Assembly: GCF_014191495.1 (NCBI RefSeq)
Contig: NZ_JACHWR010000002.1
Location: forward strand, 930,001 to 994,000
DNA: 64,000 nucleotides
Direction: 5' to 3'
DNA from: Nocardioides soli
GTDB lineage: Bacteria > Actinomycetota > Actinomycetes > Propionibacteriales > Nocardioidaceae
A program made the translations under genes and the position numbers. This document shows positions 1 to 64,000 of the stretch, piece after piece (within the stretch, counting starts at the first letter, position 1; each line of letters begins with the position of its first letter). The notes beneath the pieces are model-generated. The model was not told where the DNA came from and did no database searches. It worked only from the letters and a program-made list of their open reading frames with translations.

Positions 1-1
1 C

Positions 2-259
2 ACCTATCGGGCGGCGGCGCTGGCGAAGTCGGATCCGTTGGCCAACCTCGACTACTCCTCGATCGCGAAGGTGAGCGCCACGGAGGCCGCCGGTCGTGTG
101 GTCGACCGGTCGGTCCAGGCGATGGGACGCTTCGGGCTGGTCCGCGGTGCCAAGATCGAGCGGCTCTACCGCAACGCGCGCCCGCTCCGGGTCTACGAAG
201 GGGCGACCGAGGTGCTGCTCGACTCGCTGGCCCGCCGGCTCGGCAAGGGCGGCCGCTGA
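2..259 (+). CDS. Acyl-CoA dehydrogenase, C-terminal end (partial)
   Basis: The window opens inside this gene; the frame is open from base 2 and gives the last 85 residues. They contain the C-terminal helix pattern of acyl-CoA dehydrogenases: a run ending in RLYRNARPLRVYEGATEV, where the R-D/N-A-R and Y-E-G-T/A-E elements line the FAD and substrate pockets. The enzyme would oxidise an acyl-CoA to the 2-enoyl-CoA and pass electrons to an electron-transfer flavoprotein. The stop overlaps the start of the next gene by one base (TGATG), so the two are translationally coupled. The substrate cannot be told from this end. Confidence 0.88.
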   Translation, partial: TYRAAALAKSDPLANLDYSSIAKVSATEAAGRVVDRSVQAMGRFGLVRGAKIERLYRNARPLRVYEGATEVLLDSLARRLGKGGR

Positions 260-1008
260 TGGACCTGCAGCTGCGCGACACGGTGGTCCTGGTGACCGGG
301 GCCAGCCGCGGCCTCGGCGCCGCGATGGCCCTGGCGCTGGCCCGCGAGGGCGCCCACGTCGTGGCCGCCGCCCGGAGCGTCGACAGCCTGGCGGCGGTCG
401 CGGCCGACGGCGGCGGGCGGATCACCACCCTCGAGGCGGACCTGCGTGACGAGTCCTCGGTGGCCGGCGTCGTCCCCGCGGTGCTCGAGCGCCACGGCCG
501 GATCGACGGGCTGATCAACAACGCGGGCATCGCCCCCGCGGGCAAGTTCGCCACCCAGGACCCGGCGATCTGGAAGGACGCCCTGGCGGTCAACGTCGTC
601 GCCCCGATGCTGCTGGCGCAGGCCGCCGGCGTGCGGATGATCGAGCAGGGCGGCGGGCGGATCGTGAACGTCGCGTCGACCACCGGCGTGCGCGGCAAGC
701 CGTACCTGGTGCCCTACTCGACCTCCAAGGGTGCGGTGGTCCGCTTCACCGAGGCGCTCGCGGCCGAGTGGGCGCCCAAGAACGTCCAGGTCAACTGCAT
801 CGCGCCCGGCGCCTTCGTCACCGAGGCCCAGAAGGCGGTCACGGAGTCGCCGGAGCTGCACGCGAAGCGGATCGCGAAGATCCCCGCCGGGCGGATGGCC
901 GACCCCGCGGAGCTGGTGCCGCTGGCCTGCCTGTTGGTGTCCCCGTTGTCCTCCTTCACCACCGGCGCGATCTTCGTGGTCGACGGTGGCGAGTCCGGAA
1001 AGCTGTGA
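259..1008 (+). CDS. SDR family NAD(P)-dependent oxidoreductase
   Basis: This is a classical short-chain dehydrogenase/reductase of 249 residues, the usual length. It has the Rossmann motif TGASRGLG near residues 13-20, NNAG near residue 90, a catalytic Ser in VASTTG and the Y-S-T-S-K catalytic Tyr/Lys pair. The C-terminus has the usual VDGG. It should interconvert an alcohol and a ketone, possibly a 3-hydroxyacyl-CoA, given the acyl-CoA dehydrogenase just upstream. It is coupled to that gene by a one-base overlap and followed 7 bases later by an amidohydrolase. The cofactor and substrate are not resolved. Confidence 0.9.
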   Translation: MDLQLRDTVVLVTGASRGLGAAMALALAREGAHVVAAARSVDSLAAVAADGGGRITTLEADLRDESSVAGVVPAVLERHGRIDGLINNAGIAPAGKFATQDPAIWKDALAVNVVAPMLLAQAAGVRMIEQGGGRIVNVASTTGVRGKPYLVPYSTSKGAVVRFTEALAAEWAPKNVQVNCIAPGAFVTEAQKAVTESPELHAKRIAKIPAGRMADPAELVPLACLLVSPLSSFTTGAIFVVDGGESGKL

Positions 1009-1015
1009 CCCGCTC

Positions 1016-1807
1016 ATGATCATCGACGCACACACCCACGTCTGGCCCGACCGGATCGCCGAGCTCGCCCTGGGCGGCAACCGGGTGCCCGGCCTGGAGG
1101 CGCGCGGCGACGGCACCGTCGGTGGCCTGACCCGCGACATGACCGACAGCGGAGTCGACATCAGCTGCTGCCTGGCGATCGCCAACGAGGCGCGGCACGT
1201 CGACTCCGTCAACCGGTTCGTCGCCGGCGTCGCCGACGCCACCCACCTCGCGTTCGGCACCGTGCACGTCGGGCTCGACGTCGAGGAGAACCTCGCCAGC
1301 CTGGAGCGGCACGGCATCAGGGCGGTCAAGATCCACCCGCTGTTCCAGCGCTTCGCCCTGGACGACCCGCGACTCTGGGAGATCTTCGAGGCGCTCGGCA
1401 GCGACTACGCCGTGATCACCCACGTGGGTGAGGGCGGCGACGAGGCCACCAACCGCCTCTCCAGCCCGCGGATGATCCGTGACATCGCGCGTCAGTTCCC
1501 GGACCTGCGCCTGATGGCCTGCCACTTCGGGGGCTACAAGATCCTCGACGACGCCGAGGAGATGCTGTCCGGCGCCGACGTCGTGCTCGAGACCTCCTGG
1601 CCGCCGTCGCTCAGCACGCTGCGACCGGAGCGGGTGCGCGACCTGATCCGCAGGCACGGGGCGGAGCGTATCGTCTTCGGGTCCGACTGGCCGATGACGA
1701 GCCCGGCCGAGGAGATCCGGGCGATCGAGGCGCTGGGCCTCAGCGACGACGAGACCAAGCTGGTGCTCGGGGGCACGCTCGCCGGGCTGCTCGGTCTCGA
1801 CCGCTGA
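1016..1807 (+). CDS. Amidohydrolase family protein (amidohydro_2 / ACMSD-like TIM barrel)
   Basis: A 263-residue metal-dependent hydrolase or decarboxylase-like TIM barrel. It begins with the metal-binding DAHTHVW motif, has a mid-barrel His in ITHVGEG and another in ACHFGG, and ends with the FGSDWPM Asp motif. The family includes hydrolases and non-oxidative decarboxylases such as ACMSD, so the reaction is open. I start it at the ATG at 1016, which puts the HxH motif at residues 6-8 as usual; the reading frame stays open further upstream but there overlaps the SDR gene. It is probably the last gene of the operon, converging on the FadR-type gene 36 bases away. Confidence 0.85.
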   Translation: MIIDAHTHVWPDRIAELALGGNRVPGLEARGDGTVGGLTRDMTDSGVDISCCLAIANEARHVDSVNRFVAGVADATHLAFGTVHVGLDVEENLASLERHGIRAVKIHPLFQRFALDDPRLWEIFEALGSDYAVITHVGEGGDEATNRLSSPRMIRDIARQFPDLRLMACHFGGYKILDDAEEMLSGADVVLETSWPPSLSTLRPERVRDLIRRHGAERIVFGSDWPMTSPAEEIRAIEALGLSDDETKLVLGGTLAGLLGLDR

Positions 1808-1843
1808 CGCACCACGGGTGCGGCGCCGGGCGAGCGTCCGAGG

Positions 1844-2581
1844 TCAGGTGAGGCCCCACACGATCGGGGCGTTCAGGACGTCGGGGAACTTCTTCTCCGC
1901 GTAGCGGACGTACTCCAGGATGTGCTCGTGCATCGCCTCGGCGGCCGCGGCGGGGTCGCGGGACTCGATCGTCTGGTAGATGCGCAGGTGCGCCTTGTGC
2001 ACGGCGGCCCGACGGACCTCGGGGTAGTCGATGCCGATGGCCGACCCGTCGAGCATGCCGAGCAGCGCGTCGACGAGGTAGCCGAACATCGCGTTGCCCG
2101 AGCCGTGGGCGATCGCGTCGTGGAACCGCTTGTTCTCCTCGAGGAAGACCGCCTGGTTGTCGAGGTTGCCGCGCATGCTGTCGACGCTCTCTTTGAGCGT
2201 CATCAGGGTCTGCTCGTCCATGCGCTCGGCGGCGAGCTGGGTCATCATCGGCTCGAGGCCGAGCCGCGCCTCGGCGATCGTGCGGAAGGGGGCGGTCGCG
2301 AACTGCAGGAGCAGCGTCAGCGACGTCGCGAGGGCCGTCGCGTCGGGCTGCACCACGACCGGTCCGCCGCCCGGGCCGGGCTTGAGGGTGATCACGCCCT
2401 GGAGCTCCAGGAACCGCAGCGACTCCCGCAGCGTCCCCCGCCCCACCTCGTACTTCTCCAGCATCACGCGCTCGGGCGGTAGCCGGTCGCCGATGACGTT
2501 CCCACGCTCGTTGATGTCGGCGACGATGCGCTGGGCAACCAGCATCGCCGTCTTCGTGGGGCGGAGTGGGCTGGCTGACAT
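1844..2581 (-). CDS. FadR/GntR family transcriptional regulator
   Basis: 245 residues from the ATG at 2581, which has an AAAGGA ribosome site 8 bases upstream; an upstream in-frame ATG at 2686 has no such site. Residues about 10-80 form a GntR winged helix (GDRLPPERVML, YEVGRGTLRESLRFLE). The rest is an all-helical FCD ligand domain with metal-ligand-like His residues (NKRFHDAIAHGS, HKAHLRIY, MHEHILEY). FCD regulators usually bind carboxylate or acyl metabolites and repress nearby catabolic genes. It lies downstream of the CoA-transferase on the same strand with a 124-base gap, so it may have its own promoter around 2600-2700. Confidence 0.88.
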   Translation of the reverse strand: MSASPLRPTKTAMLVAQRIVADINERGNVIGDRLPPERVMLEKYEVGRGTLRESLRFLELQGVITLKPGPGGGPVVVQPDATALATSLTLLLQFATAPFRTIAEARLGLEPMMTQLAAERMDEQTLMTLKESVDSMRGNLDNQAVFLEENKRFHDAIAHGSGNAMFGYLVDALLGMLDGSAIGIDYPEVRRAAVHKAHLRIYQTIESRDPAAAAEAMHEHILEYVRYAEKKFPDVLNAPIVWGLT

Positions 2582-2705
2582 CGATGAGTCCTTTCGTGCA
2601 GCAGGCGTTGCCGGGTGCGTGCGGTGGATCATATTCATCTTTTGTGTCAGATCAGGCGTGCGGCGCGTCGTTGTGACGCGTCGCACCGTTCGCTTGTCGT
2701 GGCCG

Positions 2706-3935
2706 TCACCGGAGTTCTTCGGGTGATGACCACGAGCGGGTGACCACGCCGTCGGACTCGAGACGCTCGACGTGGTCGGGATCGAGGCCGAGCTCGCCGA
2801 CCAGGACCTCGCGGGTGTGCTCGCCGACGGCCGGCACGCCGTCGTAGCGCGGCCCGTCGTACCCGTCGACGTGCAGGATCGGCCCGGGCATCACCGCCGG
2901 GCCGAGCACGGTCCCGGCCAGCTCGACCAGGGTCCGCTCGCTGAAGTGCGGGTCCTCCGAGACGTCCTTCGCGTCGTTGACGGCTGCCGCGACCACCTCG
3001 TGCTTGTCGAGGATCGTCAGCGCCTCGTCGCGCGGGTGGGACCGCACCCAGTCGATGACGATCTGCTGCATCGACTCGTTGTTGGCCATCCGCGCCGCGT
3101 TCGTGGCGTACCGCTCGTCGTCGCGGAGGTCCGGGCGGCCCATGGCGTCGAAGAGGCGCAGCGCGATCGACTGGTTCGAGGCGGCGATCGAGAGCCAGCC
3201 GCCGTCGGCGGCCTGGTAGATGCCCCGGGGCGACGCGGCGCCGGAGGCGTTGCCGTGGCGCTGCATGATCTCGCCGGTCGCGGTGTAGTTGAGCACGGCG
3301 TCCCCGAGGATGAACATCAGCGGCTCGTAGAGCGCGACGTCCACCTCCGCGCCGACGCCGGTCACCGATCGGCGGTAGAGGGCCATGGTCGTGCCGAAGG
3401 CGGCCGAGATGCCGGCGATGGAGTCGGCGAACCCGAACGGGGGAGCGGTCGGTGGGGTGTCGGGCCAGCCGTTGAGGAAGGCGTACCCCGAGGCCGTCTC
3501 GGCCACGGTGCCGAAGCCGGGGCGCTCGGAGTAGGGGCCGCTCTGGCCGAACCCGCTCACCCGGGTCATCACCAGGCCCGGGTGGTCCTTGCTGAGCTCG
3601 CGGTAGCCGAGACCCCAGGCCTCCATCCGGCCCGGGCGGAAGTTCTCGATCACGACGTCGGCGCCGTCGATGAGCCGCCGCGCGACCTCGCGCCCCTCGG
3701 GGCGGCGCATGTCGATCCCCACGGAGCGCTTGCCGGAGTTGAGTCGCGAGAAGCCGATCGCCAGGCCCTCGTGGGCGGGCTGCCACTGGCGTGCGAAGTC
3801 ACCGCTCGTGGGGTCCTCGATCTTCACCACGTCCGCGCCGAAGTCGCGCAGCATGCGGCCGGCGGTCGGCGCGGCGTACATGGAGCCGAGCTCGACGACG
3901 CGGACGCCCGTCAGCGGTGCCTGGTTGCTGGTCAT
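2706..3935 (-). CDS. CaiB/BaiF family CoA transferase
   Basis: A 409-residue type III CoA transferase. Its start region reads GVRVVELGSMYAAPTAGR followed by DFGADVVKIEDP, and it has RSVGIDMRRPEGR and the ENFRPGRME segment whose neighbourhood includes the catalytic Asp of the family. It should move CoA between a donor thioester and a carboxylic acid, activating or recycling an acid. The ATG at 3935 is used; the same frame stays open far upstream but overlaps the TetR gene. It faces the TetR gene's 3' end, and its promoter region holds two overlapping palindromes (3970-3990). Confidence 0.9.
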   Translation of the reverse strand: MTSNQAPLTGVRVVELGSMYAAPTAGRMLRDFGADVVKIEDPTSGDFARQWQPAHEGLAIGFSRLNSGKRSVGIDMRRPEGREVARRLIDGADVVIENFRPGRMEAWGLGYRELSKDHPGLVMTRVSGFGQSGPYSERPGFGTVAETASGYAFLNGWPDTPPTAPPFGFADSIAGISAAFGTTMALYRRSVTGVGAEVDVALYEPLMFILGDAVLNYTATGEIMQRHGNASGAASPRGIYQAADGGWLSIAASNQSIALRLFDAMGRPDLRDDERYATNAARMANNESMQQIVIDWVRSHPRDEALTILDKHEVVAAAVNDAKDVSEDPHFSERTLVELAGTVLGPAVMPGPILHVDGYDGPRYDGVPAVGEHTREVLVGELGLDPDHVERLESDGVVTRSWSSPEELR

Positions 3936-3969
3936 GGCGGGAGAACCCCTCGTGTCGGCGCCCAAACGA

Positions 3970-3990
3970 TATTCATGAATACTAGCATTC
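3970..3990. promoter_or_regulatory. Two overlapping palindromes upstream of the CoA transferase, likely operator
   Basis: TATTCATGAATA at 3970-3981 is a perfect 12-base palindrome. It overlaps GAATACTAGCATTC at 3977-3990, a 14-base palindrome with one mismatched pair. The AT-rich block stands out in very GC-rich DNA and lies 35 bases upstream of the CoA-transferase start. A related ATATTCAT occurs at 2631-2638 upstream of the FadR-type gene. A repressor site for the FadR or TetR regulator is the simplest reading; which protein binds is unknown. Confidence 0.55.
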
Positions 3991-4072
3991 GTCGCCGACG
4001 ACCGACAACGCCGAACCGGCCGGAATCGGGCACCCGAGACCCGGACCGCGACTCGGCGGCCCGGGGCCCGGG

Positions 4073-4657
4073 TCACGCGCGGGGGGTGGCGCCCTCGAAG
4101 AAGATCGCGAGGAAGCCGTCGCGGATCTGCTCGGTGCCCGACGCCCCGTCGCTGCGGCTCCAGCGCGGCGCCACCCAGACGGTGTTCTGGATCAGGTGGT
4201 AGGCGAGGTCGAGGTCGAGGTCCGGGCGCAGCGCCCCGGAGTCGACGCCCTCGGCGAGCAGGCTGGTCCAGAAGGCGCGGGAGTCGGCGTTGCGCTCGGC
4301 GAGGTAGCCGAACCGGGGCTGCTGGCCCAGGAACTCGGCCTCGTTCTCGAAGATCGTGACCGCGTCCCGCTCCAGCTCGGTGGCGTTGAAGGAGGCCTCG
4401 ATCGCCCGCACCAGCTTCTCCCGGGGGTCGAGGCTGCTGGTCAGCAGCGACTGGTAGGTGCCGAAGAGATCGTCCTGGAACGACCGCAGGATCTCGTCGA
4501 CGATCGCCTCCTTGGACGAGAAGTGGTGGTAGAGCGTCGCGGAGCGGACGCCGGCCGCGTCGGCGATGTGCTTGATGGTGGTGTTCTTGAAGCCCTGCTG
4601 GGCGAAGAGCCGCGCGGCGATCTGTCGGATCTCCTCGCGCCGTGAATGCGACGACAT
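4073..4657 (-). CDS. TetR/AcrR family regulator, KstR2-like
   Basis: 194 residues. The N-terminal helix-turn-helix spans about residues 10-55 (GFKNTTIKHIADAAGV, TLYHHFSSKEAIVDEILR). The C-terminal half matches from memory the pattern of KstR2, the repressor of late cholesterol-ring catabolism in mycobacteria (QPRFGYLAERN, then LRPDLDLDLAYHLIQNTVW). I therefore call it KstR2-like, but no AnCAAGnnCTTGnT site typical of KstR2 was found nearby, so its effector and targets may differ. It is transcribed in the same direction as the CoA-transferase gene, 137 bases upstream of that gene's start. Confidence 0.85.
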   Translation of the reverse strand: MSSHSRREEIRQIAARLFAQQGFKNTTIKHIADAAGVRSATLYHHFSSKEAIVDEILRSFQDDLFGTYQSLLTSSLDPREKLVRAIEASFNATELERDAVTIFENEAEFLGQQPRFGYLAERNADSRAFWTSLLAEGVDSGALRPDLDLDLAYHLIQNTVWVAPRWSRSDGASGTEQIRDGFLAIFFEGATPRA

Positions 4658-4677
4658 GGTCCTCTGGGTTCCGATCT

Positions 4678-4845
4678 CTAGTGTCGTGCGTCGGAAGTTG
4701 TTGAACGGTTGGCGTGCTCAGGGTGCGTGCTCTGCAAGGCGCCGGAGCGATGCCATACCCGTTCGTCTTGCGAGCTTCGGCAACGCCGCAGAGTGCGTGC
4801 CATGGGTGCGCGAAGCGCACAAGAACTTCTGACGCACGGCACTAG
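4678..4845. mobile_element. MITE-like non-autonomous palindromic element
   Basis: A segment of about 160 bases with no coding capacity, bounded by 22-base terminal inverted repeats (4682-4703 and 4820-4841) that differ at three positions. It is flanked on both sides by CTAG (4678-4681 and 4842-4845), consistent with a 4-base target duplication. Inside is a second inverted pair, CTCTGC / GCAGAG. The right-hand CTAG supplies the TAG stop codon of the acyl-CoA ligase gene, so the insertion probably trimmed or changed that gene's end. The parent transposase is not in the window. Confidence 0.6.
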
Positions 4846-6482
4846 CCCGGCACGCTGCCGGACGATTCTGCCTCGATCAGCAGCCTCTTGAGCACCTTCC
4901 CGCCATGGTTGCGAGGCAGGTCGTCGACGAACTCGACCCGTCGGGGCACCTTGAAGTTGGCGACCCGACCGGACAGGAACCGCGTCACCTCCTCGGCGGT
5001 CAGGCCGGAGTCGGCGGTGCGGATGACGAACACCTTGCCCACCGAGCCCAGGCGCTCGTCGGGCACTCCGATCACGCAGGACTCGGCCACGCCCGGCAGG
5101 CGTGAGAGCACGTGCTCGAGCTCGGCCGGGTACACGTTGAAGCCGCCGACGGTGAACATGTCCTTGATCCGGTCGGTGATGGTCAGGTAGCCGTCCGCCG
5201 AGACCAGGCCGATGTCGCCGGTGCGCAGCCAGCCCTCGTCGTCGATGGCCGCAGCCGTGGCCTCGGGATCGTCCAGGTAGCCCACCATCACGTGCGGGCC
5301 GCGCACCTCGACCTCGCCGCTCTGTCCGGCCGCGAGCACCCGCCCCTGCTCGTCGCGGATCCGGAGCTCGAACTCCGCGATCGGGCGGCCGGCGGTGCTC
5401 ACCACGCGAGCCGGCGGGTCGTCGTACGCGGTCATCGTGACCGTCACGGCCTCGGAGAGCCCGTACCCGGTGACGACGGCCTCGAGGCCCAGCTCCTCGT
5501 GCATCCGCTCCACCAGCCGCATCGGCACGGTGGCGGCCCCGGTCACCGCGACCCGCCACGCCCACTCAGCGGGAGCGGGCCGGTCCGGGTGGTCCAGGAT
5601 CATCTGGAAGATCGTCGGCGGCCCGGGCAGCACGGTGACCCGCTGGTCTCGCACGACCCGCAGTGCCCGGGCCGTGTCGAAGGTCGCCATCGGCAGCATC
5701 GTGGCGCCGGTGGCGACGCAGACCAGCAGCCCGGCCTTGTAGCCGAAGGTGTGCGCGAAGGGGGAGACGATGAGGTAGTTGTCCGCGTCGGTCACGCGGA
5801 CGTTCTCCGCCCAGGCGAGCGCGCAGCCGACGGTGTGGCTCTGCAGCGAGACCGCACCCTTGCTGCGGCCGGTCGTCCCCGACGTGAAGACGATGTCCGC
5901 CGGGTCGTCCCCGGACACCTCGGTGCTGCGCCGAGCGGCCGTCGACGCCGGCACTCCGTCGGCCAGGGCGAGGAACCGCTCCCAGTCGAGGACCTGCTCG
6001 TGCGCGTCCCGCCCGGACTCCGGGTGGGCGTCCCACTCGACCACCGCCACCAGCCCGGGTACGCCGGGCACCGGTCCGCGGTCTTCCTTCCCCGGAGCGC
6101 CGTGTTCGGCCAGCGCCGCGGCACGGATGTCCGACAGGTAGGCGTGACCCACGAAGCTGGCCACCGTCAGCAGCACCTTGGCCCGGGTGCGCTCCACCAG
6201 GTCGAGGACCTCGAAGCCGCTGTACCGGGTGTTGACGGGCACCACCACGGCGCCGACCGACAGGGCCCCCAAGGAGGCCTCGATCCAGCGGTGGTCGTTG
6301 GGGCCGAGCAGCATGACGCGGTCGCCGCGCTCCACCCCCAGCGCGATCAGCGAGCGCGCCACGAGGTCGACCCGGTGCCCCAGCTCCGACCAGGTCAGCC
6401 GCACCTCACCGTCGACCAGCGCCGGCAGGTCCGGCACGCGCGCGACGGTCCGGGCGAGCAGCGCGGGGACGGTCGCCGGCAT
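4842..6482 (-). CDS. Acyl-CoA synthetase (AMP-forming, ANL superfamily)
   Basis: 546 residues from the ATG at 6482. It shows the P-loop-like motif FTSGTTGRSKG, YGLSEA (A5 region), TGD (A7) and the late lysine in NHGGKVLKRLL (A10). It adenylates a carboxylic acid and forms its CoA thioester. Its start overlaps the hydratase stop by one base (TGATG on the minus strand), so it is the last gene of the operon running from the substrate-binding protein at 12824. Its stop codon lies in the flank of the MITE-like element. With the hydratase and importer it suggests uptake and CoA activation of an acid; the chain type is unknown. Confidence 0.9.
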   Translation of the reverse strand: MPATVPALLARTVARVPDLPALVDGEVRLTWSELGHRVDLVARSLIALGVERGDRVMLLGPNDHRWIEASLGALSVGAVVVPVNTRYSGFEVLDLVERTRAKVLLTVASFVGHAYLSDIRAAALAEHGAPGKEDRGPVPGVPGLVAVVEWDAHPESGRDAHEQVLDWERFLALADGVPASTAARRSTEVSGDDPADIVFTSGTTGRSKGAVSLQSHTVGCALAWAENVRVTDADNYLIVSPFAHTFGYKAGLLVCVATGATMLPMATFDTARALRVVRDQRVTVLPGPPTIFQMILDHPDRPAPAEWAWRVAVTGAATVPMRLVERMHEELGLEAVVTGYGLSEAVTVTMTAYDDPPARVVSTAGRPIAEFELRIRDEQGRVLAAGQSGEVEVRGPHVMVGYLDDPEATAAAIDDEGWLRTGDIGLVSADGYLTITDRIKDMFTVGGFNVYPAELEHVLSRLPGVAESCVIGVPDERLGSVGKVFVIRTADSGLTAEEVTRFLSGRVANFKVPRRVEFVDDLPRNHGGKVLKRLLIEAESSGSVPG

Positions 6483-7294
6483 CAGGCGGCCACCTCGGTG
6501 CCGAAGGAGATCAGCCCACCGGAGAGGACCTCGCCGTCGGACGAGCTGACCGAGAAGGGGCGTCCGCCGTCCTCCTCGTCCCACAGCCGCACGGTGAGCT
6601 CCGCACCCGGCAGCGCCATCCTCGAGAAGCGGACCTGGAGCGCGGCGAGCGCATGGGGGCGTACGCCGAGCGCGTCGGCGATCTCCCGGGTGGCGAAGCC
6701 GAGCGTGCACAGCCCGTGCAGGATCGGCCGGGGCGCGCCGATGGCACGCGCGGCCTCGGGGTCGATGTGGATCAGGTGCGGGTCACCGGTCAGCCGGTAC
6801 AGCGCGGGCTGGTCGGGCGAGGTGGCGAAGGTCCGGGTGAGGCCCGGTGCTCCCTCCGGCGTACGACGGGAGGCGGGGCCGCGCTCGCCGCCCCAGCCAC
6901 CGCGGTGGTGGGCGAAGACGGTGGAGACGGCCTCGAAGTACGCGCTGCGGGTGGTGACCTCGAAGAGCGCCGCGCCACCCTTGTCCCAGGCGGCGGTGAC
7001 CTCGGCGGAGATCTCGACGCCCCCGGAGGTGGGCAGCGGGGCGAGCACCCGCAGCGTCTGCGCGCCGTGCAGCGCCTGCGCGCCGTCGAAGTGGCCGCGT
7101 CGGCGCAGCTCCTCCATCCCCCAGCGACCCAGCGCCAGGCTGTAGGTGGGCAGCACCCGCAGGTCGCGCTCGAAGACGAGGTCCAGCTCGGCGGCCGGGG
7201 CACCCACGGCCAGCGCGTAGAGGATCGCGTCCTGCTCCGTGTAGGTGACGGTCCGGGTGCCGAGGTCGAGACCGAGGGCGGGATGGGCGTTCAT
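6482..7294 (-). CDS. MaoC/hydratase-2 type enoyl-CoA hydratase
   Basis: 270 residues forming two hot-dog halves. The second half carries the hydratase-2 signature YRLTGDPHLIHIDP, followed by LHGLCTLG, where the Asp and His act as catalytic pair in (R)-specific 2-enoyl-CoA hydratases such as the MFE-2 hydratase. It would add water to a trans-2-enoyl-CoA to give the (R)-3-hydroxyacyl-CoA. The usual N-P before L-H is H-L-I-H here, a small change. The ATG at 7294 overlaps the ABC ATPase stop (ATGA). Confidence 0.87.
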   Translation of the reverse strand: MNAHPALGLDLGTRTVTYTEQDAILYALAVGAPAAELDLVFERDLRVLPTYSLALGRWGMEELRRRGHFDGAQALHGAQTLRVLAPLPTSGGVEISAEVTAAWDKGGAALFEVTTRSAYFEAVSTVFAHHRGGWGGERGPASRRTPEGAPGLTRTFATSPDQPALYRLTGDPHLIHIDPEAARAIGAPRPILHGLCTLGFATREIADALGVRPHALAALQVRFSRMALPGAELTVRLWDEEDGGRPFSVSSSDGEVLSGGLISFGTEVAA

Positions 7295-8265
7295 GAGGCT
7301 GCTTCTCCTTCGTGGGGCGGGTCCGCGTCGGGACGGAGCGGGAAGTGACAGGCGACCGGGGCGTCGCGGTCCGAGCGGGCGGCCGGCGGCACCTCGGTGC
7401 GACAGATCTCCCGGTCGGGGTGTCGCAACGGTCCGTGGGCGCACCGGGTCCAGTAGGGGCACCCCGGAGGTGGCCGTCGCGGGTCGGGGATGTCGGCCTC
7501 GACCGGGGTAGCGGCGTTCGCCAGCGGCTCGCCCAGTCGCGGCGCGGAGTCCAGGAGCGCCCGGGTGTAGGGGTGTCGGGGTCGCTGCAGCACGTCGGCG
7601 ACGGGCCCGACCTCGAGCAGGCGGCCGACGTACATCACGGCGACCACGTCCGACATCTGGGCGACCACGGCGAGGTCGTGGGAGATGAAGAGGTAGGTGA
7701 GCCCGAACCGCTCCTGCACTCGGCGCAGCAGTCTCAGGATCGTGGCCTGCACGCCGACGTCGAGGGCCGAGGTGACCTCGTCGAGCACCAGGACGTCGGG
7801 CTGTGCGGCGAGCGCGCGGGCGATCGCGATCCGCTGCAGCTGCCCGCCGGAGAACTCGTGGGGGAAGCGGCCGAGCGCGTCGGCGCCGAGGCCGACGTCG
7901 GCCAGCACCTGGGCGCCGACCTCGTCGCGGGAGAGCCGTCGCTCGGCGGCCGGCACCGTCTCCCAGGCCTCCAGCAGGGCACGGTGCACGGTCATCCGCG
8001 GGTTGAACGACGCGCGCGGGTTCTGCAGCACCACCCCGATGCGGGGCCGCTCCGGACCGGAGCCGATCGTGCCGGCGTGGACGGGCAGGAAGCCGGCGAC
8101 GGCGCGGCCCAGGGTGGACTTGCCGGACCCGGACTCGCCGACCAGGCCGAGGGTGCCCCGCAGGGGCAGGTCGAGCGTCACCCCGCGCACGGCCACGAAC
8201 CGGTTGCGGCCCTGCCCGTAGGCGATGCTGAGGTCCTCGACGGAGAGCGCCGCGGATGTGGTCAC
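7291..8265 (-). CDS. Peptide/nickel-type ABC transporter ATP-binding protein (DppF/OppF-like)
   Basis: 324 residues from a GTG at 8265 that overlaps the previous stop (GTGA). It has Walker A GESGSGKST, signature FSGGQLQR, Walker B VLVLDEV and the H-loop SHDLAVV. The C-terminal Cys-rich tail (GCPYWTRCAHG, then an EICR segment) is the oligopeptide-ATPase extension that often carries an iron-sulfur site. It pairs with the ATPase half of the fused gene upstream to energise import. It is fourth in the operon after the binding protein, permease and permease-ATPase fusion. Confidence 0.92.
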   Translation of the reverse strand: MTTSAALSVEDLSIAYGQGRNRFVAVRGVTLDLPLRGTLGLVGESGSGKSTLGRAVAGFLPVHAGTIGSGPERPRIGVVLQNPRASFNPRMTVHRALLEAWETVPAAERRLSRDEVGAQVLADVGLGADALGRFPHEFSGGQLQRIAIARALAAQPDVLVLDEVTSALDVGVQATILRLLRRVQERFGLTYLFISHDLAVVAQMSDVVAVMYVGRLLEVGPVADVLQRPRHPYTRALLDSAPRLGEPLANAATPVEADIPDPRRPPPGCPYWTRCAHGPLRHPDREICRTEVPPAARSDRDAPVACHFPLRPDADPPHEGEAAS

Positions 8266-10160
8266 GAGGTCACCTCTGCTTCGTCGTGGTGCCAGCAGGC
8301 CACCCGCCCGCCGGAGGCCAGCGTGGTCGGGTCGGGGATCTCCCGGTGACAGATCTCGGTGGCCAGCGGGCAGCGGGCGGCGAACGCGCAGCCCGCGTCG
8401 GGCGCGGTCACCGGGGGCGGGGGACCGGCGTCGGTGAGCGGCTCGTCCGCGCGTCCGAACATCGCCGGCGTCGCGGCGACCAGCGCGCGGGTGTAGGGGT
8501 GCGCGGCGTCCTGCACCCGGCTCGCGGGCAGCTCCTCGACGATGCGGCCGGCGTACATCACCAGGATCCGCTGGCAGTGCTGCGAGACCAGCGCGATGTC
8601 GTGGGAGATCAGCAGCACGGCGGTGGACCGCTCCTGGTTGATCTGCCGCAGCATGATCATGATCTGCGCCTGGGTGGTGACGTCCAGCGACGTGGTGGGC
8701 TCGTCGGCGACGATCAGCGCCGGCTCGCCCAGCAGGGCGCCGGCGATCATCGCCCGCTGCCGCATCCCGCCGGAGAGCTCGTGCGGGAACTGCCGCATCC
8801 GGTGGGCCGGGGCGGAGATGTGCACATCGGCGAAGCGGCGCTCGACCAGGCGGGCCCGCTCGGCCCGGCTCAGCCCGCGCGGTGCGCCCTCGGCGACCTG
8901 CGTGCCGATGCGCAGCAGCGGGTTGAACGACGACATCGGGTCCTGGAAGACGAACGCGATCGACTGTGCGTCGCCGGATGTCGGCGTGGTCGACCCCGGG
9001 CGCCGGCGGGCGGCCGCACCGGCCAGCTCGCCGCTCACTCTCGTACGCCGTCCGCGCAGGCCGGCCACGGCCAGCGCCGTCATGGTCTTGCCGCTGCCGC
9101 TCTCGCCCACCACGCCGACCATCTCGCCGGGCGCGATGTCGAAGGAGACGTCGCGCACCGGGGCACCGACCCCGTCGGCGGTGTCGACCTCGACGCGCAG
9201 CCCGCGCACGCTCAGCAGGGCGTCGGGGTCGGTCGGCGCGGTGGCCGCCCGCCCGGGGACGGCCGCCGCGACGGCGCGGCGCAGCCGGCGCACCGCGCCG
9301 CGCGGTGCACTCTGGTTGAGGACCCGGGCCACGGCATCGCCCAGCAGGCTGGTGGAGACGCCGACCAGGGTGATCATCGCGGCCGGCGCGAGCGCCGCCC
9401 AGGGGGTGAGCTGGAAGCTGGTGATCCCGTCGGTGAGCAGCTGTCCCCAGTCGTAGTCGGGCGCTCGCACGCCGAGGCCCAGGAAGCTCAGCGAGGAGAC
9501 CGCGATCGTGGCCTCGCCGATGGTGACCAGCGTGATCACCCCGATCGACTCGGCGATGTTGGGCAGCACGTGGCGCACGATCACCAGCCGGCGCGGCACG
9601 CCCATCACCTCGGCGAGCCGGACGTAGTCCTCGGCCACCAGGCTGAGCGTCTTGTTCATCGTGATCCGGGCGAACTGCGGGGTGAGCGCGATGCCGATGC
9701 CCAGCACCGCGGAGGTGGTGCCCGGGCCGAGCAGGGCCGCGACGAAGATGCCCATCAGCACCGACGGGAAGGCCAGCATGCCGTCGAGCGTCCGGGCACC
9801 GACGCTGCGCACCCGGCCCGGGGCCAGGGCCAGGGCGGCACCGAGCGTGATGCCCAGCCCGGACCCGATGGCGGTGGCGACCACGGCCATCACCAGGGAG
9901 AGGCGGGTGGCCACGAGGGTGCGGGCCAGCACGTCGCGGCCCAGCGCGTCGGTGCCCAGCAGGTGCTCCCGGCTGGGGCCCTGCGTGGCGCTCATGAAGT
10001 CCCGGGTGTCGGCCTGCTCCGAGAGCAGCGCGGGAGCCAGGACCGCGGTGAGCACGAGCGCGGCGAGGATGGCCAGCGAGAACAGGCCGCCGGGCGAGCG
10101 GAGGAAGCGGGTCCACGCCGTACGCCGGCGGGCCCGGCTGGCGTCGCGCAGGGCGGTCAC
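8262..10160 (-). CDS. Fused ABC permease-ATPase (DppC-DppD fusion)
   Basis: 632 residues from a GTG at 10160 (GTGA overlap with the permease). Residues about 1-300 are a DppC-type permease: N-terminal OppC-like segment, LGTDALGRDVLAR, and the inner-membrane EAA-type loop around LAEVMGVPRRLVIVRHVLPN. Residues about 325-632 are an ABC ATPase: GESGSGKT, LSGGMRQR, LIVADEPT, SHDIALV, and a Cys-rich tail (GCAFAARCPLATEICHRE). Such permease-ATPase fusions are known in actinobacteria. With the separate DppB-like and DppF-like proteins it completes one importer. Confidence 0.9.
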   Translation of the reverse strand: MTALRDASRARRRTAWTRFLRSPGGLFSLAILAALVLTAVLAPALLSEQADTRDFMSATQGPSREHLLGTDALGRDVLARTLVATRLSLVMAVVATAIGSGLGITLGAALALAPGRVRSVGARTLDGMLAFPSVLMGIFVAALLGPGTTSAVLGIGIALTPQFARITMNKTLSLVAEDYVRLAEVMGVPRRLVIVRHVLPNIAESIGVITLVTIGEATIAVSSLSFLGLGVRAPDYDWGQLLTDGITSFQLTPWAALAPAAMITLVGVSTSLLGDAVARVLNQSAPRGAVRRLRRAVAAAVPGRAATAPTDPDALLSVRGLRVEVDTADGVGAPVRDVSFDIAPGEMVGVVGESGSGKTMTALAVAGLRGRRTRVSGELAGAAARRRPGSTTPTSGDAQSIAFVFQDPMSSFNPLLRIGTQVAEGAPRGLSRAERARLVERRFADVHISAPAHRMRQFPHELSGGMRQRAMIAGALLGEPALIVADEPTTSLDVTTQAQIMIMLRQINQERSTAVLLISHDIALVSQHCQRILVMYAGRIVEELPASRVQDAAHPYTRALVAATPAMFGRADEPLTDAGPPPPVTAPDAGCAFAARCPLATEICHREIPDPTTLASGGRVACWHHDEAEVTS

Positions 10161-11131
10161 AGCGCACCCACCACCGAGCGCCGGTCGATCAGCACCAGGC
10201 CGGCATCGACGAGCGCGTTGACCACGATGACGCTGGCGCCGAGCAGCAGGATCGCGCCCTGGATGACGGGGTAGTCGTGCTTGGAGACCGACTCCACCAG
10301 CGTCGGGCCCAGGCCCGGCCAGTCGAAGACGTTCTCCACCACCACGGTGCTGCCCAGCAGCATGCCGAAGGTGAGGCCGCCGATGGTCAGCGCGCTGGTC
10401 AGGGTGTGCGGGAGCACGTGCCGCAGGCAGATCACCGGCGTGCTCACCCCACGGCTCTCGGCCACCTCGACGAACTCCTGGTCGAAGGCGTTGAGCGCCT
10501 CGAGCCGCACCACCCGGATCAGGATCGCGGTGGGCGCCAGGCTGATCGCCAGCACCGGAAGCACCATCGAGAGCGCTCCCTGCTCGGCCCCGGCGACGGG
10601 GAGCCACTGGAGCCGCACGGCCAGCAGGTAGGCCAGGAAGGTGCCGGCCAGGAAGCTCGGCAGCGCGGCCGCGCCACCGGTCAGGGCGCTGAAGGAGATC
10701 TCCAGGCGCGGTCGCCGCCCGCCCCGGGTCAGCGCCGCCATCAGCAGCCCGCCGAGGATGCTCACCACGAGCGTGAGCGCGATCGCGGTGCCGGCCAGCT
10801 GGGCGGTCGCCCGGAACCGGCTCAGCAGCAGGTCCGAGGCGGGTTCACCCTTCACGAAGGACGTTCCCCAGTCGAGCGTGAGCAGGCCGCGCACGTAGTC
10901 GAGGAACTGCTCGTGGAGCGGGGCGGTCAGCCCCAGGCGCGCGCGGATCGCCTCCACCTGCTCGGCGTCGGCCTCGATCCCGCCGATCCGCCGCGCCGGG
11001 TCGCCCGGGGTGAGGTGGACCAGCAGGAAGGCGACCGCCACCAGCATCGCCAGGATCACCACCAGGGAGAGGCCCCGGCGGAGCAGATAGCGAGTGACCG
11101 GCGACGCGAACACGTCACGGGCGTGGCTCAC
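10157..11131 (-). CDS. Peptide-type ABC transporter permease (DppB-like)
   Basis: 324 residues from a GTG at 11131 with a GGAAAGGA ribosome site; the longer frame to 11179 lacks one. It begins with a TM helix (LSLVVILAMLVAVAFLLVH), then HLTPGDPARRIGG, the typical OppB N-terminal pattern, followed by five more membrane segments and the EAA-like loop (ALNAFDQEFVEVAESRGV). It forms the membrane channel with the permease half of the fused protein. A 15-bp hairpin between this gene and the upstream binding protein probably lowers its expression relative to the binding protein. Confidence 0.9.
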   Translation of the reverse strand: MSHARDVFASPVTRYLLRRGLSLVVILAMLVAVAFLLVHLTPGDPARRIGGIEADAEQVEAIRARLGLTAPLHEQFLDYVRGLLTLDWGTSFVKGEPASDLLLSRFRATAQLAGTAIALTLVVSILGGLLMAALTRGGRRPRLEISFSALTGGAAALPSFLAGTFLAYLLAVRLQWLPVAGAEQGALSMVLPVLAISLAPTAILIRVVRLEALNAFDQEFVEVAESRGVSTPVICLRHVLPHTLTSALTIGGLTFGMLLGSTVVVENVFDWPGLGPTLVESVSKHDYPVIQGAILLLGASVIVVNALVDAGLVLIDRRSVVGAL

Positions 11132-11148
11132 GGAGGTTCCTTTCCGGT

Positions 11149-11185
11149 GGTGGTGTGGTGCGGCCGAGCCCCGCACCACACCACC
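11149..11185 (-). terminator. Intercistronic hairpin between binding protein and permease genes
   Basis: The arms at 11149-11163 and 11171-11185 are perfect 15-base complements (starting GGTGGTGTGG) around a 7-base loop. It lies just after the stop of the binding-protein gene, with no T-run, so partial termination or protection of the upstream mRNA end is more likely than full termination. This is a common way to keep binding protein in excess over permease. Confidence 0.7.
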
Positions 11186-11228
11186 TGGGCCGACGAGTCA
11201 GCTGGGCCGATGGGCCAGCCGGGCGGGA

Positions 11229-12824
11229 TCAGCTGGTGAGCGACATCGGCCAGATCAGGTTGTTGGGCGCGATGAACTCGACGTCGTTGCCGAACCAGGT
11301 GTTCACCGGCACGCTGAGGTTCATCGTGTCGCGGTGCTCCACCAGTGCCCGCTCGGCCTCCGACCAGTGGGTGCAGGCGTCCTCGGGTGCCGCCGCGCCG
11401 GCGGCCTCCACGGCCTCCCAGTAGGCGTCGTTCTCGAAGTTCATCTGCTCGACGTTGCTGGTGAACAGGCCCGGGCTCGGGAAGCTGGAGGAGTAGGGGT
11501 AGGGAACGATGTCCCAGGCGCCCTGGCTGAAGACGATGTCCACCCAGCCGTTGAGGTCGGGCTTGGCGAAGTCCACCTCGAAGCCCAGCTCCTCGAGCGC
11601 GGCCAGCAGGTAGTCCGGCCCGGAGTTCTGGTCGGCGAAGCCGGCGACGCGGATCTTGGTCGGCTTGCCGTCGAGCTCGAGCCGGCCCGAGGACCCCTCC
11701 TGCCAGCCGATCTCGGCCAGCAGCGCCTTGGCGCTCTCCGGGTCGTGCTGGGGCATGCCGGTGCCGTTGGCCTCGTCGAAGCACGGCAGGTTGAAGGTGT
11801 ACGGCGTGGGGGAGACTCGGCCGGTGCCGAAGGTCGCCGCCTGGTTGTAGGCGTCGGGCTCGATGGCCATCATGATCGCCTCGCGGAACTTCAGGTCCGA
11901 TCCGGGCAGCCCGTCGGCCTGGTTGAACTGCAGGCCGGTGCCGCCGTTGTCCCAGGCCTCGAACTTGAACAGGCCCTTCGACTTGGAGAGCTGGTTGATC
12001 TCGGCGCCGTTGAAGTAGGCGACGTCCACGGCGTCGGTCGTCATCATGTTGGCCGCGGTCGAGGCGCTCTCGACGTGCCGGAAGGTGACCGAGGTGGGTG
12101 CGCCGTCGGCGACCTTCTCGTAGCCCTGCGGGCCCCAGGCGTAGTCGTCGCGCCGGGTCATGCCGTAGCTGATGCCGCGCTTCTGCTTGGCGTCGTCGAG
12201 CACGAACGGCCCGGTGCCGGCGGCCCCGGTCTTGAGGATGCCCGGGTCGTCGAGCCCGGCGGGGCACACGATCGACGCCGCGAACTGGGCCAGTCCGAGC
12301 ATCAGGTCGCTGTAGCCCTGCTTCAGCTCGATCGTGACCGTCCCGGCGGCGTTGTCGCCGGTGATCGCCTTGGCGCCGCCCTCGCCGAAGACCCGGGCCC
12401 GGTAGAAGGCCTCCGTCTTCGGGTCGGCGAGCCGCTGCAGGGAGGCCGCCACGTGCTCGGGCAGCAGCTCGGTCCCGTCGGAGCAGGTGACGTCGTCGCG
12501 GATGGTGAGCGTCGCGCGGGTCGGGGTGGCCTCCCACTCGCTAGCCAGGTGCGGGACGATCTCGCCCGCCTCGTTCACCTCGACCAGGCGGTCGTAGAGG
12601 AACATCTGCATGTTGTTCGCCATGAACAGGCCCGTGTTGAGGGCCGGGTCGAGGGTGTTGTAGTCATCCGACATCCGGATGACCACGTGTCCCTTCGTGG
12701 CCTTCTCCTCCGCGTCGACGGAGCATCCCGTCGCGGCGACCAGGCCCAACGCTGCTGCTGTGGTGACCCCGAGCCGCCAGCGCCCGAGTCGGCGAGTAAG
12801 CGGGTGAGTGCGTCCAGCATCCAT
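11229..12824 (-). CDS. Extracellular solute-binding protein family 5 (lipoprotein)
   Basis: 531 residues. The N-terminus is a basic stretch, a hydrophobic core and the lipobox VAATGC (Cys34), so it is a lipid-anchored binding protein. The mature part has the SBP_bac_5 layout: YNTLDPALN, LYDRLVEV, HLASEWE, TLTIRDDVTCSDG, GTGPFVL and a late FDEANGTG region. Family members bind peptides, nickel, opines or other organic ligands. It heads the transporter operon; the ligand may be the acid that the downstream ligase activates. Its promoter region holds the 24-base palindrome at 12855-12878. Confidence 0.92.
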   Translation of the reverse strand: MDAGRTHPLTRRLGRWRLGVTTAAALGLVAATGCSVDAEEKATKGHVVIRMSDDYNTLDPALNTGLFMANNMQMFLYDRLVEVNEAGEIVPHLASEWEATPTRATLTIRDDVTCSDGTELLPEHVAASLQRLADPKTEAFYRARVFGEGGAKAITGDNAAGTVTIELKQGYSDLMLGLAQFAASIVCPAGLDDPGILKTGAAGTGPFVLDDAKQKRGISYGMTRRDDYAWGPQGYEKVADGAPTSVTFRHVESASTAANMMTTDAVDVAYFNGAEINQLSKSKGLFKFEAWDNGGTGLQFNQADGLPGSDLKFREAIMMAIEPDAYNQAATFGTGRVSPTPYTFNLPCFDEANGTGMPQHDPESAKALLAEIGWQEGSSGRLELDGKPTKIRVAGFADQNSGPDYLLAALEELGFEVDFAKPDLNGWVDIVFSQGAWDIVPYPYSSSFPSPGLFTSNVEQMNFENDAYWEAVEAAGAAAPEDACTHWSEAERALVEHRDTMNLSVPVNTWFGNDVEFIAPNNLIWPMSLTS

Positions 12825-12854
12825 CTGTTTCCTCCGGGGAGTTCGGGAGCGACC

Positions 12855-12878
12855 AACCTACCGAATATTCAGTAGGTT
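12855..12878. promoter_or_regulatory. 24-base palindrome, likely operator of the transporter operon
   Basis: Arms AACCTAC and GTAGGTT flank the centre YGAATATTCR; over 24 bases only one pair mismatches. It lies 31 bases upstream of the binding-protein start and so would overlap the promoter. The central ATATTC also occurs in the palindrome at 3970, so one regulator could bind both, but the outer arms differ. A TetR, GntR or IclR protein from this block is a plausible binder. Confidence 0.65.
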
Positions 12879-12974
12879 TGTCAGGAGGACGATAGACGGC
12901 CCGACGGGGTTCGCCAAGCCGGTGCCGGGCACCGGGCGCGACCCGGGCGCCCCGGCGACTCGGGGCGCACGCGA

Positions 12975-13009
12975 CAGGAGGCGGTCCGGATGATCCGGAC
13001 CGCCTCCTG
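12975..13009 (-). terminator. Strong hairpin terminator after the IclR gene
   Basis: The arms 12975-12991 and 12993-13009 are perfect 17-base complements (CAGGAGGCGGTCCGGAT and its complement) around one central base. It lies 35 bases past the IclR stop and upstream of the transporter operon, so it separates the two minus-strand units. No clear T-run follows, as is common in high-GC actinobacteria. Confidence 0.8.
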
Positions 13010-13043
13010 CGGGCGAGCCGGCTCGGGGCCGGCCCTTGTGCTG

Positions 13044-13850
13044 CTACCGCGCGCTGGTCTCCTGCTGGAACGCCGAGCTGTCGCCCAGGCCGCTGGACAG
13101 CTCACGGGTCGTCTCGACGAGCGCCTGCGCCATCGGGTGGGTGAGCTCGTCGGGCACCGACGTGGCGGTGCCGACGATCGCCATGGTCGCGGTGATCGCG
13201 GAGCCCTCGAAGATCGGCGCCGCGATCGTGCGCAGGCCGTTGACGTCGGGGGAGTTGAGGGACAGACCCCCGCGCTCACGGATCGTCTCGAGCTCGGCGA
13301 TCAGCTCCGGCTCGCGCCGCAGGGCGCGGGCCAGGCCGGGCACCTGCTCGGGCGAGAGGAACGAGGAGAAGACCCGACCCTGGGCCGAGTGCAGCGGGTC
13401 GAGCCGGGCGCCGACGCTGACGCTGATCCGGATGCTCCGGGCGGTGTTGTCGAGCGACCGGACGACGATCGCGGACTCGCCGTCCCAGACGCTGAGCACC
13501 ACGGTCTCGTCGACCCGCTTGAGCAGGGCCTCCATGTACGGCTCCGCGGCGGCGACGATCGGCAGTCCGGCCCGGGCAGCGGCCGCCAGGGTGAGCACCT
13601 GCGGCCCCAGGGAGAACAGCGAGGTCCGCTCGTCGTAGCGCAGCAGGTCCGCGGCGCGCAGCGCCTTGGTATAGCGATGTGCGGTGGCCTTGCTGGTGCC
13701 CAGCGAGCTGGTGATCTCGTTGAGGCTCAGGAACGGCTTGGTCACCGTGAAGGAGCCCAGCACCACGGCGGCGCGCTGCACCGTCTGGATCGTGGGCGTG
13801 GCCCTCGTCGTCTCTGCAGACGGCGTTGTTTCGTTCTTCTGGGGACTCAT
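13044..13850 (-). CDS. IclR family transcriptional regulator
   Basis: 268 residues. Residues about 20-80 form the winged helix (LSLNEITSSLGTSKATAHRY). Residues about 95-260 are the IclR effector domain, with LSVWDG, HSAQGRVFSSFL and GLRTIAAPIFEGSAITATMAI. It lies between the transporter operon and the ferredoxin-reductase pair, all on the minus strand. It is the nearest regulator to the divergent ferredoxin/dioxygenase promoters and is my best candidate for binding the TGCGAGACG-type motif shared by many promoters here; that link is inference. Confidence 0.9.
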   Translation of the reverse strand: MSPQKNETTPSAETTRATPTIQTVQRAAVVLGSFTVTKPFLSLNEITSSLGTSKATAHRYTKALRAADLLRYDERTSLFSLGPQVLTLAAAARAGLPIVAAAEPYMEALLKRVDETVVLSVWDGESAIVVRSLDNTARSIRISVSVGARLDPLHSAQGRVFSSFLSPEQVPGLARALRREPELIAELETIRERGGLSLNSPDVNGLRTIAAPIFEGSAITATMAIVGTATSVPDELTHPMAQALVETTRELSSGLGDSSAFQQETSAR

Positions 13851-13943
13851 GCGCCTTCGATTCTTAGGTTGCGGGCCAGGCGGAGTATCCCATGACGATC
13901 CGCGCGTGGGCGACGCTCGACATGGATCTGTTCCGACGGACCG

Positions 13944-14942
13944 TCACTGGTCGGAGGAGTGTCCGGGATTGAGTGCGGTCCCGGGCCGGACGAGCGCGGC
14001 GATGTGGTTCACGGCCAGAGCCGCCTCGCCGAAGCCGATCGAGATCAGCTTGACCTTGCCGTCGTAGTGGGCCAGGTCGCCGGCGGCGAAGACGCGCGTG
14101 CGGTTGGTCCGCATCGTCCGGTCGACGAGGATGTGCCGGCGGTGCAGCTCCAGGCCCCAGCCCTCGATCGGTCCGAGGTCGGCGATGAAGCCCAGGGCCG
14201 CCACCACCGCCTGGACGGCGAGCGTGCGCCGGTCGCCGTCGCGCGTCTCGACCACGACCTCGTCGATGCCGGGGTCGCCGGACACCTTGGCGACCTCGAA
14301 CGGCGTGAGGACCTCGATGCCCGACTCGTGCAGCTGTGTCACGCTTCGCTCGTGGGCGCGGAACTGCGGTCGACGGTGGACCAGCGTGACGCTGCGCGCG
14401 ATCGGCTCCAGGCCGAGCGCCCAGTCGAGCGCGGAGTCGCCGCCGCCCACGACGAGCACGTCCTGGTCGGCGAGCTCGGCGAGCCGGGGCACGAAGTAGC
14501 GCAGCCCGCGGCCGAGGTACTCCGACCCGACGGGGAGCTCGCGCGGCGTGAAGCTGCCGATGCCGCCGGTGATGAGCACCGCCTTGGCGCGCACCAGCTC
14601 GCCGGTGTCGGTGGTGACCTCGACGCCGTCCTCGTGCTCCTCCAGGCCGACGGCGGTGCGCCCGAGCAGCAGCAGCGGGTCGGCCGACAGCGCCTGCTCG
14701 TGCAGGGAGTCGACCAGCTCCTGGCCGCGCACGGCGGGGAGGCCGGCCACATCGTGGATCGCCTTCTCCGGGTAGAGGGCCGCCACCTGTCCGCCCGTCT
14801 GGGGGAGGGCGTCGATCAGCGCGACCCGCAGGTCGCGGAAGCCGGCGTAGTAGGTGCCGTAGAGGCCGGTCGGGCCGGCGCCGACGATCAGGATGTCGAC
14901 GTCGTAGACCGTCCCGGGGGTCGTCTCGTCGGCGGTGCTCAT
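13944..14942 (-). CDS. Ferredoxin-NAD(P) reductase, thioredoxin-reductase-like (FNR2 type)
   Basis: 332 residues. The FAD-binding motif GAGPTGLYG lies near residue 20, the NAD(P)-binding motif VVGGGDSALDWA near residue 160, and the C-terminal FAD motif FAAGDLAHYDGKVKLISIG near residue 290. There is no CxxC redox pair in the NADPH domain, so it is not a thioredoxin reductase; it matches the FNR2 class. It should pass electrons from NAD(P)H to the ferredoxin encoded just upstream, with which it overlaps by 4 bases (ATGA). Together they can feed the divergent Rieske dioxygenase. Confidence 0.9.
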   Translation of the reverse strand: MSTADETTPGTVYDVDILIVGAGPTGLYGTYYAGFRDLRVALIDALPQTGGQVAALYPEKAIHDVAGLPAVRGQELVDSLHEQALSADPLLLLGRTAVGLEEHEDGVEVTTDTGELVRAKAVLITGGIGSFTPRELPVGSEYLGRGLRYFVPRLAELADQDVLVVGGGDSALDWALGLEPIARSVTLVHRRPQFRAHERSVTQLHESGIEVLTPFEVAKVSGDPGIDEVVVETRDGDRRTLAVQAVVAALGFIADLGPIEGWGLELHRRHILVDRTMRTNRTRVFAAGDLAHYDGKVKLISIGFGEAALAVNHIAALVRPGTALNPGHSSDQ

Positions 14943-15238
14943 GCGACGTCCGGGTGGTCCGCGCCGATGTCGCCGACCTTGCGGGCCCCGCCGGGGGAGC
15001 CCAGGTCGGCGAAGAACTCGGCGTTGATCCGCTCGAAGTCCCGCGCCTCCTCGGGCAGGTCCTCGTGGTGGTAGATCGACACCTGGGGGCAGACCGGTTC
15101 GCAGCGGCCGCACTCGACGCACTCGTCGGGCTGGATGTAGAGCATCCGGTTGCCCTCGTAGATGCAGTCGACGGGACACTCCTCCACGCACGACCGGTCC
15201 ATCACGTCGATACAGGAAGCAGTGATCACGTAGGGCAC
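14939..15238 (-). CDS. fdxA: 7Fe ferredoxin, FdxA-like
   Basis: 99 residues from a GTG at 15238 (GGAG upstream). Cysteines at 9, 17, 21, 25, 40, 43, 46 and 50 fit the FdxA pattern of one 3Fe-4S and one 4Fe-4S cluster: SCIDVMDRSCVEECPVDC and then CVECGRCEPVC. The length and the C-terminal tail match actinobacterial FdxA. It is a one-electron carrier for oxygenases. The coupling to the reductase and the divergent orientation from the dioxygenase suggest it is the electron donor to the Rieske centre; P450 or other enzymes could also use it. Confidence 0.92.
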   Translation of the reverse strand: MPYVITASCIDVMDRSCVEECPVDCIYEGNRMLYIQPDECVECGRCEPVCPQVSIYHHEDLPEEARDFERINAEFFADLGSPGGARKVGDIGADHPDVA

Positions 15239-15265
15239 GGGGACTCCGATTCGTTTACGTAAGAC

Positions 15266-15290
15266 GAGACAGCGTCTCTTATTACAAGAT
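15266..15290 (-). promoter_or_regulatory. Operator-like repeats upstream of the ferredoxin gene
   Basis: GAGAC-AGC-GTCTC (15266-15278) is a short perfect inverted repeat, and ATTACAAGAT (15281-15290) is identical to 19709-19718 before the hydantoinase gene. On the minus strand the region reads TTGTAA, a spacer containing AAGAGACG, then TTACGT, so the repeats sit between possible -35 and -10 boxes of the ferredoxin promoter. The AAGAGACG core resembles the shared TGCGAGACG motif. Confidence 0.55.
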
Positions 15291-15347
15291 AGGAGGATGA
15301 GCCCATTCGGCCGCCACGTCAACCCGTCGGCGCTTTCCGGGCGGCCC

Positions 15348-15403
15348 TTGACAGTCCATCGCGCGGCGGCGATGCTATGTCGCATCGCGAGATGGCATCT
15401 CGC
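15348..15403 (+). promoter_or_regulatory. Promoter and operator of the Rieske dioxygenase operon
   Basis: TTGACA (15348-15353) and GATGCT (15371-15376), 17 bases apart, form a likely housekeeping promoter. Just downstream GCGAGATG-G-CATCTCGC (15387-15403) is a perfect palindrome with 8-base arms, followed by AATTAG. It would cover the transcription start, the position expected of a repressor site. Its half-site ATTGCGAGATG (minus strand) matches motifs at four other promoters of the window. Confidence 0.7.
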
Positions 15404-15444
15404 AATTAGCAACTCAGGGTGACGAGGGAGAAGGAGCGATTGGC

Positions 15445-16788
15445 ATGCCAGACGAGGCGTCCGAGCGAGTGGCAGGTCCCATGCTCGTGGAGGACTGGGA
15501 TCGGCTGACGTTCCGGGTCAACCGGGAGGCCTACCGGTCTCCGGAGGTCTTCACGCGCGAGCGGGTCGACATCTGGTTGCGGACCTGGCTCTACCTCGGG
15601 CACGAGACCGAGATCCCCGACGCCAACGACTTCAAGGTGCGCACGATCGCGGGTCGACCGCTGATCTTCTGCCGCGACAGCGAGGGCGAGGTGCACGCCT
15701 GGCTGAACTCCTGCCCGCACCGTGGCACGGTGCTCTGCCGGGAGACCGAGGGCTCGCAGCGCCGGTTCCAGTGCTTCTACCACGCGTGGACCTTCAACAA
15801 CGACGGCACCGTGGCGGCGATTCCGGACGACGAGGCGTACGCGGACCTCGACGCGCTGCGCAAGAACATGATGCTGCGCTCGGTGCCCCGCCTGGAGATC
15901 CACGAGGGCTACGTCTTCATCTCGTTCAACCCCGACGTGCCGCCGCTGCTGGAGCACCTCGGCGAGGCCGCCGAGTACATGACCATGATCGAGGAGCAGC
16001 ACGCCAGCGGCGTCACCACGCTGCCGGGCGTCCAGCTCTACAGCGTGCGCGGCAACTGGAAGCTGGCCGTCGAGAACGCGATGGACGGCTACCACTTCTC
16101 GCCGACCCACAACACGTTCGTCGGGTACCTGCGCGAGAACGGCTTCGCGGTGACCGACGACAACCAGTACGCCTACAACCTGGGCAACGGGCACTCCCTG
16201 CTGGTCCTGACCGGCCACGGCGGCCGGATCAGCATGATCTGGGAGCCGCGCTTCGGCGAGGCCGAGAAGCAGCGCACCGAGGAGCACCGCGCCGAGATGG
16301 TGGAGCGGCTCGGCGAGAAGCGCGCGCACTACGTCGCCGACGAGAGCCACATCCTGTTCGTCTTCCCGAACCTGCTGCTCTTCGACATCGAGGGACTCTC
16401 GATCCGCCAGATCGAGCCGGTCGCACCGGGCCACACCGACGTGCGGGCCTGGCAGCTGGTGCCGCGCGAGGAGGACCCCGAGTCCCGCGCCCTGCGGATG
16501 AAGACCGTCGTCAGCTTCGTCGGCCCCGGTGGCCTGGCCACGCCCGACGACATCGAGGCGTACGAGGCCGTGCAGCGTGGCATCGAGGCCACCCGCGGCG
16601 CCGGCGAGCTCGACTTCAGCGACATGTCCCGCGGCCTGGCCGACGAGGTCAAGGGCACGCAGGGCCGATCGATCGACGAAGGCGCGATGCGCGGTTTCTG
16701 GCGGCACTGGGAGCAGGTGCTCGGCGCCGGCCTCGAGGTGACCGGCGACCGCCCCGCGTCGTTCCTGGAAGGTAGGGAAATGCCATGA
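15445..16788 (+). CDS. Rieske non-heme iron ring-hydroxylating dioxygenase, alpha subunit
   Basis: 447 residues. The Rieske 2Fe-2S motif is C90-x-H92 and C110-x2-H113 (CPHRG, CFYHAW). The catalytic iron motif is ENAMDGYHFSPTH with H217 and H222, and bridging D214. Family members add both atoms of O2 to an aromatic ring to form a cis-diol, or demethylate or hydroxylate. It starts at an ATG with a GGAGAAGGAG ribosome site and overlaps the beta subunit by 4 bases. Electrons probably come from the divergent ferredoxin/reductase pair. The substrate is unknown; no dedicated cis-diol dehydrogenase lies next to it. Confidence 0.95.
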   Translation: MPDEASERVAGPMLVEDWDRLTFRVNREAYRSPEVFTRERVDIWLRTWLYLGHETEIPDANDFKVRTIAGRPLIFCRDSEGEVHAWLNSCPHRGTVLCRETEGSQRRFQCFYHAWTFNNDGTVAAIPDDEAYADLDALRKNMMLRSVPRLEIHEGYVFISFNPDVPPLLEHLGEAAEYMTMIEEQHASGVTTLPGVQLYSVRGNWKLAVENAMDGYHFSPTHNTFVGYLRENGFAVTDDNQYAYNLGNGHSLLVLTGHGGRISMIWEPRFGEAEKQRTEEHRAEMVERLGEKRAHYVADESHILFVFPNLLLFDIEGLSIRQIEPVAPGHTDVRAWQLVPREEDPESRALRMKTVVSFVGPGGLATPDDIEAYEAVQRGIEATRGAGELDFSDMSRGLADEVKGTQGRSIDEGAMRGFWRHWEQVLGAGLEVTGDRPASFLEGREMP

Positions 16789-17282
16789 CGCAGACCGACA
16801 TCCGCACCGTGACCCGCAGCGAGGTCGAGGACTTCCTCTACGCCGAGGCCGAGATCCTGGACTCCTGGAACTACGACGGCTGGCTCGCGCTCTTCGAGGA
16901 GGGTGCCCGCTACGAGATCCCGACCACCGACTACCGCGGCTGGTCGCTGCACACGGGCGGCTCGTTCGTCGACGACGACTACGACCTGATCCAGGCCCGG
17001 GTCAAGCGGCTGAAGTCCCGCAAGGCTCACGCCGAGAACCCGCACTCGCGCACCCACCGGATGATCTCCAACGTGCGCCTCGCCCCGGGTGAGGACGACA
17101 CGCTGGTGGTGAAGGCGAACTTCATCGTCTCCCGAGCCCGTGACGGCCACTTCGACTCCTACATGGGTCGCTACGAGCACGTCCTGGTGTCCGGTTCGGA
17201 CGGCTTGAAGTTCCGGCTGCGCCGCACCCTGCTGGTGCACGAGGCGCTGCAGCTCGGCGCCCGGCTCTCCTTCATCCTCTAG
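16785..17282 (+). CDS. Ring-hydroxylating dioxygenase, beta subunit
   Basis: 165 residues of the SnoaL-like / NTF2 fold typical of dioxygenase small subunits: EVEDFLYAEAEILDSW, GWLALFEEGARYEIP, HRMISNVR and LRRTLLVHEA. Beta subunits are structural partners in the alpha3-beta3 hexamer. The ATG overlaps the alpha stop (ATGA), so the two are made in equal amounts. A 21-base gap with a GGAGG ribosome site precedes the next gene. Confidence 0.93.
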   Translation: MTQTDIRTVTRSEVEDFLYAEAEILDSWNYDGWLALFEEGARYEIPTTDYRGWSLHTGGSFVDDDYDLIQARVKRLKSRKAHAENPHSRTHRMISNVRLAPGEDDTLVVKANFIVSRARDGHFDSYMGRYEHVLVSGSDGLKFRLRRTLLVHEALQLGARLSFIL

Positions 17283-17303
17283 CTCATCCACTAAGGAGGC
17301 TCG

Positions 17304-18512
17304 ATGATCCGACACACGTTGCTCTTCCGCTTCGGCGAGGAGGTCACCGAGTTCAAGCGCGAGGAGATCCTGGCCGAGCTCGCGACGTTCCCCGACACGT
17401 ATCCGCAGATGCAGAACTGGTCCATGGGCACGAACCTGTCCAGCCGCGACCAGAGGTTCTCGCACGGGATGGCGGTCGACTTCGACGACGAGCAGGACCT
17501 GCTCGCCTACCTCAACAGTGACTCGCACGAGGCCTTCGTGCGGGACAAGTGGCGCCCGGTGATCGCCGACCAGGCCATCGTCGCCTACGAATACGACCGG
17601 CCCGGTGCCGGCGACGGAAGGGAGGGACGTGTGAACCAGCGTCCGCGCGGGCCGTTCGGCATGGAGTACGCCCGCATCGAGGTGCCCGACATGCAGGCCA
17701 CGATCGACTTCCTGCAGTACCACGTGGGCCTCCAGCTGGAGCAGCAGACCGACGAGTACGCCTACCTGCGTGCCGACATCGAGCACCACGCCATCGAGCT
17801 GATCAGCGCGCCCGAGCGCGAGGACGGCTGGACCACGGCGATCGGGTTCAGCGTCGAGAGCGAGCAGGTCCTGGAGGAGATCCGGCAGCGCGTGGTCGCC
17901 GCCGGGCTCGAGGTGCTGCCCCTGCAGGAGCGCCAGCAGGCGCTGTGCGACAACGGCTTCGCCGTCAAGGACCCCGAGGGCCTCATCGTGGAGCTCTTCA
18001 CCGAGTTCCAGGAGTACGCCGAGCCGCCACACATCGAGATCCGTCCGCTGGACCTGGTGCACCCCTTCCTCGCGACCACCAAGTACGAGGAGATGCTCGA
18101 GTTCTACATGGACGTGCTGGGCTTCCTGGCCTCCGACCACATCGTCGGGTCCGCGACGTTCCTGCGCTGCGAGGACCGCTACCACCACAGCCTCGCGATC
18201 CAGAAGAACGACGAGCACTACGTCGCGCACCTCTGCTTCGCGATGAAGAGCCTCGACCACGTCATGCGGATGCGTGCCCGCGCTCTCTACAAGGGTGCGC
18301 CGATCGCCTCCGACATCGTCAACCACTCGGCGTCGACGTCGATCGCGTTCTACCTGCACGACACCAAGTTCGGTCCGCGCTTCGAGCTCTGCGACAGCCA
18401 CCGGGTGTTCACGCCCGAGGAGCACGAGACGCACCGCGCCCGGAAGATGCCCGCCGACCCGCGCAACATCGACGTGTGGCGACCGGCGTCCGACGACTGG
18501 GGTCGTTTCTGA
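17304..18512 (+). CDS. Dabb domain fused to type I extradiol dioxygenase (VOC superfamily)
   Basis: 402 residues. Residues 1-100 are a stress-responsive alpha/beta barrel (Dabb) domain (MIRHTLLFRFGEEV, then LAELATFPDTY). Residues about 115-402 are a two-module vicinal-oxygen-chelate dioxygenase; the Fe(II) ligands of the second module appear as H253 (LVHPF), H295 (HHSLAI) and E361 (FELCD), with NHSASTSIAFYLHD as the His/Tyr active-site stretch. It should cleave a catechol next to the hydroxyls. A strong GGAAGGGAGG (17616-17625) precedes an in-frame GTG at 17631, which would give a free 293-residue dioxygenase of normal family length, so two products may be made. Confidence 0.88.
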   Translation: MIRHTLLFRFGEEVTEFKREEILAELATFPDTYPQMQNWSMGTNLSSRDQRFSHGMAVDFDDEQDLLAYLNSDSHEAFVRDKWRPVIADQAIVAYEYDRPGAGDGREGRVNQRPRGPFGMEYARIEVPDMQATIDFLQYHVGLQLEQQTDEYAYLRADIEHHAIELISAPEREDGWTTAIGFSVESEQVLEEIRQRVVAAGLEVLPLQERQQALCDNGFAVKDPEGLIVELFTEFQEYAEPPHIEIRPLDLVHPFLATTKYEEMLEFYMDVLGFLASDHIVGSATFLRCEDRYHHSLAIQKNDEHYVAHLCFAMKSLDHVMRMRARALYKGAPIASDIVNHSASTSIAFYLHDTKFGPRFELCDSHRVFTPEEHETHRARKMPADPRNIDVWRPASDDWGRF

Positions 18513-18538
18513 CCGAGGACCTGGTCGAGCTCCTGGGC

Positions 18539-19675
18539 GTGCTCGACCAGACGCCGGCACCCCGCGGCCGCGAGTCCCTCGCGGCCGCGGCGCTGGCCAC
18601 CTGGTGCGCCCGGCGCTGGCCGGCGATCGAGTGGACGGTTCAGCCCTACGGCGCCGAGGGCGCCAACCTGGTGGCCACCTGCGGTCCGGGGCCCTTGCTC
18701 TACTCGCACCTGGACACCTCCCTGGACGGGGACGGCCGGAGTGCGCCCGAGGTGACCGGTCGCACCGACCCGCCGGCCCCGCTGCGGATCGCCGACGGGG
18801 TCGCGGAGGGCTTCTGCCTGGGCGTGGCCCGGGCGCCGGTGGCGGCCGCGGTGGCGGCCTTCGCCCGTGCCGGGCGGGGCACCCTGCTGATCGCCGGCAG
18901 CGGCACCCATCGGCGCGGTGGGCACGGCGAGGGGGTTCGGGCCTTCCTGGACACGGCACCACCGATCGAGTCCGCGATCGTCGCCAAGGGCGGACCGCCG
19001 GGGCTGATCACCGCGGAGCCCGGCGCCGCGTTCCTGCGGGTCCGGGTCACCGGCCGTCCGGGGGTCTCGATGCTGCCGGAGACGGCGCTGCCGGCCGGCG
19101 GGATCGTGCGCCATGCCGGCCTGGTGCTGGATGCCGTCGAGACCTGGCGGGAGCGGTACCTGGCCAGCCGGGCGCCGTTCGGCCGGGTCGGCGCCCAGGC
19201 CGGGATCGGTGCGATCCGGGCCGGGTGGACCGAGAAGCCGGACCTGCTGCCGGCCGAGCTGTTGCTCGACCTGTACGTCATCACGGTGCCCGGCGAACGC
19301 GGCTCGCGTCTGGCCACCGAGCTGACCGCCACCCTGCACGCGGTGCTGGCGGGCGGCCCGCTCGAGGGCTGCTCGGCGCACGTCGAGGTGGAGTGGCTGC
19401 ACGATGCCCAGGCCACCGACGAGCGGGCACCGATCGTGACGGCGGCCGAGCACGCCTGGGAGCACGTCTTCGACACCCCGCCGGTGGACATCGTCGGCTG
19501 GACCGGCACCACCGACGGCGTGGTCCTGCGCGAGCACGGCATCGACACCGTCCGGGTCGGACCGCAGAGCGTACGATCGAGCTCCGATCCGCGCCGGGAC
19601 GTCGTCGAGCTCGCCGTCCTCGAGCGCTATCAACGGCTCTACGAGGCGCTCCTGGGCGGTGCGCACGCCCCGTGA
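18539..19675 (+). CDS. M20-family peptidase-like protein with altered active site
   Basis: Fold and layout follow M20 metallopeptidases: HLDTS (first metal ligands) near residue 55, a dimerisation domain with AEPGAAFLRVRVTGRPG, and GTTDGVVLREHGI near the end. The usual catalytic stretch with two adjacent glutamates is replaced by GSGTHRRGGHGEG, so the general base and a metal ligand seem missing. The GTG at 18539 gives 378 residues. A CTG at 18509, overlapping the previous stop as CTGA, would give a more typical N-terminus and may be the true start. Hydrolysis of an amide bond is the family role, but activity here is doubtful. Confidence 0.72.
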   Translation: MLDQTPAPRGRESLAAAALATWCARRWPAIEWTVQPYGAEGANLVATCGPGPLLYSHLDTSLDGDGRSAPEVTGRTDPPAPLRIADGVAEGFCLGVARAPVAAAVAAFARAGRGTLLIAGSGTHRRGGHGEGVRAFLDTAPPIESAIVAKGGPPGLITAEPGAAFLRVRVTGRPGVSMLPETALPAGGIVRHAGLVLDAVETWRERYLASRAPFGRVGAQAGIGAIRAGWTEKPDLLPAELLLDLYVITVPGERGSRLATELTATLHAVLAGGPLEGCSAHVEVEWLHDAQATDERAPIVTAAEHAWEHVFDTPPVDIVGWTGTTDGVVLREHGIDTVRVGPQSVRSSSDPRRDVVELAVLERYQRLYEALLGGAHAP

Positions 19676-19708
19676 TCGGAGCCGCCGCGTCGGGGTCACA
19701 TGTATCGC

Positions 19709-19762
19709 ATTACAAGATGTCATCACGCATGCTTGACATGGCGTGGCGGCCATCACTAGGCT
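19709..19762 (+). promoter_or_regulatory. Promoter with operator-like palindrome before the hydantoinase gene
   Basis: TTGACA (19733-19738) and TAGGCT (19757-19762), 18 bases apart, make a good promoter. Immediately upstream, ATTACAAGATG-T-CATCACGCAT (from 19709) is an imperfect palindrome whose left arm ATTACAAGAT is identical to 15281-15290. The predicted start lies near 19769, giving a leader of about 145 bases before the ATG at 19914. Confidence 0.65.
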
Positions 19763-19779
19763 CGGGGACGACGGCATCG

Positions 19780-19899
19780 TCCTCCGGCCGGAGGATCGAT
19801 TGAAGCCCTGACGCGTGGCGCGCCGGGTGTGCGGCCGACAGCCACCCGAGACTCTTCTGCCACTGCGTCTTCGAGGCGAGGTTTCGCTCCGCGGAGCGA
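19780..19899 (+). promoter_or_regulatory. Structured 5' leader of the hydantoinase operon
   Basis: Two perfect palindromes lie in the predicted leader: TCCTCCGGCCGGAGGA (19780-19795) and TCGCTCCGCGGAGCGA (19884-19899). The second ends five bases before the GGAGGT ribosome site at 19905-19910, close enough to affect initiation. The first carries a GGAGGA that could mimic a ribosome site. No known riboswitch class is recognised; they may equally be DNA-binding sites. Confidence 0.4.
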
Positions 19900-19913
19900 G
19901 AACTGGAGGTCAG

Positions 19914-21314
19914 ATGCGCGTGGACACCATCGTCGCCAACGGGCGGATCGTCAGCCCGAGCGGTGTGTTCGACGCCGCGGTCGCCGTCAAGGACGGCCGC
20001 ATCGTCGCCATCGCCGACGAGAGCGTGCTCCCGGAGGCCGACGAGCGGATCGACTGCGAGGGCAGGTACGTGCTGCCCGGCATCGTCGACCCGCACGTGC
20101 ACCTGGGCGGCGGACGCCCGCTCTCGGAGATCTTCGCCTCCGAGACGGCGTGCGCGGCTGTCGGCGGCGTGACCACCGTGCTGCAGTACCGCCGGTCCCC
20201 GTCGACGTTCCTCGACACCTTCCCGGCGGAGCTCGAGACCGCGAAGACCCGGATGCTCGTGGACACCCAGTTCCACTTCATCATCTCCACGATGGAGCAG
20301 GTGGAGGAGATCCCGCGGTACGCCGAGGAGTTCGGCGTCACGAGCTTCAAGTTCTACATGGGCGGCTACGAGCCGGGGAACCCGATCGGCCTGGTCTCGG
20401 TCAACGATGCCGTGCTCTACGCCGCGATGGAGAAGATCCGCGAGCTCGGCCCCTACGGCTGGTGCATGGTCCACTGCGAGGACGACTCGCTGGTCTGCCA
20501 CCTCACCGCGAAGGTGAAGGAGAGCGGCGGCGACGACCTCGCGGCGTACACCGCGTCGCGGCCCGACTTCGTCGAGGAGCAGGACCTGCTCCGCGCCATC
20601 TGGCTGGCCGACCTGCAGGAGTGCCCGCTCTACGTGCCGCACACGACCGTCGGCATGGCCGTCGACGCCGCCGCCGAGTCGCGGCGCAAGGGCCGCGTCG
20701 TCGTGCTCGAGACCTGCCCCCACTACCTGGCGCTCACCGCCGACGACCCGCGCCTCTCGGCCGCGGGCTCCGGGATCGGCAAGGTGGCGCCGGCGCTGCG
20801 CAACGAGGAGCACCAGGCCGAGCTCTGGCGCGGCCTGCGCGAGGGCTGGATCTCGACCATCGGCTCCGACCACGTGCCGATCCCCAAGTCCGGCAAGGGC
20901 ATCTGGGAGGAGGCGCCCGGCTTCGCCGGCCTCGCCACGATGCTGCCCGTCGTCCTCACCGAGGGCGTGCACCAGGGCCGGATCGCGATCGAGAAGGTCG
21001 CCGAGACGATGGCCTACAACCCGGCCCGCCTCTTCGGCCTCTACCCGCGCAAGGGTGCGATCCAGGTCGGCGCCGACGCCGACCTCGTGGTGGTCGACAT
21101 GGAGACCGAGAAGGTCGTCGGCCCGGACGTCACCCAGAGCGAGTTCGTCAGCGCCTTCGAGGGCGTCGGCCTACGGGGGTGGCCGACGCTGACCATGCGA
21201 CGTGGAGACGTCATCTACCGCGACGGCAAGGTGCTCGCCGAGCCGGGCAGCGGCCAGGTCGTCGAGAAGCCCGAACCGGAGAAGGACAAGGAGAGGAACT
21301 GGCATGCCGCTTAG
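19914..21314 (+). CDS. Dihydropyrimidinase/hydantoinase-like amidohydrolase
   Basis: 466 residues. It carries the full binuclear metal set of D-hydantoinases and dihydropyrimidinases: H61-V-H63, carboxylated K146 (SFKFYMGG), H187 (VHCED), H243 (VPHTT) and D319 (GSDHVP). It should hydrolyse a cyclic imide or ureide C-N bond. The ATG at 19914 follows GGAGGT; the open frame extends further upstream without such a site. It overlaps the following isochorismatase-fold gene by 11 bases. The second hydantoinase at 56968 is a different paralogue. Confidence 0.9.
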   Translation: MRVDTIVANGRIVSPSGVFDAAVAVKDGRIVAIADESVLPEADERIDCEGRYVLPGIVDPHVHLGGGRPLSEIFASETACAAVGGVTTVLQYRRSPSTFLDTFPAELETAKTRMLVDTQFHFIISTMEQVEEIPRYAEEFGVTSFKFYMGGYEPGNPIGLVSVNDAVLYAAMEKIRELGPYGWCMVHCEDDSLVCHLTAKVKESGGDDLAAYTASRPDFVEEQDLLRAIWLADLQECPLYVPHTTVGMAVDAAAESRRKGRVVVLETCPHYLALTADDPRLSAAGSGIGKVAPALRNEEHQAELWRGLREGWISTIGSDHVPIPKSGKGIWEEAPGFAGLATMLPVVLTEGVHQGRIAIEKVAETMAYNPARLFGLYPRKGAIQVGADADLVVVDMETEKVVGPDVTQSEFVSAFEGVGLRGWPTLTMRRGDVIYRDGKVLAEPGSGQVVEKPEPEKDKERNWHAA

Positions 21315-21939
21315 CGTGAAGCTCGACCCCCGAGACGTGGGCCTGCTCGTGGTCGACATGCAGAACGGCTTCTGCCACCCCGAGGGGTCGCGAGGCCAGG
21401 CCTTCGGCGCGGACGCGGTGAAGAACCCGCAGGGGATCATCCCGAACGTCGTCAGCACCATCGACCTCGCGCACCGCCTCGACATCCCGGTGTGGTTCAC
21501 CCAGCAGGTGCACTACGACGACGACGTGCTGCGCAGCCGGCGCCGGATCCCCTCCCACCTGGAGCGTCGCGGCGTCAAGCTCGAGCTCTGCCGGCGGGGC
21601 ACCTGGGACGCCGAGCTGCTCGACGAGATGAAGGCGGTCCGGGAGGACCGCGACGAGGTCGTGGTCAAGCACCGGTCCAGCGCCTTCTTCCAGACCACGC
21701 TCGAGGTCGAGCTGCGGATGCGCGACGTGCAGGTGCTGGTCGTGACCGGCACGACGACGAGCTTCTGCGTGGACTCCACCATCCGCGACGCCTACGCACG
21801 CGACTTCGATGTCGTCGTACCTGCCGAGTGCGTAGCCGACTCCGACGACGCAGCGCATGCCGCGACCCTGGCGAGCATCGAGCGCTTCCACGGAGTAGTC
21901 ACCGATCTGACTGGGTTGACCGCAGCGCTCGATGGCTGA
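21304..21939 (+). CDS. Isochorismatase-fold cysteine hydrolase (amidase type)
   Basis: 211 residues. The D-K-C triad of isochorismatase-like amidohydrolases is visible: Asp in LLVVDMQNGF near residue 19, Lys in EVVVKHRSSAFF near residue 119 and Cys in TTTSFCVDSTIRDA near residue 156, with the cis-peptide VVTGTTT before it. Relatives hydrolyse N-carbamoylsarcosine, ureidoacrylate, nicotinamide or maleamate. Following a hydantoinase in an overlapping gene pair, a carbamoyl or amide product of ring opening is the natural substrate; this is inference. Confidence 0.88.
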   Translation: MPLSVKLDPRDVGLLVVDMQNGFCHPEGSRGQAFGADAVKNPQGIIPNVVSTIDLAHRLDIPVWFTQQVHYDDDVLRSRRRIPSHLERRGVKLELCRRGTWDAELLDEMKAVREDRDEVVVKHRSSAFFQTTLEVELRMRDVQVLVVTGTTTSFCVDSTIRDAYARDFDVVVPAECVADSDDAAHAATLASIERFHGVVTDLTGLTAALDG

Positions 21940-22396
21940 GTCGGGTGGCACGCTCCGGGTCGACGGCGCCGTCGTCCCCGCCGGCCCGCCCGGAGCGACG
22001 CTGCTCGACGCACTCCGGGCGACCGGGAACACCGCACCCAAGGGCGCCTGCCGGCGGGGCGAGTGCGGCGCCTGCACCGTCCTGGTCGGCGACCGGGCGG
22101 TGATGTCCTGCACGATGCTGGCCGCGCTGGTGACCGACGAGGTCACCACCGCGGCCGGTCTCGGTGAGGCAGGCGCGGACCTGTGCGCGGCGTTCGCCGA
22201 CCACGCGGCCTTCCAGTGCGGCTTCTGCACGCCGGGCCAGGTCGTGCGCGCCGAGGCGGTGCTGCGCGAGCGGGTCGACCGCAGCCGCGACGAGATCGTC
22301 CGCGAGATGTCCGGCAACGTCTGCCGGTGCACGGGCTACCGGCAGATCGTCGACGCCGTGTGCGCGGTCGCATCGAGCCGCCGGGAGCTCCGATGA
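21932..22396 (+). CDS. Molybdenum hydroxylase 2Fe-2S subunit (xanthine dehydrogenase / CoxS-like)
   Basis: 154 residues with two 2Fe-2S clusters: CRRGECGACTV with a following MSCTM in the plant-ferredoxin-like half, and CGFCTPG with CRCTGY in the helical half. It carries electrons from the molybdenum centre to FAD. It overlaps the amidase gene by 8 bases. Unusually, a 412-base gap with a tandem repeat separates it from its large-subunit gene at 22809. Confidence 0.93.
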   Translation: MAESGGTLRVDGAVVPAGPPGATLLDALRATGNTAPKGACRRGECGACTVLVGDRAVMSCTMLAALVTDEVTTAAGLGEAGADLCAAFADHAAFQCGFCTPGQVVRAEAVLRERVDRSRDEIVREMSGNVCRCTGYRQIVDAVCAVASSRRELR

Positions 22397-22440
22397 GAAG
22401 CCCGATGTCACGCCGCCCGGTCAGGGGCCGTACCGCCCCG

Positions 22441-22795
22441 GTCGGCGGTGCGTCAGCAACCGTTTCGGGGCTCGGGTTGGTTGCTGGCTCACCGCGGCCT
22501 GGCGCTGCGTCGGTCGGCGGTGTGTGGGCAACCGTTTCGGGGCTCGGGTTGGTTGCTGGCTCACCGCGGCCTGGCGCTGCGTCGGTCGGCGGTGTGTGGG
22601 CAACCGTTTCGGGGGACGGGTTGGTTGCTGGCTCACCGCGGCCTGGCGCTGCGTCGGTCGGCGGTGTGTGGGCAACCGTTTCGGGGGACGGGTCGGTTGC
22701 TGGCTCACCGCGGCCGGGCGCTGCGTCCGGTCGGCGGTGTGTGGGCAACCGTTTCGGCGCACTGGATGGTTGCTGGCTCACCGCCGCGCGTGCCG
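22441..22795. repeat. Tandem array of five 72-base units between molybdenum hydroxylase genes
   Basis: Units start at 22441, 22513, 22585, 22657 and 22730, with periods of 72, 72, 72 and 73 bases. The middle units are nearly identical and the last is most diverged. Each unit holds GTCGGCGGTGTGTGGGCAACC, or close to it, and GGTTGCTGGCTCACCGC, which pair with 13 of 17 matches, so each unit or junction can fold into a hairpin. No ribosome site or credible protein is seen: the frames are open only because 72 is a multiple of three. The rest of the 22397-22808 gap holds nothing else I can support. Confidence 0.85.
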
Positions 22796-22808
22796 CGGAG
22801 GCCCGGCC

Positions 22809-25800
22809 ATGAGCGCCATCGGCCGGTCCGTCCGGCCGCTGGACTGGCAGGAGAAGACCACCGGCACGGCGAGGTACGCCGCCGACCAGCCGCCCGAGGG
22901 GACGCTGGTCGCGCGGGTGCTCCGCTCGCCGCTGCCGCACGCGGACCTGCGCGGGCTCGACGTCTCCGCGGCACTGCGGGTGCCCGGGGTGCACGCCGTG
23001 ATCACCGCCGCGGACTTCCCGGCCGGTCGGCTCTACGAGCACAGCGGCGCGCCGTACTCCGACCGGCCGCCGCTCGCCGTCGACCGGGTGCTGTACGTCG
23101 GCCACGAGATCGCCGCCGTGGCGGCCGAGACCGCGGAGGCCGCCGACGAGGCGGTCCGGCGGATCAAGGTCCGCTACCGCCGCCGCAAGCCGGTGCTGAC
23201 CGTCGCCGACGCGCTCGCCCCCGGCGCCCCGCAGCTGCACCGGCGCGCCGACGGCGGCAACGTCGCCGTCGCCACCGCCGAGCACTGGGGCGACGTCGAC
23301 CTCGCGCAGGCCAACGCGCACGTCTCGACGCGCGGCACCTTCCGCTACCCCCGGGTCACCCACGCCTGCATGGAGCCGAACACCACCATCGCGTGGTGGC
23401 ACGACGAGCGCCTGGAGATGTGGACCTCCAGCCAGGCGCCGCACTTCGTCGTCCACGAGCTCGCCGCGTTGTTCGGCCTGGAGCTCGACCAGGTGGTCTG
23501 CCGCGACGTCGCGGTCGGCGGCGGCTTCGGCTCGAAGTCCAAGATCTCCGAGCACGAGGCGCTGGCCGCCGCGCTGTCGATGAAGTGCGGCCGTCCGGTG
23601 CTGATCGAGCTCACCCGTGCCGAGGAGTTCGCGTTCACCAAGCCGCGGCACGCCTTCGAGACGACGCTCGAGGCGCACGCCGACGCCGATGGCCGGCTCT
23701 GCTTCCTCGACGCGGTCATCGACGTCGACAACGGCGCCTACAACCACTACGGCCCCTCGGTGATGCGGGCCGGCATCAAGCAGCTGGGCTCGATGTACCG
23801 CCCCGACGCGGTCCGCTGGGACGCCCGCCTGGTCGACACCAACCTGGTGCCCGGCGGTCAGTTCCGCGGCTACGGCCAGCCGCAGACGGCGATCGCGCTC
23901 GAGACCGCGATGGACGAGCTCGCCGAGAAGTGCGGTCAGGACCCGATCGAGTTCCGGATCCACAACTCCGGCCTGCCCGACACGACGCAGCTCTCCGGCT
24001 CGCAGATCGGCTCCAACCGGCTGCGCGAGTGCCTCGCCCAGGTGCGCGAGCGGATCGACTGGGACGCCAAGCGCAACGGCGGTCGGGTGCGCCCCGGCGC
24101 GGGGCCGCTGCGTGGGGTGGGTGTGTCGTCCGGCATGCACGCCAGCGGCTCCTACGCCTACCCCGGCGGCAACACCAGCGCCGCGGGGATCGAGGTCCGC
24201 ACGACCGGCGAGGTGGTGGTCCGCTTCGGCGGCGCCGACGCCGGCACCGGCCAGCGCACGATCCTCGGGCAGATCGCGGCCGAGGTGCTCGGCGTGCCCA
24301 TGGACCGGGTCAGCGTGATCATGGCCGACTGGGACGAGACCCCGCCCGACATGGGTGCGTGGTCGTCGCGCGGCACCCACATGGGCGGCCACGCCGTACG
24401 CCAGACGGCGGAGGCGGTGGCCGCGCGGCTGTGCGAGCTCGGTGCCGAGAAGCTGGGCACCGCCGAGGTGGAGGTCCGTGACGGCCGGGTCGCCTCGGCG
24501 GCCGACAGCGTCGCGATCGAGGACCTCGTCGACCTCGCCGATGAGTCGGTCGACGGGTCGCTGCGCATCGACACGGAGTACGTCGAGCCGAAGATGCAGC
24601 CCTACTGGACCGGCATCCCGCGGCCGAACATCTCCGCAACCTACGCCTACGCCGCGCACGCGATCGAGGTCGAGGTCGACCCCGGCACCGGCGTGATCCG
24701 GGTGGTCGACTACGCCGCCGTGCACGACATCGGGCGGGCGATCAACCCGGCGCTGGTCGAGGGCCAGATCGTCGGCGGCGCGATCCAGGGCCTCGGCGCG
24801 GCGTTGGGGGAGAAGCTCATCTACGAGGACGGCCGGCTCGTCAACGACGGCTACCTCCACTACCCGCTGCCGCGGGCGACCACGGTGCCGTCGATGGACG
24901 TCACGCTGATCGAGGGGCCCGAGCCGGCCGGTCCGTTCGATGCGAAGAGCGTCGGCGAGATCGCGCTGATCCCGGCCGCGCCGGCACTGCTCAACGCGGT
25001 CTACGACGCGACCGGCATCCGGTTCCGGGAGCTGCCGCTGACCCCCGACGTGGTGCTCGCGGCGCTCCGCGAGCGCGACGGCGTGCGGCCGCGCCGGCAC
25101 CACCTGGCCCGCCGGCCCTCGCGCTGGCAGATCGAGCTGTTCCGCCGGCTGTACCCCTACGGCCTCCACCTCCTGCTGGACCGCCTCGGCACCCGGTTCG
25201 CCCGGCGGCGTACGCCGCGCCCGGTGGAGCAGGTGACCCGGCCCGGGACCGTCGCGGAGGCGGTCGCCGAGCTGGCCGCGCCGGACACCGCCGTCATCGG
25301 CGGCGGCACCGACCTGCTGGTCCAGCGCGACCAGGCACTGACCTTCCCGACCGTGCTGGTCGGCACCGGTGGCATCGCCACGATGCGGAACGTCGACGAG
25401 CAGCCGGACGGCAGCTGGTGGATCGGCGCAGCGGTGACGCTCGCGGAGCTGGCCGCGTGGGCCGAGGGCAGGGTGCCGATGCTCGCGGAGGCGGTGCGCA
25501 CGATCGCATCCGCGCAGATCCGCGAGGTGGCCACCGTCGGTGGGAACCTCGGCCAGGAGAAGCGCTGCTGGTTCTTCCGCAACGGCTTCGACTGCTACAA
25601 GCGCGGTGGGGTCAGCTGCCCCTGCTACGCCGTCCAGGGCGACCACCGGCTGCACCACGCCGCGATCGGCGGCCACCGCTGCCAGGCGGTGACGCCGTCC
25701 GACCTGGCCACCGTCTTCGACGCCCTCGACGCCCGGGTGCGGCTCACGGGACCGAGCGGCTCGCGCGAGATCTCGATCGCGGAGCTGTACGTCGGCCCCG

Positions 25801-26192
25801 CCGAGCTCGACCTGCGCCGCGACGAGCTCGTCGAGGCGGTGCTGCTGCCCGCCGGGGTCGCCGAGCGGGTCGGGGCGTTCGCCAAGCTGCAGCAGTGGGA
25901 CGGCGACTTCGCCCTGGTCTCGGTGGCGCTCTGCGTCTCGCCGGACCCCGACGGCCGCTGGGCGTCGGTCCGCTACACCTTCGGCGGGCTGGCGGCCACG
26001 CCGTGGCGGCCGCGGCGCCTGTGCGCGGAGCTCGCGGGCACGACGCCGACCGCCGACATCGTCACCTCGCTACTCGACAAGGAGCTGGAGTGGGAAGCGC
26101 ATCCGTTGCCCGGGAACCGGTGGAAGCTCGACGCCGCCGTCGGCCTGGCCCGCGAGGTCACCGAGCGGGCGTTGGGGGTCGGCCATGAGTGA
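22809..26192 (+). CDS. Molybdenum hydroxylase: large (Mo) and FAD subunits fused
   Basis: 1127 residues. Residues 1 to about 765 are the molybdopterin subunit: VGGGFGSKSKISEHEA, FRGYGQPQTA, GADAGTGQR and the active-site Glu in SVGEIALIPAAPA. After a linker, residues about 805-1127 are the FAD subunit (VIGGGTDLLVQ, ATVGGNLGQE). The FAD part carries four cysteines (EKRCWFFRNGFDCYKRGG, then SCPCYAVQGD) and GGHRCQA, the insertion that binds a 4Fe-4S cluster in 4-hydroxybenzoyl-CoA reductase. Such enzymes hydroxylate N-heterocycles or aldehydes, or reductively dehydroxylate aroyl-CoA. Order, fusion and cluster make it unlike ordinary xanthine dehydrogenase. It overlaps the next gene by 8 bases. 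Confidence 0.9.
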   Translation: MSAIGRSVRPLDWQEKTTGTARYAADQPPEGTLVARVLRSPLPHADLRGLDVSAALRVPGVHAVITAADFPAGRLYEHSGAPYSDRPPLAVDRVLYVGHEIAAVAAETAEAADEAVRRIKVRYRRRKPVLTVADALAPGAPQLHRRADGGNVAVATAEHWGDVDLAQANAHVSTRGTFRYPRVTHACMEPNTTIAWWHDERLEMWTSSQAPHFVVHELAALFGLELDQVVCRDVAVGGGFGSKSKISEHEALAAALSMKCGRPVLIELTRAEEFAFTKPRHAFETTLEAHADADGRLCFLDAVIDVDNGAYNHYGPSVMRAGIKQLGSMYRPDAVRWDARLVDTNLVPGGQFRGYGQPQTAIALETAMDELAEKCGQDPIEFRIHNSGLPDTTQLSGSQIGSNRLRECLAQVRERIDWDAKRNGGRVRPGAGPLRGVGVSSGMHASGSYAYPGGNTSAAGIEVRTTGEVVVRFGGADAGTGQRTILGQIAAEVLGVPMDRVSVIMADWDETPPDMGAWSSRGTHMGGHAVRQTAEAVAARLCELGAEKLGTAEVEVRDGRVASAADSVAIEDLVDLADESVDGSLRIDTEYVEPKMQPYWTGIPRPNISATYAYAAHAIEVEVDPGTGVIRVVDYAAVHDIGRAINPALVEGQIVGGAIQGLGAALGEKLIYEDGRLVNDGYLHYPLPRATTVPSMDVTLIEGPEPAGPFDAKSVGEIALIPAAPALLNAVYDATGIRFRELPLTPDVVLAALRERDGVRPRRHHLARRPSRWQIELFRRLYPYGLHLLLDRLGTRFARRRTPRPVEQVTRPGTVAEAVAELAAPDTAVIGGGTDLLVQRDQALTFPTVLVGTGGIATMRNVDEQPDGSWWIGAAVTLAELAAWAEGRVPMLAEAVRTIASAQIREVATVGGNLGQEKRCWFFRNGFDCYKRGGVSCPCYAVQGDHRLHHAAIGGHRCQAVTPSDLATVFDALDARVRLTGPSGSREISIAELYVGPAELDLRRDELVEAVLLPAGVAERVGAFAKLQQWDGDFALVSVALCVSPDPDGRWASVRYTFGGLAATPWRPRRLCAELAGTTPTADIVTSLLDKELEWEAHPLPGNRWKLDAAVGLAREVTERALGVGHE

Positions 26193-26691
26193 GCGCGCCG
26201 AGCAGATCGTCAGCCGGCTGAGCGCGGGTGGGGTCGAGCTCGCGGCGTACCTGCCCGACAGCTGGCTGACCCCGCTGATCGACCGGGTCATCGCCGAGCC
26301 GCGGATCACTCACGTGCGGGTGAGCCGCGAGGACGACGCGATGGCCGTGGCCGGCGGCGCGGCCCTGATGGGCAAGCGCGCCGCCGTGCTGTGCCAGAAC
26401 GCCGGGGTGCTGCTGTCGGCCAACGTGCTGGCGGCCTTCGCGCTCCACCACCAGTTGCCGCTGCTGATCGTGGCCGCCGCCCGGGGCGGCGCCGAGGACG
26501 GGTTCTTCTACCAGATGTACAAGGGACAGGTGACCGCCGGCGTCGCCGACGCCATCGGCCTCAGCGTGCACCGGGTCGACGGCCCGGCCGACGACTGGCT
26601 GTTCGAGCGGGCCAGCGAGCAGGCGTGGCTGCAGCGACGGCCCACCGTGCTGCTCTGCTCCCGCGACGCACTGCTGGGAGCCGGATCATGA
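26185..26691 (+). CDS. ThDP-dependent decarboxylase, PYR-domain subunit (ComD-like)
   Basis: 168 residues forming a lone pyrimidine-binding domain of a thiamin-diphosphate enzyme. VSREDDAMAVAGGAALMGK holds the conserved Glu that activates the cofactor, followed by LCQNAGVLLSANVLAAFA. The best-known two-subunit relatives are sulfopyruvate decarboxylase (ComDE) and phosphonopyruvate decarboxylase. Here the setting is catabolic, so decarboxylation of a 2-oxo acid arising from the degraded compound is likelier than coenzyme M synthesis. The stop overlaps the next start (ATGA). Confidence 0.85.
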   Translation: MSERAEQIVSRLSAGGVELAAYLPDSWLTPLIDRVIAEPRITHVRVSREDDAMAVAGGAALMGKRAAVLCQNAGVLLSANVLAAFALHHQLPLLIVAAARGGAEDGFFYQMYKGQVTAGVADAIGLSVHRVDGPADDWLFERASEQAWLQRRPTVLLCSRDALLGAGS

Positions 26692-27290
26692 GGCGCGCGG
26701 TCCTGGCGCAGACGATCGCCGAGCTGGCGCCCGAGCACGTCGTCCTCACCAGCCTGGGGACGGCCGGGCGCGCGTGGCGCGACCACGGCGGGCCGAACCC
26801 CACCTTCTACGGCTCGGACCCGATGGGCGCGGCCCCGGGGCTGGCTCTGGGCGCGGCCCTGGCCCGGCCCGACCTGGAGTTCCTGCTGCTCGAGGGGGAC
26901 GGCGACCTGGTGATGAACCTCGGCTCGCTGCTGGCGGTCGCCGACGCGACGCCGGCCAACCTGCGGGTGATCGTGTTCGACAACGGCCGCTACGAGACCG
27001 GAGGCGGGCAGCCGCTGGCCGCCGCCGGCCGCGCCGACCTCGCGGCGATCGCCGCCGGCGCCGGCTGGCCCGCGGTCCGCCGGCTCGACCGGGCCGCGAG
27101 CCGGGAGGAGATCCGCGCCGCGGTCGGCGAGCTGCTGGCGACGCCCTCCGGGCCGGCGCTCCTGGTCGCCGAGGTCGACCAGGAGGCCTCGCCGTACGGC
27201 GGGCCGGGCGAGCACTCCGGTGCCGAGGCCCGGGTGATCTTCCAGCAAGAGCTGGCCAGATGGGAAGCGACAAGGACGGGTATGAGATGA
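26688..27290 (+). CDS. ThDP-dependent decarboxylase, PP-domain subunit (ComE-like)
   Basis: 200 residues with the diphosphate/Mg2+ motif of thiamin enzymes: GDGDLVMNLGSL followed by VFDNGRYETGG, and the upstream GSDPMGAAPGLALG. It completes the active site with the 168-residue PYR partner encoded just upstream; the genes overlap by 4 bases. A tail of about 30 residues (PYGGPGEHSGAEAR) lies near the C-terminus. The substrate is unknown. It overlaps the following amidohydrolase start by 4 bases. Confidence 0.87.
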   Translation: MRRAVLAQTIAELAPEHVVLTSLGTAGRAWRDHGGPNPTFYGSDPMGAAPGLALGAALARPDLEFLLLEGDGDLVMNLGSLLAVADATPANLRVIVFDNGRYETGGGQPLAAAGRADLAAIAAGAGWPAVRRLDRAASREEIRAAVGELLATPSGPALLVAEVDQEASPYGGPGEHSGAEARVIFQQELARWEATRTGMR

Positions 27291-28756
27291 GCACGCTGCT
27301 GCTGCGCAACGGCCGACTGCTGGACCTGGACAACGGTGGCGAGATCGGCGACATCGTCGTGACCGACGGGGTCATCGTCGACCTCGGTCCCGGTGCCGCC
27401 GAGCGGTACCGGCCCGACGGTGGCCCGGTCACCGAGGTGGACCTCGGGGGCGACATCGTGATCCCGGGCCTGGTCAACTCGCACACGCACTCCAACCAGA
27501 CCATCGAGAAGGGGCTGTGCGACGCGCTGCCGCTGGACGCCTGGATGGTCGTCGCCAGCTACGGCGGCGCCGGCGCCCGGCTCTCGCCGCGCGACCTCTA
27601 CGTCTCGGCGATGGTCGGTGCCCTGGAGATGGTGCGCAGCGGCGCCACCTCGGTGCTCGACTGCGCCCGCTCCGACAACGAGTGGGTCGACGACGGCATG
27701 GACGCGATCATGCAGGCGTACGCCGACCTCGGCTTCCGCGCGAACGTCGCGATCCAGTACTCCGACCTCGACTTCTTCTCGTCGATCCCGGTCGACCTCG
27801 TGCCGGGTGGCGCCGGCCTGCGCAAGCCGCCGGTCGCGGCACCGGACGTCGTGCTCGCTGCGGCGAACCGGTTCGTCGACCGCTGGCAGGGCAGGTCGCC
27901 GCTGCTGCAGCCGCTGCTGGGGCCGTCGTCCCTCCCGCGCTGCTCGACCGAGCTCTTCGAGGCCAGCGTCGAGACCGCCCGCGGCCGCGGCGTACGCATG
28001 CAGACGCACCTGCTGTCCGCCGCCTCGCAGGTGCCGATGGCCCAGCAGCGCTACGGCGTCTCGACGGTGGAGTTCCTCGCCAAGCTCGACGCGCTGCAGG
28101 AGTGGGCGTCGTTCGCGCACGCGATCTGGCTCAGCCCGGAGGAGATCGAGCTCTTCGCGCAGACCGACGCGGTCGCCGTACACAACCCGGCGAGCAACCT
28201 GAAGCTCGGCGCCGGCGTCGCGCCCGTGCCGGCGCTGCTCAAGGCCGGCGCGAAGGTCGCCATCGGCGCGGACGGCGCCTCGAGCAACGACACGCAGAAC
28301 ATGTTCGAGACGCTGAAGCTCTCGACGATCCTGCACCGCGTGCAGGGTCCGCCCTCGACGTGGCCCACGGCGGTCGACGGGCTCGGCATGTGCTGGAACG
28401 GCGGCGCCGCCGCCCTCGGTGCCGACGTCGGACGGCTCGCCGTCGGCGCCGCCGCCGACTTGACGGTGATCGACACCGGCTACGTCTGGCCGGCCCCGGC
28501 CGAGCAGCTGCGTCAGCAGCTGGCCTACGCCGAGCTCGGCTCCGCCGTCCGCAGCGTCTACGTGGCGGGCGAGGGAGTCTTCGTCGACCGCCGCTTCACG
28601 TCGATCGACGAGGACGCCATCCGCGCCGAGGCGCGCGAGATCGCCGCCCGGATCTGGAGCACCCTCCCCGACCGCCTCGCCCGCTTCGAGGAGGTCCGCC
28701 CGATCCTGGAGCAGGTCGAGGCCGCCGTCGGCGGCACGGTCGGCACCTGCCACTGA
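27287..28756 (+). CDS. Amidohydrolase, cytosine deaminase / chlorohydrolase (ATZ/TRZ, SsnA-like) family
   Basis: 489 residues of the subtype III amidohydrolase superfamily. Mononuclear metal ligands appear as NSHTHSNQT (HxH), MQTHLLSA, and GADGASSND (Asp); FAHAIWL and HNPASNLKLG are also typical of the ATZ/TRZ group. These enzymes deaminate or dehalogenate N-heterocycles. An unusually long C-terminus of about 40 residues follows the composite beta domain. It is the last gene of the operon; the palindromic element begins 25 bases past its stop and may act in termination. Confidence 0.88.
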   Translation: MSTLLLRNGRLLDLDNGGEIGDIVVTDGVIVDLGPGAAERYRPDGGPVTEVDLGGDIVIPGLVNSHTHSNQTIEKGLCDALPLDAWMVVASYGGAGARLSPRDLYVSAMVGALEMVRSGATSVLDCARSDNEWVDDGMDAIMQAYADLGFRANVAIQYSDLDFFSSIPVDLVPGGAGLRKPPVAAPDVVLAAANRFVDRWQGRSPLLQPLLGPSSLPRCSTELFEASVETARGRGVRMQTHLLSAASQVPMAQQRYGVSTVEFLAKLDALQEWASFAHAIWLSPEEIELFAQTDAVAVHNPASNLKLGAGVAPVPALLKAGAKVAIGADGASSNDTQNMFETLKLSTILHRVQGPPSTWPTAVDGLGMCWNGGAAALGADVGRLAVGAAADLTVIDTGYVWPAPAEQLRQQLAYAELGSAVRSVYVAGEGVFVDRRFTSIDEDAIRAEAREIAARIWSTLPDRLARFEEVRPILEQVEAAVGGTVGTCH

Positions 28757-28780
28757 TCCGACCGGGAGCGGTCTGGCGAC

Positions 28781-29033
28781 GGTGGTTGAGGAAGGCGCGC
28801 TAGCGCCTGTCTCGAAACCACCTGTCCGGGACGTGAGTGTCGGCGTCCTCCCGGGGGCGCCAGTGTGGGTGCGCGTCCTGCACCGTCAAGGGTCCGCTTC
28901 GCCGCTTCGCGCCCTTGGCGGCTCCTCCCGCGCACCCGTTCGGCGCCTATCGGGAGGACGCCGACCTGTGGTCGGGACGCGCGTTGGGTGAGTGGGTTTC
29001 GAGACGGTTGCTAGCGCAACCTCCTCAACCACC
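28781..29033. repeat. Composite palindromic element, intact copy 1
   Basis: Two 42-base REP-like palindromes in opposite orientation (28781-28822 and 28992-29033) bound a large inner hairpin. Inner inverted arms: GTCGGCGTCCTCCCG at 28839-28853 with its complement at 28951-28965; GGCGCC at 28856-28861 and 28942-28947; GGGTGCGCG at 28867-28875 with its complement at 28929-28937. The outer palindromes have ends GGTGGTTGAG and CTCGAAACCACC around a GCTA loop. It has no coding capacity. A second copy follows at once and carries an IS21-family insertion. Confidence 0.85.
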
Positions 29034-29287
29034 GTGGTCCGGCGCACGGTGGTTGAGGAAGGCGCGCTAGCGCCTGTCTCGAAACCGCCTGCCCCGCGCG
29101 TGCGATTGTCGGCGTCCTCCCGGCGGCGCCAGTGTGGGTGCGCGTCCTGCACCGTCAAGGTTGTCAAGGGACAGTAGGAACTGCCCAGGGGCGGTCGTGA
29201 GACCTGCCCGCTGACGGTCACGAGAACTGCCCGGTGGTGGCCATGGGATCTGCCCAGTGGGCTTGCGGCCACCACCGACCAGAGCAC

Positions 29288-30082
29288 TCAGCTCAAGGGA
29301 CTCACCCCTCGGCCGGCGAGTGCCTGGGTAAGTCGCACGGAGTCTCCGCTGGTCTGGCACACGTGGGCGTGGTGCAGTAGCCGGTCGACGGTGGCGGTCG
29401 CCAGCGTCTTGGGCATCAGCTCGTCGAACCCGGACGGGTGCAGGTTCGAGCTGATCGCGACCGACCGCTTCTCGTAGGCGGCGTCGACGAGCCGGTAGAG
29501 CCCCTCGGCGGCATCCTGGGCGACCGGCAACAGGCCGATGTCGTCGACGACAACGAGATCGGCGCGCAGCACACGGGCGATGGCCTTGGACACCGTGTCG
29601 TCGGCACGATGGCGGCGCAGCAGGACCCCGAGGTCTTCCAGGGTGAACCAGGCGACCTTCAACCCGGCCTCGACGGCTTGGTGACCGAGTGCCTCCAGTA
29701 GGAACGTCTTCCCGGTCCCCGACGGCCCGCACACGACGAGGTTTTCCCGACGGTGGACCCATTCCAGGGTGCGGAGTGCCTGCTGGGTCGGTGCCGGGAT
29801 CGAGGATGCCTCGGGCTGCCACGCATCGAACGTCTTCCCGGTCGGGAACCCCGCAGCCGCCCTGCGGGTGGCCAGTGCGGAGCGTTCCCTTCCGGCGACC
29901 TCCTCGGCGAACAGAGCCTTGAGCACCTCGGCGGGCTCCCAGCGTTGGGCCTTCGCGGTCGCGACGACCTCCGGTGCGTGGCGACGGATGTGGGGCAGCC
30001 GAAGCCGCCGCAAGAGGTCCTCCAACTCGGCCGGCAACGGCGGCGCGGACGCCATCGATGGTGTGGTGGTCTTGGTCGTCAT
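29288..30082 (-). CDS. istB: IS21 helper ATPase IstB
   Basis: 264 residues of the DnaC-like AAA+ family. Walker A is CGPSGTGKT near residue 115, Walker B LVVVDDIG near residue 175, and sensor SNLHPS near residue 210. IstB assembles on target DNA and activates the IstA transposase. The ATG at 30082 overlaps the IstA stop (ATGA), the standard arrangement. No frameshift or truncation is visible. Confidence 0.95.
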   Translation of the reverse strand: MTTKTTTPSMASAPPLPAELEDLLRRLRLPHIRRHAPEVVATAKAQRWEPAEVLKALFAEEVAGRERSALATRRAAAGFPTGKTFDAWQPEASSIPAPTQQALRTLEWVHRRENLVVCGPSGTGKTFLLEALGHQAVEAGLKVAWFTLEDLGVLLRRHRADDTVSKAIARVLRADLVVVDDIGLLPVAQDAAEGLYRLVDAAYEKRSVAISSNLHPSGFDELMPKTLATATVDRLLHHAHVCQTSGDSVRLTQALAGRGVSPLS

Positions 30083-31623
30083 CGGGTCACCTCGTTCCCC
30101 TCGCGGCTGTCGTGCTGGCTGTCGTGCTGGCCGAGACGTGCCCATCCGGCGGTGCCCTGGGTCAGCGACCGTTCTTCGCCGGCACGGTGCTCGCCAACAG
30201 CGGGTTGCCGGGCGTGGTGGTCGAGGATCGAGGACAGATCGGCCTCGGCGAACCGGCCGTGGACGGCGGCGTGGCCGAGTGCCCAGTCGACCTCGACGGG
30301 GTCGAACAGCTTGGCCAGGCTGAGGGCTTCGGCCATCTTGACCCTCATCCGCGGCGTGCCCGCCGCAGCGGCCTCGACCAGCCACAGGCGGGCGCCCTCG
30401 CCCAGGTCGAGGAACTCGGCTTCCGCTGGGTTCTTCGCTCGCGGCTGCCGGTTCAACGGACCTTCCGGCTGCGGTGGGAAGTGCTCGTCGTTGATCCTCG
30501 GCGTGCCCGGCGTCGCGCGCGCGTGGCGGGCGACCTCGGCGGGTCCGTCCTCGCCGACGTGAACGATGACGACCTCCTCGCCGTCGCCGAGTCCTTGGGC
30601 ACGAACCCACACCGTGGCGCCGAGCAGGGTGTGTGGCACCGAGTACTGGCCGGACTCGAACATCACCATCGGCGTGTTGCCCGGCACTACCCGGGTGGTG
30701 CCGAACGCGACTGTGTGCGGCTGTGTCGGGACCGGGTGTAGCCGTGTCCGCTCTTCGGCCAACATCTCGACCGGTGGCCGCTTCGTGGTCCGGTGAGCCC
30801 GGGTGTTGACCTTCTGACAGAACGCCTCACACGCCTCCTCGAGCTCGCTAAACGACGCGTACTCCTCACGCAGGTTGGTGTCCTTGGGCACCAGGTCGGC
30901 CTTGCTGATCTTCACCGACGACTCGGTGCCGCCCTTGGACGCCGGATCCGCCGGCACACAGGTGTGGACCACGACCGAGTAGTGCTCGGCGAAGGTGACG
31001 AGCTGTCCGTTGCGGACCGGGATCCCGGCGATGTGCTCGGTCGTGACGGTCTTCTCGTTGTCGGTCAGCACGTAGGTCGGCACCCCACCCAACCGGCGGA
31101 AGGTCTGGTCCAGCGCGGCGAACACGGACGGCATGGTCTTATCGCGCAGCGCGATCACGACCCGGAACCGCGACCACGCCAGCCACGCCACGAACAGAAC
31201 CGTCTTGACGCCGTCGACGACAGGTCCGTCGCCGTAGTCGTACTGCAGCCACATCCCCGGCTCGGTGACCCAGGGCCGGTGGACCCGCACATGTCCTGAC
31301 CGGTATGACTTCTTCACCGATGCGACCGCACGACGGGTGGTGCGCTCCGAACCCTTGTAGCCCATCGCGAGCAGCTTCTCGTGCGCTCTGTCGGCACGGA
31401 CCTTGCCCTTGGACCGCTCGACCCACTCCTCGACCTTGGGCAGGTACTCATCGATCAACTGCGGCCGAGTCACGGCCTTGTCCAGCTCACCCCCGGCAGC
31501 ACGGCGGTCCACGTAGTGCTTGACCGTGTGGTGCGAGCATCCGGCCAGCTCGCCGGCATCACGCAACGACCCTGTCAGGTCGTAGGCATCCAGGATTTCC
31601 ATGATCTCCTCGGCAGACTTCAA
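30079..31623 (-). CDS. istA: IS21 transposase IstA
   Basis: 514 residues. The N-terminal helix-turn-helix (SLRDAGELAGCSHHTVKHY) is followed by a DDE core with Asp in LQYDYGDGP, Asp in YVLTDNEK and Glu in KGGTESSVK, then a beta-barrel C-terminal domain. It starts at a TTG (31623) preceded by GAGGAGGGA. It catalyses cut-and-joining of the element ends. Length is normal and no disruption is seen. Confidence 0.95.
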   Translation of the reverse strand: MKSAEEIMEILDAYDLTGSLRDAGELAGCSHHTVKHYVDRRAAGGELDKAVTRPQLIDEYLPKVEEWVERSKGKVRADRAHEKLLAMGYKGSERTTRRAVASVKKSYRSGHVRVHRPWVTEPGMWLQYDYGDGPVVDGVKTVLFVAWLAWSRFRVVIALRDKTMPSVFAALDQTFRRLGGVPTYVLTDNEKTVTTEHIAGIPVRNGQLVTFAEHYSVVVHTCVPADPASKGGTESSVKISKADLVPKDTNLREEYASFSELEEACEAFCQKVNTRAHRTTKRPPVEMLAEERTRLHPVPTQPHTVAFGTTRVVPGNTPMVMFESGQYSVPHTLLGATVWVRAQGLGDGEEVVIVHVGEDGPAEVARHARATPGTPRINDEHFPPQPEGPLNRQPRAKNPAEAEFLDLGEGARLWLVEAAAAGTPRMRVKMAEALSLAKLFDPVEVDWALGHAAVHGRFAEADLSSILDHHARQPAVGEHRAGEERSLTQGTAGWARLGQHDSQHDSREGNEVTR

Positions 31624-32017
31624 GTTGTCCCTCCTCAGGGCGACGGGCGCTTCAGCACCGCCGATCGCACCTGAGGAGGGGCCTCAACCGTCGGAGCCGG
31701 TGAGGCAGACGACGTCGTGTCGGGCAGATCCCATGACCGCCACCGGGCAGGTTTCATGTCCGCCAGCGGGCAGTTTCGTGGCCGTCTCCGGGCAGAATTT
31801 CATGGCCGCCGACACAAGGTCCGCTTCGCCGCTTCGCGCCCTTGACGGCTCCTCCCGCGCACCCGTTCGGCGCCTATCGGGAGGACGCCGACCTGTGGTC
31901 GGTTCGGCGTGAGGGGTGGTTTCGAGACGGTTGCTAGCGCAACCTCCTCAACCACCGTCGTCAGGGGCACGGTGGTTGAGGAAGGCGCGTGCCCGGTGGT
32001 TGAGGAAGGCGCGCTAG

Positions 32018-33629
32018 CCTCGATCTTTCACGTAGTCGTGACTGAGTACGGCGTGTAACGCACGGAAGTGCCTGTCCTGCGAGGGATTCTTGGGCTTGTC
32101 GAAGGTCCAAGGAAGCCAAGCGGAAAGGCACTCCGTAGGTGAAGGTTATCCCGGCTGGTTCTGGTCTTCGTGTCGAGTGCGGGGGCGAGTCGCTGATCTC
32201 GTCGGCGGGCGCGGCGATTTTGTTGTCGACGGCCCGTGTGAGCGGGCTGGCAACGGCATTGGCGGATGGGTTGGCGCCGTGGCGCTCGAGCAGGTCGACG
32301 CACGACCCGGGCAAGACGGTGCTGGATCTGGCGGTTGCGATCGCGTTGGGTGGCGACTGCCTGGCCGACATCGGCGTGGTCCGGGCCCAGCCGGAGCTGT
32401 TCGGGTCGGTGGCCTCCGACCCGACGGTCAGCCGCCTCATCGAGGCCTTGGCTGAGCGACCTGAGGAAGCGATCGCGGCGATCCGGGCCGCTCGTGCGGT
32501 TGCTCGCGATCGAGTGTGGGCGCAGCGCACGCCCTTCGCCGATGAGGAGCAGGTGGTGGTCGATCTTGATGCCACCCTGATCGGGGCGCACTCGGAAAAG
32601 GAGGGTGCGACGCCGAACTTCAAGCGCGGGTTCGGGTTCCACCCGATGCTCGCCTTCGTCGACCACGGTCAGGGTGGCTCCGGTGAGCCGTTGGCGGCGA
32701 TGCTGCGGCCGGGGAAGGCGGCCGCCAACGACGCCGCTGACCAGATCAGGGTCCTCGATGAGGCCCTCGCCCAACTCCCCGAGCACCTGCGGTCGCGGGT
32801 GCTGGTGCGTGGTGACACCGGCTCGGGGGTCCACGCGTTCGTGTGGCACGTCCACAACTTGGGTCTGGAGTACTCGGTGGGCGTCTACGGTCGTCAGCCC
32901 GTTCTCGACGCCCTCGCGGTGCTGCCGAAGCAGGCGTGGCGCAGGGCACTCGATGCCGACGGACGGCCGCGTGAGGGCGCTCAGGTCGCCGAGCTGACTC
33001 GGTGGCTGCCGACCACGTTCACGGGCTGGCCGCCCGGGATGCGGGTGATCGCCCGCCGCGAGCGGCCCCACCCAGGAGCCCAGTTGCGGATCACCGATCA
33101 CGAGGGCTGGCGGATCACGGTGTTCGCCACCAACACCAAGAGCGGCCGGCTGGCTGATCTCGAGGTCACCCACCGGCTCCGGGCCCGCGCCGAGGACCGC
33201 ATCCGCGCCCTGAAGGACACCGGGGCGACCAACCTCCCGCTGCAGGGGTTCGACAAGAACCAGCTCTGGCTCGAGCTGACCCAGCTCGCCGCCGAACTCA
33301 TGACCTGGACCCAGGTCCTGGCCTGGCACGGACAACCAGCGCGGGTCTGGGAACCCAAACGGATCCGACTGCGACTCCTCGCGGTCGCCGGCCGGGTGAT
33401 CACCACCGGCCGACGTCGGATCCTGCGCCTGTCGCGGCGATGGCCCTGGGCTGACCTCGTCCTCGGCGGACACCGCCGACTCGCCGCCCTCACCTGAACA
33501 CCCGCCCAGCCCGAACGACCAGGACCTCGGAGAACCGGCAAGAGGGCCGGCGATTCACCGCGCCAGCGGCCACCAAAGCCCATCAGCTCAGCACGACACC
33601 CGATCCACCGACGTCATGAAAGATCGAGG
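32018..33629 (+). mobile_element. IS1380-family insertion sequence, 1612 bases
   Basis: Terminal inverted repeats begin with a perfect 13 bases, CCTCGATCTTTCA at 32018-32030 and its complement at 33617-33629, and continue with weaker matches. The 4-base CTAG duplication fits IS1380, which makes 4-base duplications and has ends beginning CC. It carries one intact transposase gene. The insertion point is reconstructed from the disrupted REP palindrome, so the ends are secure. Confidence 0.93.
32139..33497 (+). CDS. IS1380-family transposase
   Basis: 452 residues from a GTG. Candidate DDE residues are Asp in VVVDLDATLIG, Asp in LVRGDTGSG and Glu in LWLELTQLA near residue 385, the layout of IS1380/IS1676 transposases. 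The length is normal for the family and there is no frameshift. Upstream 120 bases carry the left inverted repeat and presumably the promoter. Confidence 0.92.
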   Translation: MKVIPAGSGLRVECGGESLISSAGAAILLSTARVSGLATALADGLAPWRSSRSTHDPGKTVLDLAVAIALGGDCLADIGVVRAQPELFGSVASDPTVSRLIEALAERPEEAIAAIRAARAVARDRVWAQRTPFADEEQVVVDLDATLIGAHSEKEGATPNFKRGFGFHPMLAFVDHGQGGSGEPLAAMLRPGKAAANDAADQIRVLDEALAQLPEHLRSRVLVRGDTGSGVHAFVWHVHNLGLEYSVGVYGRQPVLDALAVLPKQAWRRALDADGRPREGAQVAELTRWLPTTFTGWPPGMRVIARRERPHPGAQLRITDHEGWRITVFATNTKSGRLADLEVTHRLRARAEDRIRALKDTGATNLPLQGFDKNQLWLELTQLAAELMTWTQVLAWHGQPARVWEPKRIRLRLLAVAGRVITTGRRRILRLSRRWPWADLVLGGHRRLAALT

Positions 33630-33676
33630 CTAGCGCCTGTCTCGAAACCACCACCCCGGTGCCTGGATCGACTGAC

Positions 33677-33764
33677 GGTTCATCAAGGGATGAAGTCGAC
33701 GTCGCGCCTCCCTGGCTCAGTTCGTCGAGGGATGCGTGGTCTGACCGTCATCCCTTGGTGAACC
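33677..33764. repeat. Inverted repeat, possible small palindromic element
   Basis: The 17-base arms at 33677-33693 (GGTTCATCAAGGGATGA) and 33748-33764 match at 16 of 17 positions around a 54-base loop. It lies between the REP palindrome and the aldehyde dehydrogenase terminator, in a region of about 230 bases without a gene. It could be another non-autonomous element or a hairpin; no coding capacity. Confidence 0.55.
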
Positions 33765-33830
33765 TGCGGCCGGTGATGACGGCGGGACGACGGGCACGGC
33801 GCCGCGGGCGAGTTTCGTCGTCCAAGCGAA

Positions 33831-33865
33831 CGCTGGCCCGCCGGAGAGTCTCCGACGGGCCAGCG
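33831..33865 (-). terminator. Terminator of the aldehyde dehydrogenase gene
   Basis: CGCTGGCCCG at 33831-33840 pairs with CGGGCCAGCG at 33856-33865; inside, CGGAGA pairs with TCTCCG. It lies 16 bases past the stop of the minus-strand aldehyde dehydrogenase gene. Confidence 0.8.
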
Positions 33866-33881
33866 TGTGGTGCGGGAGCGG

Positions 33882-35357
33882 TCAGCCGAGCAGCTTGACG
33901 GCGACCGCCTTCTCGCGGGTGAACTCGTAGAGCGCCCGGTAGCCGTTGCCGGCGGAGAACCCGCTCTGCTTGTACATGTTGAACGGCATGCCGATCACGC
34001 CGGCGTCCGCGAACTGGTTGACCGAGATCTGGCCGGCGCCGATCTCCGAGGACATCCGCAGGGCGCGCGAGACGTCCTGGGTCCACACGCAGGCGAGCAG
34101 GCCGAAGTCGGTGCCGTTGGCGAGCGCAATGGCGTCGGCGTCGTCGGTGAAGGTCTCGACGGTCAGCACCGGCCCGAAGATCTCCTGGCCGACGATCGGG
34201 GCGTTGCGGTCGGTGACGCCGAGCACCGTGGGTGCCAGGAAGTTGCCGCTGTCGCGACCGTCGGGGCGGGAGCCGCCGAGCAGCAGCTCGACGCCGTCGC
34301 CCAGCGCGCCCTCGACCAGGCCGCTCACCCGCTCGTGCTGGACGGAGTTGACCAGGGGGCCCATGTCGAGATCCTCGTCCCAGGACCCGATCCGGATCTC
34401 GGACATCGCGGCGACGACGCGCTGCCGGACCTCGTCGGCGATCCCGGCCTGGACCAGCAGGCGGGAGCCGGCGTTGCAGTTCTGGCCGGCGTTCTCGGTG
34501 ATCGAGCGGACGATCGCGGGGACCGCGACGTCCAGGTCGGCGTCGGCGAAGACGAGGTTCGGGGACTTGCCGCCGAGCTCGACCTTGATCGGGGTGAGGT
34601 TCTGGGCGGCGGCCTGCATCACCAGGCGCCCGGTGGCCACCGAGCCGACGAAGCTGATGTGGTCGATGCCCGGGTGGCCGACGAGCGCGGCGCCGAGCTC
34701 GGCACCGACACCGGTGAGGACGTTGAGCACGCCCGCCGGTACGCCGGCCTCCTCGGCCAGCTCGACGAGGGCGTGGATGACCAGCGGGGCGACCTCCGAC
34801 GGCTTCAGCACGACGGCGTTCCCGGCCGCCAGTGCGGGGGCGAGGTTGGCCGCGCAGAGCACCGCGGGCACGTTCCACGGCAGCACGATCGCGCACACGC
34901 CGTGCGGCTCGCGCCGGGTGAAGCCGAAGTAGTCGGGGGAGCGGGTCGGCAGCGTCGCGCCGGTCAGCTTGTCGGCCCCGCCCGCGGTGAACTGCAGGAT
35001 CGAGCCGGCGATCTGGACGTTCAGCAGCCCGCCGGAGAGCGGCTTGCCGACGTTGCGCGCCTCGAGCGCCGCGAGCCGGTGCTGGTGCTGGAAGACCAGC
35101 CCCGCCCACCGGCCCAGGATCGCGCCGCGCTCGGACGGCGACGTACGGGCCCAGCCGCGCGCGGCCGCGCGCGCAGCGGCGACCGCCCGGTCGACGTCGC
35201 CGACCTCGCTCGCCGAGATCTGGCCGAAGGCCTCGCCGGTGGCGGGGTCGACGGAGGCGAAGGAGGCGCTGCGTTCGAGCCAGGAGCCGCCGATGTAGGT
35301 ACCGGGGTGGTCGCCGCTCGGAGCGGGCGTCGAGGAGAATTTCTCAGCCGTGGTCAC
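33882..35357 (-). CDS. Aldehyde dehydrogenase (NAD(P)+), ALDH superfamily
   Basis: 491 residues from the GTG at 35357. Cofactor motif PWNVPAVLC, general base Glu in KVELGGKSPN and nucleophile Cys in NAGQNCNAGSRL; the C-terminal EIFGPVLTV also fits. It oxidises an aldehyde to the acid. An in-frame ATG further upstream would place the start inside the TGCGAGACGG motif at 35409, so the GTG is preferred. It diverges from the BMP importer operon and shares its promoter region, and so probably its regulation. The aldehyde may come from the HpcH/HpaI aldolase or the alcohol dehydrogenase nearby. Confidence 0.9.
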   Translation of the reverse strand: MTTAEKFSSTPAPSGDHPGTYIGGSWLERSASFASVDPATGEAFGQISASEVGDVDRAVAAARAAARGWARTSPSERGAILGRWAGLVFQHQHRLAALEARNVGKPLSGGLLNVQIAGSILQFTAGGADKLTGATLPTRSPDYFGFTRREPHGVCAIVLPWNVPAVLCAANLAPALAAGNAVVLKPSEVAPLVIHALVELAEEAGVPAGVLNVLTGVGAELGAALVGHPGIDHISFVGSVATGRLVMQAAAQNLTPIKVELGGKSPNLVFADADLDVAVPAIVRSITENAGQNCNAGSRLLVQAGIADEVRQRVVAAMSEIRIGSWDEDLDMGPLVNSVQHERVSGLVEGALGDGVELLLGGSRPDGRDSGNFLAPTVLGVTDRNAPIVGQEIFGPVLTVETFTDDADAIALANGTDFGLLACVWTQDVSRALRMSSEIGAGQISVNQFADAGVIGMPFNMYKQSGFSAGNGYRALYEFTREKAVAVKLLG

Positions 35358-35402
35358 CCTCGAATGGTCCAGCCGTCCGTTCACATTAGTCAAGATGATG
35401 TG

Positions 35403-35431
35403 TTGCATTGCGAGACGGTCTGGTGCATGCT
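35403..35431 (+). promoter_or_regulatory. Importer operon promoter with shared motif
   Basis: TTGCAT (35403-35408) and CATGCT (35426-35431), 17 bases apart, form a likely promoter. GCATTGCGAGACGGT (35405-35419) lies inside the spacer, where a bound protein would block RNA polymerase. The same TGCGAGACG core occurs at 42041 and, inverted, at 44602. Confidence 0.65.
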
Positions 35432-35525
35432 GTCCCGGTCCCCGGGGCTCGGCCGACAGGTACTCGGAGCTAGGTCGGAAGACCCGCAATCACGTACGAC
35501 TCGGATAGATCGAGGGCGGATGATC

Positions 35526-36676
35526 ATGCGAATCCAGAAGTTCTACGCGGCCTGCGCGGTCGTTGCGGTGCTCGCTGTTGCTGGCTGTGGCGATAGTTCG
35601 GACGGCGAGCCGAAGGCGCAGGCCTCGGAGGTGCCGGACCGGTTCGCGGTCGCGCGCGGCGAGGCCGTCGGCGAGCCCGGCTCGGCCACGCCTCCCGACT
35701 GGGTGGGCGAGGGCGCCGTGCCCAAGGGCCAGCCGGACCAGAACGGCGACGGCAAGGTCTCGATCGGCGTCATCACCTCCGGTGACACCAACGACGGCAC
35801 CTACTACCAGAGCACCGCCGACGCCGTGGCGTACGCCGCGGGTCAGAACGACTGGGACTACACGGTGCAGGGCATGGTGCCGCTGACCCAGGCGGTCACC
35901 GCCGCCGAGAACCTGTGCCGGCAGCGAGTCGACATGATCGTCATCGGCGACGCGCAGCTGGCGCAGGCCGTGACGGCGGCCAGCAACCCGATCTGCAAGG
36001 ACACCTTCTTCTACCTGCAGGGCGGCTACGGCTCGCCCGAGCAGGACGCCACCTTCACCCAGTCCTACGACGTCGGCCTCAGCTACGCCTACGTCGCGGG
36101 CGTGGCCATGGGCGCGTACATGAAGGCCAACGACATCACCAAGACCGGCTTCCTCTCGGGCATCGCGGCGCCGTTCAACACCACGATCGGCAAGGTCTTC
36201 GCCGAGGGCGTGAAGGCGCAGCTGCCGAACGCCAAGGTCGTCGAGACCTACACCGGCGACCAGATCGACGTCGGCAAGGCGGTCGAGGGCTTCAACGCCC
36301 AGGTGTCGCAGGGCGTGGGCGCGGTCTACCCCTACTTCGGCGCGCCGACGGTGGCCGTGGCCAAGAAGGCGGAGGAGGCCGGCATCCCGGTCCTCGGGTC
36401 GCCCTCGGCGTTCTGTGACTCCGACGAGGCCAGCTTCATCGGCGAGGTCATCTTCGCGCCGGGCTACTACCTGGCACCCATGCTCGACTCGTTCGCCAAG
36501 GGCGAGCTCGAACTGGGCGTCACCCGGAACTGGAGCCTCGGCGTCGACCCGGTGCCGGCCGTGCACGCCTGCGACGACGCCGGTGACAGCGCCGACGCGA
36601 TGACCGATGCCATCACCCAGGCGCAGGTCGACCTCAACGACGGCAAGATCGACCTGTTCGCGCTCGCGGGCACGGA

Positions 36677-36680
<4 letters not shown>
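35526..36680 (+). CDS. BMP-family ABC transporter substrate-binding lipoprotein
   Basis: 384 residues. The signal peptide ends in the lipobox LAVAGC (Cys near 16). The mature protein has the BMP/PnrA layout: IGVITSGDTNDGTYYQS, VDMIVIGDAQLAQAV, TFFYLQGGYG and a late AVYPYFGAPTVAVAKKAEEAG. BMP proteins bind nucleosides and related bases for an ABC importer. The ATG at 35526 is 9 bases after GAGGG; an ATG at 35520 is too close to it. It overlaps the ATPase gene by 4 bases. A purine, pyrimidine or similar heterocycle is a reasonable ligand. Confidence 0.9.
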
Positions 36681-38250
<1,570 letters not shown>

Positions 38251-38254
<4 letters not shown>

Positions 38255-39438
38255 ACACACGAGTCTCCGAGGACACCGCGGTGCGCGAGCACCCGGCGCC
38301 GCCGGCGCCCGGCGGCCGCGGTGTCGACGCGGTCGTCGCGAACCTGGTCGACACGCTCCGCTCGAAGGCGCGTCCGGCCACCGAGCAGGTGCTCGCCTTC
38401 CTCGGCTTCCTCGCGCTCGGCCTCAGCGTCGGGCTGCTGCTGGGCTGGGCGACCGGGCACTCCCCGGCGGTCATCCTCAGCAGCCTGTACGAGGGCAGCC
38501 TCGGGAGCAGCGTCTCGATCGCCTACAGCCTCACCGCCGCTGCGCCCCTGCTGCTGGTGGCGGTCGGCGCGGTCATCTGCATGCGCGCCGGCCAGTTCAA
38601 CATCGGCCAGGAGGGCCAGGTCACGCTCGGCGCGATCGGCGCCGGCTTCGTGGTCTTCCACGTCGACGGTCCGGGCTCCCTGATCATCCCGCTGGCCTTC
38701 CTGGCCGCGGCGGTCGCCGGTGGCCTCTGGGCCATGGTGGCCGCGGTGCTCAAGTTCGGCCGCGGCGTCGACATCGTGGTCAGCTCGCTGCTGCTGGTCT
38801 TCCTCGCCGAGCAGCTGCTCGTCGCGCTGATCAGCGGCGACGGTCCGCTCCACGACGACGGTGAGGGCGTCCTCGGCGCCGGTACGGCGTCGCAGTCGCC
38901 CCGGGTCCCGGCCGACGCGATGCTGCCGAGCGTGAACGTGCTCGGCGTGGAGGTCCCCTCCGCGTTCATCCTGGCGCTGGTCGCCGCGGTCCTGGTCGCG
39001 TGGTTCCTCAAGTCCACCCACCCCGGCTACCGGCTGCGCATCCTCGGGCAGAACCCCGTGGTCGCAGGCACGATCGGGATCAGCGCCCCCCGGCTCGGCT
39101 CCCTGGCCGTGGCGGCGTCGGGCGCGTTCGCCGGCGCGGCCGGCGCGGTGATCCTGCTGGGGCAGAGCTTCCAGCTGAACCCGGGAGCCTCCAGCGCCAT
39201 CGGCTGGAGCGGCCTGCTCATCGCACTCGCGGCCCGGACGAACGCCGGCGTGAGCGTGCTGCTCGCGCTGGTCTTCGGCGCCATGGTCGCCGGCGGCGGT
39301 CTGCTCGGTGGCGAGGGCGTCCCGGTCGACATCGTCAACGTCATCACCGCAGCGATCGTGGTCGCGCTGCTCTGTCCGCCCGTCCTGCTGGCCGCGCTGC
39401 GCCGGCGCCGGATCCGTCGTGCCGTGGAGGTGGCCTGA
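38251..39438 (+). CDS. BMP/nucleoside-type ABC transporter permease 1
   Basis: 395 residues of the BPD_transp_2 family. An N-terminal cytoplasmic stretch of about 40 residues precedes eight or more membrane helices. The family landmarks MRAGQFNIGQEGQ, the coupling segment near YRLRILGQNPVVAGTIGI, and a late GGGLLGGEGVP are present. It forms half of the membrane channel with the following permease, from which it is separated by one base. Confidence 0.92.
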
Positions 39439-39439
39439 G

Positions 39440-40348
39440 ATGAGTGTCGCGATGGACCTGGAGACGATCCTGGCGGCGTCGGTCCCCCTGACCGTGCCGC
39501 TGCTGTTCGCCGGGCTCGGCGAGTACGTCGCCCAGCGAGCCGGCACCTTCAACCTCTCCGTCGAGGGGATGATGCTGGGCTCGGCGTTCGCGGCCGCGTA
39601 CGGCGCCTCGGCCACCGGCTCGCCGGTGGTCGGGCTCCTCTGCGGCATGCTCGCCGGCCTGGCGGTCGCCTTCGTGCACGGCAACCTGAGCCATCGGCTG
39701 CAGCTGAACACCTACGTCGTCGGCCTCGCGCTCAACATGCTGGTGCTGGGCGTGACCAACTACCTGCTCTCCACGACCGTGCTGGACATCCCGCGCGGGT
39801 CGGCGTGGCAGGTGCCGCTGCTCTCGGACCTCCCGATCATCGGCAAGGCGTTCTTCGTGCAGCCGTGGGTGGTCTACCTGATCGCACCGCTGGTGCTGCT
39901 GATCTGGTACGTGCGCCGCACCCGGCTCGGGCTCGAGCTGCGGGCGGTCGGGGACGACCCGGGCGCCAGTGACCTGACCGGCATCAACGTCAACGCCCGG
40001 CGCCGCCAGGCCCTGCTCTTCTGCGGGCTGTGCTCCGGGGTCGGCGGGGCGTACCTGTCGGTCTTCCAGTCCGGGTCGTTCACGTCCGGCATGACCGCCG
40101 GTCGCGGCTACATCGTGATCGCGGCCGTCATCTTCGGTGGCTGGATGCTGCGCGGCGTGATCGGCGCGTGCGCCGTCTTCGGCGTCGCCCAGGGCCTGCA
40201 GCTGGCGCTTCCCGCGATCGGGTACTCGGTCTCGCCGCAGCTCCTCGCGGCCACGCCGTACCTGCTCGCCCTGTGCTCGCTGGCGGTGCTCGGGGCCAGA
40301 TCGAAACGGCCACTGGCGCTCGGCATGCCCTTCGCGCCCGTTCGGTAG
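39440..40348 (+). CDS. BMP/nucleoside-type ABC transporter permease 2
   Basis: 302 residues, the second BPD_transp_2 permease. It has QRAGTFNLSVEGMML and the coupling helix LGLELRAVGDDPGASDLTGI, both family landmarks. It is the last gene of the importer operon, followed directly by a strong terminator hairpin that begins one base after the stop. Confidence 0.92.
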   Translation: MSVAMDLETILAASVPLTVPLLFAGLGEYVAQRAGTFNLSVEGMMLGSAFAAAYGASATGSPVVGLLCGMLAGLAVAFVHGNLSHRLQLNTYVVGLALNMLVLGVTNYLLSTTVLDIPRGSAWQVPLLSDLPIIGKAFFVQPWVVYLIAPLVLLIWYVRRTRLGLELRAVGDDPGASDLTGINVNARRRQALLFCGLCSGVGGAYLSVFQSGSFTSGMTAGRGYIVIAAVIFGGWMLRGVIGACAVFGVAQGLQLALPAIGYSVSPQLLAATPYLLALCSLAVLGARSKRPLALGMPFAPVR

Positions 40349-40398
40349 GGCGTGTCTCCCGATCGGCCGCCAGCTGCGCACCGATCGGGAGGCACGCC
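40349..40398 (+). terminator. Terminator of the importer operon
   Basis: Arms 40349-40366 and 40381-40398 form an 18-base stem with a single G-T wobble (GGCGTGTCTCCCGATCGG on the left) around a 14-base loop. It starts immediately after the stop of the last permease gene. Confidence 0.85.
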
Positions 40399-40754
40399 TG
40401 AGCCAGACTGGAAGGCGGTTTCTCCTGACCCATGGATGGGTCAGGAGGGGCACCCCAGCCCCTTGCCCGTCAGCCGCAACCCGCACGACACGCCGAGTCG
40501 ACCCGGCGAGTCGTGCGGGTTTCGGCGGTCAGCCGGTGAAAACGCGCGTTGACAGGTTCCGTGGTACGACGAAGCTCCGTCGTCCCGGCGGGAGTTGGGT
40601 CGTCCCGGTGGGACACCCACCGCCGCGTGCCGCCCCGCGGATAGTCCGTCACGAAACGGTTGCCGAACGCGCGGAACGACAACCAGAACGTGACGGACTA
40701 TCCCGATCGGGGCCGACAAGCCCGTCACTGCCCGACGGGAGGGCCGGAAGAAAA
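40399..40754. other. Hairpin-dense non-coding gap
   Basis: About 350 bases without a credible gene but with three further hairpins. A perfect 12-base stem lies at 40422-40433 / 40436-40447 (CTCCTGACCCAT). Another 12-base stem is at 40478-40489 / 40510-40521 (AACCCGCACGAC) with an inner CGCCG/CGGCG pair and a T-run after it. A perfect 15-base stem is at 40639-40653 / 40689-40703 with an inner GGTTG/CAACC pair. The importer operon and the alcohol dehydrogenase converge here. Backup terminators, small mobile palindromes or a structured RNA are possible. Confidence 0.6.
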
Positions 40755-40782
40755 GGGGGTCGCACCGGCTGGTGCGACCCCC
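40755..40782 (-). terminator. Rho-independent terminator of the alcohol dehydrogenase gene
   Basis: A perfect 12-base stem, GGGGGTCGCACC at 40755-40766 and its complement at 40771-40782, with a GGCT loop. Read on the minus strand it is followed by TTTT, the classical form. It lies 18 bases past the alcohol dehydrogenase stop. Confidence 0.92.
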
Positions 40783-40799
40783 GTTCCTCGTCGTACGGC

Positions 40800-41906
40800 T
40801 CAGTCGAAGAGCACGACCCCGCGCAGGTTGCGGCCGGCGTGCATGTCTTCGTAGCCCTGGCCGATCTCGTCGAGGGAGTAGGTCCGGGTGACGATCTCGT
40901 CGAGCTTGAGGGCGCCCGCGCGGTACATGTCCAGCAGGGCCGGGATGTCGGCGGTCGGGTTGCACTGGCCGAAGAGCGAGCCCTGGAGCCGCTTCTGGTA
41001 GAGCGTGAGCTCGGTGAGGCTGATCGGGGCGCCGACCTCCGCGTTGTTGCCGAGGCCGGTGACGACCGCGGTGCCGCCCTTGCGGATCGCGCCGAAGGCC
41101 GCGCCGACGTGCTCTCCGGTGACGACGCCGACGGTGACGATGGCCGCGTCGGCGCCCTGGCCGTTGGTCAGCTGGCGGGCCACGTCGGCGGCTTCGTCCA
41201 TGGTCGCGAACGCGTGGGTGGCGCCGAACCGCTTGGACTCCTCACGCTTGAACTCGACGGGGTCGACGGCGATCACGGTGGTGGCGCCCGCGTGGGCGGC
41301 GCCCTGGACGGCGTTGATGCCGATGCCGCCGATGCCCATGACGATGGTGACGTCGCCGGGCCGGACCGCGGCCGAGTTGACCGCGGCGCCCCAGCCGGTG
41401 GCGACGCCGCAGCCCACGAGGCAGGCCTTGTCCAGCGGGAGGTCCGGCGCGACCCGGACGACGGAGCGCGCCGAGACGGTGGTGGTCTCGACGAACGCCG
41501 AGACGCCGCACATCTGGCCGACCGGCGTGCCGTCGGTGAGGTGGAGCCGGGGCACCTCGGGCGCCATCCAGACCTTGCCGCCGTCGTCGCAGAGGTTCTG
41601 CATGCCCGTGGCGCACCAGCGGCAGCGTCCGCAGGCCGGCAGGAACGAGAACACGACGTGGTCGCCCTCGGCCAGGTCGTCGACGCCGGGCCCGACCTTG
41701 GTCACCACGCCGGCGCCCTCGTGGCCCAGCGCGAAGGGGTAGATCGCGACGGGGGAGTCGCCGACGGCGATGTGGTCGTCGGAGTGGCACAGCCCGGCTG
41801 CGACCAGGCGGACCTGGACCTCGCCCGCGGCCGGATCGGCCACCTCGAGCTCGACGACCTCGTAGGGTCCGGGGGCGTTGCGCACGATCGCGCCTCTGGT
41901 TCGCAT
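40800..41906 (-). CDS. Zn-dependent alcohol dehydrogenase, NDMA-dependent type
   Basis: 368 residues. Catalytic zinc ligands appear in AAGLCHSDDH and GHEGAGVV; the structural zinc site is CGRCRWCATGMQNLC; the NAD motif is GIGGIGINAVQGA. The overall sequence resembles from memory the actinobacterial NDMA-dependent nicotinoprotein alcohol dehydrogenases (SAFVETTTVSARSVV, VGCGVATGWGAAVN). It oxidises an alcohol to an aldehyde. The ATG at 41906 follows AAGGAT. It diverges from the P450 gene and shares the motif-bearing promoter region. Confidence 0.88.
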   Translation of the reverse strand: MRTRGAIVRNAPGPYEVVELEVADPAAGEVQVRLVAAGLCHSDDHIAVGDSPVAIYPFALGHEGAGVVTKVGPGVDDLAEGDHVVFSFLPACGRCRWCATGMQNLCDDGGKVWMAPEVPRLHLTDGTPVGQMCGVSAFVETTTVSARSVVRVAPDLPLDKACLVGCGVATGWGAAVNSAAVRPGDVTIVMGIGGIGINAVQGAAHAGATTVIAVDPVEFKREESKRFGATHAFATMDEAADVARQLTNGQGADAAIVTVGVVTGEHVGAAFGAIRKGGTAVVTGLGNNAEVGAPISLTELTLYQKRLQGSLFGQCNPTADIPALLDMYRAGALKLDEIVTRTYSLDEIGQGYEDMHAGRNLRGVVLFD

Positions 41907-42036
41907 GGGGCAGATCCTTCGTGTGTCCGGGGCGGCTCGGTCGGGGTTCGGAGGACCGCGGGGACCAGTGGCCCGAGCGCGGAACACCGTGGCCGCGTGC
42001 TGTCGCATCCGACGCTAGGACAGCAGCGCTGATTGC

Positions 42037-42079
42037 GCAATGCGAGACGTTGACTCACTTTGTGAGACGTTGTTACTGT
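42037..42079 (+). promoter_or_regulatory. P450 promoter with directly repeated shared motif
   Basis: TTGACT (42050-42055) and TACTGT (42074-42079), 18 bases apart, are likely -35 and -10 boxes. TGCGAGACGTTG (42041-42052) and TGTGAGACGTTG (42061-42072) are direct repeats 20 bases apart, close to two helical turns, overlapping the -35 box and filling the spacer. GCAATGCGAGACGTT matches the motifs at 35405 and 44602. Confidence 0.7.
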
Positions 42080-42124
42080 CTCCGTGAGTTCAAGCACACC
42101 GGTACGGCTGATGAGGGACAGGGC

Positions 42125-44347
42125 ATGCCAACCTACGAGAAGTTCGACCACCATTCAGCGGAATGCCGCGACGACATCGTCGGCTACTACGCGGCGTTCC
42201 GGGACAAGTGCCCGGTCGGCCGGACCGACGCCCACGAGAACGGCTACGTCTACCTCACGCGGTACGCCGACGTCTTCCAGGTCGCCCGCAACGACGCCCT
42301 GTTCTCGTCCACGCGCGCGGCCGGCAACCTCGAGGGAACCGCGATCGTCATCCCGAGCGGTCCGTTCGGCGGCAACATGCAGTACCCGCTCGAGCTGGAC
42401 CCGCCGGACAACGTGGAGTACCGCCGACTGCTCGACCTGATCCTCTCCCCGGCCGCGGTCGACGAGCTGCGCCCGATGATCGCGCGGCACGCCTCGCGGA
42501 TCGTCGACGAGTTCATCGAGTCCGGCAGCGCCGACCTGGTCGAGGTGCTGACCAACCCGCTGCCCAGCGCGGTCACCCTCGACTGGATCGGCTTCCCGGA
42601 GGAGGACTGGATGCGGATCGGTCGCCCGATCCACGACGTCTTCACCTCTGAGCCGGGCAGCGAGCGCGCGCAGCGCGCCTACGAGGGCATGGCCTACATG
42701 GAGAAGCGGCTCGCCGAGATCATCGCCGAGCGCCGCGCCAACCCCGGCGACGACGTGATCAGCCGGCTGCTGGCGGAGCGCAAGGCAGACGGCTCGGAGT
42801 TCACCGACGCCGAGGTCTTCTCCGTGATCGGCATCGCCATCACCGGCGGCGTCGACACCACGACCTCGCTGACCGGTTCGGTGCTCGTCCACCTCGACGA
42901 GCACCCCGAGATGCGTCAGCAGCTCATCGACGCGCCCGACCTCCTCGTCGACGGCACTGACGAGTTCCTGCGCCGCTACGGCTCGGTGACCGCCATGTCC
43001 CGCACGACGACTGCCGACACCGAGATCGGCGGCTGCCCGGTGCAGGCCGGCGAGCGCGTGCTGGTCCCGTGGTTCGCGGCGAACCACGACCCCGAGGTGT
43101 TCACCGAGCCGCACGAGGTCCGCCTCGACCGCGACGCGAGCCGCCATCTGACCTTCGGCATCGGCACCCACCGCTGCCCGGGTGCCCACCTGGCGCGGGC
43201 GATGTTCCAGGAGATGATCCACCAGGTCCTGACCCGGCTCCCCGACTACAAGGTCGACCGCGAGGGCGTGGTCGGCTACGCCTCGCGCGGCAACCACATG
43301 GGCTGGGACGTCATCCCGGCGACCTTCACGCCCGGCCCGCGGGTGGGCGACCGGATCGACCAGTTCCAGGGCGCCAGCCACGACAACGAGACGTACGACG
43401 TCGTCCTCGACGCGGTCGACGTGGTCGCCGAGGACGTCCTCGCGATCACGGTCCGCGCGGCCGGCGGCGGCACGCTGCCCCGCTGGCAGCCCGGTGCCCA
43501 CCTGGAGATGCGGCTGCCGTCGGGCCGGCTCCGGCAGTACTCGCTCTGCGGTCAGCTCGACGACCCGTCGTCGTACCGGGTCGCGGTGCTGCGCGAGCGC
43601 GCGGGTCGGGGTGGCTCCGAGGAGCTCCACGACATCGCGGTCGCCGGCCGGGAGCTGACCGTGCGTGGCCCGCGCAACCACTTCCCGCTCGTCGACGCCG
43701 ACGGCCACCTCCTCATCGCCGGCGGCATCGGGGTCACGCCGATCCTGGCGATGGCCCGCTCCCTCGCTGCGCGGGGCCGCCCGGCCCGGGTCGTCTACGG
43801 CGGCCGCTCGCGCGCCACGATGGCGTTCGCCGACGAGCTCACCGCGCTGCCGGGGATCGAGGTCGACCTGGTCCCCCAGGACGAGCAGGGGATACCCGAC
43901 CTGCGCGCCGCGATCGACGCGACCGCGCCCGGAACGGCGATCTACTGCTGTGGTCCGAGCGCGATGATCTCGGCCGTGCAGGCGCTGTGCGACGAGCTCG
44001 GACGCCGCGCCGACCTGCACGTCGAGCGCTTCGCGGCCAGCGACGAGATGGAGGCGCGGCTCGCCTCGACCGAGAACAACAAGCCGTTCAAGGTCGAGCT
44101 GGCGCGCTCCCATCAGGTGCTCGACGTCCCGGTCGACAAGCGCCTGATCGAGGTGGTGCGGGAGGTCCTGCCCGGCCTCAACTACGACTGCGAGAAGGGC
44201 TTCTGCGGCTCGTGCGAGACGCGGGTGCTGGCCGGGAAGCCAGAGCACCGCGACGAGGTGCTGAGCGACGCCGAGCGCGAGTCGTGCAGCACGATGATGA
44301 TCTGCGTCAGCCGGTCCCAGTCGGACCGGATCGTCCTGGATCTCTGA
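42125..44347 (+). CDS. Self-sufficient cytochrome P450 fused to phthalate-type reductase (CYP116B-like)
   Basis: 740 residues, close to the 773 of P450 RhF. Residues 1 to about 405 are the P450: ITGGVDTTTS in the I helix and the heme ligand C351 in FGIGTHRCPGAHLA. Residues about 425-645 are an FMN/NAD(P)H reductase (RQYSLCG, AGGIGVTPILAMA, CCGPSAM). Residues about 655-740 are a plant-type 2Fe-2S ferredoxin with C689-x4-C694-x2-C697-x29-C727. It can take electrons from NAD(P)H directly and hydroxylate or dealkylate a substrate without partners. The ATG at 42125 follows GAGGGACAGG. The gene stands alone, ended by terminators at 44396 and 44462. Confidence 0.93.
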   Translation: MPTYEKFDHHSAECRDDIVGYYAAFRDKCPVGRTDAHENGYVYLTRYADVFQVARNDALFSSTRAAGNLEGTAIVIPSGPFGGNMQYPLELDPPDNVEYRRLLDLILSPAAVDELRPMIARHASRIVDEFIESGSADLVEVLTNPLPSAVTLDWIGFPEEDWMRIGRPIHDVFTSEPGSERAQRAYEGMAYMEKRLAEIIAERRANPGDDVISRLLAERKADGSEFTDAEVFSVIGIAITGGVDTTTSLTGSVLVHLDEHPEMRQQLIDAPDLLVDGTDEFLRRYGSVTAMSRTTTADTEIGGCPVQAGERVLVPWFAANHDPEVFTEPHEVRLDRDASRHLTFGIGTHRCPGAHLARAMFQEMIHQVLTRLPDYKVDREGVVGYASRGNHMGWDVIPATFTPGPRVGDRIDQFQGASHDNETYDVVLDAVDVVAEDVLAITVRAAGGGTLPRWQPGAHLEMRLPSGRLRQYSLCGQLDDPSSYRVAVLRERAGRGGSEELHDIAVAGRELTVRGPRNHFPLVDADGHLLIAGGIGVTPILAMARSLAARGRPARVVYGGRSRATMAFADELTALPGIEVDLVPQDEQGIPDLRAAIDATAPGTAIYCCGPSAMISAVQALCDELGRRADLHVERFAASDEMEARLASTENNKPFKVELARSHQVLDVPVDKRLIEVVREVLPGLNYDCEKGFCGSCETRVLAGKPEHRDEVLSDAERESCSTMMICVSRSQSDRIVLDL

Positions 44348-44395
44348 CGCCGCGCCGGGCGCGATCCGCCCGGTCGGCCGCGTCCTGAGGGCGAC

Positions 44396-44488
44396 ACGGC
44401 GGAGCCGGTCCGCACGGGCTCCGCCGTTTCTCGTCGCCCCCTGCTGATCACCCCTGCCGATCGCCCGGCGAGCCTGGCTCGCCGGGCG
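44396..44488 (+). terminator. Two terminator hairpins after the P450 gene
   Basis: ACGGCGGAGCC (44396-44406) pairs with GGCTCCGCCGT (44417-44427), followed by TTT. A second perfect 12-base stem, CGCCCGGCGAGC, lies at 44462-44473 / 44477-44488. They isolate the P450 transcript from the next operon. Confidence 0.85.
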
Positions 44489-44590
44489 CTTCGTCATGCC
44501 CGGGGACGGCGCCGCACCCCTGATCGGCGGTCTATGACGGGCCTCCGCAGGGTGCTTCGGCGACCTCTCCGGACCCCATGGCTGTATCAC

Positions 44591-44621
44591 TTGACACGAT
44601 ACCGTCTCGCATTGAAAGATG
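44591..44621 (+). promoter_or_regulatory. Promoter of the FAH-aldolase operon with inverted shared motif
   Basis: TTGACA (44591-44596) is followed 18 bases later by AAAGAT (44615-44620). CCGTCTCGCATTG (44602-44614) is the reverse of CAATGCGAGACGG, the shared motif, and ATTGAAAGAT (44611-44620) resembles ATTACAAGAT at 15281 and 19709. The expected transcription start, about 7 bases past the -10 box, coincides with the ATG at 44628, so the mRNA may be leaderless. Confidence 0.65.
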
Positions 44622-44627
44622 GTTGAC

Positions 44628-45452
44628 ATGCACGCAGTGACCACGCCTGCCGGCATCGGTCGCGTCGAGAACGACGAGATCGCCTTGCTGGACACGCCTT
44701 TCCCGGACCTTGGAGCCGTGCTCCAGGAGACCGGATCCTTGGACGCCCTCCGCTCGACCCCGGTGGTCGAGCGGGTTCCGCTCGCGTCGGCCGAGCTCGG
44801 CGCGCCGCTCGGTACGCCGCGGGCGGTGTGGGGGATCGGGCTCAACTACAAGTCCAAGGCGGCGCGGGCCGGCCGGGACCTGCCCACCGATCCGATCCTG
44901 TTCCTCGCGGCCTCCTCGGCCGTGCTCGCGCCGGGGAGCTCGGTGGCGCTGCCCGAGGACTCCACCCAGCAGATGGACTACGAGGCCGAGATCGCCGTCG
45001 TGATCGGCCGGCCGCTCTACTGCGCCGAGCCCGACCAGGTCTGGTCGAGCATCGCCGGCATCACCGCGGCCAACGACATGACGGCGCGCGACGTCATGCG
45101 CAGCACCTCGATCCCGGTGCTGGCGAAGAGCTTCCCGGGGTTCAAGCCCCTCGGCGCGTCGGTGTGCACGCTCGACGAGCTGGCCGACCGGGACAGCATC
45201 CCGGTGCGCAGCTGGGTCAACGACGAGCTGCACCAGGACGACACCAGCGCGGGCCTGATCTTCCCGATCCCCGAGCTGATCTCGAGGATCTCCCGCTACG
45301 CGCCGCTGCAGCCCGGTGACGTCGTCCTGACGGGCACGCCGGCCGGGACCGGCCAGGACCGGGGCTGCTTCCTGGCTCCGGGCGACCAGATCCGCGTCGA
45401 GGTCGGGCCGGTGTTGCCCCTGACCACCTCGGTCGCGCGCCAGACCGCTTGA
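44628..45452 (+). CDS. Fumarylacetoacetate hydrolase (FAH) family protein
   Basis: 274 residues. FAH-fold landmarks: GIGLNYKSKAAR, PILFLAASSAV, metal ligands E-A-E in DYEAEIAVVIG, Asp in ANDMTARDVM, then KSFPGFKPLG and LTGTPAGTGQ. Members hydrolyse or hydrate C-C or enol bonds in ring-cleavage products, for example hydratases and decarboxylases of meta-cleavage pathways. ATGs at 44619 and 44628 are both in frame; the second fits the promoter spacing and is used here. It opens an operon with an amidohydrolase, aldolase and cupin. Confidence 0.88.
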   Translation: MHAVTTPAGIGRVENDEIALLDTPFPDLGAVLQETGSLDALRSTPVVERVPLASAELGAPLGTPRAVWGIGLNYKSKAARAGRDLPTDPILFLAASSAVLAPGSSVALPEDSTQQMDYEAEIAVVIGRPLYCAEPDQVWSSIAGITAANDMTARDVMRSTSIPVLAKSFPGFKPLGASVCTLDELADRDSIPVRSWVNDELHQDDTSAGLIFPIPELISRISRYAPLQPGDVVLTGTPAGTGQDRGCFLAPGDQIRVEVGPVLPLTTSVARQTA

Positions 45453-45521
45453 CCCTCGTCGCGGCACCGTCGCGCCCGCACAGACCGAATCTCCATCATC
45501 CACCTGGCCCTAGGAGCCGAT

Positions 45522-46685
45522 ATGACCGACCCCAACCAGCCGACCTACGACCTGATCCTTTCCGGTGGCACGGTGCTGGACCCGGCCTCGGGCCTCAACG
45601 CACGCCGTGACGTCGCGATCCGGGGCGACCGGATCGCCGCGATCGACACGGGCCTGAGCGCCCCCGGCGCGAAGGTCGTCGACTGCACGGGCTCGACCGT
45701 CGTACCCGGCCTGGTGGAGGGACACAGCCACATCTTCGAGCAGGTCTCCAAGGTCGGCGCCCCCGCCGACGAGGCGCACCTGCGCCGCGGCGTGGTCGCG
45801 GTCGCCGACGCGGGCACCGCCGGTGCCTCCACCTTCGCGGCCTTCCAGCGCGTCGTGGTCGAGGGCAACGCGATGCGCGTGGTGAACTTCCTCAACGTGT
45901 CGGTCCTGGGCCTGATCGACTTCCGCTTCGGCGAACTGCTCAACCCCGACACCCTCGTCGTCGACGACGCGCTCGAGGTCGCCGCCGCGAACCCCGACGT
46001 CGTGCGCGGCTTCAAGATCCGGCTCTCCGAGGACGTCGTCGGCCCGAACTGGATGTCGCTGCTGAAGAAGTCGATCGAGCTGGCCGAGCAGGCCCGCCTG
46101 CCGCTGATGGTGCACATCGGCGAGACCGAGGAGCCGCTGCCGGTGGTCCTCGAGCAGCTGCGGCCCGGCGACATCGTCGCGCACTGCTACACCGGCAAGC
46201 CGCACGGCATCCTCGACGACGACAAGGTGCTCGCCCAGGTCCTGGAGGCGCGGGAGCGCGGCGTGCTGTTCGACTCCGCGCACGGTCGCAGCAACCTCAG
46301 CTTCAACGTCGCCCGCCAGGCGATCGCCTGCGGCTTCCTGCCCGACATCCTCAGCTCCGACACCAGCGCCCGCAACTGGCGCGGTCCGGTCTTCGACCTG
46401 GTGACCAGCATCGCCAAGCTGGTCGCGCTGGGCGCCCCCCTGGACGAGTGCATCCGTCGCGCCACCGTCGCGCCGGCCGAGCTGCTCGGCCTGGCCGGTG
46501 AGGGCTACGGACGCCTCGAGGTCGGCGGCCGCGCGGACGTCACCGTCCTCACCGAGACCAGCGAGGTCGAGCTGCCCGACGCCTCGGGCAACGTGATCAC
46601 CGCGCCGCGCCTCGAGCCGACCACCGTCGTGCACGAGGGCGCGCTGGTCGAGACCACGCCCTGGCGGGGAGAAGCGACCGCGTGA
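45522..46685 (+). CDS. Amidohydrolase/deacetylase family metallohydrolase (dihydroorotase-like)
   Basis: 387 residues. Metal ligands: EGHSHIFEQ (HxH), carboxylated Lys in RGFKIRLSED, His in LMVHIGETEE, His in VAHCYTG and Asp in LSSDTSARNW. This pattern resembles the EF_0837 / AHA_3915 group of amidohydrolases, whose members act on N-acyl or cyclic amides. It starts 69 bases after the FAH gene with an AGGAG ribosome site. It overlaps the aldolase start by 4 bases (GTGA). Confidence 0.85.
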   Translation: MTDPNQPTYDLILSGGTVLDPASGLNARRDVAIRGDRIAAIDTGLSAPGAKVVDCTGSTVVPGLVEGHSHIFEQVSKVGAPADEAHLRRGVVAVADAGTAGASTFAAFQRVVVEGNAMRVVNFLNVSVLGLIDFRFGELLNPDTLVVDDALEVAAANPDVVRGFKIRLSEDVVGPNWMSLLKKSIELAEQARLPLMVHIGETEEPLPVVLEQLRPGDIVAHCYTGKPHGILDDDKVLAQVLEARERGVLFDSAHGRSNLSFNVARQAIACGFLPDILSSDTSARNWRGPVFDLVTSIAKLVALGAPLDECIRRATVAPAELLGLAGEGYGRLEVGGRADVTVLTETSEVELPDASGNVITAPRLEPTTVVHEGALVETTPWRGEATA

Positions 46686-47464
46686 CCTCGGTCCACGACA
46701 CCCGACGGGCGCTGCGGTCCCGGCTCGCCGATGGCGAGCCGGTGACCGGCACGTTCGTCAAGCTCGGGTCGTGCGACGTCGTCGAGCTGGCCGCCGCGGC
46801 CGGCCTCGACTTCGTCGTGGTCGACCTGGAGCACTCGGTGCTCGACGAGCGCGACGCGGTCGCGCTCGTCCGCACCGCGGACCTGTGCGGGCTGGCGGCC
46901 CTGGTCCGCCTGCCCGCCGTGCAGCCGGGCCTGATCGCGCGGCTGCTGGAGAGCGGCGCGGCCGGCATCCAGCTCTCGACGCTGCGCACCGTCGCGGAGT
47001 CGAGGCAGCTGCGGGCCGCCTGCCGGTTCGCACCCGAGGGCGAGCGCTCGATCAGCCTCGCCAACCGGGTCGCCGGGTTCGGGGCGAGCGCGCTGGCGGA
47101 CTTCCTCGACCAGGAAGCCGCGGCGCCGCCTCTCCTCGTCGGACAGATCGAGACGCTCGTGGCCGAGCCGCTCGACGAGGTGCTGCGCGGGCTCGACGTC
47201 GCGTTCGTCGGCACCACCGACCTGTCGGTGAGCCTGGGGCTGCCCGCGGCGGACACCCTGGACCGCGCCGTCGACTCGATCCGCGAGGGGGCGGAATCGG
47301 CCGGCGTCGCGTTCGGTGGCTGGGCGGCCACGCCCGCGGCCGCCGCGGCGCTCGCACCCGCCGACTACGTCGTCGTCGGCTCGGACCTGCAGCTGCTGGC
47401 CACCGGGCTGCGCTCGCTGGCCGGCCCGACCGCGCATGCCAACGACAACCCTGGAGGTACCTGA
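46682..47464 (+). CDS. HpcH/HpaI family aldolase
   Basis: 260 residues from a GTG. Class II pyruvate-aldolase landmarks: GTFVKLGSCDVVELAA, VVDLEHSVLD, the metal-binding Glu in LVGQIETLVA and Asp in AFVGTTDLSVSLG. The usual glycine-proline-rich loop is GAAGIQLSTLRTV here, a deviation that may affect substrate choice. The family splits 4-hydroxy-2-oxo acids into pyruvate and an aldehyde. Placed after an FAH protein it suggests the end of a ring-cleavage pathway. Confidence 0.85.
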   Translation: MTSVHDTRRALRSRLADGEPVTGTFVKLGSCDVVELAAAAGLDFVVVDLEHSVLDERDAVALVRTADLCGLAALVRLPAVQPGLIARLLESGAAGIQLSTLRTVAESRQLRAACRFAPEGERSISLANRVAGFGASALADFLDQEAAAPPLLVGQIETLVAEPLDEVLRGLDVAFVGTTDLSVSLGLPAADTLDRAVDSIREGAESAGVAFGGWAATPAAAAALAPADYVVVGSDLQLLATGLRSLAGPTAHANDNPGGT

Positions 47465-47856
47465 TGTCCGCGCTCAACGAAGCCCTCTTCGGCAAGGTCG
47501 TCAACTGGGACCGGATCCCGCAGCAGGAGATCCGGCCCGGTGTACGCCGTCGCATCTTCGCCACCGACGACGTGATGATCGCGCACCACGAGCTCGACGT
47601 CGGGATGGACCTCAACCCGCACAGCCACGAGGACTTCGACCAGCTCGTCTACATCGCCGAGGGACGCTGCTTCTACTACGTGGACGGCGTCGCCAACGAC
47701 ATGACGCCCGGGTCCTTCCTGCTGGTCCCGCGCGGGGCGGAGCACTACGTCGAGCCGACCGAGGGCCCGTGCGTCAACATCGACATCTTCGTGCCGCCGC
47801 GTGCCGACCTGCTCGCCAAGCTCGACCTCGGCCCGGCGCTCGCCGAGTCCGATTGA
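47464..47856 (+). CDS. Cupin domain protein
   Basis: 130 residues with both cupin motifs: DLNPHSHEDFDQLVYIAEG (two His and a Glu-like position) and PGSFLLVPRGAEHYVEP (His). Such small cupins act as isomerases, dioxygenases or binding proteins with a bound metal. Its start overlaps the aldolase stop by one base, so it belongs to the same pathway. The exact function is unknown. Confidence 0.87.
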   Translation: MSALNEALFGKVVNWDRIPQQEIRPGVRRRIFATDDVMIAHHELDVGMDLNPHSHEDFDQLVYIAEGRCFYYVDGVANDMTPGSFLLVPRGAEHYVEPTEGPCVNIDIFVPPRADLLAKLDLGPALAESD

Positions 47857-47880
47857 CGGCGGCCACCAGTGGATCCAGGC

Positions 47881-48510
47881 TCACCCGCGCCGGATGTACC
47901 CGGCCTGCCGGGCTGCGGCGACGGCGGCGGTGCGCGAGGTGACGCCGAGCTTGGGATAGATGTGCGCCAGGTGTGACTTGACCGTCGTCTCGCTCAGGTG
48001 CAGCCGACGGGCGATGTCGAGGTTGGACAGCCCCTGGGAGACCAGGTCCAGGACCTCCAGCTCGCGCTGGCTGAGCGCCGTCGTGGTGTCGCGCATCCGG
48101 GAGAGCAGCCGGTTCGCGACGGCCGGAGCCAGCGCGGTCTGTCCCGACGCCGCGGCACGCACGGCGGCGCTGATCTCCTCCGGCGGGGCATCTTTGAGCA
48201 GGTAGCCGGCGGCGCCGCTCTCGATGGCCGTCACGATGTCGCTGTCGGTGTCGTAGTTCGTCAGCACCAGCACGGCCGGCGGCTCCGGCAGCCGCCGGAT
48301 CTCCGCCGTCGCGCCGGCGCCCTTGAACTCACCCTGGAACTGCAGGTCCATCAGGATCACGTCCGGCCGGATCTCCCGGGCCAGCGCGACGGCCTCCTCG
48401 GCGGTCCCGACCGCCGCCACGACCTCGATGTCGTCGTCGGCCTCGAACAGCGCGGTGAGGCCGGTCCGCATCACCGGATGGTCGTCAGCGAGCAGCACCC
48501 GAACGGTCAT
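47881..48510 (-). CDS. NarL/FixJ-family response regulator
   Basis: 209 residues. The receiver domain has the acidic pocket DDH, phospho-acceptor Asp in VILMDLQF near residue 54, Thr in VLVLTNYD and Lys in YLLKDAP. The C-terminal LuxR helix-turn-helix reads [18 protein letters not shown] and then [11 protein letters not shown]. It overlaps the sensor kinase gene by 4 bases and probably controls the divergent ABC operon at 49944. Confidence 0.93.
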
Positions 48511-49706
48511 CGATCCACCTTGAACTTCGCCGTCACGCTGGTGCCGGTCCCCGGTCGCGACTGCACGACCAGCTCGCCGCCCAGCCCCTCGACCCGCTGC
48601 CGCATCGCCCGCAGCCCGAAGGACTCACCGCCGATCGACCGTGACGAGCCGGCCGCGTCGAACCCGCGGCCGTCGTCGACGACGTCGATGATGACCTCGT
48701 CCTCCAGCCGGGTCAGCGTCACGTCGACCCGTCGTGCCCCGGCGTGCTGCACGACGTTCGCCAGGGAGCTCTGCGCCACCCGGAGCATCGCGGTCTGCAC
48801 CGGAGCCGGCACCGAGTCGAGCGACCCCTCCTCGCCGGTCAGGCTCACGTGGGCCTGGATGCCGCTGGTGTCCCGTGCTTCGTCCACCAGCCGCGTCAGG
48901 GCCTCGAGGAGGCTCGACCGTCGCAGCCCGGGCGGCGCCAGTTCGCTGATGAACTGCCGGGTCTCCGCCAGCGCCCCGGTCGCTGCGTCGCGCGCCTGCC
49001 GCACGCGGCGGCGGGCGTCGTCGGGGTCGGCGCGCTCGGCGACGTGCAGGAGCATGACAATGCTCGACAGCGACTGCGAGACGGTGTCGTGGATCTCGCG
49101 GGCGAGGCGCTCCCGCTCGTCGGCGACCCCGGCCGCGCGCTCCGCGGCCGCCAGTTGGGCCCGGGTCGAGTTCAGCTCCTCGATGAGGGCCCCGCGCGCG
49201 CCGATCTCGCGCGCCAGGGACCGGTAGCCGTAGCCGAACACCAGAGCCACGGCGGCCCCGAGGATCGGGCCGAGGACGCCCGCGGCGGTGAAGCCCGCCT
49301 GGGCTCCGAAGGCCACGACGGCGAACGCCGTCGAGAGCGCGACCGCCAGCACGGACCGCCAGCCCGAGAAGGCCTGGAGGTAGAGGAAGAACAGGGCGAA
49401 CACGAGGTAGACGGCGGCGCCGGTCGAGCCGGCCAGCGCCATCCACTCGACCGTGAGCGCGACCACCCAGAGCTGGTCGCGACGGGCGCGGCCGGTGCCC
49501 TCCGGCAGACCGCGCAGCGCCCCGAGTGCGTACGTGCCGAGGAAGAGGGCGACCAGGCAGAGCGCGACGAGCTCTCGCCCCGACTGCTCGGGAGCCGCGG
49601 CCAGCACGACCACCGTCAGCACGACGACCAGCGCGTGCAGCGCGGTCCGCAGGCCCGACGAGATCGCTTCGAGCGAGCGCGTCGCAGCAGTCCTGTGGTC
49701 GACCAC
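48507..49706 (-). CDS. Sensor histidine kinase (NarX/DesK type, HisKA_3)
   Basis: 399 residues from a GTG. About five membrane helices fill residues 20-165. The HisKA_3 region has the phospho-acceptor His in [15 protein letters not shown], and the ATPase domain has VVDDGRGFD and [15 protein letters not shown]. It senses an unknown membrane or cell-envelope signal and phosphorylates the response regulator encoded downstream. The gap to the divergent ABC operon (49707-49943) must hold both promoters; no clear operator was found. Confidence 0.92.
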
Positions 49707-49943
49707 GGTATCGGGTACCTCTCCACCTCTGGCTCGCGAACCGCCCGGCCGCGATCACCAGTCTACGAACGGGTGCCGACCTGCGGTTCCATCGAAAGTA
49801 GGAGAGCGCCGTCCAACCTCAGGGCAGCGACGACCGGTCGTAGCGACGATGATCCGGGCCCCGGAGGCGATGACACTGATGACAGGCCGCGACCGACCCG
49901 GTCGCAGGCGCAGTGGGCAGAGCCGGAAGGAGCTGGACAGCAG

Positions 49944-51026
49944 GTGTTCGTTGCTTGGCGCGAGATGCGAGGTGCCACGACCAGGTTCGTCCTCGTCGGG
50001 GTGGTGGTCGCCCTCATCACCGGGCTGGTCACGTTCCTCAGCGGGCTCATCGGGGGCCTCGTGCAGCAGAACATCTCCGCGATCACGGACCTGCCGGCGG
50101 ACCGGATCGTCTTCGGTGTCCCAGCCGGCGGGAACCGCTCGTTCGAGGACTCCACCGTCACGGCGCGGCAGGCCGACGCCTGGGCGCAGGCGCCCGGTGT
50201 CGAGAGGGTGGACGCGGTCGGCATCGGCCAGACCCGACTCGTGCTGGGGGACGCGCAGCAGTCGGTCACGGTCTTCGGCTCCGACCTGTATCGGCAGTAC
50301 CTGCCGGCCGGTCAGGACCGGGAGGACCTCGCGGGTGCCGTGGTGGTGCCGCGCGGGCTCGCCGAGGAGCTGCGTGCCGATGCCGGTGACCGGGTGCTCA
50401 TGGGCGGGCGACCCCATCGCGTCGTCGTATCGGATGCGACGCAGTGGTACTCACACATGCCCGTCGTGTGGACCAGTCTCGAGACCTGGCGCGACCTGGG
50501 CGGAACGAGCGAGGCGGTCGCGCCGTTCGCGACCGTCCTCGCGGTCAGCGGCAGCGGGATCGACGTCGAGGCCGCGGACGCCGCAGCCGGGACGGAGTCG
50601 ACGACCGTCCGGGGCTCCCTGTCCGCGCTGGCGTCCTTCACCTCCGAGGTGGGGTCGCTGCTGCTGATGGTCGGGCTGCTGTTCGCGATCTCGGCGCTCG
50701 TGATCGGCGCCTTCTTCAACATCTGGAGCATGCAGCGCAGGGGCGACGTGGCGGTCCTCCGGGCGCTCGGCGCCACGACGCGCAGGCTGATGACGGACGC
50801 GCTGGGGCAGGCACTCGTCCTGCTCGTCGGTGGTGTCGTGGTCGGGCTCGCCCTGGCCTCGTCGGGAGCACTCCTCGCCTCGGCAGGGCTGCCCTACGTC
50901 TTCAGTCCGCTGACCACCCTGGCTCCGGCGGCCATCACGATCGCGCTCGGCCTGCTCGGGGCCGCGGTCGCGACCAGGTCGGTCACCCGGATCGACCCGC
51001 TCGTCGCCTTGGGGAGCAACCGATGA
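49944..51026 (+). CDS. ABC transporter permease (FtsX/MacB family)
   Basis: 360 residues from a GTG after GGAAGGAG. One N-terminal membrane helix (VLVGVVVALITGLVTFLSGL), a large extracellular domain of about 190 residues, and three C-terminal helices carrying the FtsX core (MQRRGDVAVLRALGATTRRL). It acts with the ATPase encoded next, probably as an exporter or mechanotransmitter. The divergent two-component system is the likely regulator. The long reading frame upstream of this start is not coding. Confidence 0.88.
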   Translation: MFVAWREMRGATTRFVLVGVVVALITGLVTFLSGLIGGLVQQNISAITDLPADRIVFGVPAGGNRSFEDSTVTARQADAWAQAPGVERVDAVGIGQTRLVLGDAQQSVTVFGSDLYRQYLPAGQDREDLAGAVVVPRGLAEELRADAGDRVLMGGRPHRVVVSDATQWYSHMPVVWTSLETWRDLGGTSEAVAPFATVLAVSGSGIDVEAADAAAGTESTTVRGSLSALASFTSEVGSLLLMVGLLFAISALVIGAFFNIWSMQRRGDVAVLRALGATTRRLMTDALGQALVLLVGGVVVGLALASSGALLASAGLPYVFSPLTTLAPAAITIALGLLGAAVATRSVTRIDPLVALGSNR

Positions 51027-51772
51027 TCGATCTGTCCCACATCACGCTGACCTATCCCGACGGCGGCGAGGGGCGGCTGGTGGCCGTCGACGACGTCGAC
51101 CTGTCGATCGCCGGCGGTGAGACCGTGGGCATCAGCGGACCGTCGGGCTCGGGCAAGTCCAGCCTGCTCGCCGTCGCCTCGACCCTGGTGCTTCCGGATC
51201 GTGGCAGCGTCCGGATCGGCGACGTCGAGGCGACGACGCTGGACCTGCGCGGACGAGCCCGCCTGCGCCGGGAGCGCATCGGCATCGTCTTCCAGCAGGC
51301 CAATCTGCTGCCGTCGCTCACCACCCTCGAGCAGCTCCTCGTGATGGGCGAGCTCACCGTGGGTCGCCGTCGGCGCCGGAGTCGCATCGACACGCGGATC
51401 CGTGCGGTCGAGCTGCTCGAGGCGGTCGGGCTCGACGGGCACCTGGACAGTCTTCCGGCCGAGCTCTCGGGGGGTCAGCGGCAGCGGGTCAACGTCGCCC
51501 GTGCCCTGATGAACGAGCCCGCCCTGCTGGTAGTGGACGAGCCCACGAGTGCGCTCGACCGGCAGCGCGGCGCCCAGCTCGTGGAGCTGGTCGTCGAGCT
51601 CACGCGCCAGTACCGCACGGCGACGATGCTCGTGACCCACGACCCCGGCGTCATGGCCCGGATGGACACGACCTACTGGATGGTGGACGGGCGGCTCGCC
51701 CCGACCCGCGACCCGTCCGGCCCGAACGACCGTGACGATCACGCACCCATCGAAAGGACCAGGACCGGATGA
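51023..51772 (+). CDS. ABC transporter ATP-binding protein (LolD/MacB type)
   Basis: 249 residues: Walker A GPSGSGKSS, Q-loop FQQANLLPSLT, signature LSGGQRQR, Walker B LLVVDEPT, H-loop VTHDPGVMAR. The LPSLT stretch is typical of ATPases that pair with FtsX-like permeases. It overlaps the permease and DUF2871 genes by 4 bases each. Confidence 0.93.
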   Translation: MIDLSHITLTYPDGGEGRLVAVDDVDLSIAGGETVGISGPSGSGKSSLLAVASTLVLPDRGSVRIGDVEATTLDLRGRARLRRERIGIVFQQANLLPSLTTLEQLLVMGELTVGRRRRRSRIDTRIRAVELLEAVGLDGHLDSLPAELSGGQRQRVNVARALMNEPALLVVDEPTSALDRQRGAQLVELVVELTRQYRTATMLVTHDPGVMARMDTTYWMVDGRLAPTRDPSGPNDRDDHAPIERTRTG

Positions 51773-52227
51773 AGAAGATCTACGTCGCCGCACTCGCCTA
51801 CCTGATCGCGGGCCTCGCCGGAGGCCTGTTCTATCGCGAGTACACCAAGGCCCACGACTACACCGGTGACACCCAGCTCGCCGTCGTGCACACCCACCTG
51901 CTCGCGCTGGGCATGCTGCTCTTCCTGATCGTCCTGGCGCTCGACGCGGCCCTCGGGATCTCGGGCCACCGGCTGTTCACGCTGTTCTTCGTGTTCTACA
52001 ACAGCGGCCTCGTCGTCACGGTCGCGGCGATGACGGTGCACGGGATCCGCGACGTCCAGGGCGAGGACCCGCTGGCCGCCGTCTCGGGCATCGCCGGCCT
52101 GGGCCACATCCTGATCACGCTCGGCCTGATCCATCTCTTCCTGGCCATCCGCAAGCAGGCGGCGCCCCGGTGGCGAGCCGCGGAGGCGGGCGGTGCTCGT
52201 GAGGCCGAGGTCGGCAGGGCCTCCTGA
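51769..52227 (+). CDS. DUF2871 family membrane protein
   Basis: 152 residues with four predicted membrane helices. Its pattern (LIAGLAGGLFYREYTK, TGDTQLAVVHTHLLALGML, FFVFYNSGL) matches the DUF2871 family, which has a conserved VHTH motif reminiscent of heme-binding membrane proteins. The function is unknown. It is the last gene of the ABC operon, ATGA-coupled to the ATPase. Confidence 0.82.
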   Translation: MKKIYVAALAYLIAGLAGGLFYREYTKAHDYTGDTQLAVVHTHLLALGMLLFLIVLALDAALGISGHRLFTLFFVFYNSGLVVTVAAMTVHGIRDVQGEDPLAAVSGIAGLGHILITLGLIHLFLAIRKQAAPRWRAAEAGGAREAEVGRAS

Positions 52228-52248
52228 GCCCCTCCGAGGGCGGACGCG

Positions 52249-52440
52249 TCAGCGGATCTGGCAGCACAGCAGCACGCAGGCCCAGCACATCGGGGTCCTT
52301 CCGTCGTGCTCGCACTCGTCGACCGTGACGAGCCGGTCGACGCGCCAGGCGGTCCACCAGCCCCACAGCCGCATCCGGGTGCCGAGGTGGGGCAGCCGCT
52401 GCCGCTGTCCGGGTCGAGGTCCTCGGGCCACGGAGGTCAT
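52249..52440 (-). CDS. Small Cys-containing hypothetical protein
   Basis: 63 residues from the ATG at 52440, ending in MCWACVLLCCQIR; four cysteines lie in the last 11 residues, and a fifth with His in DECEHDG. It is too short for a firm family call. It lies downstream of the class E sortase on the same strand with a 102-base gap. It may be an artefact of GC-rich frames, but the compact basic N-terminus and clustered cysteines make a real small protein plausible. Confidence 0.4.
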   Translation of the reverse strand: MTSVARGPRPGQRQRLPHLGTRMRLWGWWTAWRVDRLVTVDECEHDGRTPMCWACVLLCCQIR

Positions 52441-52542
52441 CGCTGTCGCCCCTTCTCCAGGTCCACCCGGGCTGGGTGGCGCCGGGATCACGACGATGGT
52501 GACAATATGTCAGGAACCTGTCAAGGGTGTTCCACGTCAGGC

Positions 52543-53292
52543 TCAGCCCCGCGGTGATCGGTCGACCAGGTGGCCGAAGGCGACCAGCCGCTCGTCGGTG
52601 TGGAAGAGCTCGGCGCAGGTGGTGAGCGTGATCAGTCGCTGTCCGGGCGCCTGGGACGGCTGCGGCCCACCTCGGGGGTTGCGGGGTACCGCATCGAGGA
52701 CCCAGGTCTCGGTGAAGGCGACCTCGAGCCCGTCGCCGGCGGTGTCCAGGACGTAGGTGTAGCGCCACCTGGCGGTGTCGATCACGACCTGGTCGCCGGC
52801 CTGCAGGTCCGGCAGGTCGCGGAACGGCTCCCCGTGCGTCACCCGGTGCCCGGCGAGGGCGTAGTTGCCCACCTCGCCGGGTCGGGCGCTGTCGGAGAAG
52901 TGCCCGACGCCGACCGCCAGGGCCTCCGACGTCGTGCCCTCGAGGATCGGCATGGCGTACGACGAGCCGAAGGCGGGGATCCGCAGGATCGCCTCCGCCG
53001 TGGTGCCGCTGGCCTGCACCGCGACCTCGTCCCCGTCCTCGTGCGCACGGCCGTCGACGTCCTTGTCGCCGCCGGGGGTCCCGGGCTCGACGACGGTCGA
53101 CCGCGGCGGTTCGCTGGGGAGGGCGGCCCAGCTCCGCTCCAGCTCCTCGACGATGCGGTCCTGCTCGGCCCGGGACACCCAGGTCGTCCCCCAGTACTGC
53201 CAGGCGCCGTAGCCGATGAGTCCCAGCCCGACCAGCGCGATGACGATCCCGGCGCGACGGGGCCACCTCCGGCGGGGAGGGCGGTGCGACAT
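52543..53292 (-). CDS. Class E sortase
   Basis: 249 residues. One N-terminal membrane anchor (IVIALVGLGLIGYGAWQYW), then a sortase barrel with the catalytic His in YALAGHRVTHG, Cys in LITLTTCAELF and Arg in HTDERLVAFG. Class E sortases of actinobacteria join LAxTG-type surface proteins to peptidoglycan. No protein with such a signal is encoded in this window, so its substrates lie elsewhere. Confidence 0.9.
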   Translation of the reverse strand: MSHRPPRRRWPRRAGIVIALVGLGLIGYGAWQYWGTTWVSRAEQDRIVEELERSWAALPSEPPRSTVVEPGTPGGDKDVDGRAHEDGDEVAVQASGTTAEAILRIPAFGSSYAMPILEGTTSEALAVGVGHFSDSARPGEVGNYALAGHRVTHGEPFRDLPDLQAGDQVVIDTARWRYTYVLDTAGDGLEVAFTETWVLDAVPRNPRGGPQPSQAPGQRLITLTTCAELFHTDERLVAFGHLVDRSPRG

Positions 53293-53362
53293 CCGGCGAT
53301 TCTGGCACGGGCGGCCGGACCGGACCCGCCGAACGCGACCGTGAATGGCCTGACCTGATAAA

Positions 53363-53455
53363 TGTTTCTACCAGCGGAACAAAATGTCCCCACTCGATCC
53401 CGTTGAGCGCAATAGTGCTAACTTGCTGACACATTGTGTTCCATAAAACGGAACG
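53363..53455 (+). promoter_or_regulatory. Two IclR-type palindromes upstream of the CoA-transferase operon
   Basis: TGTTTC-TACCAGC-GGAACA (53363-53381) and TGTTCC-ATAAAAC-GGAACG (53437-53455) share the form TGTTYC-N7-GGAAC, typical of IclR operators. Their centres are 74 bases apart, about seven helical turns. The second site lies just before the ribosome site of the gene at 53464. The IclR regulator at 58559-59335, at the far end of the operon, is the natural candidate. Confidence 0.72.
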
Positions 53456-53463
53456 GAGTTGAG

Positions 53464-54660
53464 GTGGCGAAACCATCGGCGCTGGCCGGCCTGCGGGTCC
53501 TGGACGCCAGCACGATCCTGGCCGGCCCACTGTGCTGCCGCATCCTCGGCGACTTCGGGGCCGACGTGATCAAGATCGAGCATCCCGAGCACGGCGACAG
53601 CATGCGCGGGCACGGCCACAGCAAGGACGGGGTCCCGCTGTGGTGGAAGGAGATCAGCCGCAACAAGCGGACCATCGCGCTCGACCTCAAGTCGCCCGAC
53701 GGTGCCGAGGTGTTCCGCCGGCTGGCCGAGAGCGCCGACGTGGTCGTCGAGAACTTCCGCCCGGGCACGCTGGAGCGTTGGGGCATCGGCCCCGACGTGC
53801 TCGCGGCCCTCAACCCGCGCCTGGTGCTGCTGCGGCTGACCGGTTACGGGCAGACCGGGCCGTACGCCGAGCGGCCGGGGTTCGGCACGCTCGCCGAGGC
53901 GATGAGCGGGTTCGCCGCCGCCACGGGCGAGCCCGACGGCCCGCCGACCCTCCCGGCGTTCGGCCTCGCCGACAGCATCTGCGGCATCGCGGCCTCCTCG
54001 GCCGTGCTGATGGCGCTGCGCCACCGCGACGGCTCGGGCCGTGGGCAGGTGGTCGACATGAACATCTTGCAGCCGATCATGGACGCGGTCGGCCCCGCGC
54101 CGACGGTCTACCAGCAGCTGGGCATCGTCGAGCCGCGGCACGGCAACCGCTCGACCAACAACGCGCCGCGCAACACCTACCTGACCGCCGACGGGAAGTG
54201 GGTCGCGGTGTCGACCAGCGCCCAGCGGATCGCCGAGCGGGTGCTGCGCCTGGTCGGTCACCCCGAGGTCATCGACGAGCCGTGGTTCGCGACCGGGCAC
54301 GGCCGTGCCCAGCACGTGGACCTCCTCGACGCCCATGTCGCCGGCTGGATCGCCGAGCGCACGCGAGCGGAGGTGCTGGAGGCGTTCACCGAGGCCGGTG
54401 CCGCGATCGGCCCGGTCTACGACGCGCGCGACCTGACCGAGGACCCGCACGTGCGCGAGACCGGGATGCTCGTCGAGGTGGCGGACGACGACCTGGGCCC
54501 GCTGCTGCAGCACGGCGTGATGTGGCGGCTGAGCGACAGCCCGGGAGAGATCAGGTTCACCGGGCGCGCCCTGGGCGCGGACACCGACGAGGTGCTCACC
54601 GAGGCCGGTTACACCGCCGACGAGCTCGCCCGACTCAAGGAAGCGAAGGTCATCCAGTGA
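53464..54660 (+). CDS. CaiB/BaiF family CoA transferase (second)
   Basis: 398 residues from a GTG at 53464 with GGAG upstream; an in-frame ATG at 53434 would run through the operator and is rejected. Landmarks: LRVLDASTILAGPLCCR, DFGADVIKIEHPEHGD, KRTIALDLKSPDGAEV, VVENFRPGTLERWG and the RNTYLTADGKWVAVS region. It transfers CoA to or from a carboxylic acid. First gene of a four-gene operon (53464-58434) joined by 4-base overlaps. Confidence 0.9.
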   Translation: MAKPSALAGLRVLDASTILAGPLCCRILGDFGADVIKIEHPEHGDSMRGHGHSKDGVPLWWKEISRNKRTIALDLKSPDGAEVFRRLAESADVVVENFRPGTLERWGIGPDVLAALNPRLVLLRLTGYGQTGPYAERPGFGTLAEAMSGFAAATGEPDGPPTLPAFGLADSICGIAASSAVLMALRHRDGSGRGQVVDMNILQPIMDAVGPAPTVYQQLGIVEPRHGNRSTNNAPRNTYLTADGKWVAVSTSAQRIAERVLRLVGHPEVIDEPWFATGHGRAQHVDLLDAHVAGWIAERTRAEVLEAFTEAGAAIGPVYDARDLTEDPHVRETGMLVEVADDDLGPLLQHGVMWRLSDSPGEIRFTGRALGADTDEVLTEAGYTADELARLKEAKVIQ

Positions 54661-55469
54661 GCGACACACTGCTGGCGGCGGTCGAGGCGGGCCTGGAGGT
54701 GATCGACCTCGGGCGTGAGCTGCGGGTCGGGATGCCGCAGTCGCCGAACCACCCGCACTTCTGGCATGCGCTGCCGCGTCGGCACGGCGACATGGAGCGG
54801 GCCGACGGCGGCAGTGCCGCCAACGACATGATCAGCATGGGCACCCACGTCGGGACCCACATCGACGCGCTCGCGCACGTCTCCCACAACGGCAAGCTGT
54901 ACGGCGGGCTCGACGCGCAGGAGGCCGGACGCGGTGGGAAGTACGACGCGCTCGGTGCGCACACCATCGAGCCGATGGTCCGCCGGGGCGTGCTGCTCGA
55001 CGTGGCCGGTCACCTCGGCGTCGACCACTGTGCGGGCGGCTACGAGATCACCCCGGCCGACCTCGAGGCGACCGCTGCGCGACACGGCATCTCGGTCGGG
55101 CCCGGCGATGTGGTGCTGATCCGCAGCGGCTGGGGCAGCCGGTTCGTCGAGGGCGAGCCGTACGTCGGGCGCGACAGCGGCGTACCCGGTGTGAGCGAGG
55201 CCGGTGCGCAATGGCTCGCGGAGCGTCGTGTGCACGCGACGGGCGCGGACACGATCGCCTTCGAGCGGCTCGCCCCCGGCGGCGGGCACGCCCTGCTGCC
55301 CGCCCACCGGGTGCTGCTCGTCGAGCACGGCATCTACATCGTCGAGACGCTCGACCTCGAGACGCTCGCGGCCCGCGGCCACCACGTGTTCACGTTCGTG
55401 CTGGTGCCGCTGAAGATCTACGGCGCCACCGGCTCGCCGGTGCGCCCGCTGGCCCTGGTGTCGGCATGA
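54657..55469 (+). CDS. Cyclase family protein (kynurenine formamidase-like)
   Basis: 270 residues from a GTG overlapping the previous stop (GTGA). The metal motif H-x-G-T-H-x-D is present in GTHVGTHIDALAH, followed by DVVLIRSGWG and the late PAHRVLLVEHGIYIVE. The family contains kynurenine formamidase, isatin hydrolase and polyketide cyclases, so hydrolysis of an N-formyl or cyclic amide bond is likely. This agrees with the hydantoinase in the same operon. Confidence 0.87.
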   Translation: MSDTLLAAVEAGLEVIDLGRELRVGMPQSPNHPHFWHALPRRHGDMERADGGSAANDMISMGTHVGTHIDALAHVSHNGKLYGGLDAQEAGRGGKYDALGAHTIEPMVRRGVLLDVAGHLGVDHCAGGYEITPADLEATAARHGISVGPGDVVLIRSGWGSRFVEGEPYVGRDSGVPGVSEAGAQWLAERRVHATGADTIAFERLAPGGGHALLPAHRVLLVEHGIYIVETLDLETLAARGHHVFTFVLVPLKIYGATGSPVRPLALVSA

Positions 55470-56971
55470 GCGACGGGCGCCCGCTGGCCGAGCGGCTGGC
55501 GGACTTCGCGGCGGAGAGCTCCTTCGAGACGCTGCCCGCCGAGGTCGTGGACAGCGTGAAGATGCGGGTGCTCGACACCCTCGGCATCGCGGCCGCGGCC
55601 GCGCCGCTGGACACCAGCCGGGCGGCGCGCCGCTGGGCGGCCGAGCAGGGTGGGGCGGCGCGCGCCTCCGCGATCGGCGTACCGCAGCAGCTGCCTCCGG
55701 CGCTGGCCGCGTTCGTCAACGGCGTGCTGGCGCACTCGCTCGACTACGACGACACCCACCTGCCCTCGGTGCTGCACCCGAGCGCCGCGGTCGTGCCCGC
55801 CGCCCTGGCCGCCGCCGAGAGCCAGGACGGCGACGGCCGCACGCTGATCCACGCGATCGCGGTCGGCCTGGAGGTCTGCGTCCGGCTCGGCATGGCGGGG
55901 TACGACGAGGAGGCCGGCAACTCGATCTTCTTCGAGCACGGCCAGCACGCCACCTCGATCTGCGGGGCCATGGGTGCCGCCGCGGCCGTCGCCGTGATCG
56001 GCGCCCGCGCCAGCGGGTCGGGGAGCGAGGGCGTGCGTGACGCCGTGCTGCACGCACTCGGTGTCGCGGCGTCGATGGCGGCCGGGATCATCGAGGCCAA
56101 CCGCACCGGCGGCACGGTCAAGCGCATCCACTGCGGCTGGGCGGCGCATGCGGGGGTGTCCGCCGCCGAGCTGGTCCGGCACGGCCTGACCGGGCCGCCG
56201 ACCGTCCTGGAGGGCCGGTTCGGGTTCTTCGAGGCCTGGTTGCACGGTCAGGCGGACCTCGCGGCGGTGACCGAGGGCCTGGGGGAGTCGTGGTCGGTGC
56301 CCGGGATCTTCTTCAAGCCCTATCCCGCCAACCACTTCACCCATGCCGCCGTCGACGCCGCCGCCGCGCTGCGTCTGGCCGGTGTCACGCCGGATCAGGT
56401 GGAGCGGCTGGTGCTCGGGGTGCCGGCACCCAACCTGCGCACGATCGGCGAGCCGATCGAGGTCAAGCGCCGCCCCGAGACCGGCTACATGGCCCAGTTC
56501 AGCGGCCCGTACGCCGTGGCTGTGGGACTGTACGGCGGTGGCGGACTCGGCTCGGCGCTCGACGACTACACCGACCGGCTCGCGCACGACCCGGACCGGC
56601 GCGCGCTGATGGACAAGGTCGAGGTCGTGGCGGACGACGAGTGCACGGCCATCTTCCCGCGGCAGTTCCCGGCCGTGCTCACCGCGCGGCTCCACGACGG
56701 CCGCGAGATCGTCGAGAAGGTGCTCACCACGCGCGGCGGGCCGGCACGCCCGCTGAGCCTGGCCGAGCTGGGCACCAAGTTCCGCGACAACGCCTCCCGG
56801 GTGCTGCCCGCCGCCCGGGTCGAGGCGGTGGCGGCCGACTGTGCGGCGCTCGACCAGCGGTCGGACCTGACGGCGGTGCTCGCACCGCTGACCGGGGTCG
56901 ACGCGGGCATATGGGACAACAGCAGAGCAGACGGGCCGACGACGGCCGCGGAAGAGGTGGAGGGATCATGA
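55466..56971 (+). CDS. MmgE/PrpD family protein
   Basis: 501 residues. The fold is recognisable from VKMRVLDTLGIAAAA, FVNGVLAHSLDYDDTHLPSVLHPSAAVVPA, KRIHCGWAAHAGVSAAELV and FKPYPANHFTHAAVDAA. The family includes 2-methylcitrate dehydratase and iminodisuccinate epimerase, so it may dehydrate or epimerise a di- or tricarboxylate or an imino acid. ATGA-coupled on both sides in the operon. Confidence 0.88.
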   Translation: MSDGRPLAERLADFAAESSFETLPAEVVDSVKMRVLDTLGIAAAAAPLDTSRAARRWAAEQGGAARASAIGVPQQLPPALAAFVNGVLAHSLDYDDTHLPSVLHPSAAVVPAALAAAESQDGDGRTLIHAIAVGLEVCVRLGMAGYDEEAGNSIFFEHGQHATSICGAMGAAAAVAVIGARASGSGSEGVRDAVLHALGVAASMAAGIIEANRTGGTVKRIHCGWAAHAGVSAAELVRHGLTGPPTVLEGRFGFFEAWLHGQADLAAVTEGLGESWSVPGIFFKPYPANHFTHAAVDAAAALRLAGVTPDQVERLVLGVPAPNLRTIGEPIEVKRRPETGYMAQFSGPYAVAVGLYGGGGLGSALDDYTDRLAHDPDRRALMDKVEVVADDECTAIFPRQFPAVLTARLHDGREIVEKVLTTRGGPARPLSLAELGTKFRDNASRVLPAARVEAVAADCAALDQRSDLTAVLAPLTGVDAGIWDNSRADGPTTAAEEVEGS

Positions 56972-58434
56972 CCGACTACAGCCTGGTCATCCAGAACGCG
57001 CTGGTGGTGCGGCCCGGGAGCGAGGCGCCCGAGCGTCTCGACGTGGCGGTGGCCGATGGGAGGTTCGCCGTCGTCGAGGAGTCGATCGACACCGCCCGCG
57101 CGGCCCGGGTGCTCGACGCGGGGGGCAAGTACCTCTTCCCGGGCGCCGTCGACGTACACCAGCACTGGGGCATCTACAACGAGCTGAGCCAGGATGCCGA
57201 GACCGAGAGCCGGGCGGCGGCCCAGGGGGGCGTCACCTCCGGCATCACCTACATCCGGACCGGTGCCTACTACCTGAACCGCACCGGTCCCTACCGCGAG
57301 GTCTTCCCCGAGGTGCTGGCCGCGGCCGAGGGACGGGCGCACATCGACTACGCCTTCCACCTGGCGCCGATCCTGCAGGAGCACATCGACGAGATCCCCG
57401 CGCTGATCTCGGAGTTCGGCGTGCCGTCGTTCAAGATCTTCATGTTCTACGGCGGGTTCGGCCTGCACGGCAGGTCCTCCGAGCAGCGCGAGTTCCTGAT
57501 GATCCCCGAGGACCAGTCCTACGACATCGCGCACTTCGAGTTCGTGATGCGGGGCATCCAGCGTGCGTACGCCGACCCGGCGTTCGCGGCCGACCGCGAC
57601 CGGATCTCGCTGTCGCTGCACTGCGAGACCGCCGAGATCATGCGCGCCTACACGCGGATGGTCGAGCAGGAGGGGAAGCTGACCGGGCTCGAGGCCTACA
57701 GCGCTGCGCGCCCGCCGCACTCCGAGGGCTTGGCGATCACGATCGCCTCCTACCTCGCCCACGAGACCGAGCTGCCCAACATCAACCTCCTGCACCTGAC
57801 CTCGCGCAAGGCGATCGAGGCGGCGATGCTGATGCAGGCGACGTTCCCGCACATCGACTTCCGCCGCGAGGTCACCGTCGGGCACCTGCTCGCCGACTTC
57901 CACACCGCGAGCCCCGGCGGCAAGGTGAACCCGCCGCTGCGCTCGCGCGAGGACGTGGAGGCGCTGTGGGAGCACCTGCTGGCCGGGAACTTCTCCTGGG
58001 TGACCTCCGACCACGCCTGCTGCAAGGAGGAGACCAAGTTCGGCGAGCCGCGCGAGGACGTCTTCCTGGCCAAGTCGGGCTTCGGCGGCACCGAGTACCT
58101 CCTGCCGGGCATGATCTCCGAGGGCCGCAAGCGCGGCCTCTCCTACAACCGGATCGCCGAGCTGGTCGCGCGCAACCCGGCCGAGCGCTTCGGCATGCCG
58201 GGCAAGGGCGACATCGCCGTCGGGTACGACGCCGACTTCTGCCTGGTCGACGACGACGTCGAGTACGTCGTGCGTGCCGAGGACTCGCTGTCCACCCAGG
58301 AGTACACGCCGTTCGAGGGCTTCACCCTGACCGCCCGGGTGACCGACACCTACCTGCGCGGCGAGGCCGTGCTCACCGACGGCGCGATCGTCGGCGAGCC
58401 GCGCGGCCGCTTCCTGCGTCGCTCGGGGAGTTGA
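56968..58434 (+). CDS. Dihydropyrimidinase/hydantoinase-like amidohydrolase (second)
   Basis: 488 residues with the complete binuclear metal set: H64-Q-H66 (VDVHQHWG), carboxylated K156 (SFKIFMFYGG), His in LHCETAEI, His in LHLTSRKAI and D348 (TSDHACC). It shares the fold but little local sequence with the one at 19914, so the two are likely to act on different rings. Last gene of the operon; the 124 bases to the convergent IclR gene hold no strong hairpin. Confidence 0.9.
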   Translation: MTDYSLVIQNALVVRPGSEAPERLDVAVADGRFAVVEESIDTARAARVLDAGGKYLFPGAVDVHQHWGIYNELSQDAETESRAAAQGGVTSGITYIRTGAYYLNRTGPYREVFPEVLAAAEGRAHIDYAFHLAPILQEHIDEIPALISEFGVPSFKIFMFYGGFGLHGRSSEQREFLMIPEDQSYDIAHFEFVMRGIQRAYADPAFAADRDRISLSLHCETAEIMRAYTRMVEQEGKLTGLEAYSAARPPHSEGLAITIASYLAHETELPNINLLHLTSRKAIEAAMLMQATFPHIDFRREVTVGHLLADFHTASPGGKVNPPLRSREDVEALWEHLLAGNFSWVTSDHACCKEETKFGEPREDVFLAKSGFGGTEYLLPGMISEGRKRGLSYNRIAELVARNPAERFGMPGKGDIAVGYDADFCLVDDDVEYVVRAEDSLSTQEYTPFEGFTLTARVTDTYLRGEAVLTDGAIVGEPRGRFLRRSGS

Positions 58435-58558
58435 GCCGGACGTCGGTGCTGGTTTCCGGCGTTGGGTGGCGGGTGCGCGGGTGGTCCGTAGCGACTACCA
58501 CGCCGACCCACGGCGCCCGAGCACTCGCACCCACGAGTCGGCCCGAGGTCAGGTGGAG

Positions 58559-59335
58559 CTACGACCCCGACCGTGGCGATCTGGCGCCGAGTGCGGCGGT
58601 GATCGCCTGCGCGGCGGTGACCACCAGCCGGGCGTGGGCCCCCTGGTCGTCGTCCTCGTAGCGGAACATCGGCCCCGACGAGCTGATCGACCCGAGCACG
58701 TCGTGGTCCGGGCCGAACACCGGTGCGGCGACGGAGGCCGCGCCGGTGTCGCGCTCGTTGCGAGAGACGGCGTAGCCGCGTCCGCGGATCTCGGCCAGCT
58801 CCGCGCGGTAGCCGTCGGCATCGAGGTCGGGTCGTACCTCGCGGAGCTGGCGCAGCGCGTCCTCGGCGTACTGGTCGGGGAGGAACGCCAGGATCGCCTT
58901 GCTCGAGGCGCCGGAGTGCAGCGGCAGGCGCTGCCCGAGGTCCACGACCATCTTGACCTCGTGCGGGCTCTCGTGCTGGTCGACGTAGACCCGCTCGCGC
59001 CCGACCAGTACCGACAGCGTCGTCGTCTCACCGGTCTGGTCGCGGAGCTCGCGCAGGGTCGGCGCCGAGACGGCGCGCAGCTCGCCGGGGCTCCAGCTGC
59101 CGGCGGCCAGGCTGGTGAGCACCGGGCCGAGGACGTACACGGCCCGGCCCGGCACCTGCCGGAGCAGGGACCGCGACGTGAGGGACTGCAGGATCCGGTG
59201 GACGACCGCCTTGCTCAGGCCGAGCGCCCGCGCCACCTCGGTGACCCGCATCGGCCGTCCGGTCGTCGCGAACAGCACGACCACGTCGGCGACCCGGTCG
59301 GCCGAGGTCGTGCCCGCCGCCCGCTCCGAGTCCAT
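58559..59335 (-). CDS. IclR family transcriptional regulator (second)
   Basis: 258 residues from the ATG at 59335; the longer frame overlaps the TetR gene. Winged helix: MRVTEVARALGLSKAVVHRIL. Effector domain: TTTLSVLVGRERVYVDQ, HSGASSKAILAFL and AASVAAPVFGPDHDVLGSIS. It is placed convergent to the CoA-transferase/hydantoinase operon and 2 bases downstream of the TetR gene. It probably binds the TGTTYC-N7-GGAAC sites at 53363 and 53437. Confidence 0.9.
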   Translation of the reverse strand: MDSERAAGTTSADRVADVVVLFATTGRPMRVTEVARALGLSKAVVHRILQSLTSRSLLRQVPGRAVYVLGPVLTSLAAGSWSPGELRAVSAPTLRELRDQTGETTTLSVLVGRERVYVDQHESPHEVKMVVDLGQRLPLHSGASSKAILAFLPDQYAEDALRQLREVRPDLDADGYRAELAEIRGRGYAVSRNERDTGAASVAAPVFGPDHDVLGSISSSGPMFRYEDDDQGAHARLVVTAAQAITAALGARSPRSGS

Positions 59336-59337
59336 GC

Positions 59338-59991
59338 TCAGGCGGGCTCGAACGCGTCCTGCCGGGCCGGGCCGGGCAGCCGGCGCGGACGGCCGTCCTT
59401 GCCGATCCGGGCGCCGAGCCCGCGCAGCACGAACCCGGTGGCCTCCTCGACGGCGAGGTCCAGGTCGTCGCCGCGCAGCTCGGCGGTCCACCGACCGGAG
59501 ACGGTGCCGGAGACCAGCTGCAGCATCAACCCGATGTCTCCGGGCAGCAGGTACCGCTCGGCGATGCCGGCCTCGAGGATGCCACGCAGTGTGCCGAAGA
59601 GCGGCATCACATGCGCCCGCATGTCGCGGCGGCCCTCCTCGCTCAGCGCGGCGGCCATGTTCACCGGGACGTGCTGGGTCGCGAACTCCTCGATCTGCAT
59701 CCGGATGTAGGTACGCAGCTGGTCGACGGGGTTCGGGACCTGCGCGAGCTCCCGCTGCAGTGAGCCGAGGTAGCGCTCGGTCACGTCGGCCGTGTAGTCG
59801 AGGAGCAGCGACTCCTTGTCGGAGTAGTAGTTGTACATCGCCGTCCGGCCGACGCCGACCCGGGAGGCGAGGTCGGCGAGGGTCAGGGCGTCGTAGCCCG
59901 AGGTCTCGAGCAGGTCGGTGAAGGCGGAGAAGATCCTCGACCGCATCTGCTCGCGGTGCTCTCCGAGCGATCCACCGATGATTCGCGGCAC
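59338..59991 (-). CDS. TetR family transcriptional regulator (second)
   Basis: 217 residues from a GTG at 59991 preceded by GGAAGGA. Helix-turn-helix: LTLADLASRVGVGRTAMYNYYSDKESLLLDY. The C-terminal ligand domain has no recognised effector signature. It is followed at once by the IclR gene, so the two regulators are co-transcribed. It is a candidate for binding the three TGACnnTnnGTCA palindromes at 63395-63492. Confidence 0.88.
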   Translation of the reverse strand: MPRIIGGSLGEHREQMRSRIFSAFTDLLETSGYDALTLADLASRVGVGRTAMYNYYSDKESLLLDYTADVTERYLGSLQRELAQVPNPVDQLRTYIRMQIEEFATQHVPVNMAAALSEEGRRDMRAHVMPLFGTLRGILEAGIAERYLLPGDIGLMLQLVSGTVSGRWTAELRGDDLDLAVEEATGFVLRGLGARIGKDGRPRRLPGPARQDAFEPA

Positions 59992-60013
59992 TTGAGATCC
60001 TTCCGGGTCAGGA

Positions 60014-60033
60014 CGCTCCCGCGGTCGGGAGCG
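60014..60033 (-). terminator. Hairpin terminator after the DUF2470 gene
   Basis: CGCTCCCG (60014-60021) pairs with CGGGAGCG (60026-60033) around a CGGT loop. It lies between the nitrilase-ALDH operon, which ends at 60078, and the TetR-IclR pair. No T-run, so termination strength is uncertain. Confidence 0.65.
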
Positions 60034-60077
60034 CCCTCCTCGCCGCACCTAGGTCGAGCACAGCCGGCACCGGACGG

Positions 60078-60398
60078 TCAGTGCTCGGCTGCTTCTCGCG
60101 GCGTGATGCCCAGCGCGGCGCAGGCCTCATGGTACATCCGGGTGACCTCGACCCGTACCTGGCCGCGCTCGGTCAACGGCTCGCTCCACGGGACTCGGAC
60201 GGTCGTCTGCGACCCGTCGATGGTGGCGTCGAACTCGATCGCCGAGCCGTCCATGCCGGACATCGTGGCCGCCGTCGCCTGCGGGCGCTCGCCGAGCGAC
60301 CGGACGATCAGCAGCGAGTCGTCCTGGTGGTCCAGGTTCATGTGGTCGCGCACCGCGTCGATGATGTCCTGGCTGAAGGGGTTGGTGCTCTGGTTCAC
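60078..60398 (-). CDS. DUF2470 domain protein
   Basis: 106 residues from a GTG at 60398 overlapping the previous stop (GTGA). The pattern DAVRDHMNLDHQDDSLLIVRSL and GMDGSAIEFDATIDG is the DUF2470 domain found at the C-terminus of HugZ/HutZ-like heme-utilisation and pyridoxamine-oxidase-fold proteins. Standing alone it may bind heme or a flavin-enzyme partner. The role in this operon is unknown. Confidence 0.8.
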   Translation of the reverse strand: MNQSTNPFSQDIIDAVRDHMNLDHQDDSLLIVRSLGERPQATAATMSGMDGSAIEFDATIDGSQTTVRVPWSEPLTERGQVRVEVTRMYHEACAALGITPREAAEH

Positions 60399-60859
60399 GG
60401 GGTGGCCCTCTCGGTACGGGTTTCGTTGATGATGGTGCGCATCTCGATGACGCCGTTGCGCACCCACTGCCAGGTGCGGCAGCGGTTCTTCCCATCCTGG
60501 TCGAGCACGATCAGCTCGAAGAGGCGCAGGTCGACGCCCTGCTCCTTGTAGATCCAGGTGAGGTAGATGGTGTTCTCGTCGACTCCCCAGCACACGCCGC
60601 GGATCCGCTCGGTGTCGAAGTTCATCCGACCGTAGCCGTCGTAGGTGCCGGGGAAGTGGTGCTGCTCGGTGCGCCCGTCCGGCCAGGTGTAGGTGTTGGT
60701 CTGGTCGTAGTCGAACCCACTCTCCGGGTCCGGGAACAGGCAGGCCAGGTGCGATCGGTGGCGGTCGATCACCTCTCCCTGGGGGTTGAGATAGACGTAC
60801 TCCCCCTCCCAGTAGCCCTCGTGTTTGGCGAGCAGCGGCATTCCGTCACGGATGCTCAT
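60395..60859 (-). CDS. Lipocalin-like hypothetical protein
   Basis: 154 residues rich in alternating aromatic and polar residues (GYWEGEYVYLNPQGEV, GFDYDQTNTYTWPDGR, GYGRMNFDTERIRG, WIYKEQGVDL), the pattern of a small antiparallel beta barrel. I recognise no characterised family member; a lipocalin-like or DUF3598-type binding protein is likely. It sits between the aldehyde dehydrogenase and DUF2470 genes, so it may bind or process an intermediate of the same pathway. Confidence 0.6.
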   Translation of the reverse strand: MSIRDGMPLLAKHEGYWEGEYVYLNPQGEVIDRHRSHLACLFPDPESGFDYDQTNTYTWPDGRTEQHHFPGTYDGYGRMNFDTERIRGVCWGVDENTIYLTWIYKEQGVDLRLFELIVLDQDGKNRCRTWQWVRNGVIEMRTIINETRTERATP

Positions 60860-60904
60860 GGATACCTCGACTTTCTGTGTGGACTGATCTCGGGAGTCGG
60901 TCGG

Positions 60905-62311
60905 TCACGCGCCCCACCACGGGTCCGGCGCGGACGAGGAGTTGACGATGAGCGTCTGGCGGCGCACGAAACGGAGCAGTGCCGACTCGCCCATGCGGGA
61001 GGCGCCGAGACCGCTGAACCCGAACGAGTTCTTCTCGCCCTCGTGGACGAAGGCGGTCAGCCCGGCGTCGTTGATGCTCACCGCGCCGACGCGCAGCCGC
61101 CGGGCGACCGCCGCGGCCGCGTCGGCGTCCGGGCCGAAGACCGCCGCGGTGAGGCCGTACGTCGAGTCGTTGGCCAGTGCGACGGCCTGGTCGACGTCGG
61201 CGTACGCCAGCACCGGCAGCACCGGTCCGAAGGTCTCCTCGGTCATCACCGCCATCGAGTGGTCGACGCCGGTGAGCACGGTCGGCCGGATCCAGTGGCC
61301 GCCGTCGTGACGCTCGATGGTGCCGCCGGTGCGCACGAGCGCGCCGCGGCCGATCGCATCGTCGAGGTGCGCCTGGATCACGGTCGCCTGCTCCGCGTCG
61401 ATCAGGGGCCCGATCGCCCCCGAGCCGGGCGTGGGGAGCGCGAGCTCCAACCGCTCGGCCTTGGCGCACAGCAGCCCGACCAGCTCGTCGTGCTGGCTCT
61501 CGTGCACGTAGACCCGCTCGATCGAGAGACAGGACTGGCCAGAGTTGGCGGTGCCACCCCACAGCAGCGCCGAGCTCGCCCGCTCCAGGTCCGCGCCGGG
61601 CAGCACGATCGCCGGGTCCTTCCCGCCGAGCTCGAGGAAGGCGGGGATGAAGCGCTCGACCGCCGCGCGCGCGACCGCCCGGCCGGTCGGCACGCTGCCG
61701 GTGAAGCAGACGGCGTCCACGCGGTCGACGACCGCGGCGCCGACGTCGCCGGCACCCTCGACGACCGCGAGCACGTCACGCAGCAGCGGGACCGAGTCGA
61801 TCGCCGCGGCGAGCGGTTCGGCGAACCGCGGCGTGACCTCGCTGGGCTTGACGATCACCGCGCAGCCGGCCGCCAGTGCCGGGATGGCGTCGATCAGGCC
61901 GAGCAGCAGCGGGAAGTTCCAGGGGCTGACCACGCCGACCAGTGCGTAGGGCACCGCGGCGGTCTCCAGGGACAGACCCGGCATGGTCGTGGCCGCGCGG
62001 GTACGCCGCGCGAGCAGGGGCGGCGCGGCCTCCGCCCAGCGACGGGCCATGCCGACCACCTGGTCGGCCTCGATCCGCGACTCGACCGCGCGACCGGTGT
62101 CCCGGGTGAGCGCGTCGACCAGGTCGTCGCGTACCGCGTGCAGAGCCTCGGCGAACTGCAGGAGATAGGCGGCGCGCCCCGTGGCGTCCAGCGCCGCCCA
62201 CGTGGACTGGCCGCGGCGCAGCCGGGCCGCGAGCTCGTCGAGCTCCCGGTCGGACGCCGGCCGCAGCTCGCGCTCGACCCGCCCGGTGCGCGGGTCCCGG
62301 ACGCCGGTCAC
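60905..62311 (-). CDS. Aldehyde dehydrogenase superfamily protein (second)
   Basis: 468 residues from a GTG overlapping the nitrilase-like stop (GTGA). Motifs: SPWNFPLLLG, FTGSVPTGRAVA, Glu in FLELGGKDPA, nucleophile Cys in NSGQSCLSIERV, and EETFGPVLPV. The C-terminal NSFGFSGLGASRMG resembles coniferaldehyde/succinate-semialdehyde group ALDHs. It oxidises an aldehyde, or hydrates and oxidises an imine, produced in this operon. Confidence 0.9.
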   Translation of the reverse strand: MTGVRDPRTGRVERELRPASDRELDELAARLRRGQSTWAALDATGRAAYLLQFAEALHAVRDDLVDALTRDTGRAVESRIEADQVVGMARRWAEAAPPLLARRTRAATTMPGLSLETAAVPYALVGVVSPWNFPLLLGLIDAIPALAAGCAVIVKPSEVTPRFAEPLAAAIDSVPLLRDVLAVVEGAGDVGAAVVDRVDAVCFTGSVPTGRAVARAAVERFIPAFLELGGKDPAIVLPGADLERASSALLWGGTANSGQSCLSIERVYVHESQHDELVGLLCAKAERLELALPTPGSGAIGPLIDAEQATVIQAHLDDAIGRGALVRTGGTIERHDGGHWIRPTVLTGVDHSMAVMTEETFGPVLPVLAYADVDQAVALANDSTYGLTAAVFGPDADAAAAVARRLRVGAVSINDAGLTAFVHEGEKNSFGFSGLGASRMGESALLRFVRRQTLIVNSSSAPDPWWGA

Positions 62312-63351
62312 CGGCCGACGACCGAACCGTGCAGCCGCGCGATGTTCTCGGCGTGCCGGCTGGTGAAGTAGGAGCGCTCCGCCGTCACGGCGGCCAGGCC
62401 GTTGGGCCGGTCCACGTCGTGACGGGCGTACTCCTCGGCCCAGAGCCGGGACTTGAGCCGCGCCGGCAGGTTGCTCATCGCCGGCCGCCTGCGCTCGCGG
62501 CGCAGCGCGGCGATGTCGATCTCCGCGGCGGCGACGAGGCTCTCGCCCGATTCGGCCCGCGCGAGGCTGAGCCCCCGGTGGTCGACGATCTCGGAGTGGC
62601 CGTTGGTCGAGTCGCCGCCGAGCGGGATGTTCCGGATCCCGCCGCTGTTGGCCGAGACCACGTAGGCGATGTTCTCCACCGCGCGCGACCGCCGGGCGAT
62701 CTCCTTGGGGGTGAGGTCCGGGCTGGTCGCCTCGCTGGTCGGGTGGACGAACACCTCCGCGCCGCGCAGGGCCAGTGAGCGGAGCAGCTCCGGGTAGAGG
62801 ATCTCCTCGCTCGCGATCGCGGCGAGGTTGCCGATCTCGGTGCGGGCGACGGGCAGCACGCCGTCGATGCCGTAGACATCCAGGTAGGCGTCCCACACGT
62901 CGTACGGGCTCGGGGAGTACATGGAGTGCAGCCGGCGGTAGCGCAGCACGACCTCACCGGCGGGGGAGTGGATGACGTTGCCCTGGAAGTACAGGCCGGG
63001 GAAGTGCGCGTCGGTCTCGTAGTTGTTGCTGACCAGGAACACCCCGTTGTCGACGGCGATCCGCGCGAGCGCGTCGTACTCCGGCCCGTCGACGGCGAAG
63101 GCCGCCTTGGTCGCCCAGCCCTCGATGGTGTCGCCCATCGGGAAGGCCGTGAACGCGTACTCCGGGAGCACGACCAGACGCGTGTCGGGCCCGTGCCAGC
63201 GCACGGCCGCCTCGACCTGGGCGGCGACCGACCGGATGTTCTCGAAGATCGCCTCCCGGGCTTCGGCGACGCCGAGCCTGTTCACCGCGTGGGTGGTGGT
63301 CTGGAGCGCCACCGCGCGGTAGGCGCACGACTCGTCGACGGTCTCGGGCAC
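62308..63351 (-). CDS. Nitrilase-superfamily protein with replaced catalytic residues
   Basis: 347 residues from a GTG at 63351 with GGAGGA 7 bases upstream; an ATG just before it is out of frame. The nitrilase-fold Glu is present as E64 (VLPEYAF). The position of the catalytic Lys is R140 (RYRRLHS) and that of the nucleophile Cys is S181 (AIASEEILYPE). VHPTSEATSP and a late HSEIVDHRG complete the fold. C-N hydrolysis by the normal Glu-Lys-Cys triad is therefore doubtful. First gene of the operon running to 60078 and divergent from the ligase at 63573. Confidence 0.82.
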   Translation of the reverse strand: MPETVDESCAYRAVALQTTTHAVNRLGVAEAREAIFENIRSVAAQVEAAVRWHGPDTRLVVLPEYAFTAFPMGDTIEGWATKAAFAVDGPEYDALARIAVDNGVFLVSNNYETDAHFPGLYFQGNVIHSPAGEVVLRYRRLHSMYSPSPYDVWDAYLDVYGIDGVLPVARTEIGNLAAIASEEILYPELLRSLALRGAEVFVHPTSEATSPDLTPKEIARRSRAVENIAYVVSANSGGIRNIPLGGDSTNGHSEIVDHRGLSLARAESGESLVAAAEIDIAALRRERRRPAMSNLPARLKSRLWAEEYARHDVDRPNGLAAVTAERSYFTSRHAENIARLHGSVVGR

Positions 63352-63394
63352 GGCTCATTCCTCCAAGGTTTACGACGTACTGTCAGAACCATAG

Positions 63395-63492
63395 TGACGC
63401 TGCGTCAGTTTGGGAACCTCTCCGACACATCAATGTGAAGTGTTGTCACCAACGTCTGACGATTCGTCATAAAAACTAGTGACAGTCTGTCA
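63395..63492. promoter_or_regulatory. Three copies of a TGACnnTnnGTCA palindrome in a divergent promoter
   Basis: TGACGCTGCGTCA (63395-63407), TGACGATTCGTCA (63457-63469) and TGACAGTCTGTCA (63480-63492) are each perfect palindromes with 6-base arms around a central T. Changes in one arm are matched in the other. They lie between the nitrilase-like gene (start 63351) and the ligase gene (start 63573), so one regulator would control both directions. The TetR protein at 59338-59991 is the nearest candidate. Confidence 0.78.
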
Positions 63493-63572
63493 TAAAGACA
63501 GTAGGGTGCGGCATGAGCGCGGGACGACAGCCCGCGGCGACGACCCGGATCCACGGGTGGGAGAGGACAGCC

Positions 63573-64000
63573 ATGGCGGACCTGGCGCCCGGTGCGGCGG
63601 CCGCGGCGGGAACCCCGCTGACGATCTTCGACGGCGTGGTCAACTTCGCCCGCTCCCAGCCACAGGTGACCGCGGTCATCGACGGTGAGCGCTCGCTGAC
63701 CTACGCGCAGCTCGACGAGCGCTCCGACCGGCTCGCTCAGCGGCTTCTCGTGGCGCTCGAGCCCGGTGACCGGGTCGCGCTGCTGCTGGGCAACCGGCTG
63801 GAGTACCCCGAGATCGCTGCCGGCATCGCGAAGGCGGGCCTGGTGATGGTGCCGCTCAATCCGCGGATGACCGCGGTCGAGGCGGAGTACGTCGTGCGGC
63901 ACTCGGGAGCCAGGGCGCTCGTCGTCGACTCCGACCTGGCCGGCATCACCGCCGGCCTGGTCGATGAGATGGCCGACGAGATGGCCGAGGTGCTCACCCT
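63573..64000 (+). CDS. AMP-binding acyl-CoA synthetase, N-terminal part
   Basis: 142 codons are visible before the window ends. LTYAQLDERSDRLAQRL, GDRVALLLGNRLEYPEI and GLVMVPLNPRMTAVEAEYVV are the N-terminal landmarks of ANL-superfamily ligases. The ATG at 63573 follows GAGAGGA; an in-frame ATG at 63513 is also possible, but it lies close to the third palindrome. It would make a CoA thioester from an acid, perhaps the product of the divergent aldehyde dehydrogenase. The substrate cannot be judged. Confidence 0.85.
   Translation, partial: MADLAPGAAAAAGTPLTIFDGVVNFARSQPQVTAVIDGERSLTYAQLDERSDRLAQRLLVALEPGDRVALLLGNRLEYPEIAAGIAKAGLVMVPLNPRMTAVEAEYVVRHSGARALVVDSDLAGITAGLVDEMADEMAEVLT

Follow-up and report, generated by a model that had tools for sequence, protein, structure and literature searches.

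A probable lumJ orthologue of Nocardioides soli encodes a fused molybdenum-FAD protein with a PaoB-type cysteine motif in its FAD domain

The window analysed here, a stretch of 64,000 nucleotides from Nocardioides soli, contains a lumichrome (riboflavin) catabolic cluster between positions 13944 and 47856. Twenty-three lum genes and a 2Fe-2S gene were found in this region, in the same order as in Nocardioides (Pimelobacter) simplex ATCC 6946 and with 67-96% identity to their counterparts there. The number 23 refers to the genes that could be assigned, LumG and LumS not being among them. The lum letters were assigned by gene order, domains and mass; the gene-calling scripts were rough, and some small ORFs were missed or shortened. 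For 13 of the 15 proteins with a published mass the predicted mass was within 5 kDa of the published value, the exceptions being LumH and LumJ.

The left end of the cluster is formed by two minus-strand genes, the orthologues of LumA (ferredoxin reductase, 84% identical to the N. simplex protein, 13944-14942) and LumB (ferredoxin, 14939-15205). On the plus strand follow the orthologues of LumC and LumD (alpha and beta subunits of a Rieske dioxygenase, 15481-16788 and 16785-17282), LumE (an extradiol catechol dioxygenase with a Dabb domain, 17304-18512), LumF (a putative metallohydrolase with weak M20-type matches, 18476-19675), LumH (dihydropyrimidinase/hydantoinase family, 19914-21314) and LumI (an amidohydrolase of the isochorismatase fold, RutB-like, 21316-21939). 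Downstream of the lumJ region the plus strand codes for the orthologues of LumK and LumL (N-terminal-type and C-terminal-type subunits of a TPP decarboxylase, 26185-26691 and 26688-27290) and LumM (TRZ/ATZ-type amidohydrolase, 27260-28756). The remaining orthologues are LumN (aldehyde dehydrogenase, 33882-35408, minus strand), LumO-R (an ABC transporter with a BMP/PnrA-type binding protein, 35520-40348, plus), LumT (zinc alcohol dehydrogenase, 40800-41885, minus), LumU (a self-sufficient P450, 86% identical to that of N. simplex, 42125-44347, plus) and, between 44619 and 47856 on the plus strand, LumV (FAA hydrolase), LumW (amidohydrolase), LumX (an aldolase according to the paper on N. simplex) and LumY (cupin). 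The window differs from the N. simplex cluster in carrying transposition genes between lumM and lumN. Plasmid searches returned no match of at least 60% identity, either with LumI or with the fused protein described below, for which 1180 records matched.

The gene at 22809-26192 (plus strand) is an uninterrupted reading frame of 1127 codons from ATG to stop, with a GGAGG sequence 7 bases 5' of the ATG. Residues 1 to about 760 make up the Mo-cofactor domains (Pfam Ald_Xan_dh_C 18-126, MoCoBD_1 151-386 and MoCoBD_2 411-694), and the fused FAD domain occupies residues from about 800 to 1127 (FAD_binding_5 808-1015 and CO_deh_flav_C 1023-1090). Thus a reading made earlier from the sequence alone was right in placing the molybdenum part first and the FAD part behind it on a single chain, and also in noting that this order differs from that of eukaryotic xanthine dehydrogenase. 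Together with the 2Fe-2S subunit, the domains Ald_Xan_dh_C, MoCoBD_1/2 and FAD_binding_5 place the enzyme in the xanthine oxidase family. E717, which we take to be the catalytic glutamate, aligned with a Glu of HcrA and was invariant across an alignment (A1) of the window protein and 32 of 34 related loci. The two loci left out of A1 were L043, which is frameshifted, and L069, which is partial.

The fusion is no local artefact, since the molybdenum and FAD parts shared one open frame in 32 of the 34 related loci. The exceptions were L043, split by its frameshift, and L069, in which query residues 438-1005 were matched and no more. In the tree, from which rows spanning fewer than 650 query positions and identical sequences had been dropped and which included no HBCR (4-hydroxybenzoyl-CoA reductase) or PaoC reference, the 33 fused rows and the frameshifted L043 came together in one clade (support 96/88). 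L043 carried the label 'separate' owing to its frameshift alone, and for this reason the program counted two label changes instead of one.

A gene of its own at 21932-22396 (plus strand) encodes the small subunit, in which two [2Fe-2S] motifs (Fer2 and Fer2_2) were recognised. Such a gene lay just upstream of the fused gene in 32 of the 34 related loci. The gap between the two genes was 412 bp in the window, compared with at most 33 bases in the 32 loci measured. It contains a 72-bp tandem repeat in 4.8 copies (22439-22784, plus strand), which lies outside the enzyme; in the comparison with the N. simplex locus, only the window had this repeat-bearing gap before lumJ. The 2Fe-2S gene does not appear to be included in the lumA-Y lettering. 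LumJ was described as a 140 kDa protein containing 2Fe-2S, FAD and molybdenum domains (PMC12746152), whereas in the DNA of N. simplex ATCC 6946 the 2Fe-2S part has an ORF to itself and the fused ORF without it codes for 119 kDa. Because of this discrepancy the makeup of the assayed LumJ is somewhat ambiguous. In the main text of PMC12746152 the separate 2Fe-2S gene is unmentioned and the string '4Fe' occurs 0 times, and neither this gene nor the [4Fe-4S] motif of LumJ (see below) was found in the open-licence PMC literature.

The fused protein was 84% identical over 1119 amino acids to LumJ of N. simplex ATCC 6946 (L040) and fell into the same clade; the fusion, the gene order and the neighbouring enzymes were also the same. 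On these sequence grounds we are highly confident that the gene encodes the LumJ orthologue, a quinoxalinone hydroxylase of the xanthine oxidase family acting in lumichrome (riboflavin) catabolism, and the enzyme very probably adds an oxygen atom in the bacterial breakdown of vitamin B2. The function itself is already known from work published in 2025 on the N. simplex relative, in which LumJ was purified and shown in vitro to hydroxylate the quinoxalinone to a quinoxaline-dione (PMC12746152). The product was identified by a standard, LC-MS and NMR, and the legend of the assay names phenazine methosulfate (PMC12746152). In vitro activity was reported in the same paper for LumA-E, H-M, U and W-Y, and the counterparts of LumA-E, H, I, K-M, U and W-Y were all present in the window with 67-96% identity. 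Pterin/folate, quinazolinone, benzimidazole and barbiturate-type pyrimidine substrates had been considered from the gene context and were dropped once the lum cluster was matched.

Within the same cluster the enzyme could in principle act on some variant of this substrate, such as a quinoxalinone that lacks the oxidised methyl, known from the older RF pathway of Pseudomonas, and the N. simplex paper itself expects pathway variants (PMC12746152). However, the window retains LumU, the P450 responsible for oxidising this methyl group, and has orthologues of every lumichrome breakdown step characterised in that paper; a variant substrate is therefore regarded as very improbable. Dactylosporangium roseum has the dioxygenases too: LumC (83%) and a LumE split over two frames were located outside the stretch initially taken around its fused gene. 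LumU was not found in this organism at E 1e-100.

The sequence-only reading had also pointed to cysteines in the FAD part, namely C920 (RCWFF), C929 (DCYKRGG), C937 and C939 (SCPCY) and C958 (HRCQA), as a [4Fe-4S] ligand set like that of HBCR. The codons for C920 to C958 extend from 25566 to 25682 (plus strand), and alignments located the segment within an insertion of the FAD domain. None of the 33 fused sequences in A1 deviated at C920, C929, C939 or C958. The same four cysteines were kept in 57 of 57 rows of a second alignment (A2), unfused relatives included, whereas position 937 varied, with Cys present in 28 of 75 rows. A2 consists of selected rows with at least 33% identity to the FAD domain of the window protein; it comprises the window and 56 of 62 references (L052, L059, L061, L062, L069 and L071 were left out), and includes one gene twice (L012 and L049, apparently a single contig, as their contigs have the same length). 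Before A2 was made, L001, L009, L010 and FAD subunits below 33% had been dropped, including all of the six more distant FAD subunits that lacked the insertion altogether.

The spacing in the window protein is C-x8-C-x9-C-x18-C, compared with 9, 8 and 18 residues in PaoB and C-x15-C-x7-C-x8-C in HcrB. All 57 selected rows of A2 fell within 8-10, 8-9 and 17-18 residues. A PaoB-like motif was present in all 25 unfused FAD-subunit loci (L014-L038), a set from the same bacterial family selected at E values of at most 1e-30 after sampling 198 genomes of that family. The earlier suggestion therefore held as far as an additional set of [4Fe-4S]-type cysteines is concerned, but the spacing is of the PaoB type and not of the HcrB type. 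The FAD domain of LumJ probably holds an additional PaoB-type [4Fe-4S] cluster. Since the spacing is PaoB's and not that of 4-hydroxybenzoyl-CoA reductase, this predicted cluster motif does not point to reductive chemistry.

HBCR carries out the reduction of a CoA-thioester, and the title of a study on it names an additional [4Fe-4S] cluster; the HcrB cysteines with the spacing given above are presumably the ligands of that cluster. HcrABC (1rm6) belongs to the xanthine oxidase family, gave the large part of the window protein its best sequence match in the PDB, and has in its FAD subunit HcrB an insertion with cysteines at the corresponding position. HcrB differs, however, in ligand spacing and in having Trp in the C929 column, and the HcrABC chains are separate. 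If the window enzyme were a reductase of this kind, the extra cluster would drive electrons to the molybdenum, where an aromatic (acyl-CoA) substrate would be reductively dehydroxylated. Among solved structures, HcrA and HcrB are indeed nearest in sequence to the large and the FAD part, and Foldseek ranked 1rm6 first by E-value for both structure models. Against this, the scores remained below the NCBIfam equivalog cut-offs for the alpha, beta and gamma subunits of HBCR (TIGR03194, 495.3 of 994.55 bits; TIGR03195, 150.1 of 404.55; TIGR03193, 108 of 257.8), none of 11 genomes passed TIGR03194, and the XdhA and HBCR-alpha models scored alike (507.7 and 495.3 bits). No match to a CoA ligase or CoA transferase was seen among the families shown for the 17 cluster proteins scanned. 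The PaoB-type spacing, the missed cut-offs and the in vitro hydroxylation by the orthologue (PMC12746152) do not support the link to HBCR and low-potential reductive chemistry proposed earlier. For that orthologue, a characterised hydroxylase with the same fusion, the reductase reading has already been refuted (PMC12746152), such a homologue being just what the earlier reading had named as its own refutation, and for the window enzyme we regard it as exceedingly unlikely. As the striking fusion and cysteine features belong to a pathway solved in 2025, the reductive-chemistry lead is to be dropped.

The full-length model had an overall pLDDT of 81.7, with values below 50 in the cysteine loop. 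In a model of the FAD domain made with 57 sequences the loop reached about 53-63, which is still low confidence. The three best structural matches of the FAD-domain model (VIA-align) were 5y6q_B (Z 34.7), 5g5g_B (34.3) and 1rm6_B (32.1), the three subunits bearing such an insertion; the next match had a Z of 29.8. In 5y6q_B and HcrB these cysteines presumably serve as the ligands of a [4Fe-4S] cluster.

Two of these matches, 5y6q_B and 5g5g_B, are chains of aldehyde oxidases, and with the PaoB-like spacing they could suggest an aldehyde oxidoreductase of the PaoABC type. In PaoABC (YagTSR, the periplasmic aldehyde oxidoreductase of E. coli) the four FAD-subunit cysteines occupy the same columns with nearly the same spacing, and in a 2026 preprint a [4Fe-4S] motif of four cysteines in the FAD subunit is described as characteristic of PaoABC (PMC13404670). 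Unlike the window enzyme, PaoABC consists of three separate chains and acts on aldehydes. The large part of the window protein scored 354.7 bits, well short of the PaoC equivalog cut-off of 1180, the genes around it are those of lumichrome catabolism, and the orthologue works on a quinoxalinone (PMC12746152); an aldehyde oxidoreductase is thus scarcely credible here. The preprint also describes a PaoABC-like protein of Flavobacteriaceae, MGYG000448108_02082, with the four-cysteine motif and a 'potential fusion' of subunits (PMC13404670). This protein, 47.7-53.4% identical to PaoABC sequences according to the preprint, is likened to the window protein by description only. Quinoline 2-oxidoreductase (1t3q) is likewise a molybdenum hydroxylase of an N-heteroaromatic ring; unlike the window enzyme it has separate subunits, and the match to its FAD subunit was weaker (Z 29.3).

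For the LumJ orthologue the following course can be proposed. LumK/LumL would deliver the decarboxylated quinoxalinone as substrate to LumJ and the 2Fe-2S subunit. LumJ would oxidise the N=C-H carbon to yield a quinoxaline-2,3-dione, on which the Rieske dioxygenase LumA-D would then act. Electrons released at the molybdenum would reach FAD by way of the two [2Fe-2S] clusters; beside the flavin, the PaoB-type [4Fe-4S] cluster may offer them a further way out. Neither this probable additional cluster nor the encoding of LumJ by two genes seems to have been described before. Together they extend the anatomy of LumJ by a separate 2Fe-2S subunit gene and a PaoB-type [4Fe-4S] motif in the FAD domain, and re-expression of LumJ should take in the small 2Fe-2S subunit and a measurement of iron.

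The fused enzyme also forms two other clades, which were detected in different catabolic contexts. No description of either, and no paper on a quinoline-type pathway for the second, was found in the open-licence PMC literature. It is conceivable, if rather unlikely, that the fused lineage makes up a class of N-heterocycle hydroxylases of its own, with electrons going from the PaoB-type [4Fe-4S] cluster directly to a ferredoxin (LumB in the lum cluster) instead of NAD+, so that quinoxalinone hydroxylation would pay for the subsequent Rieske dioxygenation. The two other clades would belong to the same class, and if this were true they would represent uncharacterised enzymes acting on other heterocycles. 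One of them occurs in actinobacteria alongside MhpB-like ring cleavage, and the other in proteobacteria alongside luciferase-like oxidoreductases and DUF1177.

The fused open reading frame at 22809-26192 (plus strand) encodes a polypeptide of 1127 residues. According to Pfam, an aldehyde oxidase/xanthine dehydrogenase hammerhead is followed by two molybdenum-cofactor domains, which together cover residues 18-694, and then by the FAD domain, which including its C-terminal part covers residues 808-1090. The domain order, the ORF length and the alignments confirmed the sequence-only reading in that the molybdenum part comes first, the FAD part is fused behind it, and the latter contains the cysteines. 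A separate gene with two [2Fe-2S] motifs is located at 21932-22396.

The gene is part of a lumichrome (riboflavin) catabolic cluster spanning 13944-47856, in which 23 lum genes (A-F, H-R, T-Y) were assignable by order, domain and mass. The neighbours suggested a pathway in which a cyclic ureide is hydrolysed, a TPP-dependent enzyme decarboxylates, an N=C-H carbon is hydroxylated, and Rieske dioxygenation and extradiol cleavage take place; a BMP-type transporter belongs to the same set. Riboflavin catabolism has been reconstituted with the lum cluster of Nocardioides simplex ATCC 6946 (PMC12746152, where the genome project of Pimelobacter simplex ATCC 6946 is cited). The 23 genes and the 2Fe-2S gene show 67-96% identity to those of ATCC 6946, and their order is conserved. 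For 13 of 15 proteins the predicted mass was within 5 kDa of the value published in PMC12746152 (e.g. predicted/published kDa: LumU 81.1/81, LumW 40.8/40, LumX 26.5/26, LumE 46.5/46); the mismatches were LumH (50.6/80) and LumJ (121.2/140). No window gene was given the letters LumG or LumS, which PMC12746152 describes as not conserved in other Nocardioides.

According to the same paper, LumJ turns quinoxalinone 22 into quinoxaline-dione 30a, and the Rieske dioxygenase of the next step yielded a new product from 30a and none from 22. Phenazine methosulfate is named in the legend of the LumJ assay. We conclude that the window enzyme is very probably a further orthologue of a hydroxylase that has already been characterised. 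According to PMC12746152, xanthine oxidases typically have a [2Fe-2S] domain at the N-terminus, a molybdenum domain at the C-terminus and also an FAD domain, and LumJ is said to contain all three; the main text of the paper does not mention a [4Fe-4S] motif. In the DNA of ATCC 6946 the fused ORF has the molybdenum domain first, and a separate 2Fe-2S ORF (L040:9372-10001) lies upstream of lumJ, overlapping the fused ORF by ATGA. This small ORF is seemingly outside the 25 letters lumA-Y, the domain being treated in the paper as part of LumJ.

The FAD domain of the window protein has an insertion containing C920, C929, C937, C939 and C958. Four of these, C920, C929, C939 and C958, were invariant in an alignment of 33 fused proteins, and a selected set of 57 FAD domains from fused and unfused proteins had all four without exception. 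The numbers of residues between consecutive cysteines in this set were (9,8,18) in 22 domains, (8,9,18) in 17, (8,9,17) in 15 and (10,8,18) in three. The corresponding spacing is (9,8,18) in PaoB, the FAD subunit of the E. coli aldehyde oxidoreductase PaoABC, (11,8,18) in 5y6q_B, and (15,7,8) in HcrB, the FAD subunit of 4-hydroxybenzoyl-CoA reductase (HBCR). In the alignment column of C929, HcrB has a tryptophan. The insertion is missing from six FAD subunits that are more distantly related, of which three are encoded in the same genome as the window and the other three at Ferrovibrio loci. These observations indicate that the cysteine set is PaoB-like. A 2026 preprint (PMC13404670) describes a [4Fe-4S] motif of four cysteines, located in the FAD subunit, as characteristic of PaoABC. 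It also presents a flavobacterial protein bearing the motif as a potential fusion of the subunits, so that a motif-bearing fusion is not unprecedented. Since PaoABC, which has this motif, oxidises aldehydes, the motif is not evidence for a reductive reaction, and the initial interpretation of the cysteines as HBCR-like and serving low-potential reduction had to be abandoned. Judging from the sequence, the lumJ product is likely to carry a PaoB-type [4Fe-4S] cluster.

The predicted structure of full-length LumJ (pLDDT 81.7, pTM 0.85; residues 918-960 below 50) had the HBCR alpha chain as its top PDB match (TM 0.91 on target), closely followed by many other members of the family. In the FAD-domain model (pLDDT 86.2) the cysteine loop was too uncertain for bonding geometry. 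The best matches of this model were the two aldehyde oxidase chains 5y6q_B (Z 34.7, rmsd 2.7, 314 aligned) and 5g5g_B (Z 34.3, rmsd 2.5, 304 aligned) and the HBCR chain 1rm6_B (Z 32.1, rmsd 3.7, 307 aligned), other subunits scoring at most 29.8. The same three were on top when ordered by Foldseek E-value, with 1rm6_B first.

Scanning the genome_contigs collection with the fused protein revealed 34 related loci. The lum clade (77-86% identical) comprises N. carbamazepini, P. simplex, D. roseum, Nocardioides sp. LHD-245 and N. alcanivorans; a second, actinobacterial clade shows 50-54% and a third, mostly proteobacterial one 37-41% identity to the window LumJ. P. simplex, N. carbamazepini and Nocardioides sp. 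LHD-245 have both lum-type and second-clade copies. In N. alcanivorans lumJ (L043:12115-13389) is split over two frames near the Mo-FAD junction, by a draft error or a true frameshift. In a tree of 57 large subunits, built without an HBCR or PaoC reference, the 33 fused rows and the frameshifted L043 formed a single clade (support 96/88), which fits one origin of the fusion in this sample. Upstream 2Fe-2S ORFs, sought by regular expression, ended at most 33 bases from the match start, sometimes overlapping it, at 32 of the 34 loci; none was found in this way at L056 and L069. Among 198 sampled genomes of the family, 37 had an FAD-domain match at E 1e-30, and in five of these, including the window's own, the match had at least 46% identity in a frame longer than 1100 aa.

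Around the second-clade genes (L044-L051; one representative scanned per protein cluster) were found an MhpB-like LigB-type extradiol dioxygenase, an MhpC-like hydrolase, a luciferase-like oxidoreductase and a Rieske protein assigned to PF11723 (homotrimeric ring hydroxylases), some loci adding HOV aldolase, acetaldehyde dehydrogenase and FAA hydrolase. This looks like a setting for breakdown of a benzo-fused N-heterocycle of the quinoline type, although this is a guess. Recurring neighbours in the proteobacterial clade (L052-L072), counted by cluster, were DUF1177 (12 loci), luciferase-like proteins (11 loci) and binding proteins of the NMT1 type (seven loci); L065 and L072 contain M17 peptidase family members.

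The 2Fe-2S gene and lumJ are 412 bp apart in the window; the same genes abut in the relatives measured. The intervening DNA contains 4.8 tandem copies of a 72-bp unit (22439-22784). Elsewhere in the 5,813,891-base genome, the 22-base core of this unit is present at two places (C1:1298971-1299065 and C3:91556-91650), each with two copies spaced 73 bp apart. Between lumM and lumN, an IS21-type istB/istA pair occupies 29288-31623 on the minus strand, and 32271-33497 encodes a DDE transposase. D. roseum (L041 and G210:C1:3350264-3353319) has lumH-M, preceded directly by two transposase genes on the lumH side; lumC and a lumE divided between two frames lie further downstream. A LumU match was absent from this genome at E 1e-100, and its lum pathway is possibly a variant or decaying. 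At two other lum loci (L039:16357-19868 and L042:16185-19752) lumM is followed by an ABC transporter whose binding protein is of the NMT1/THI5 type, so that a second type of uptake system occurs in the lum cluster.
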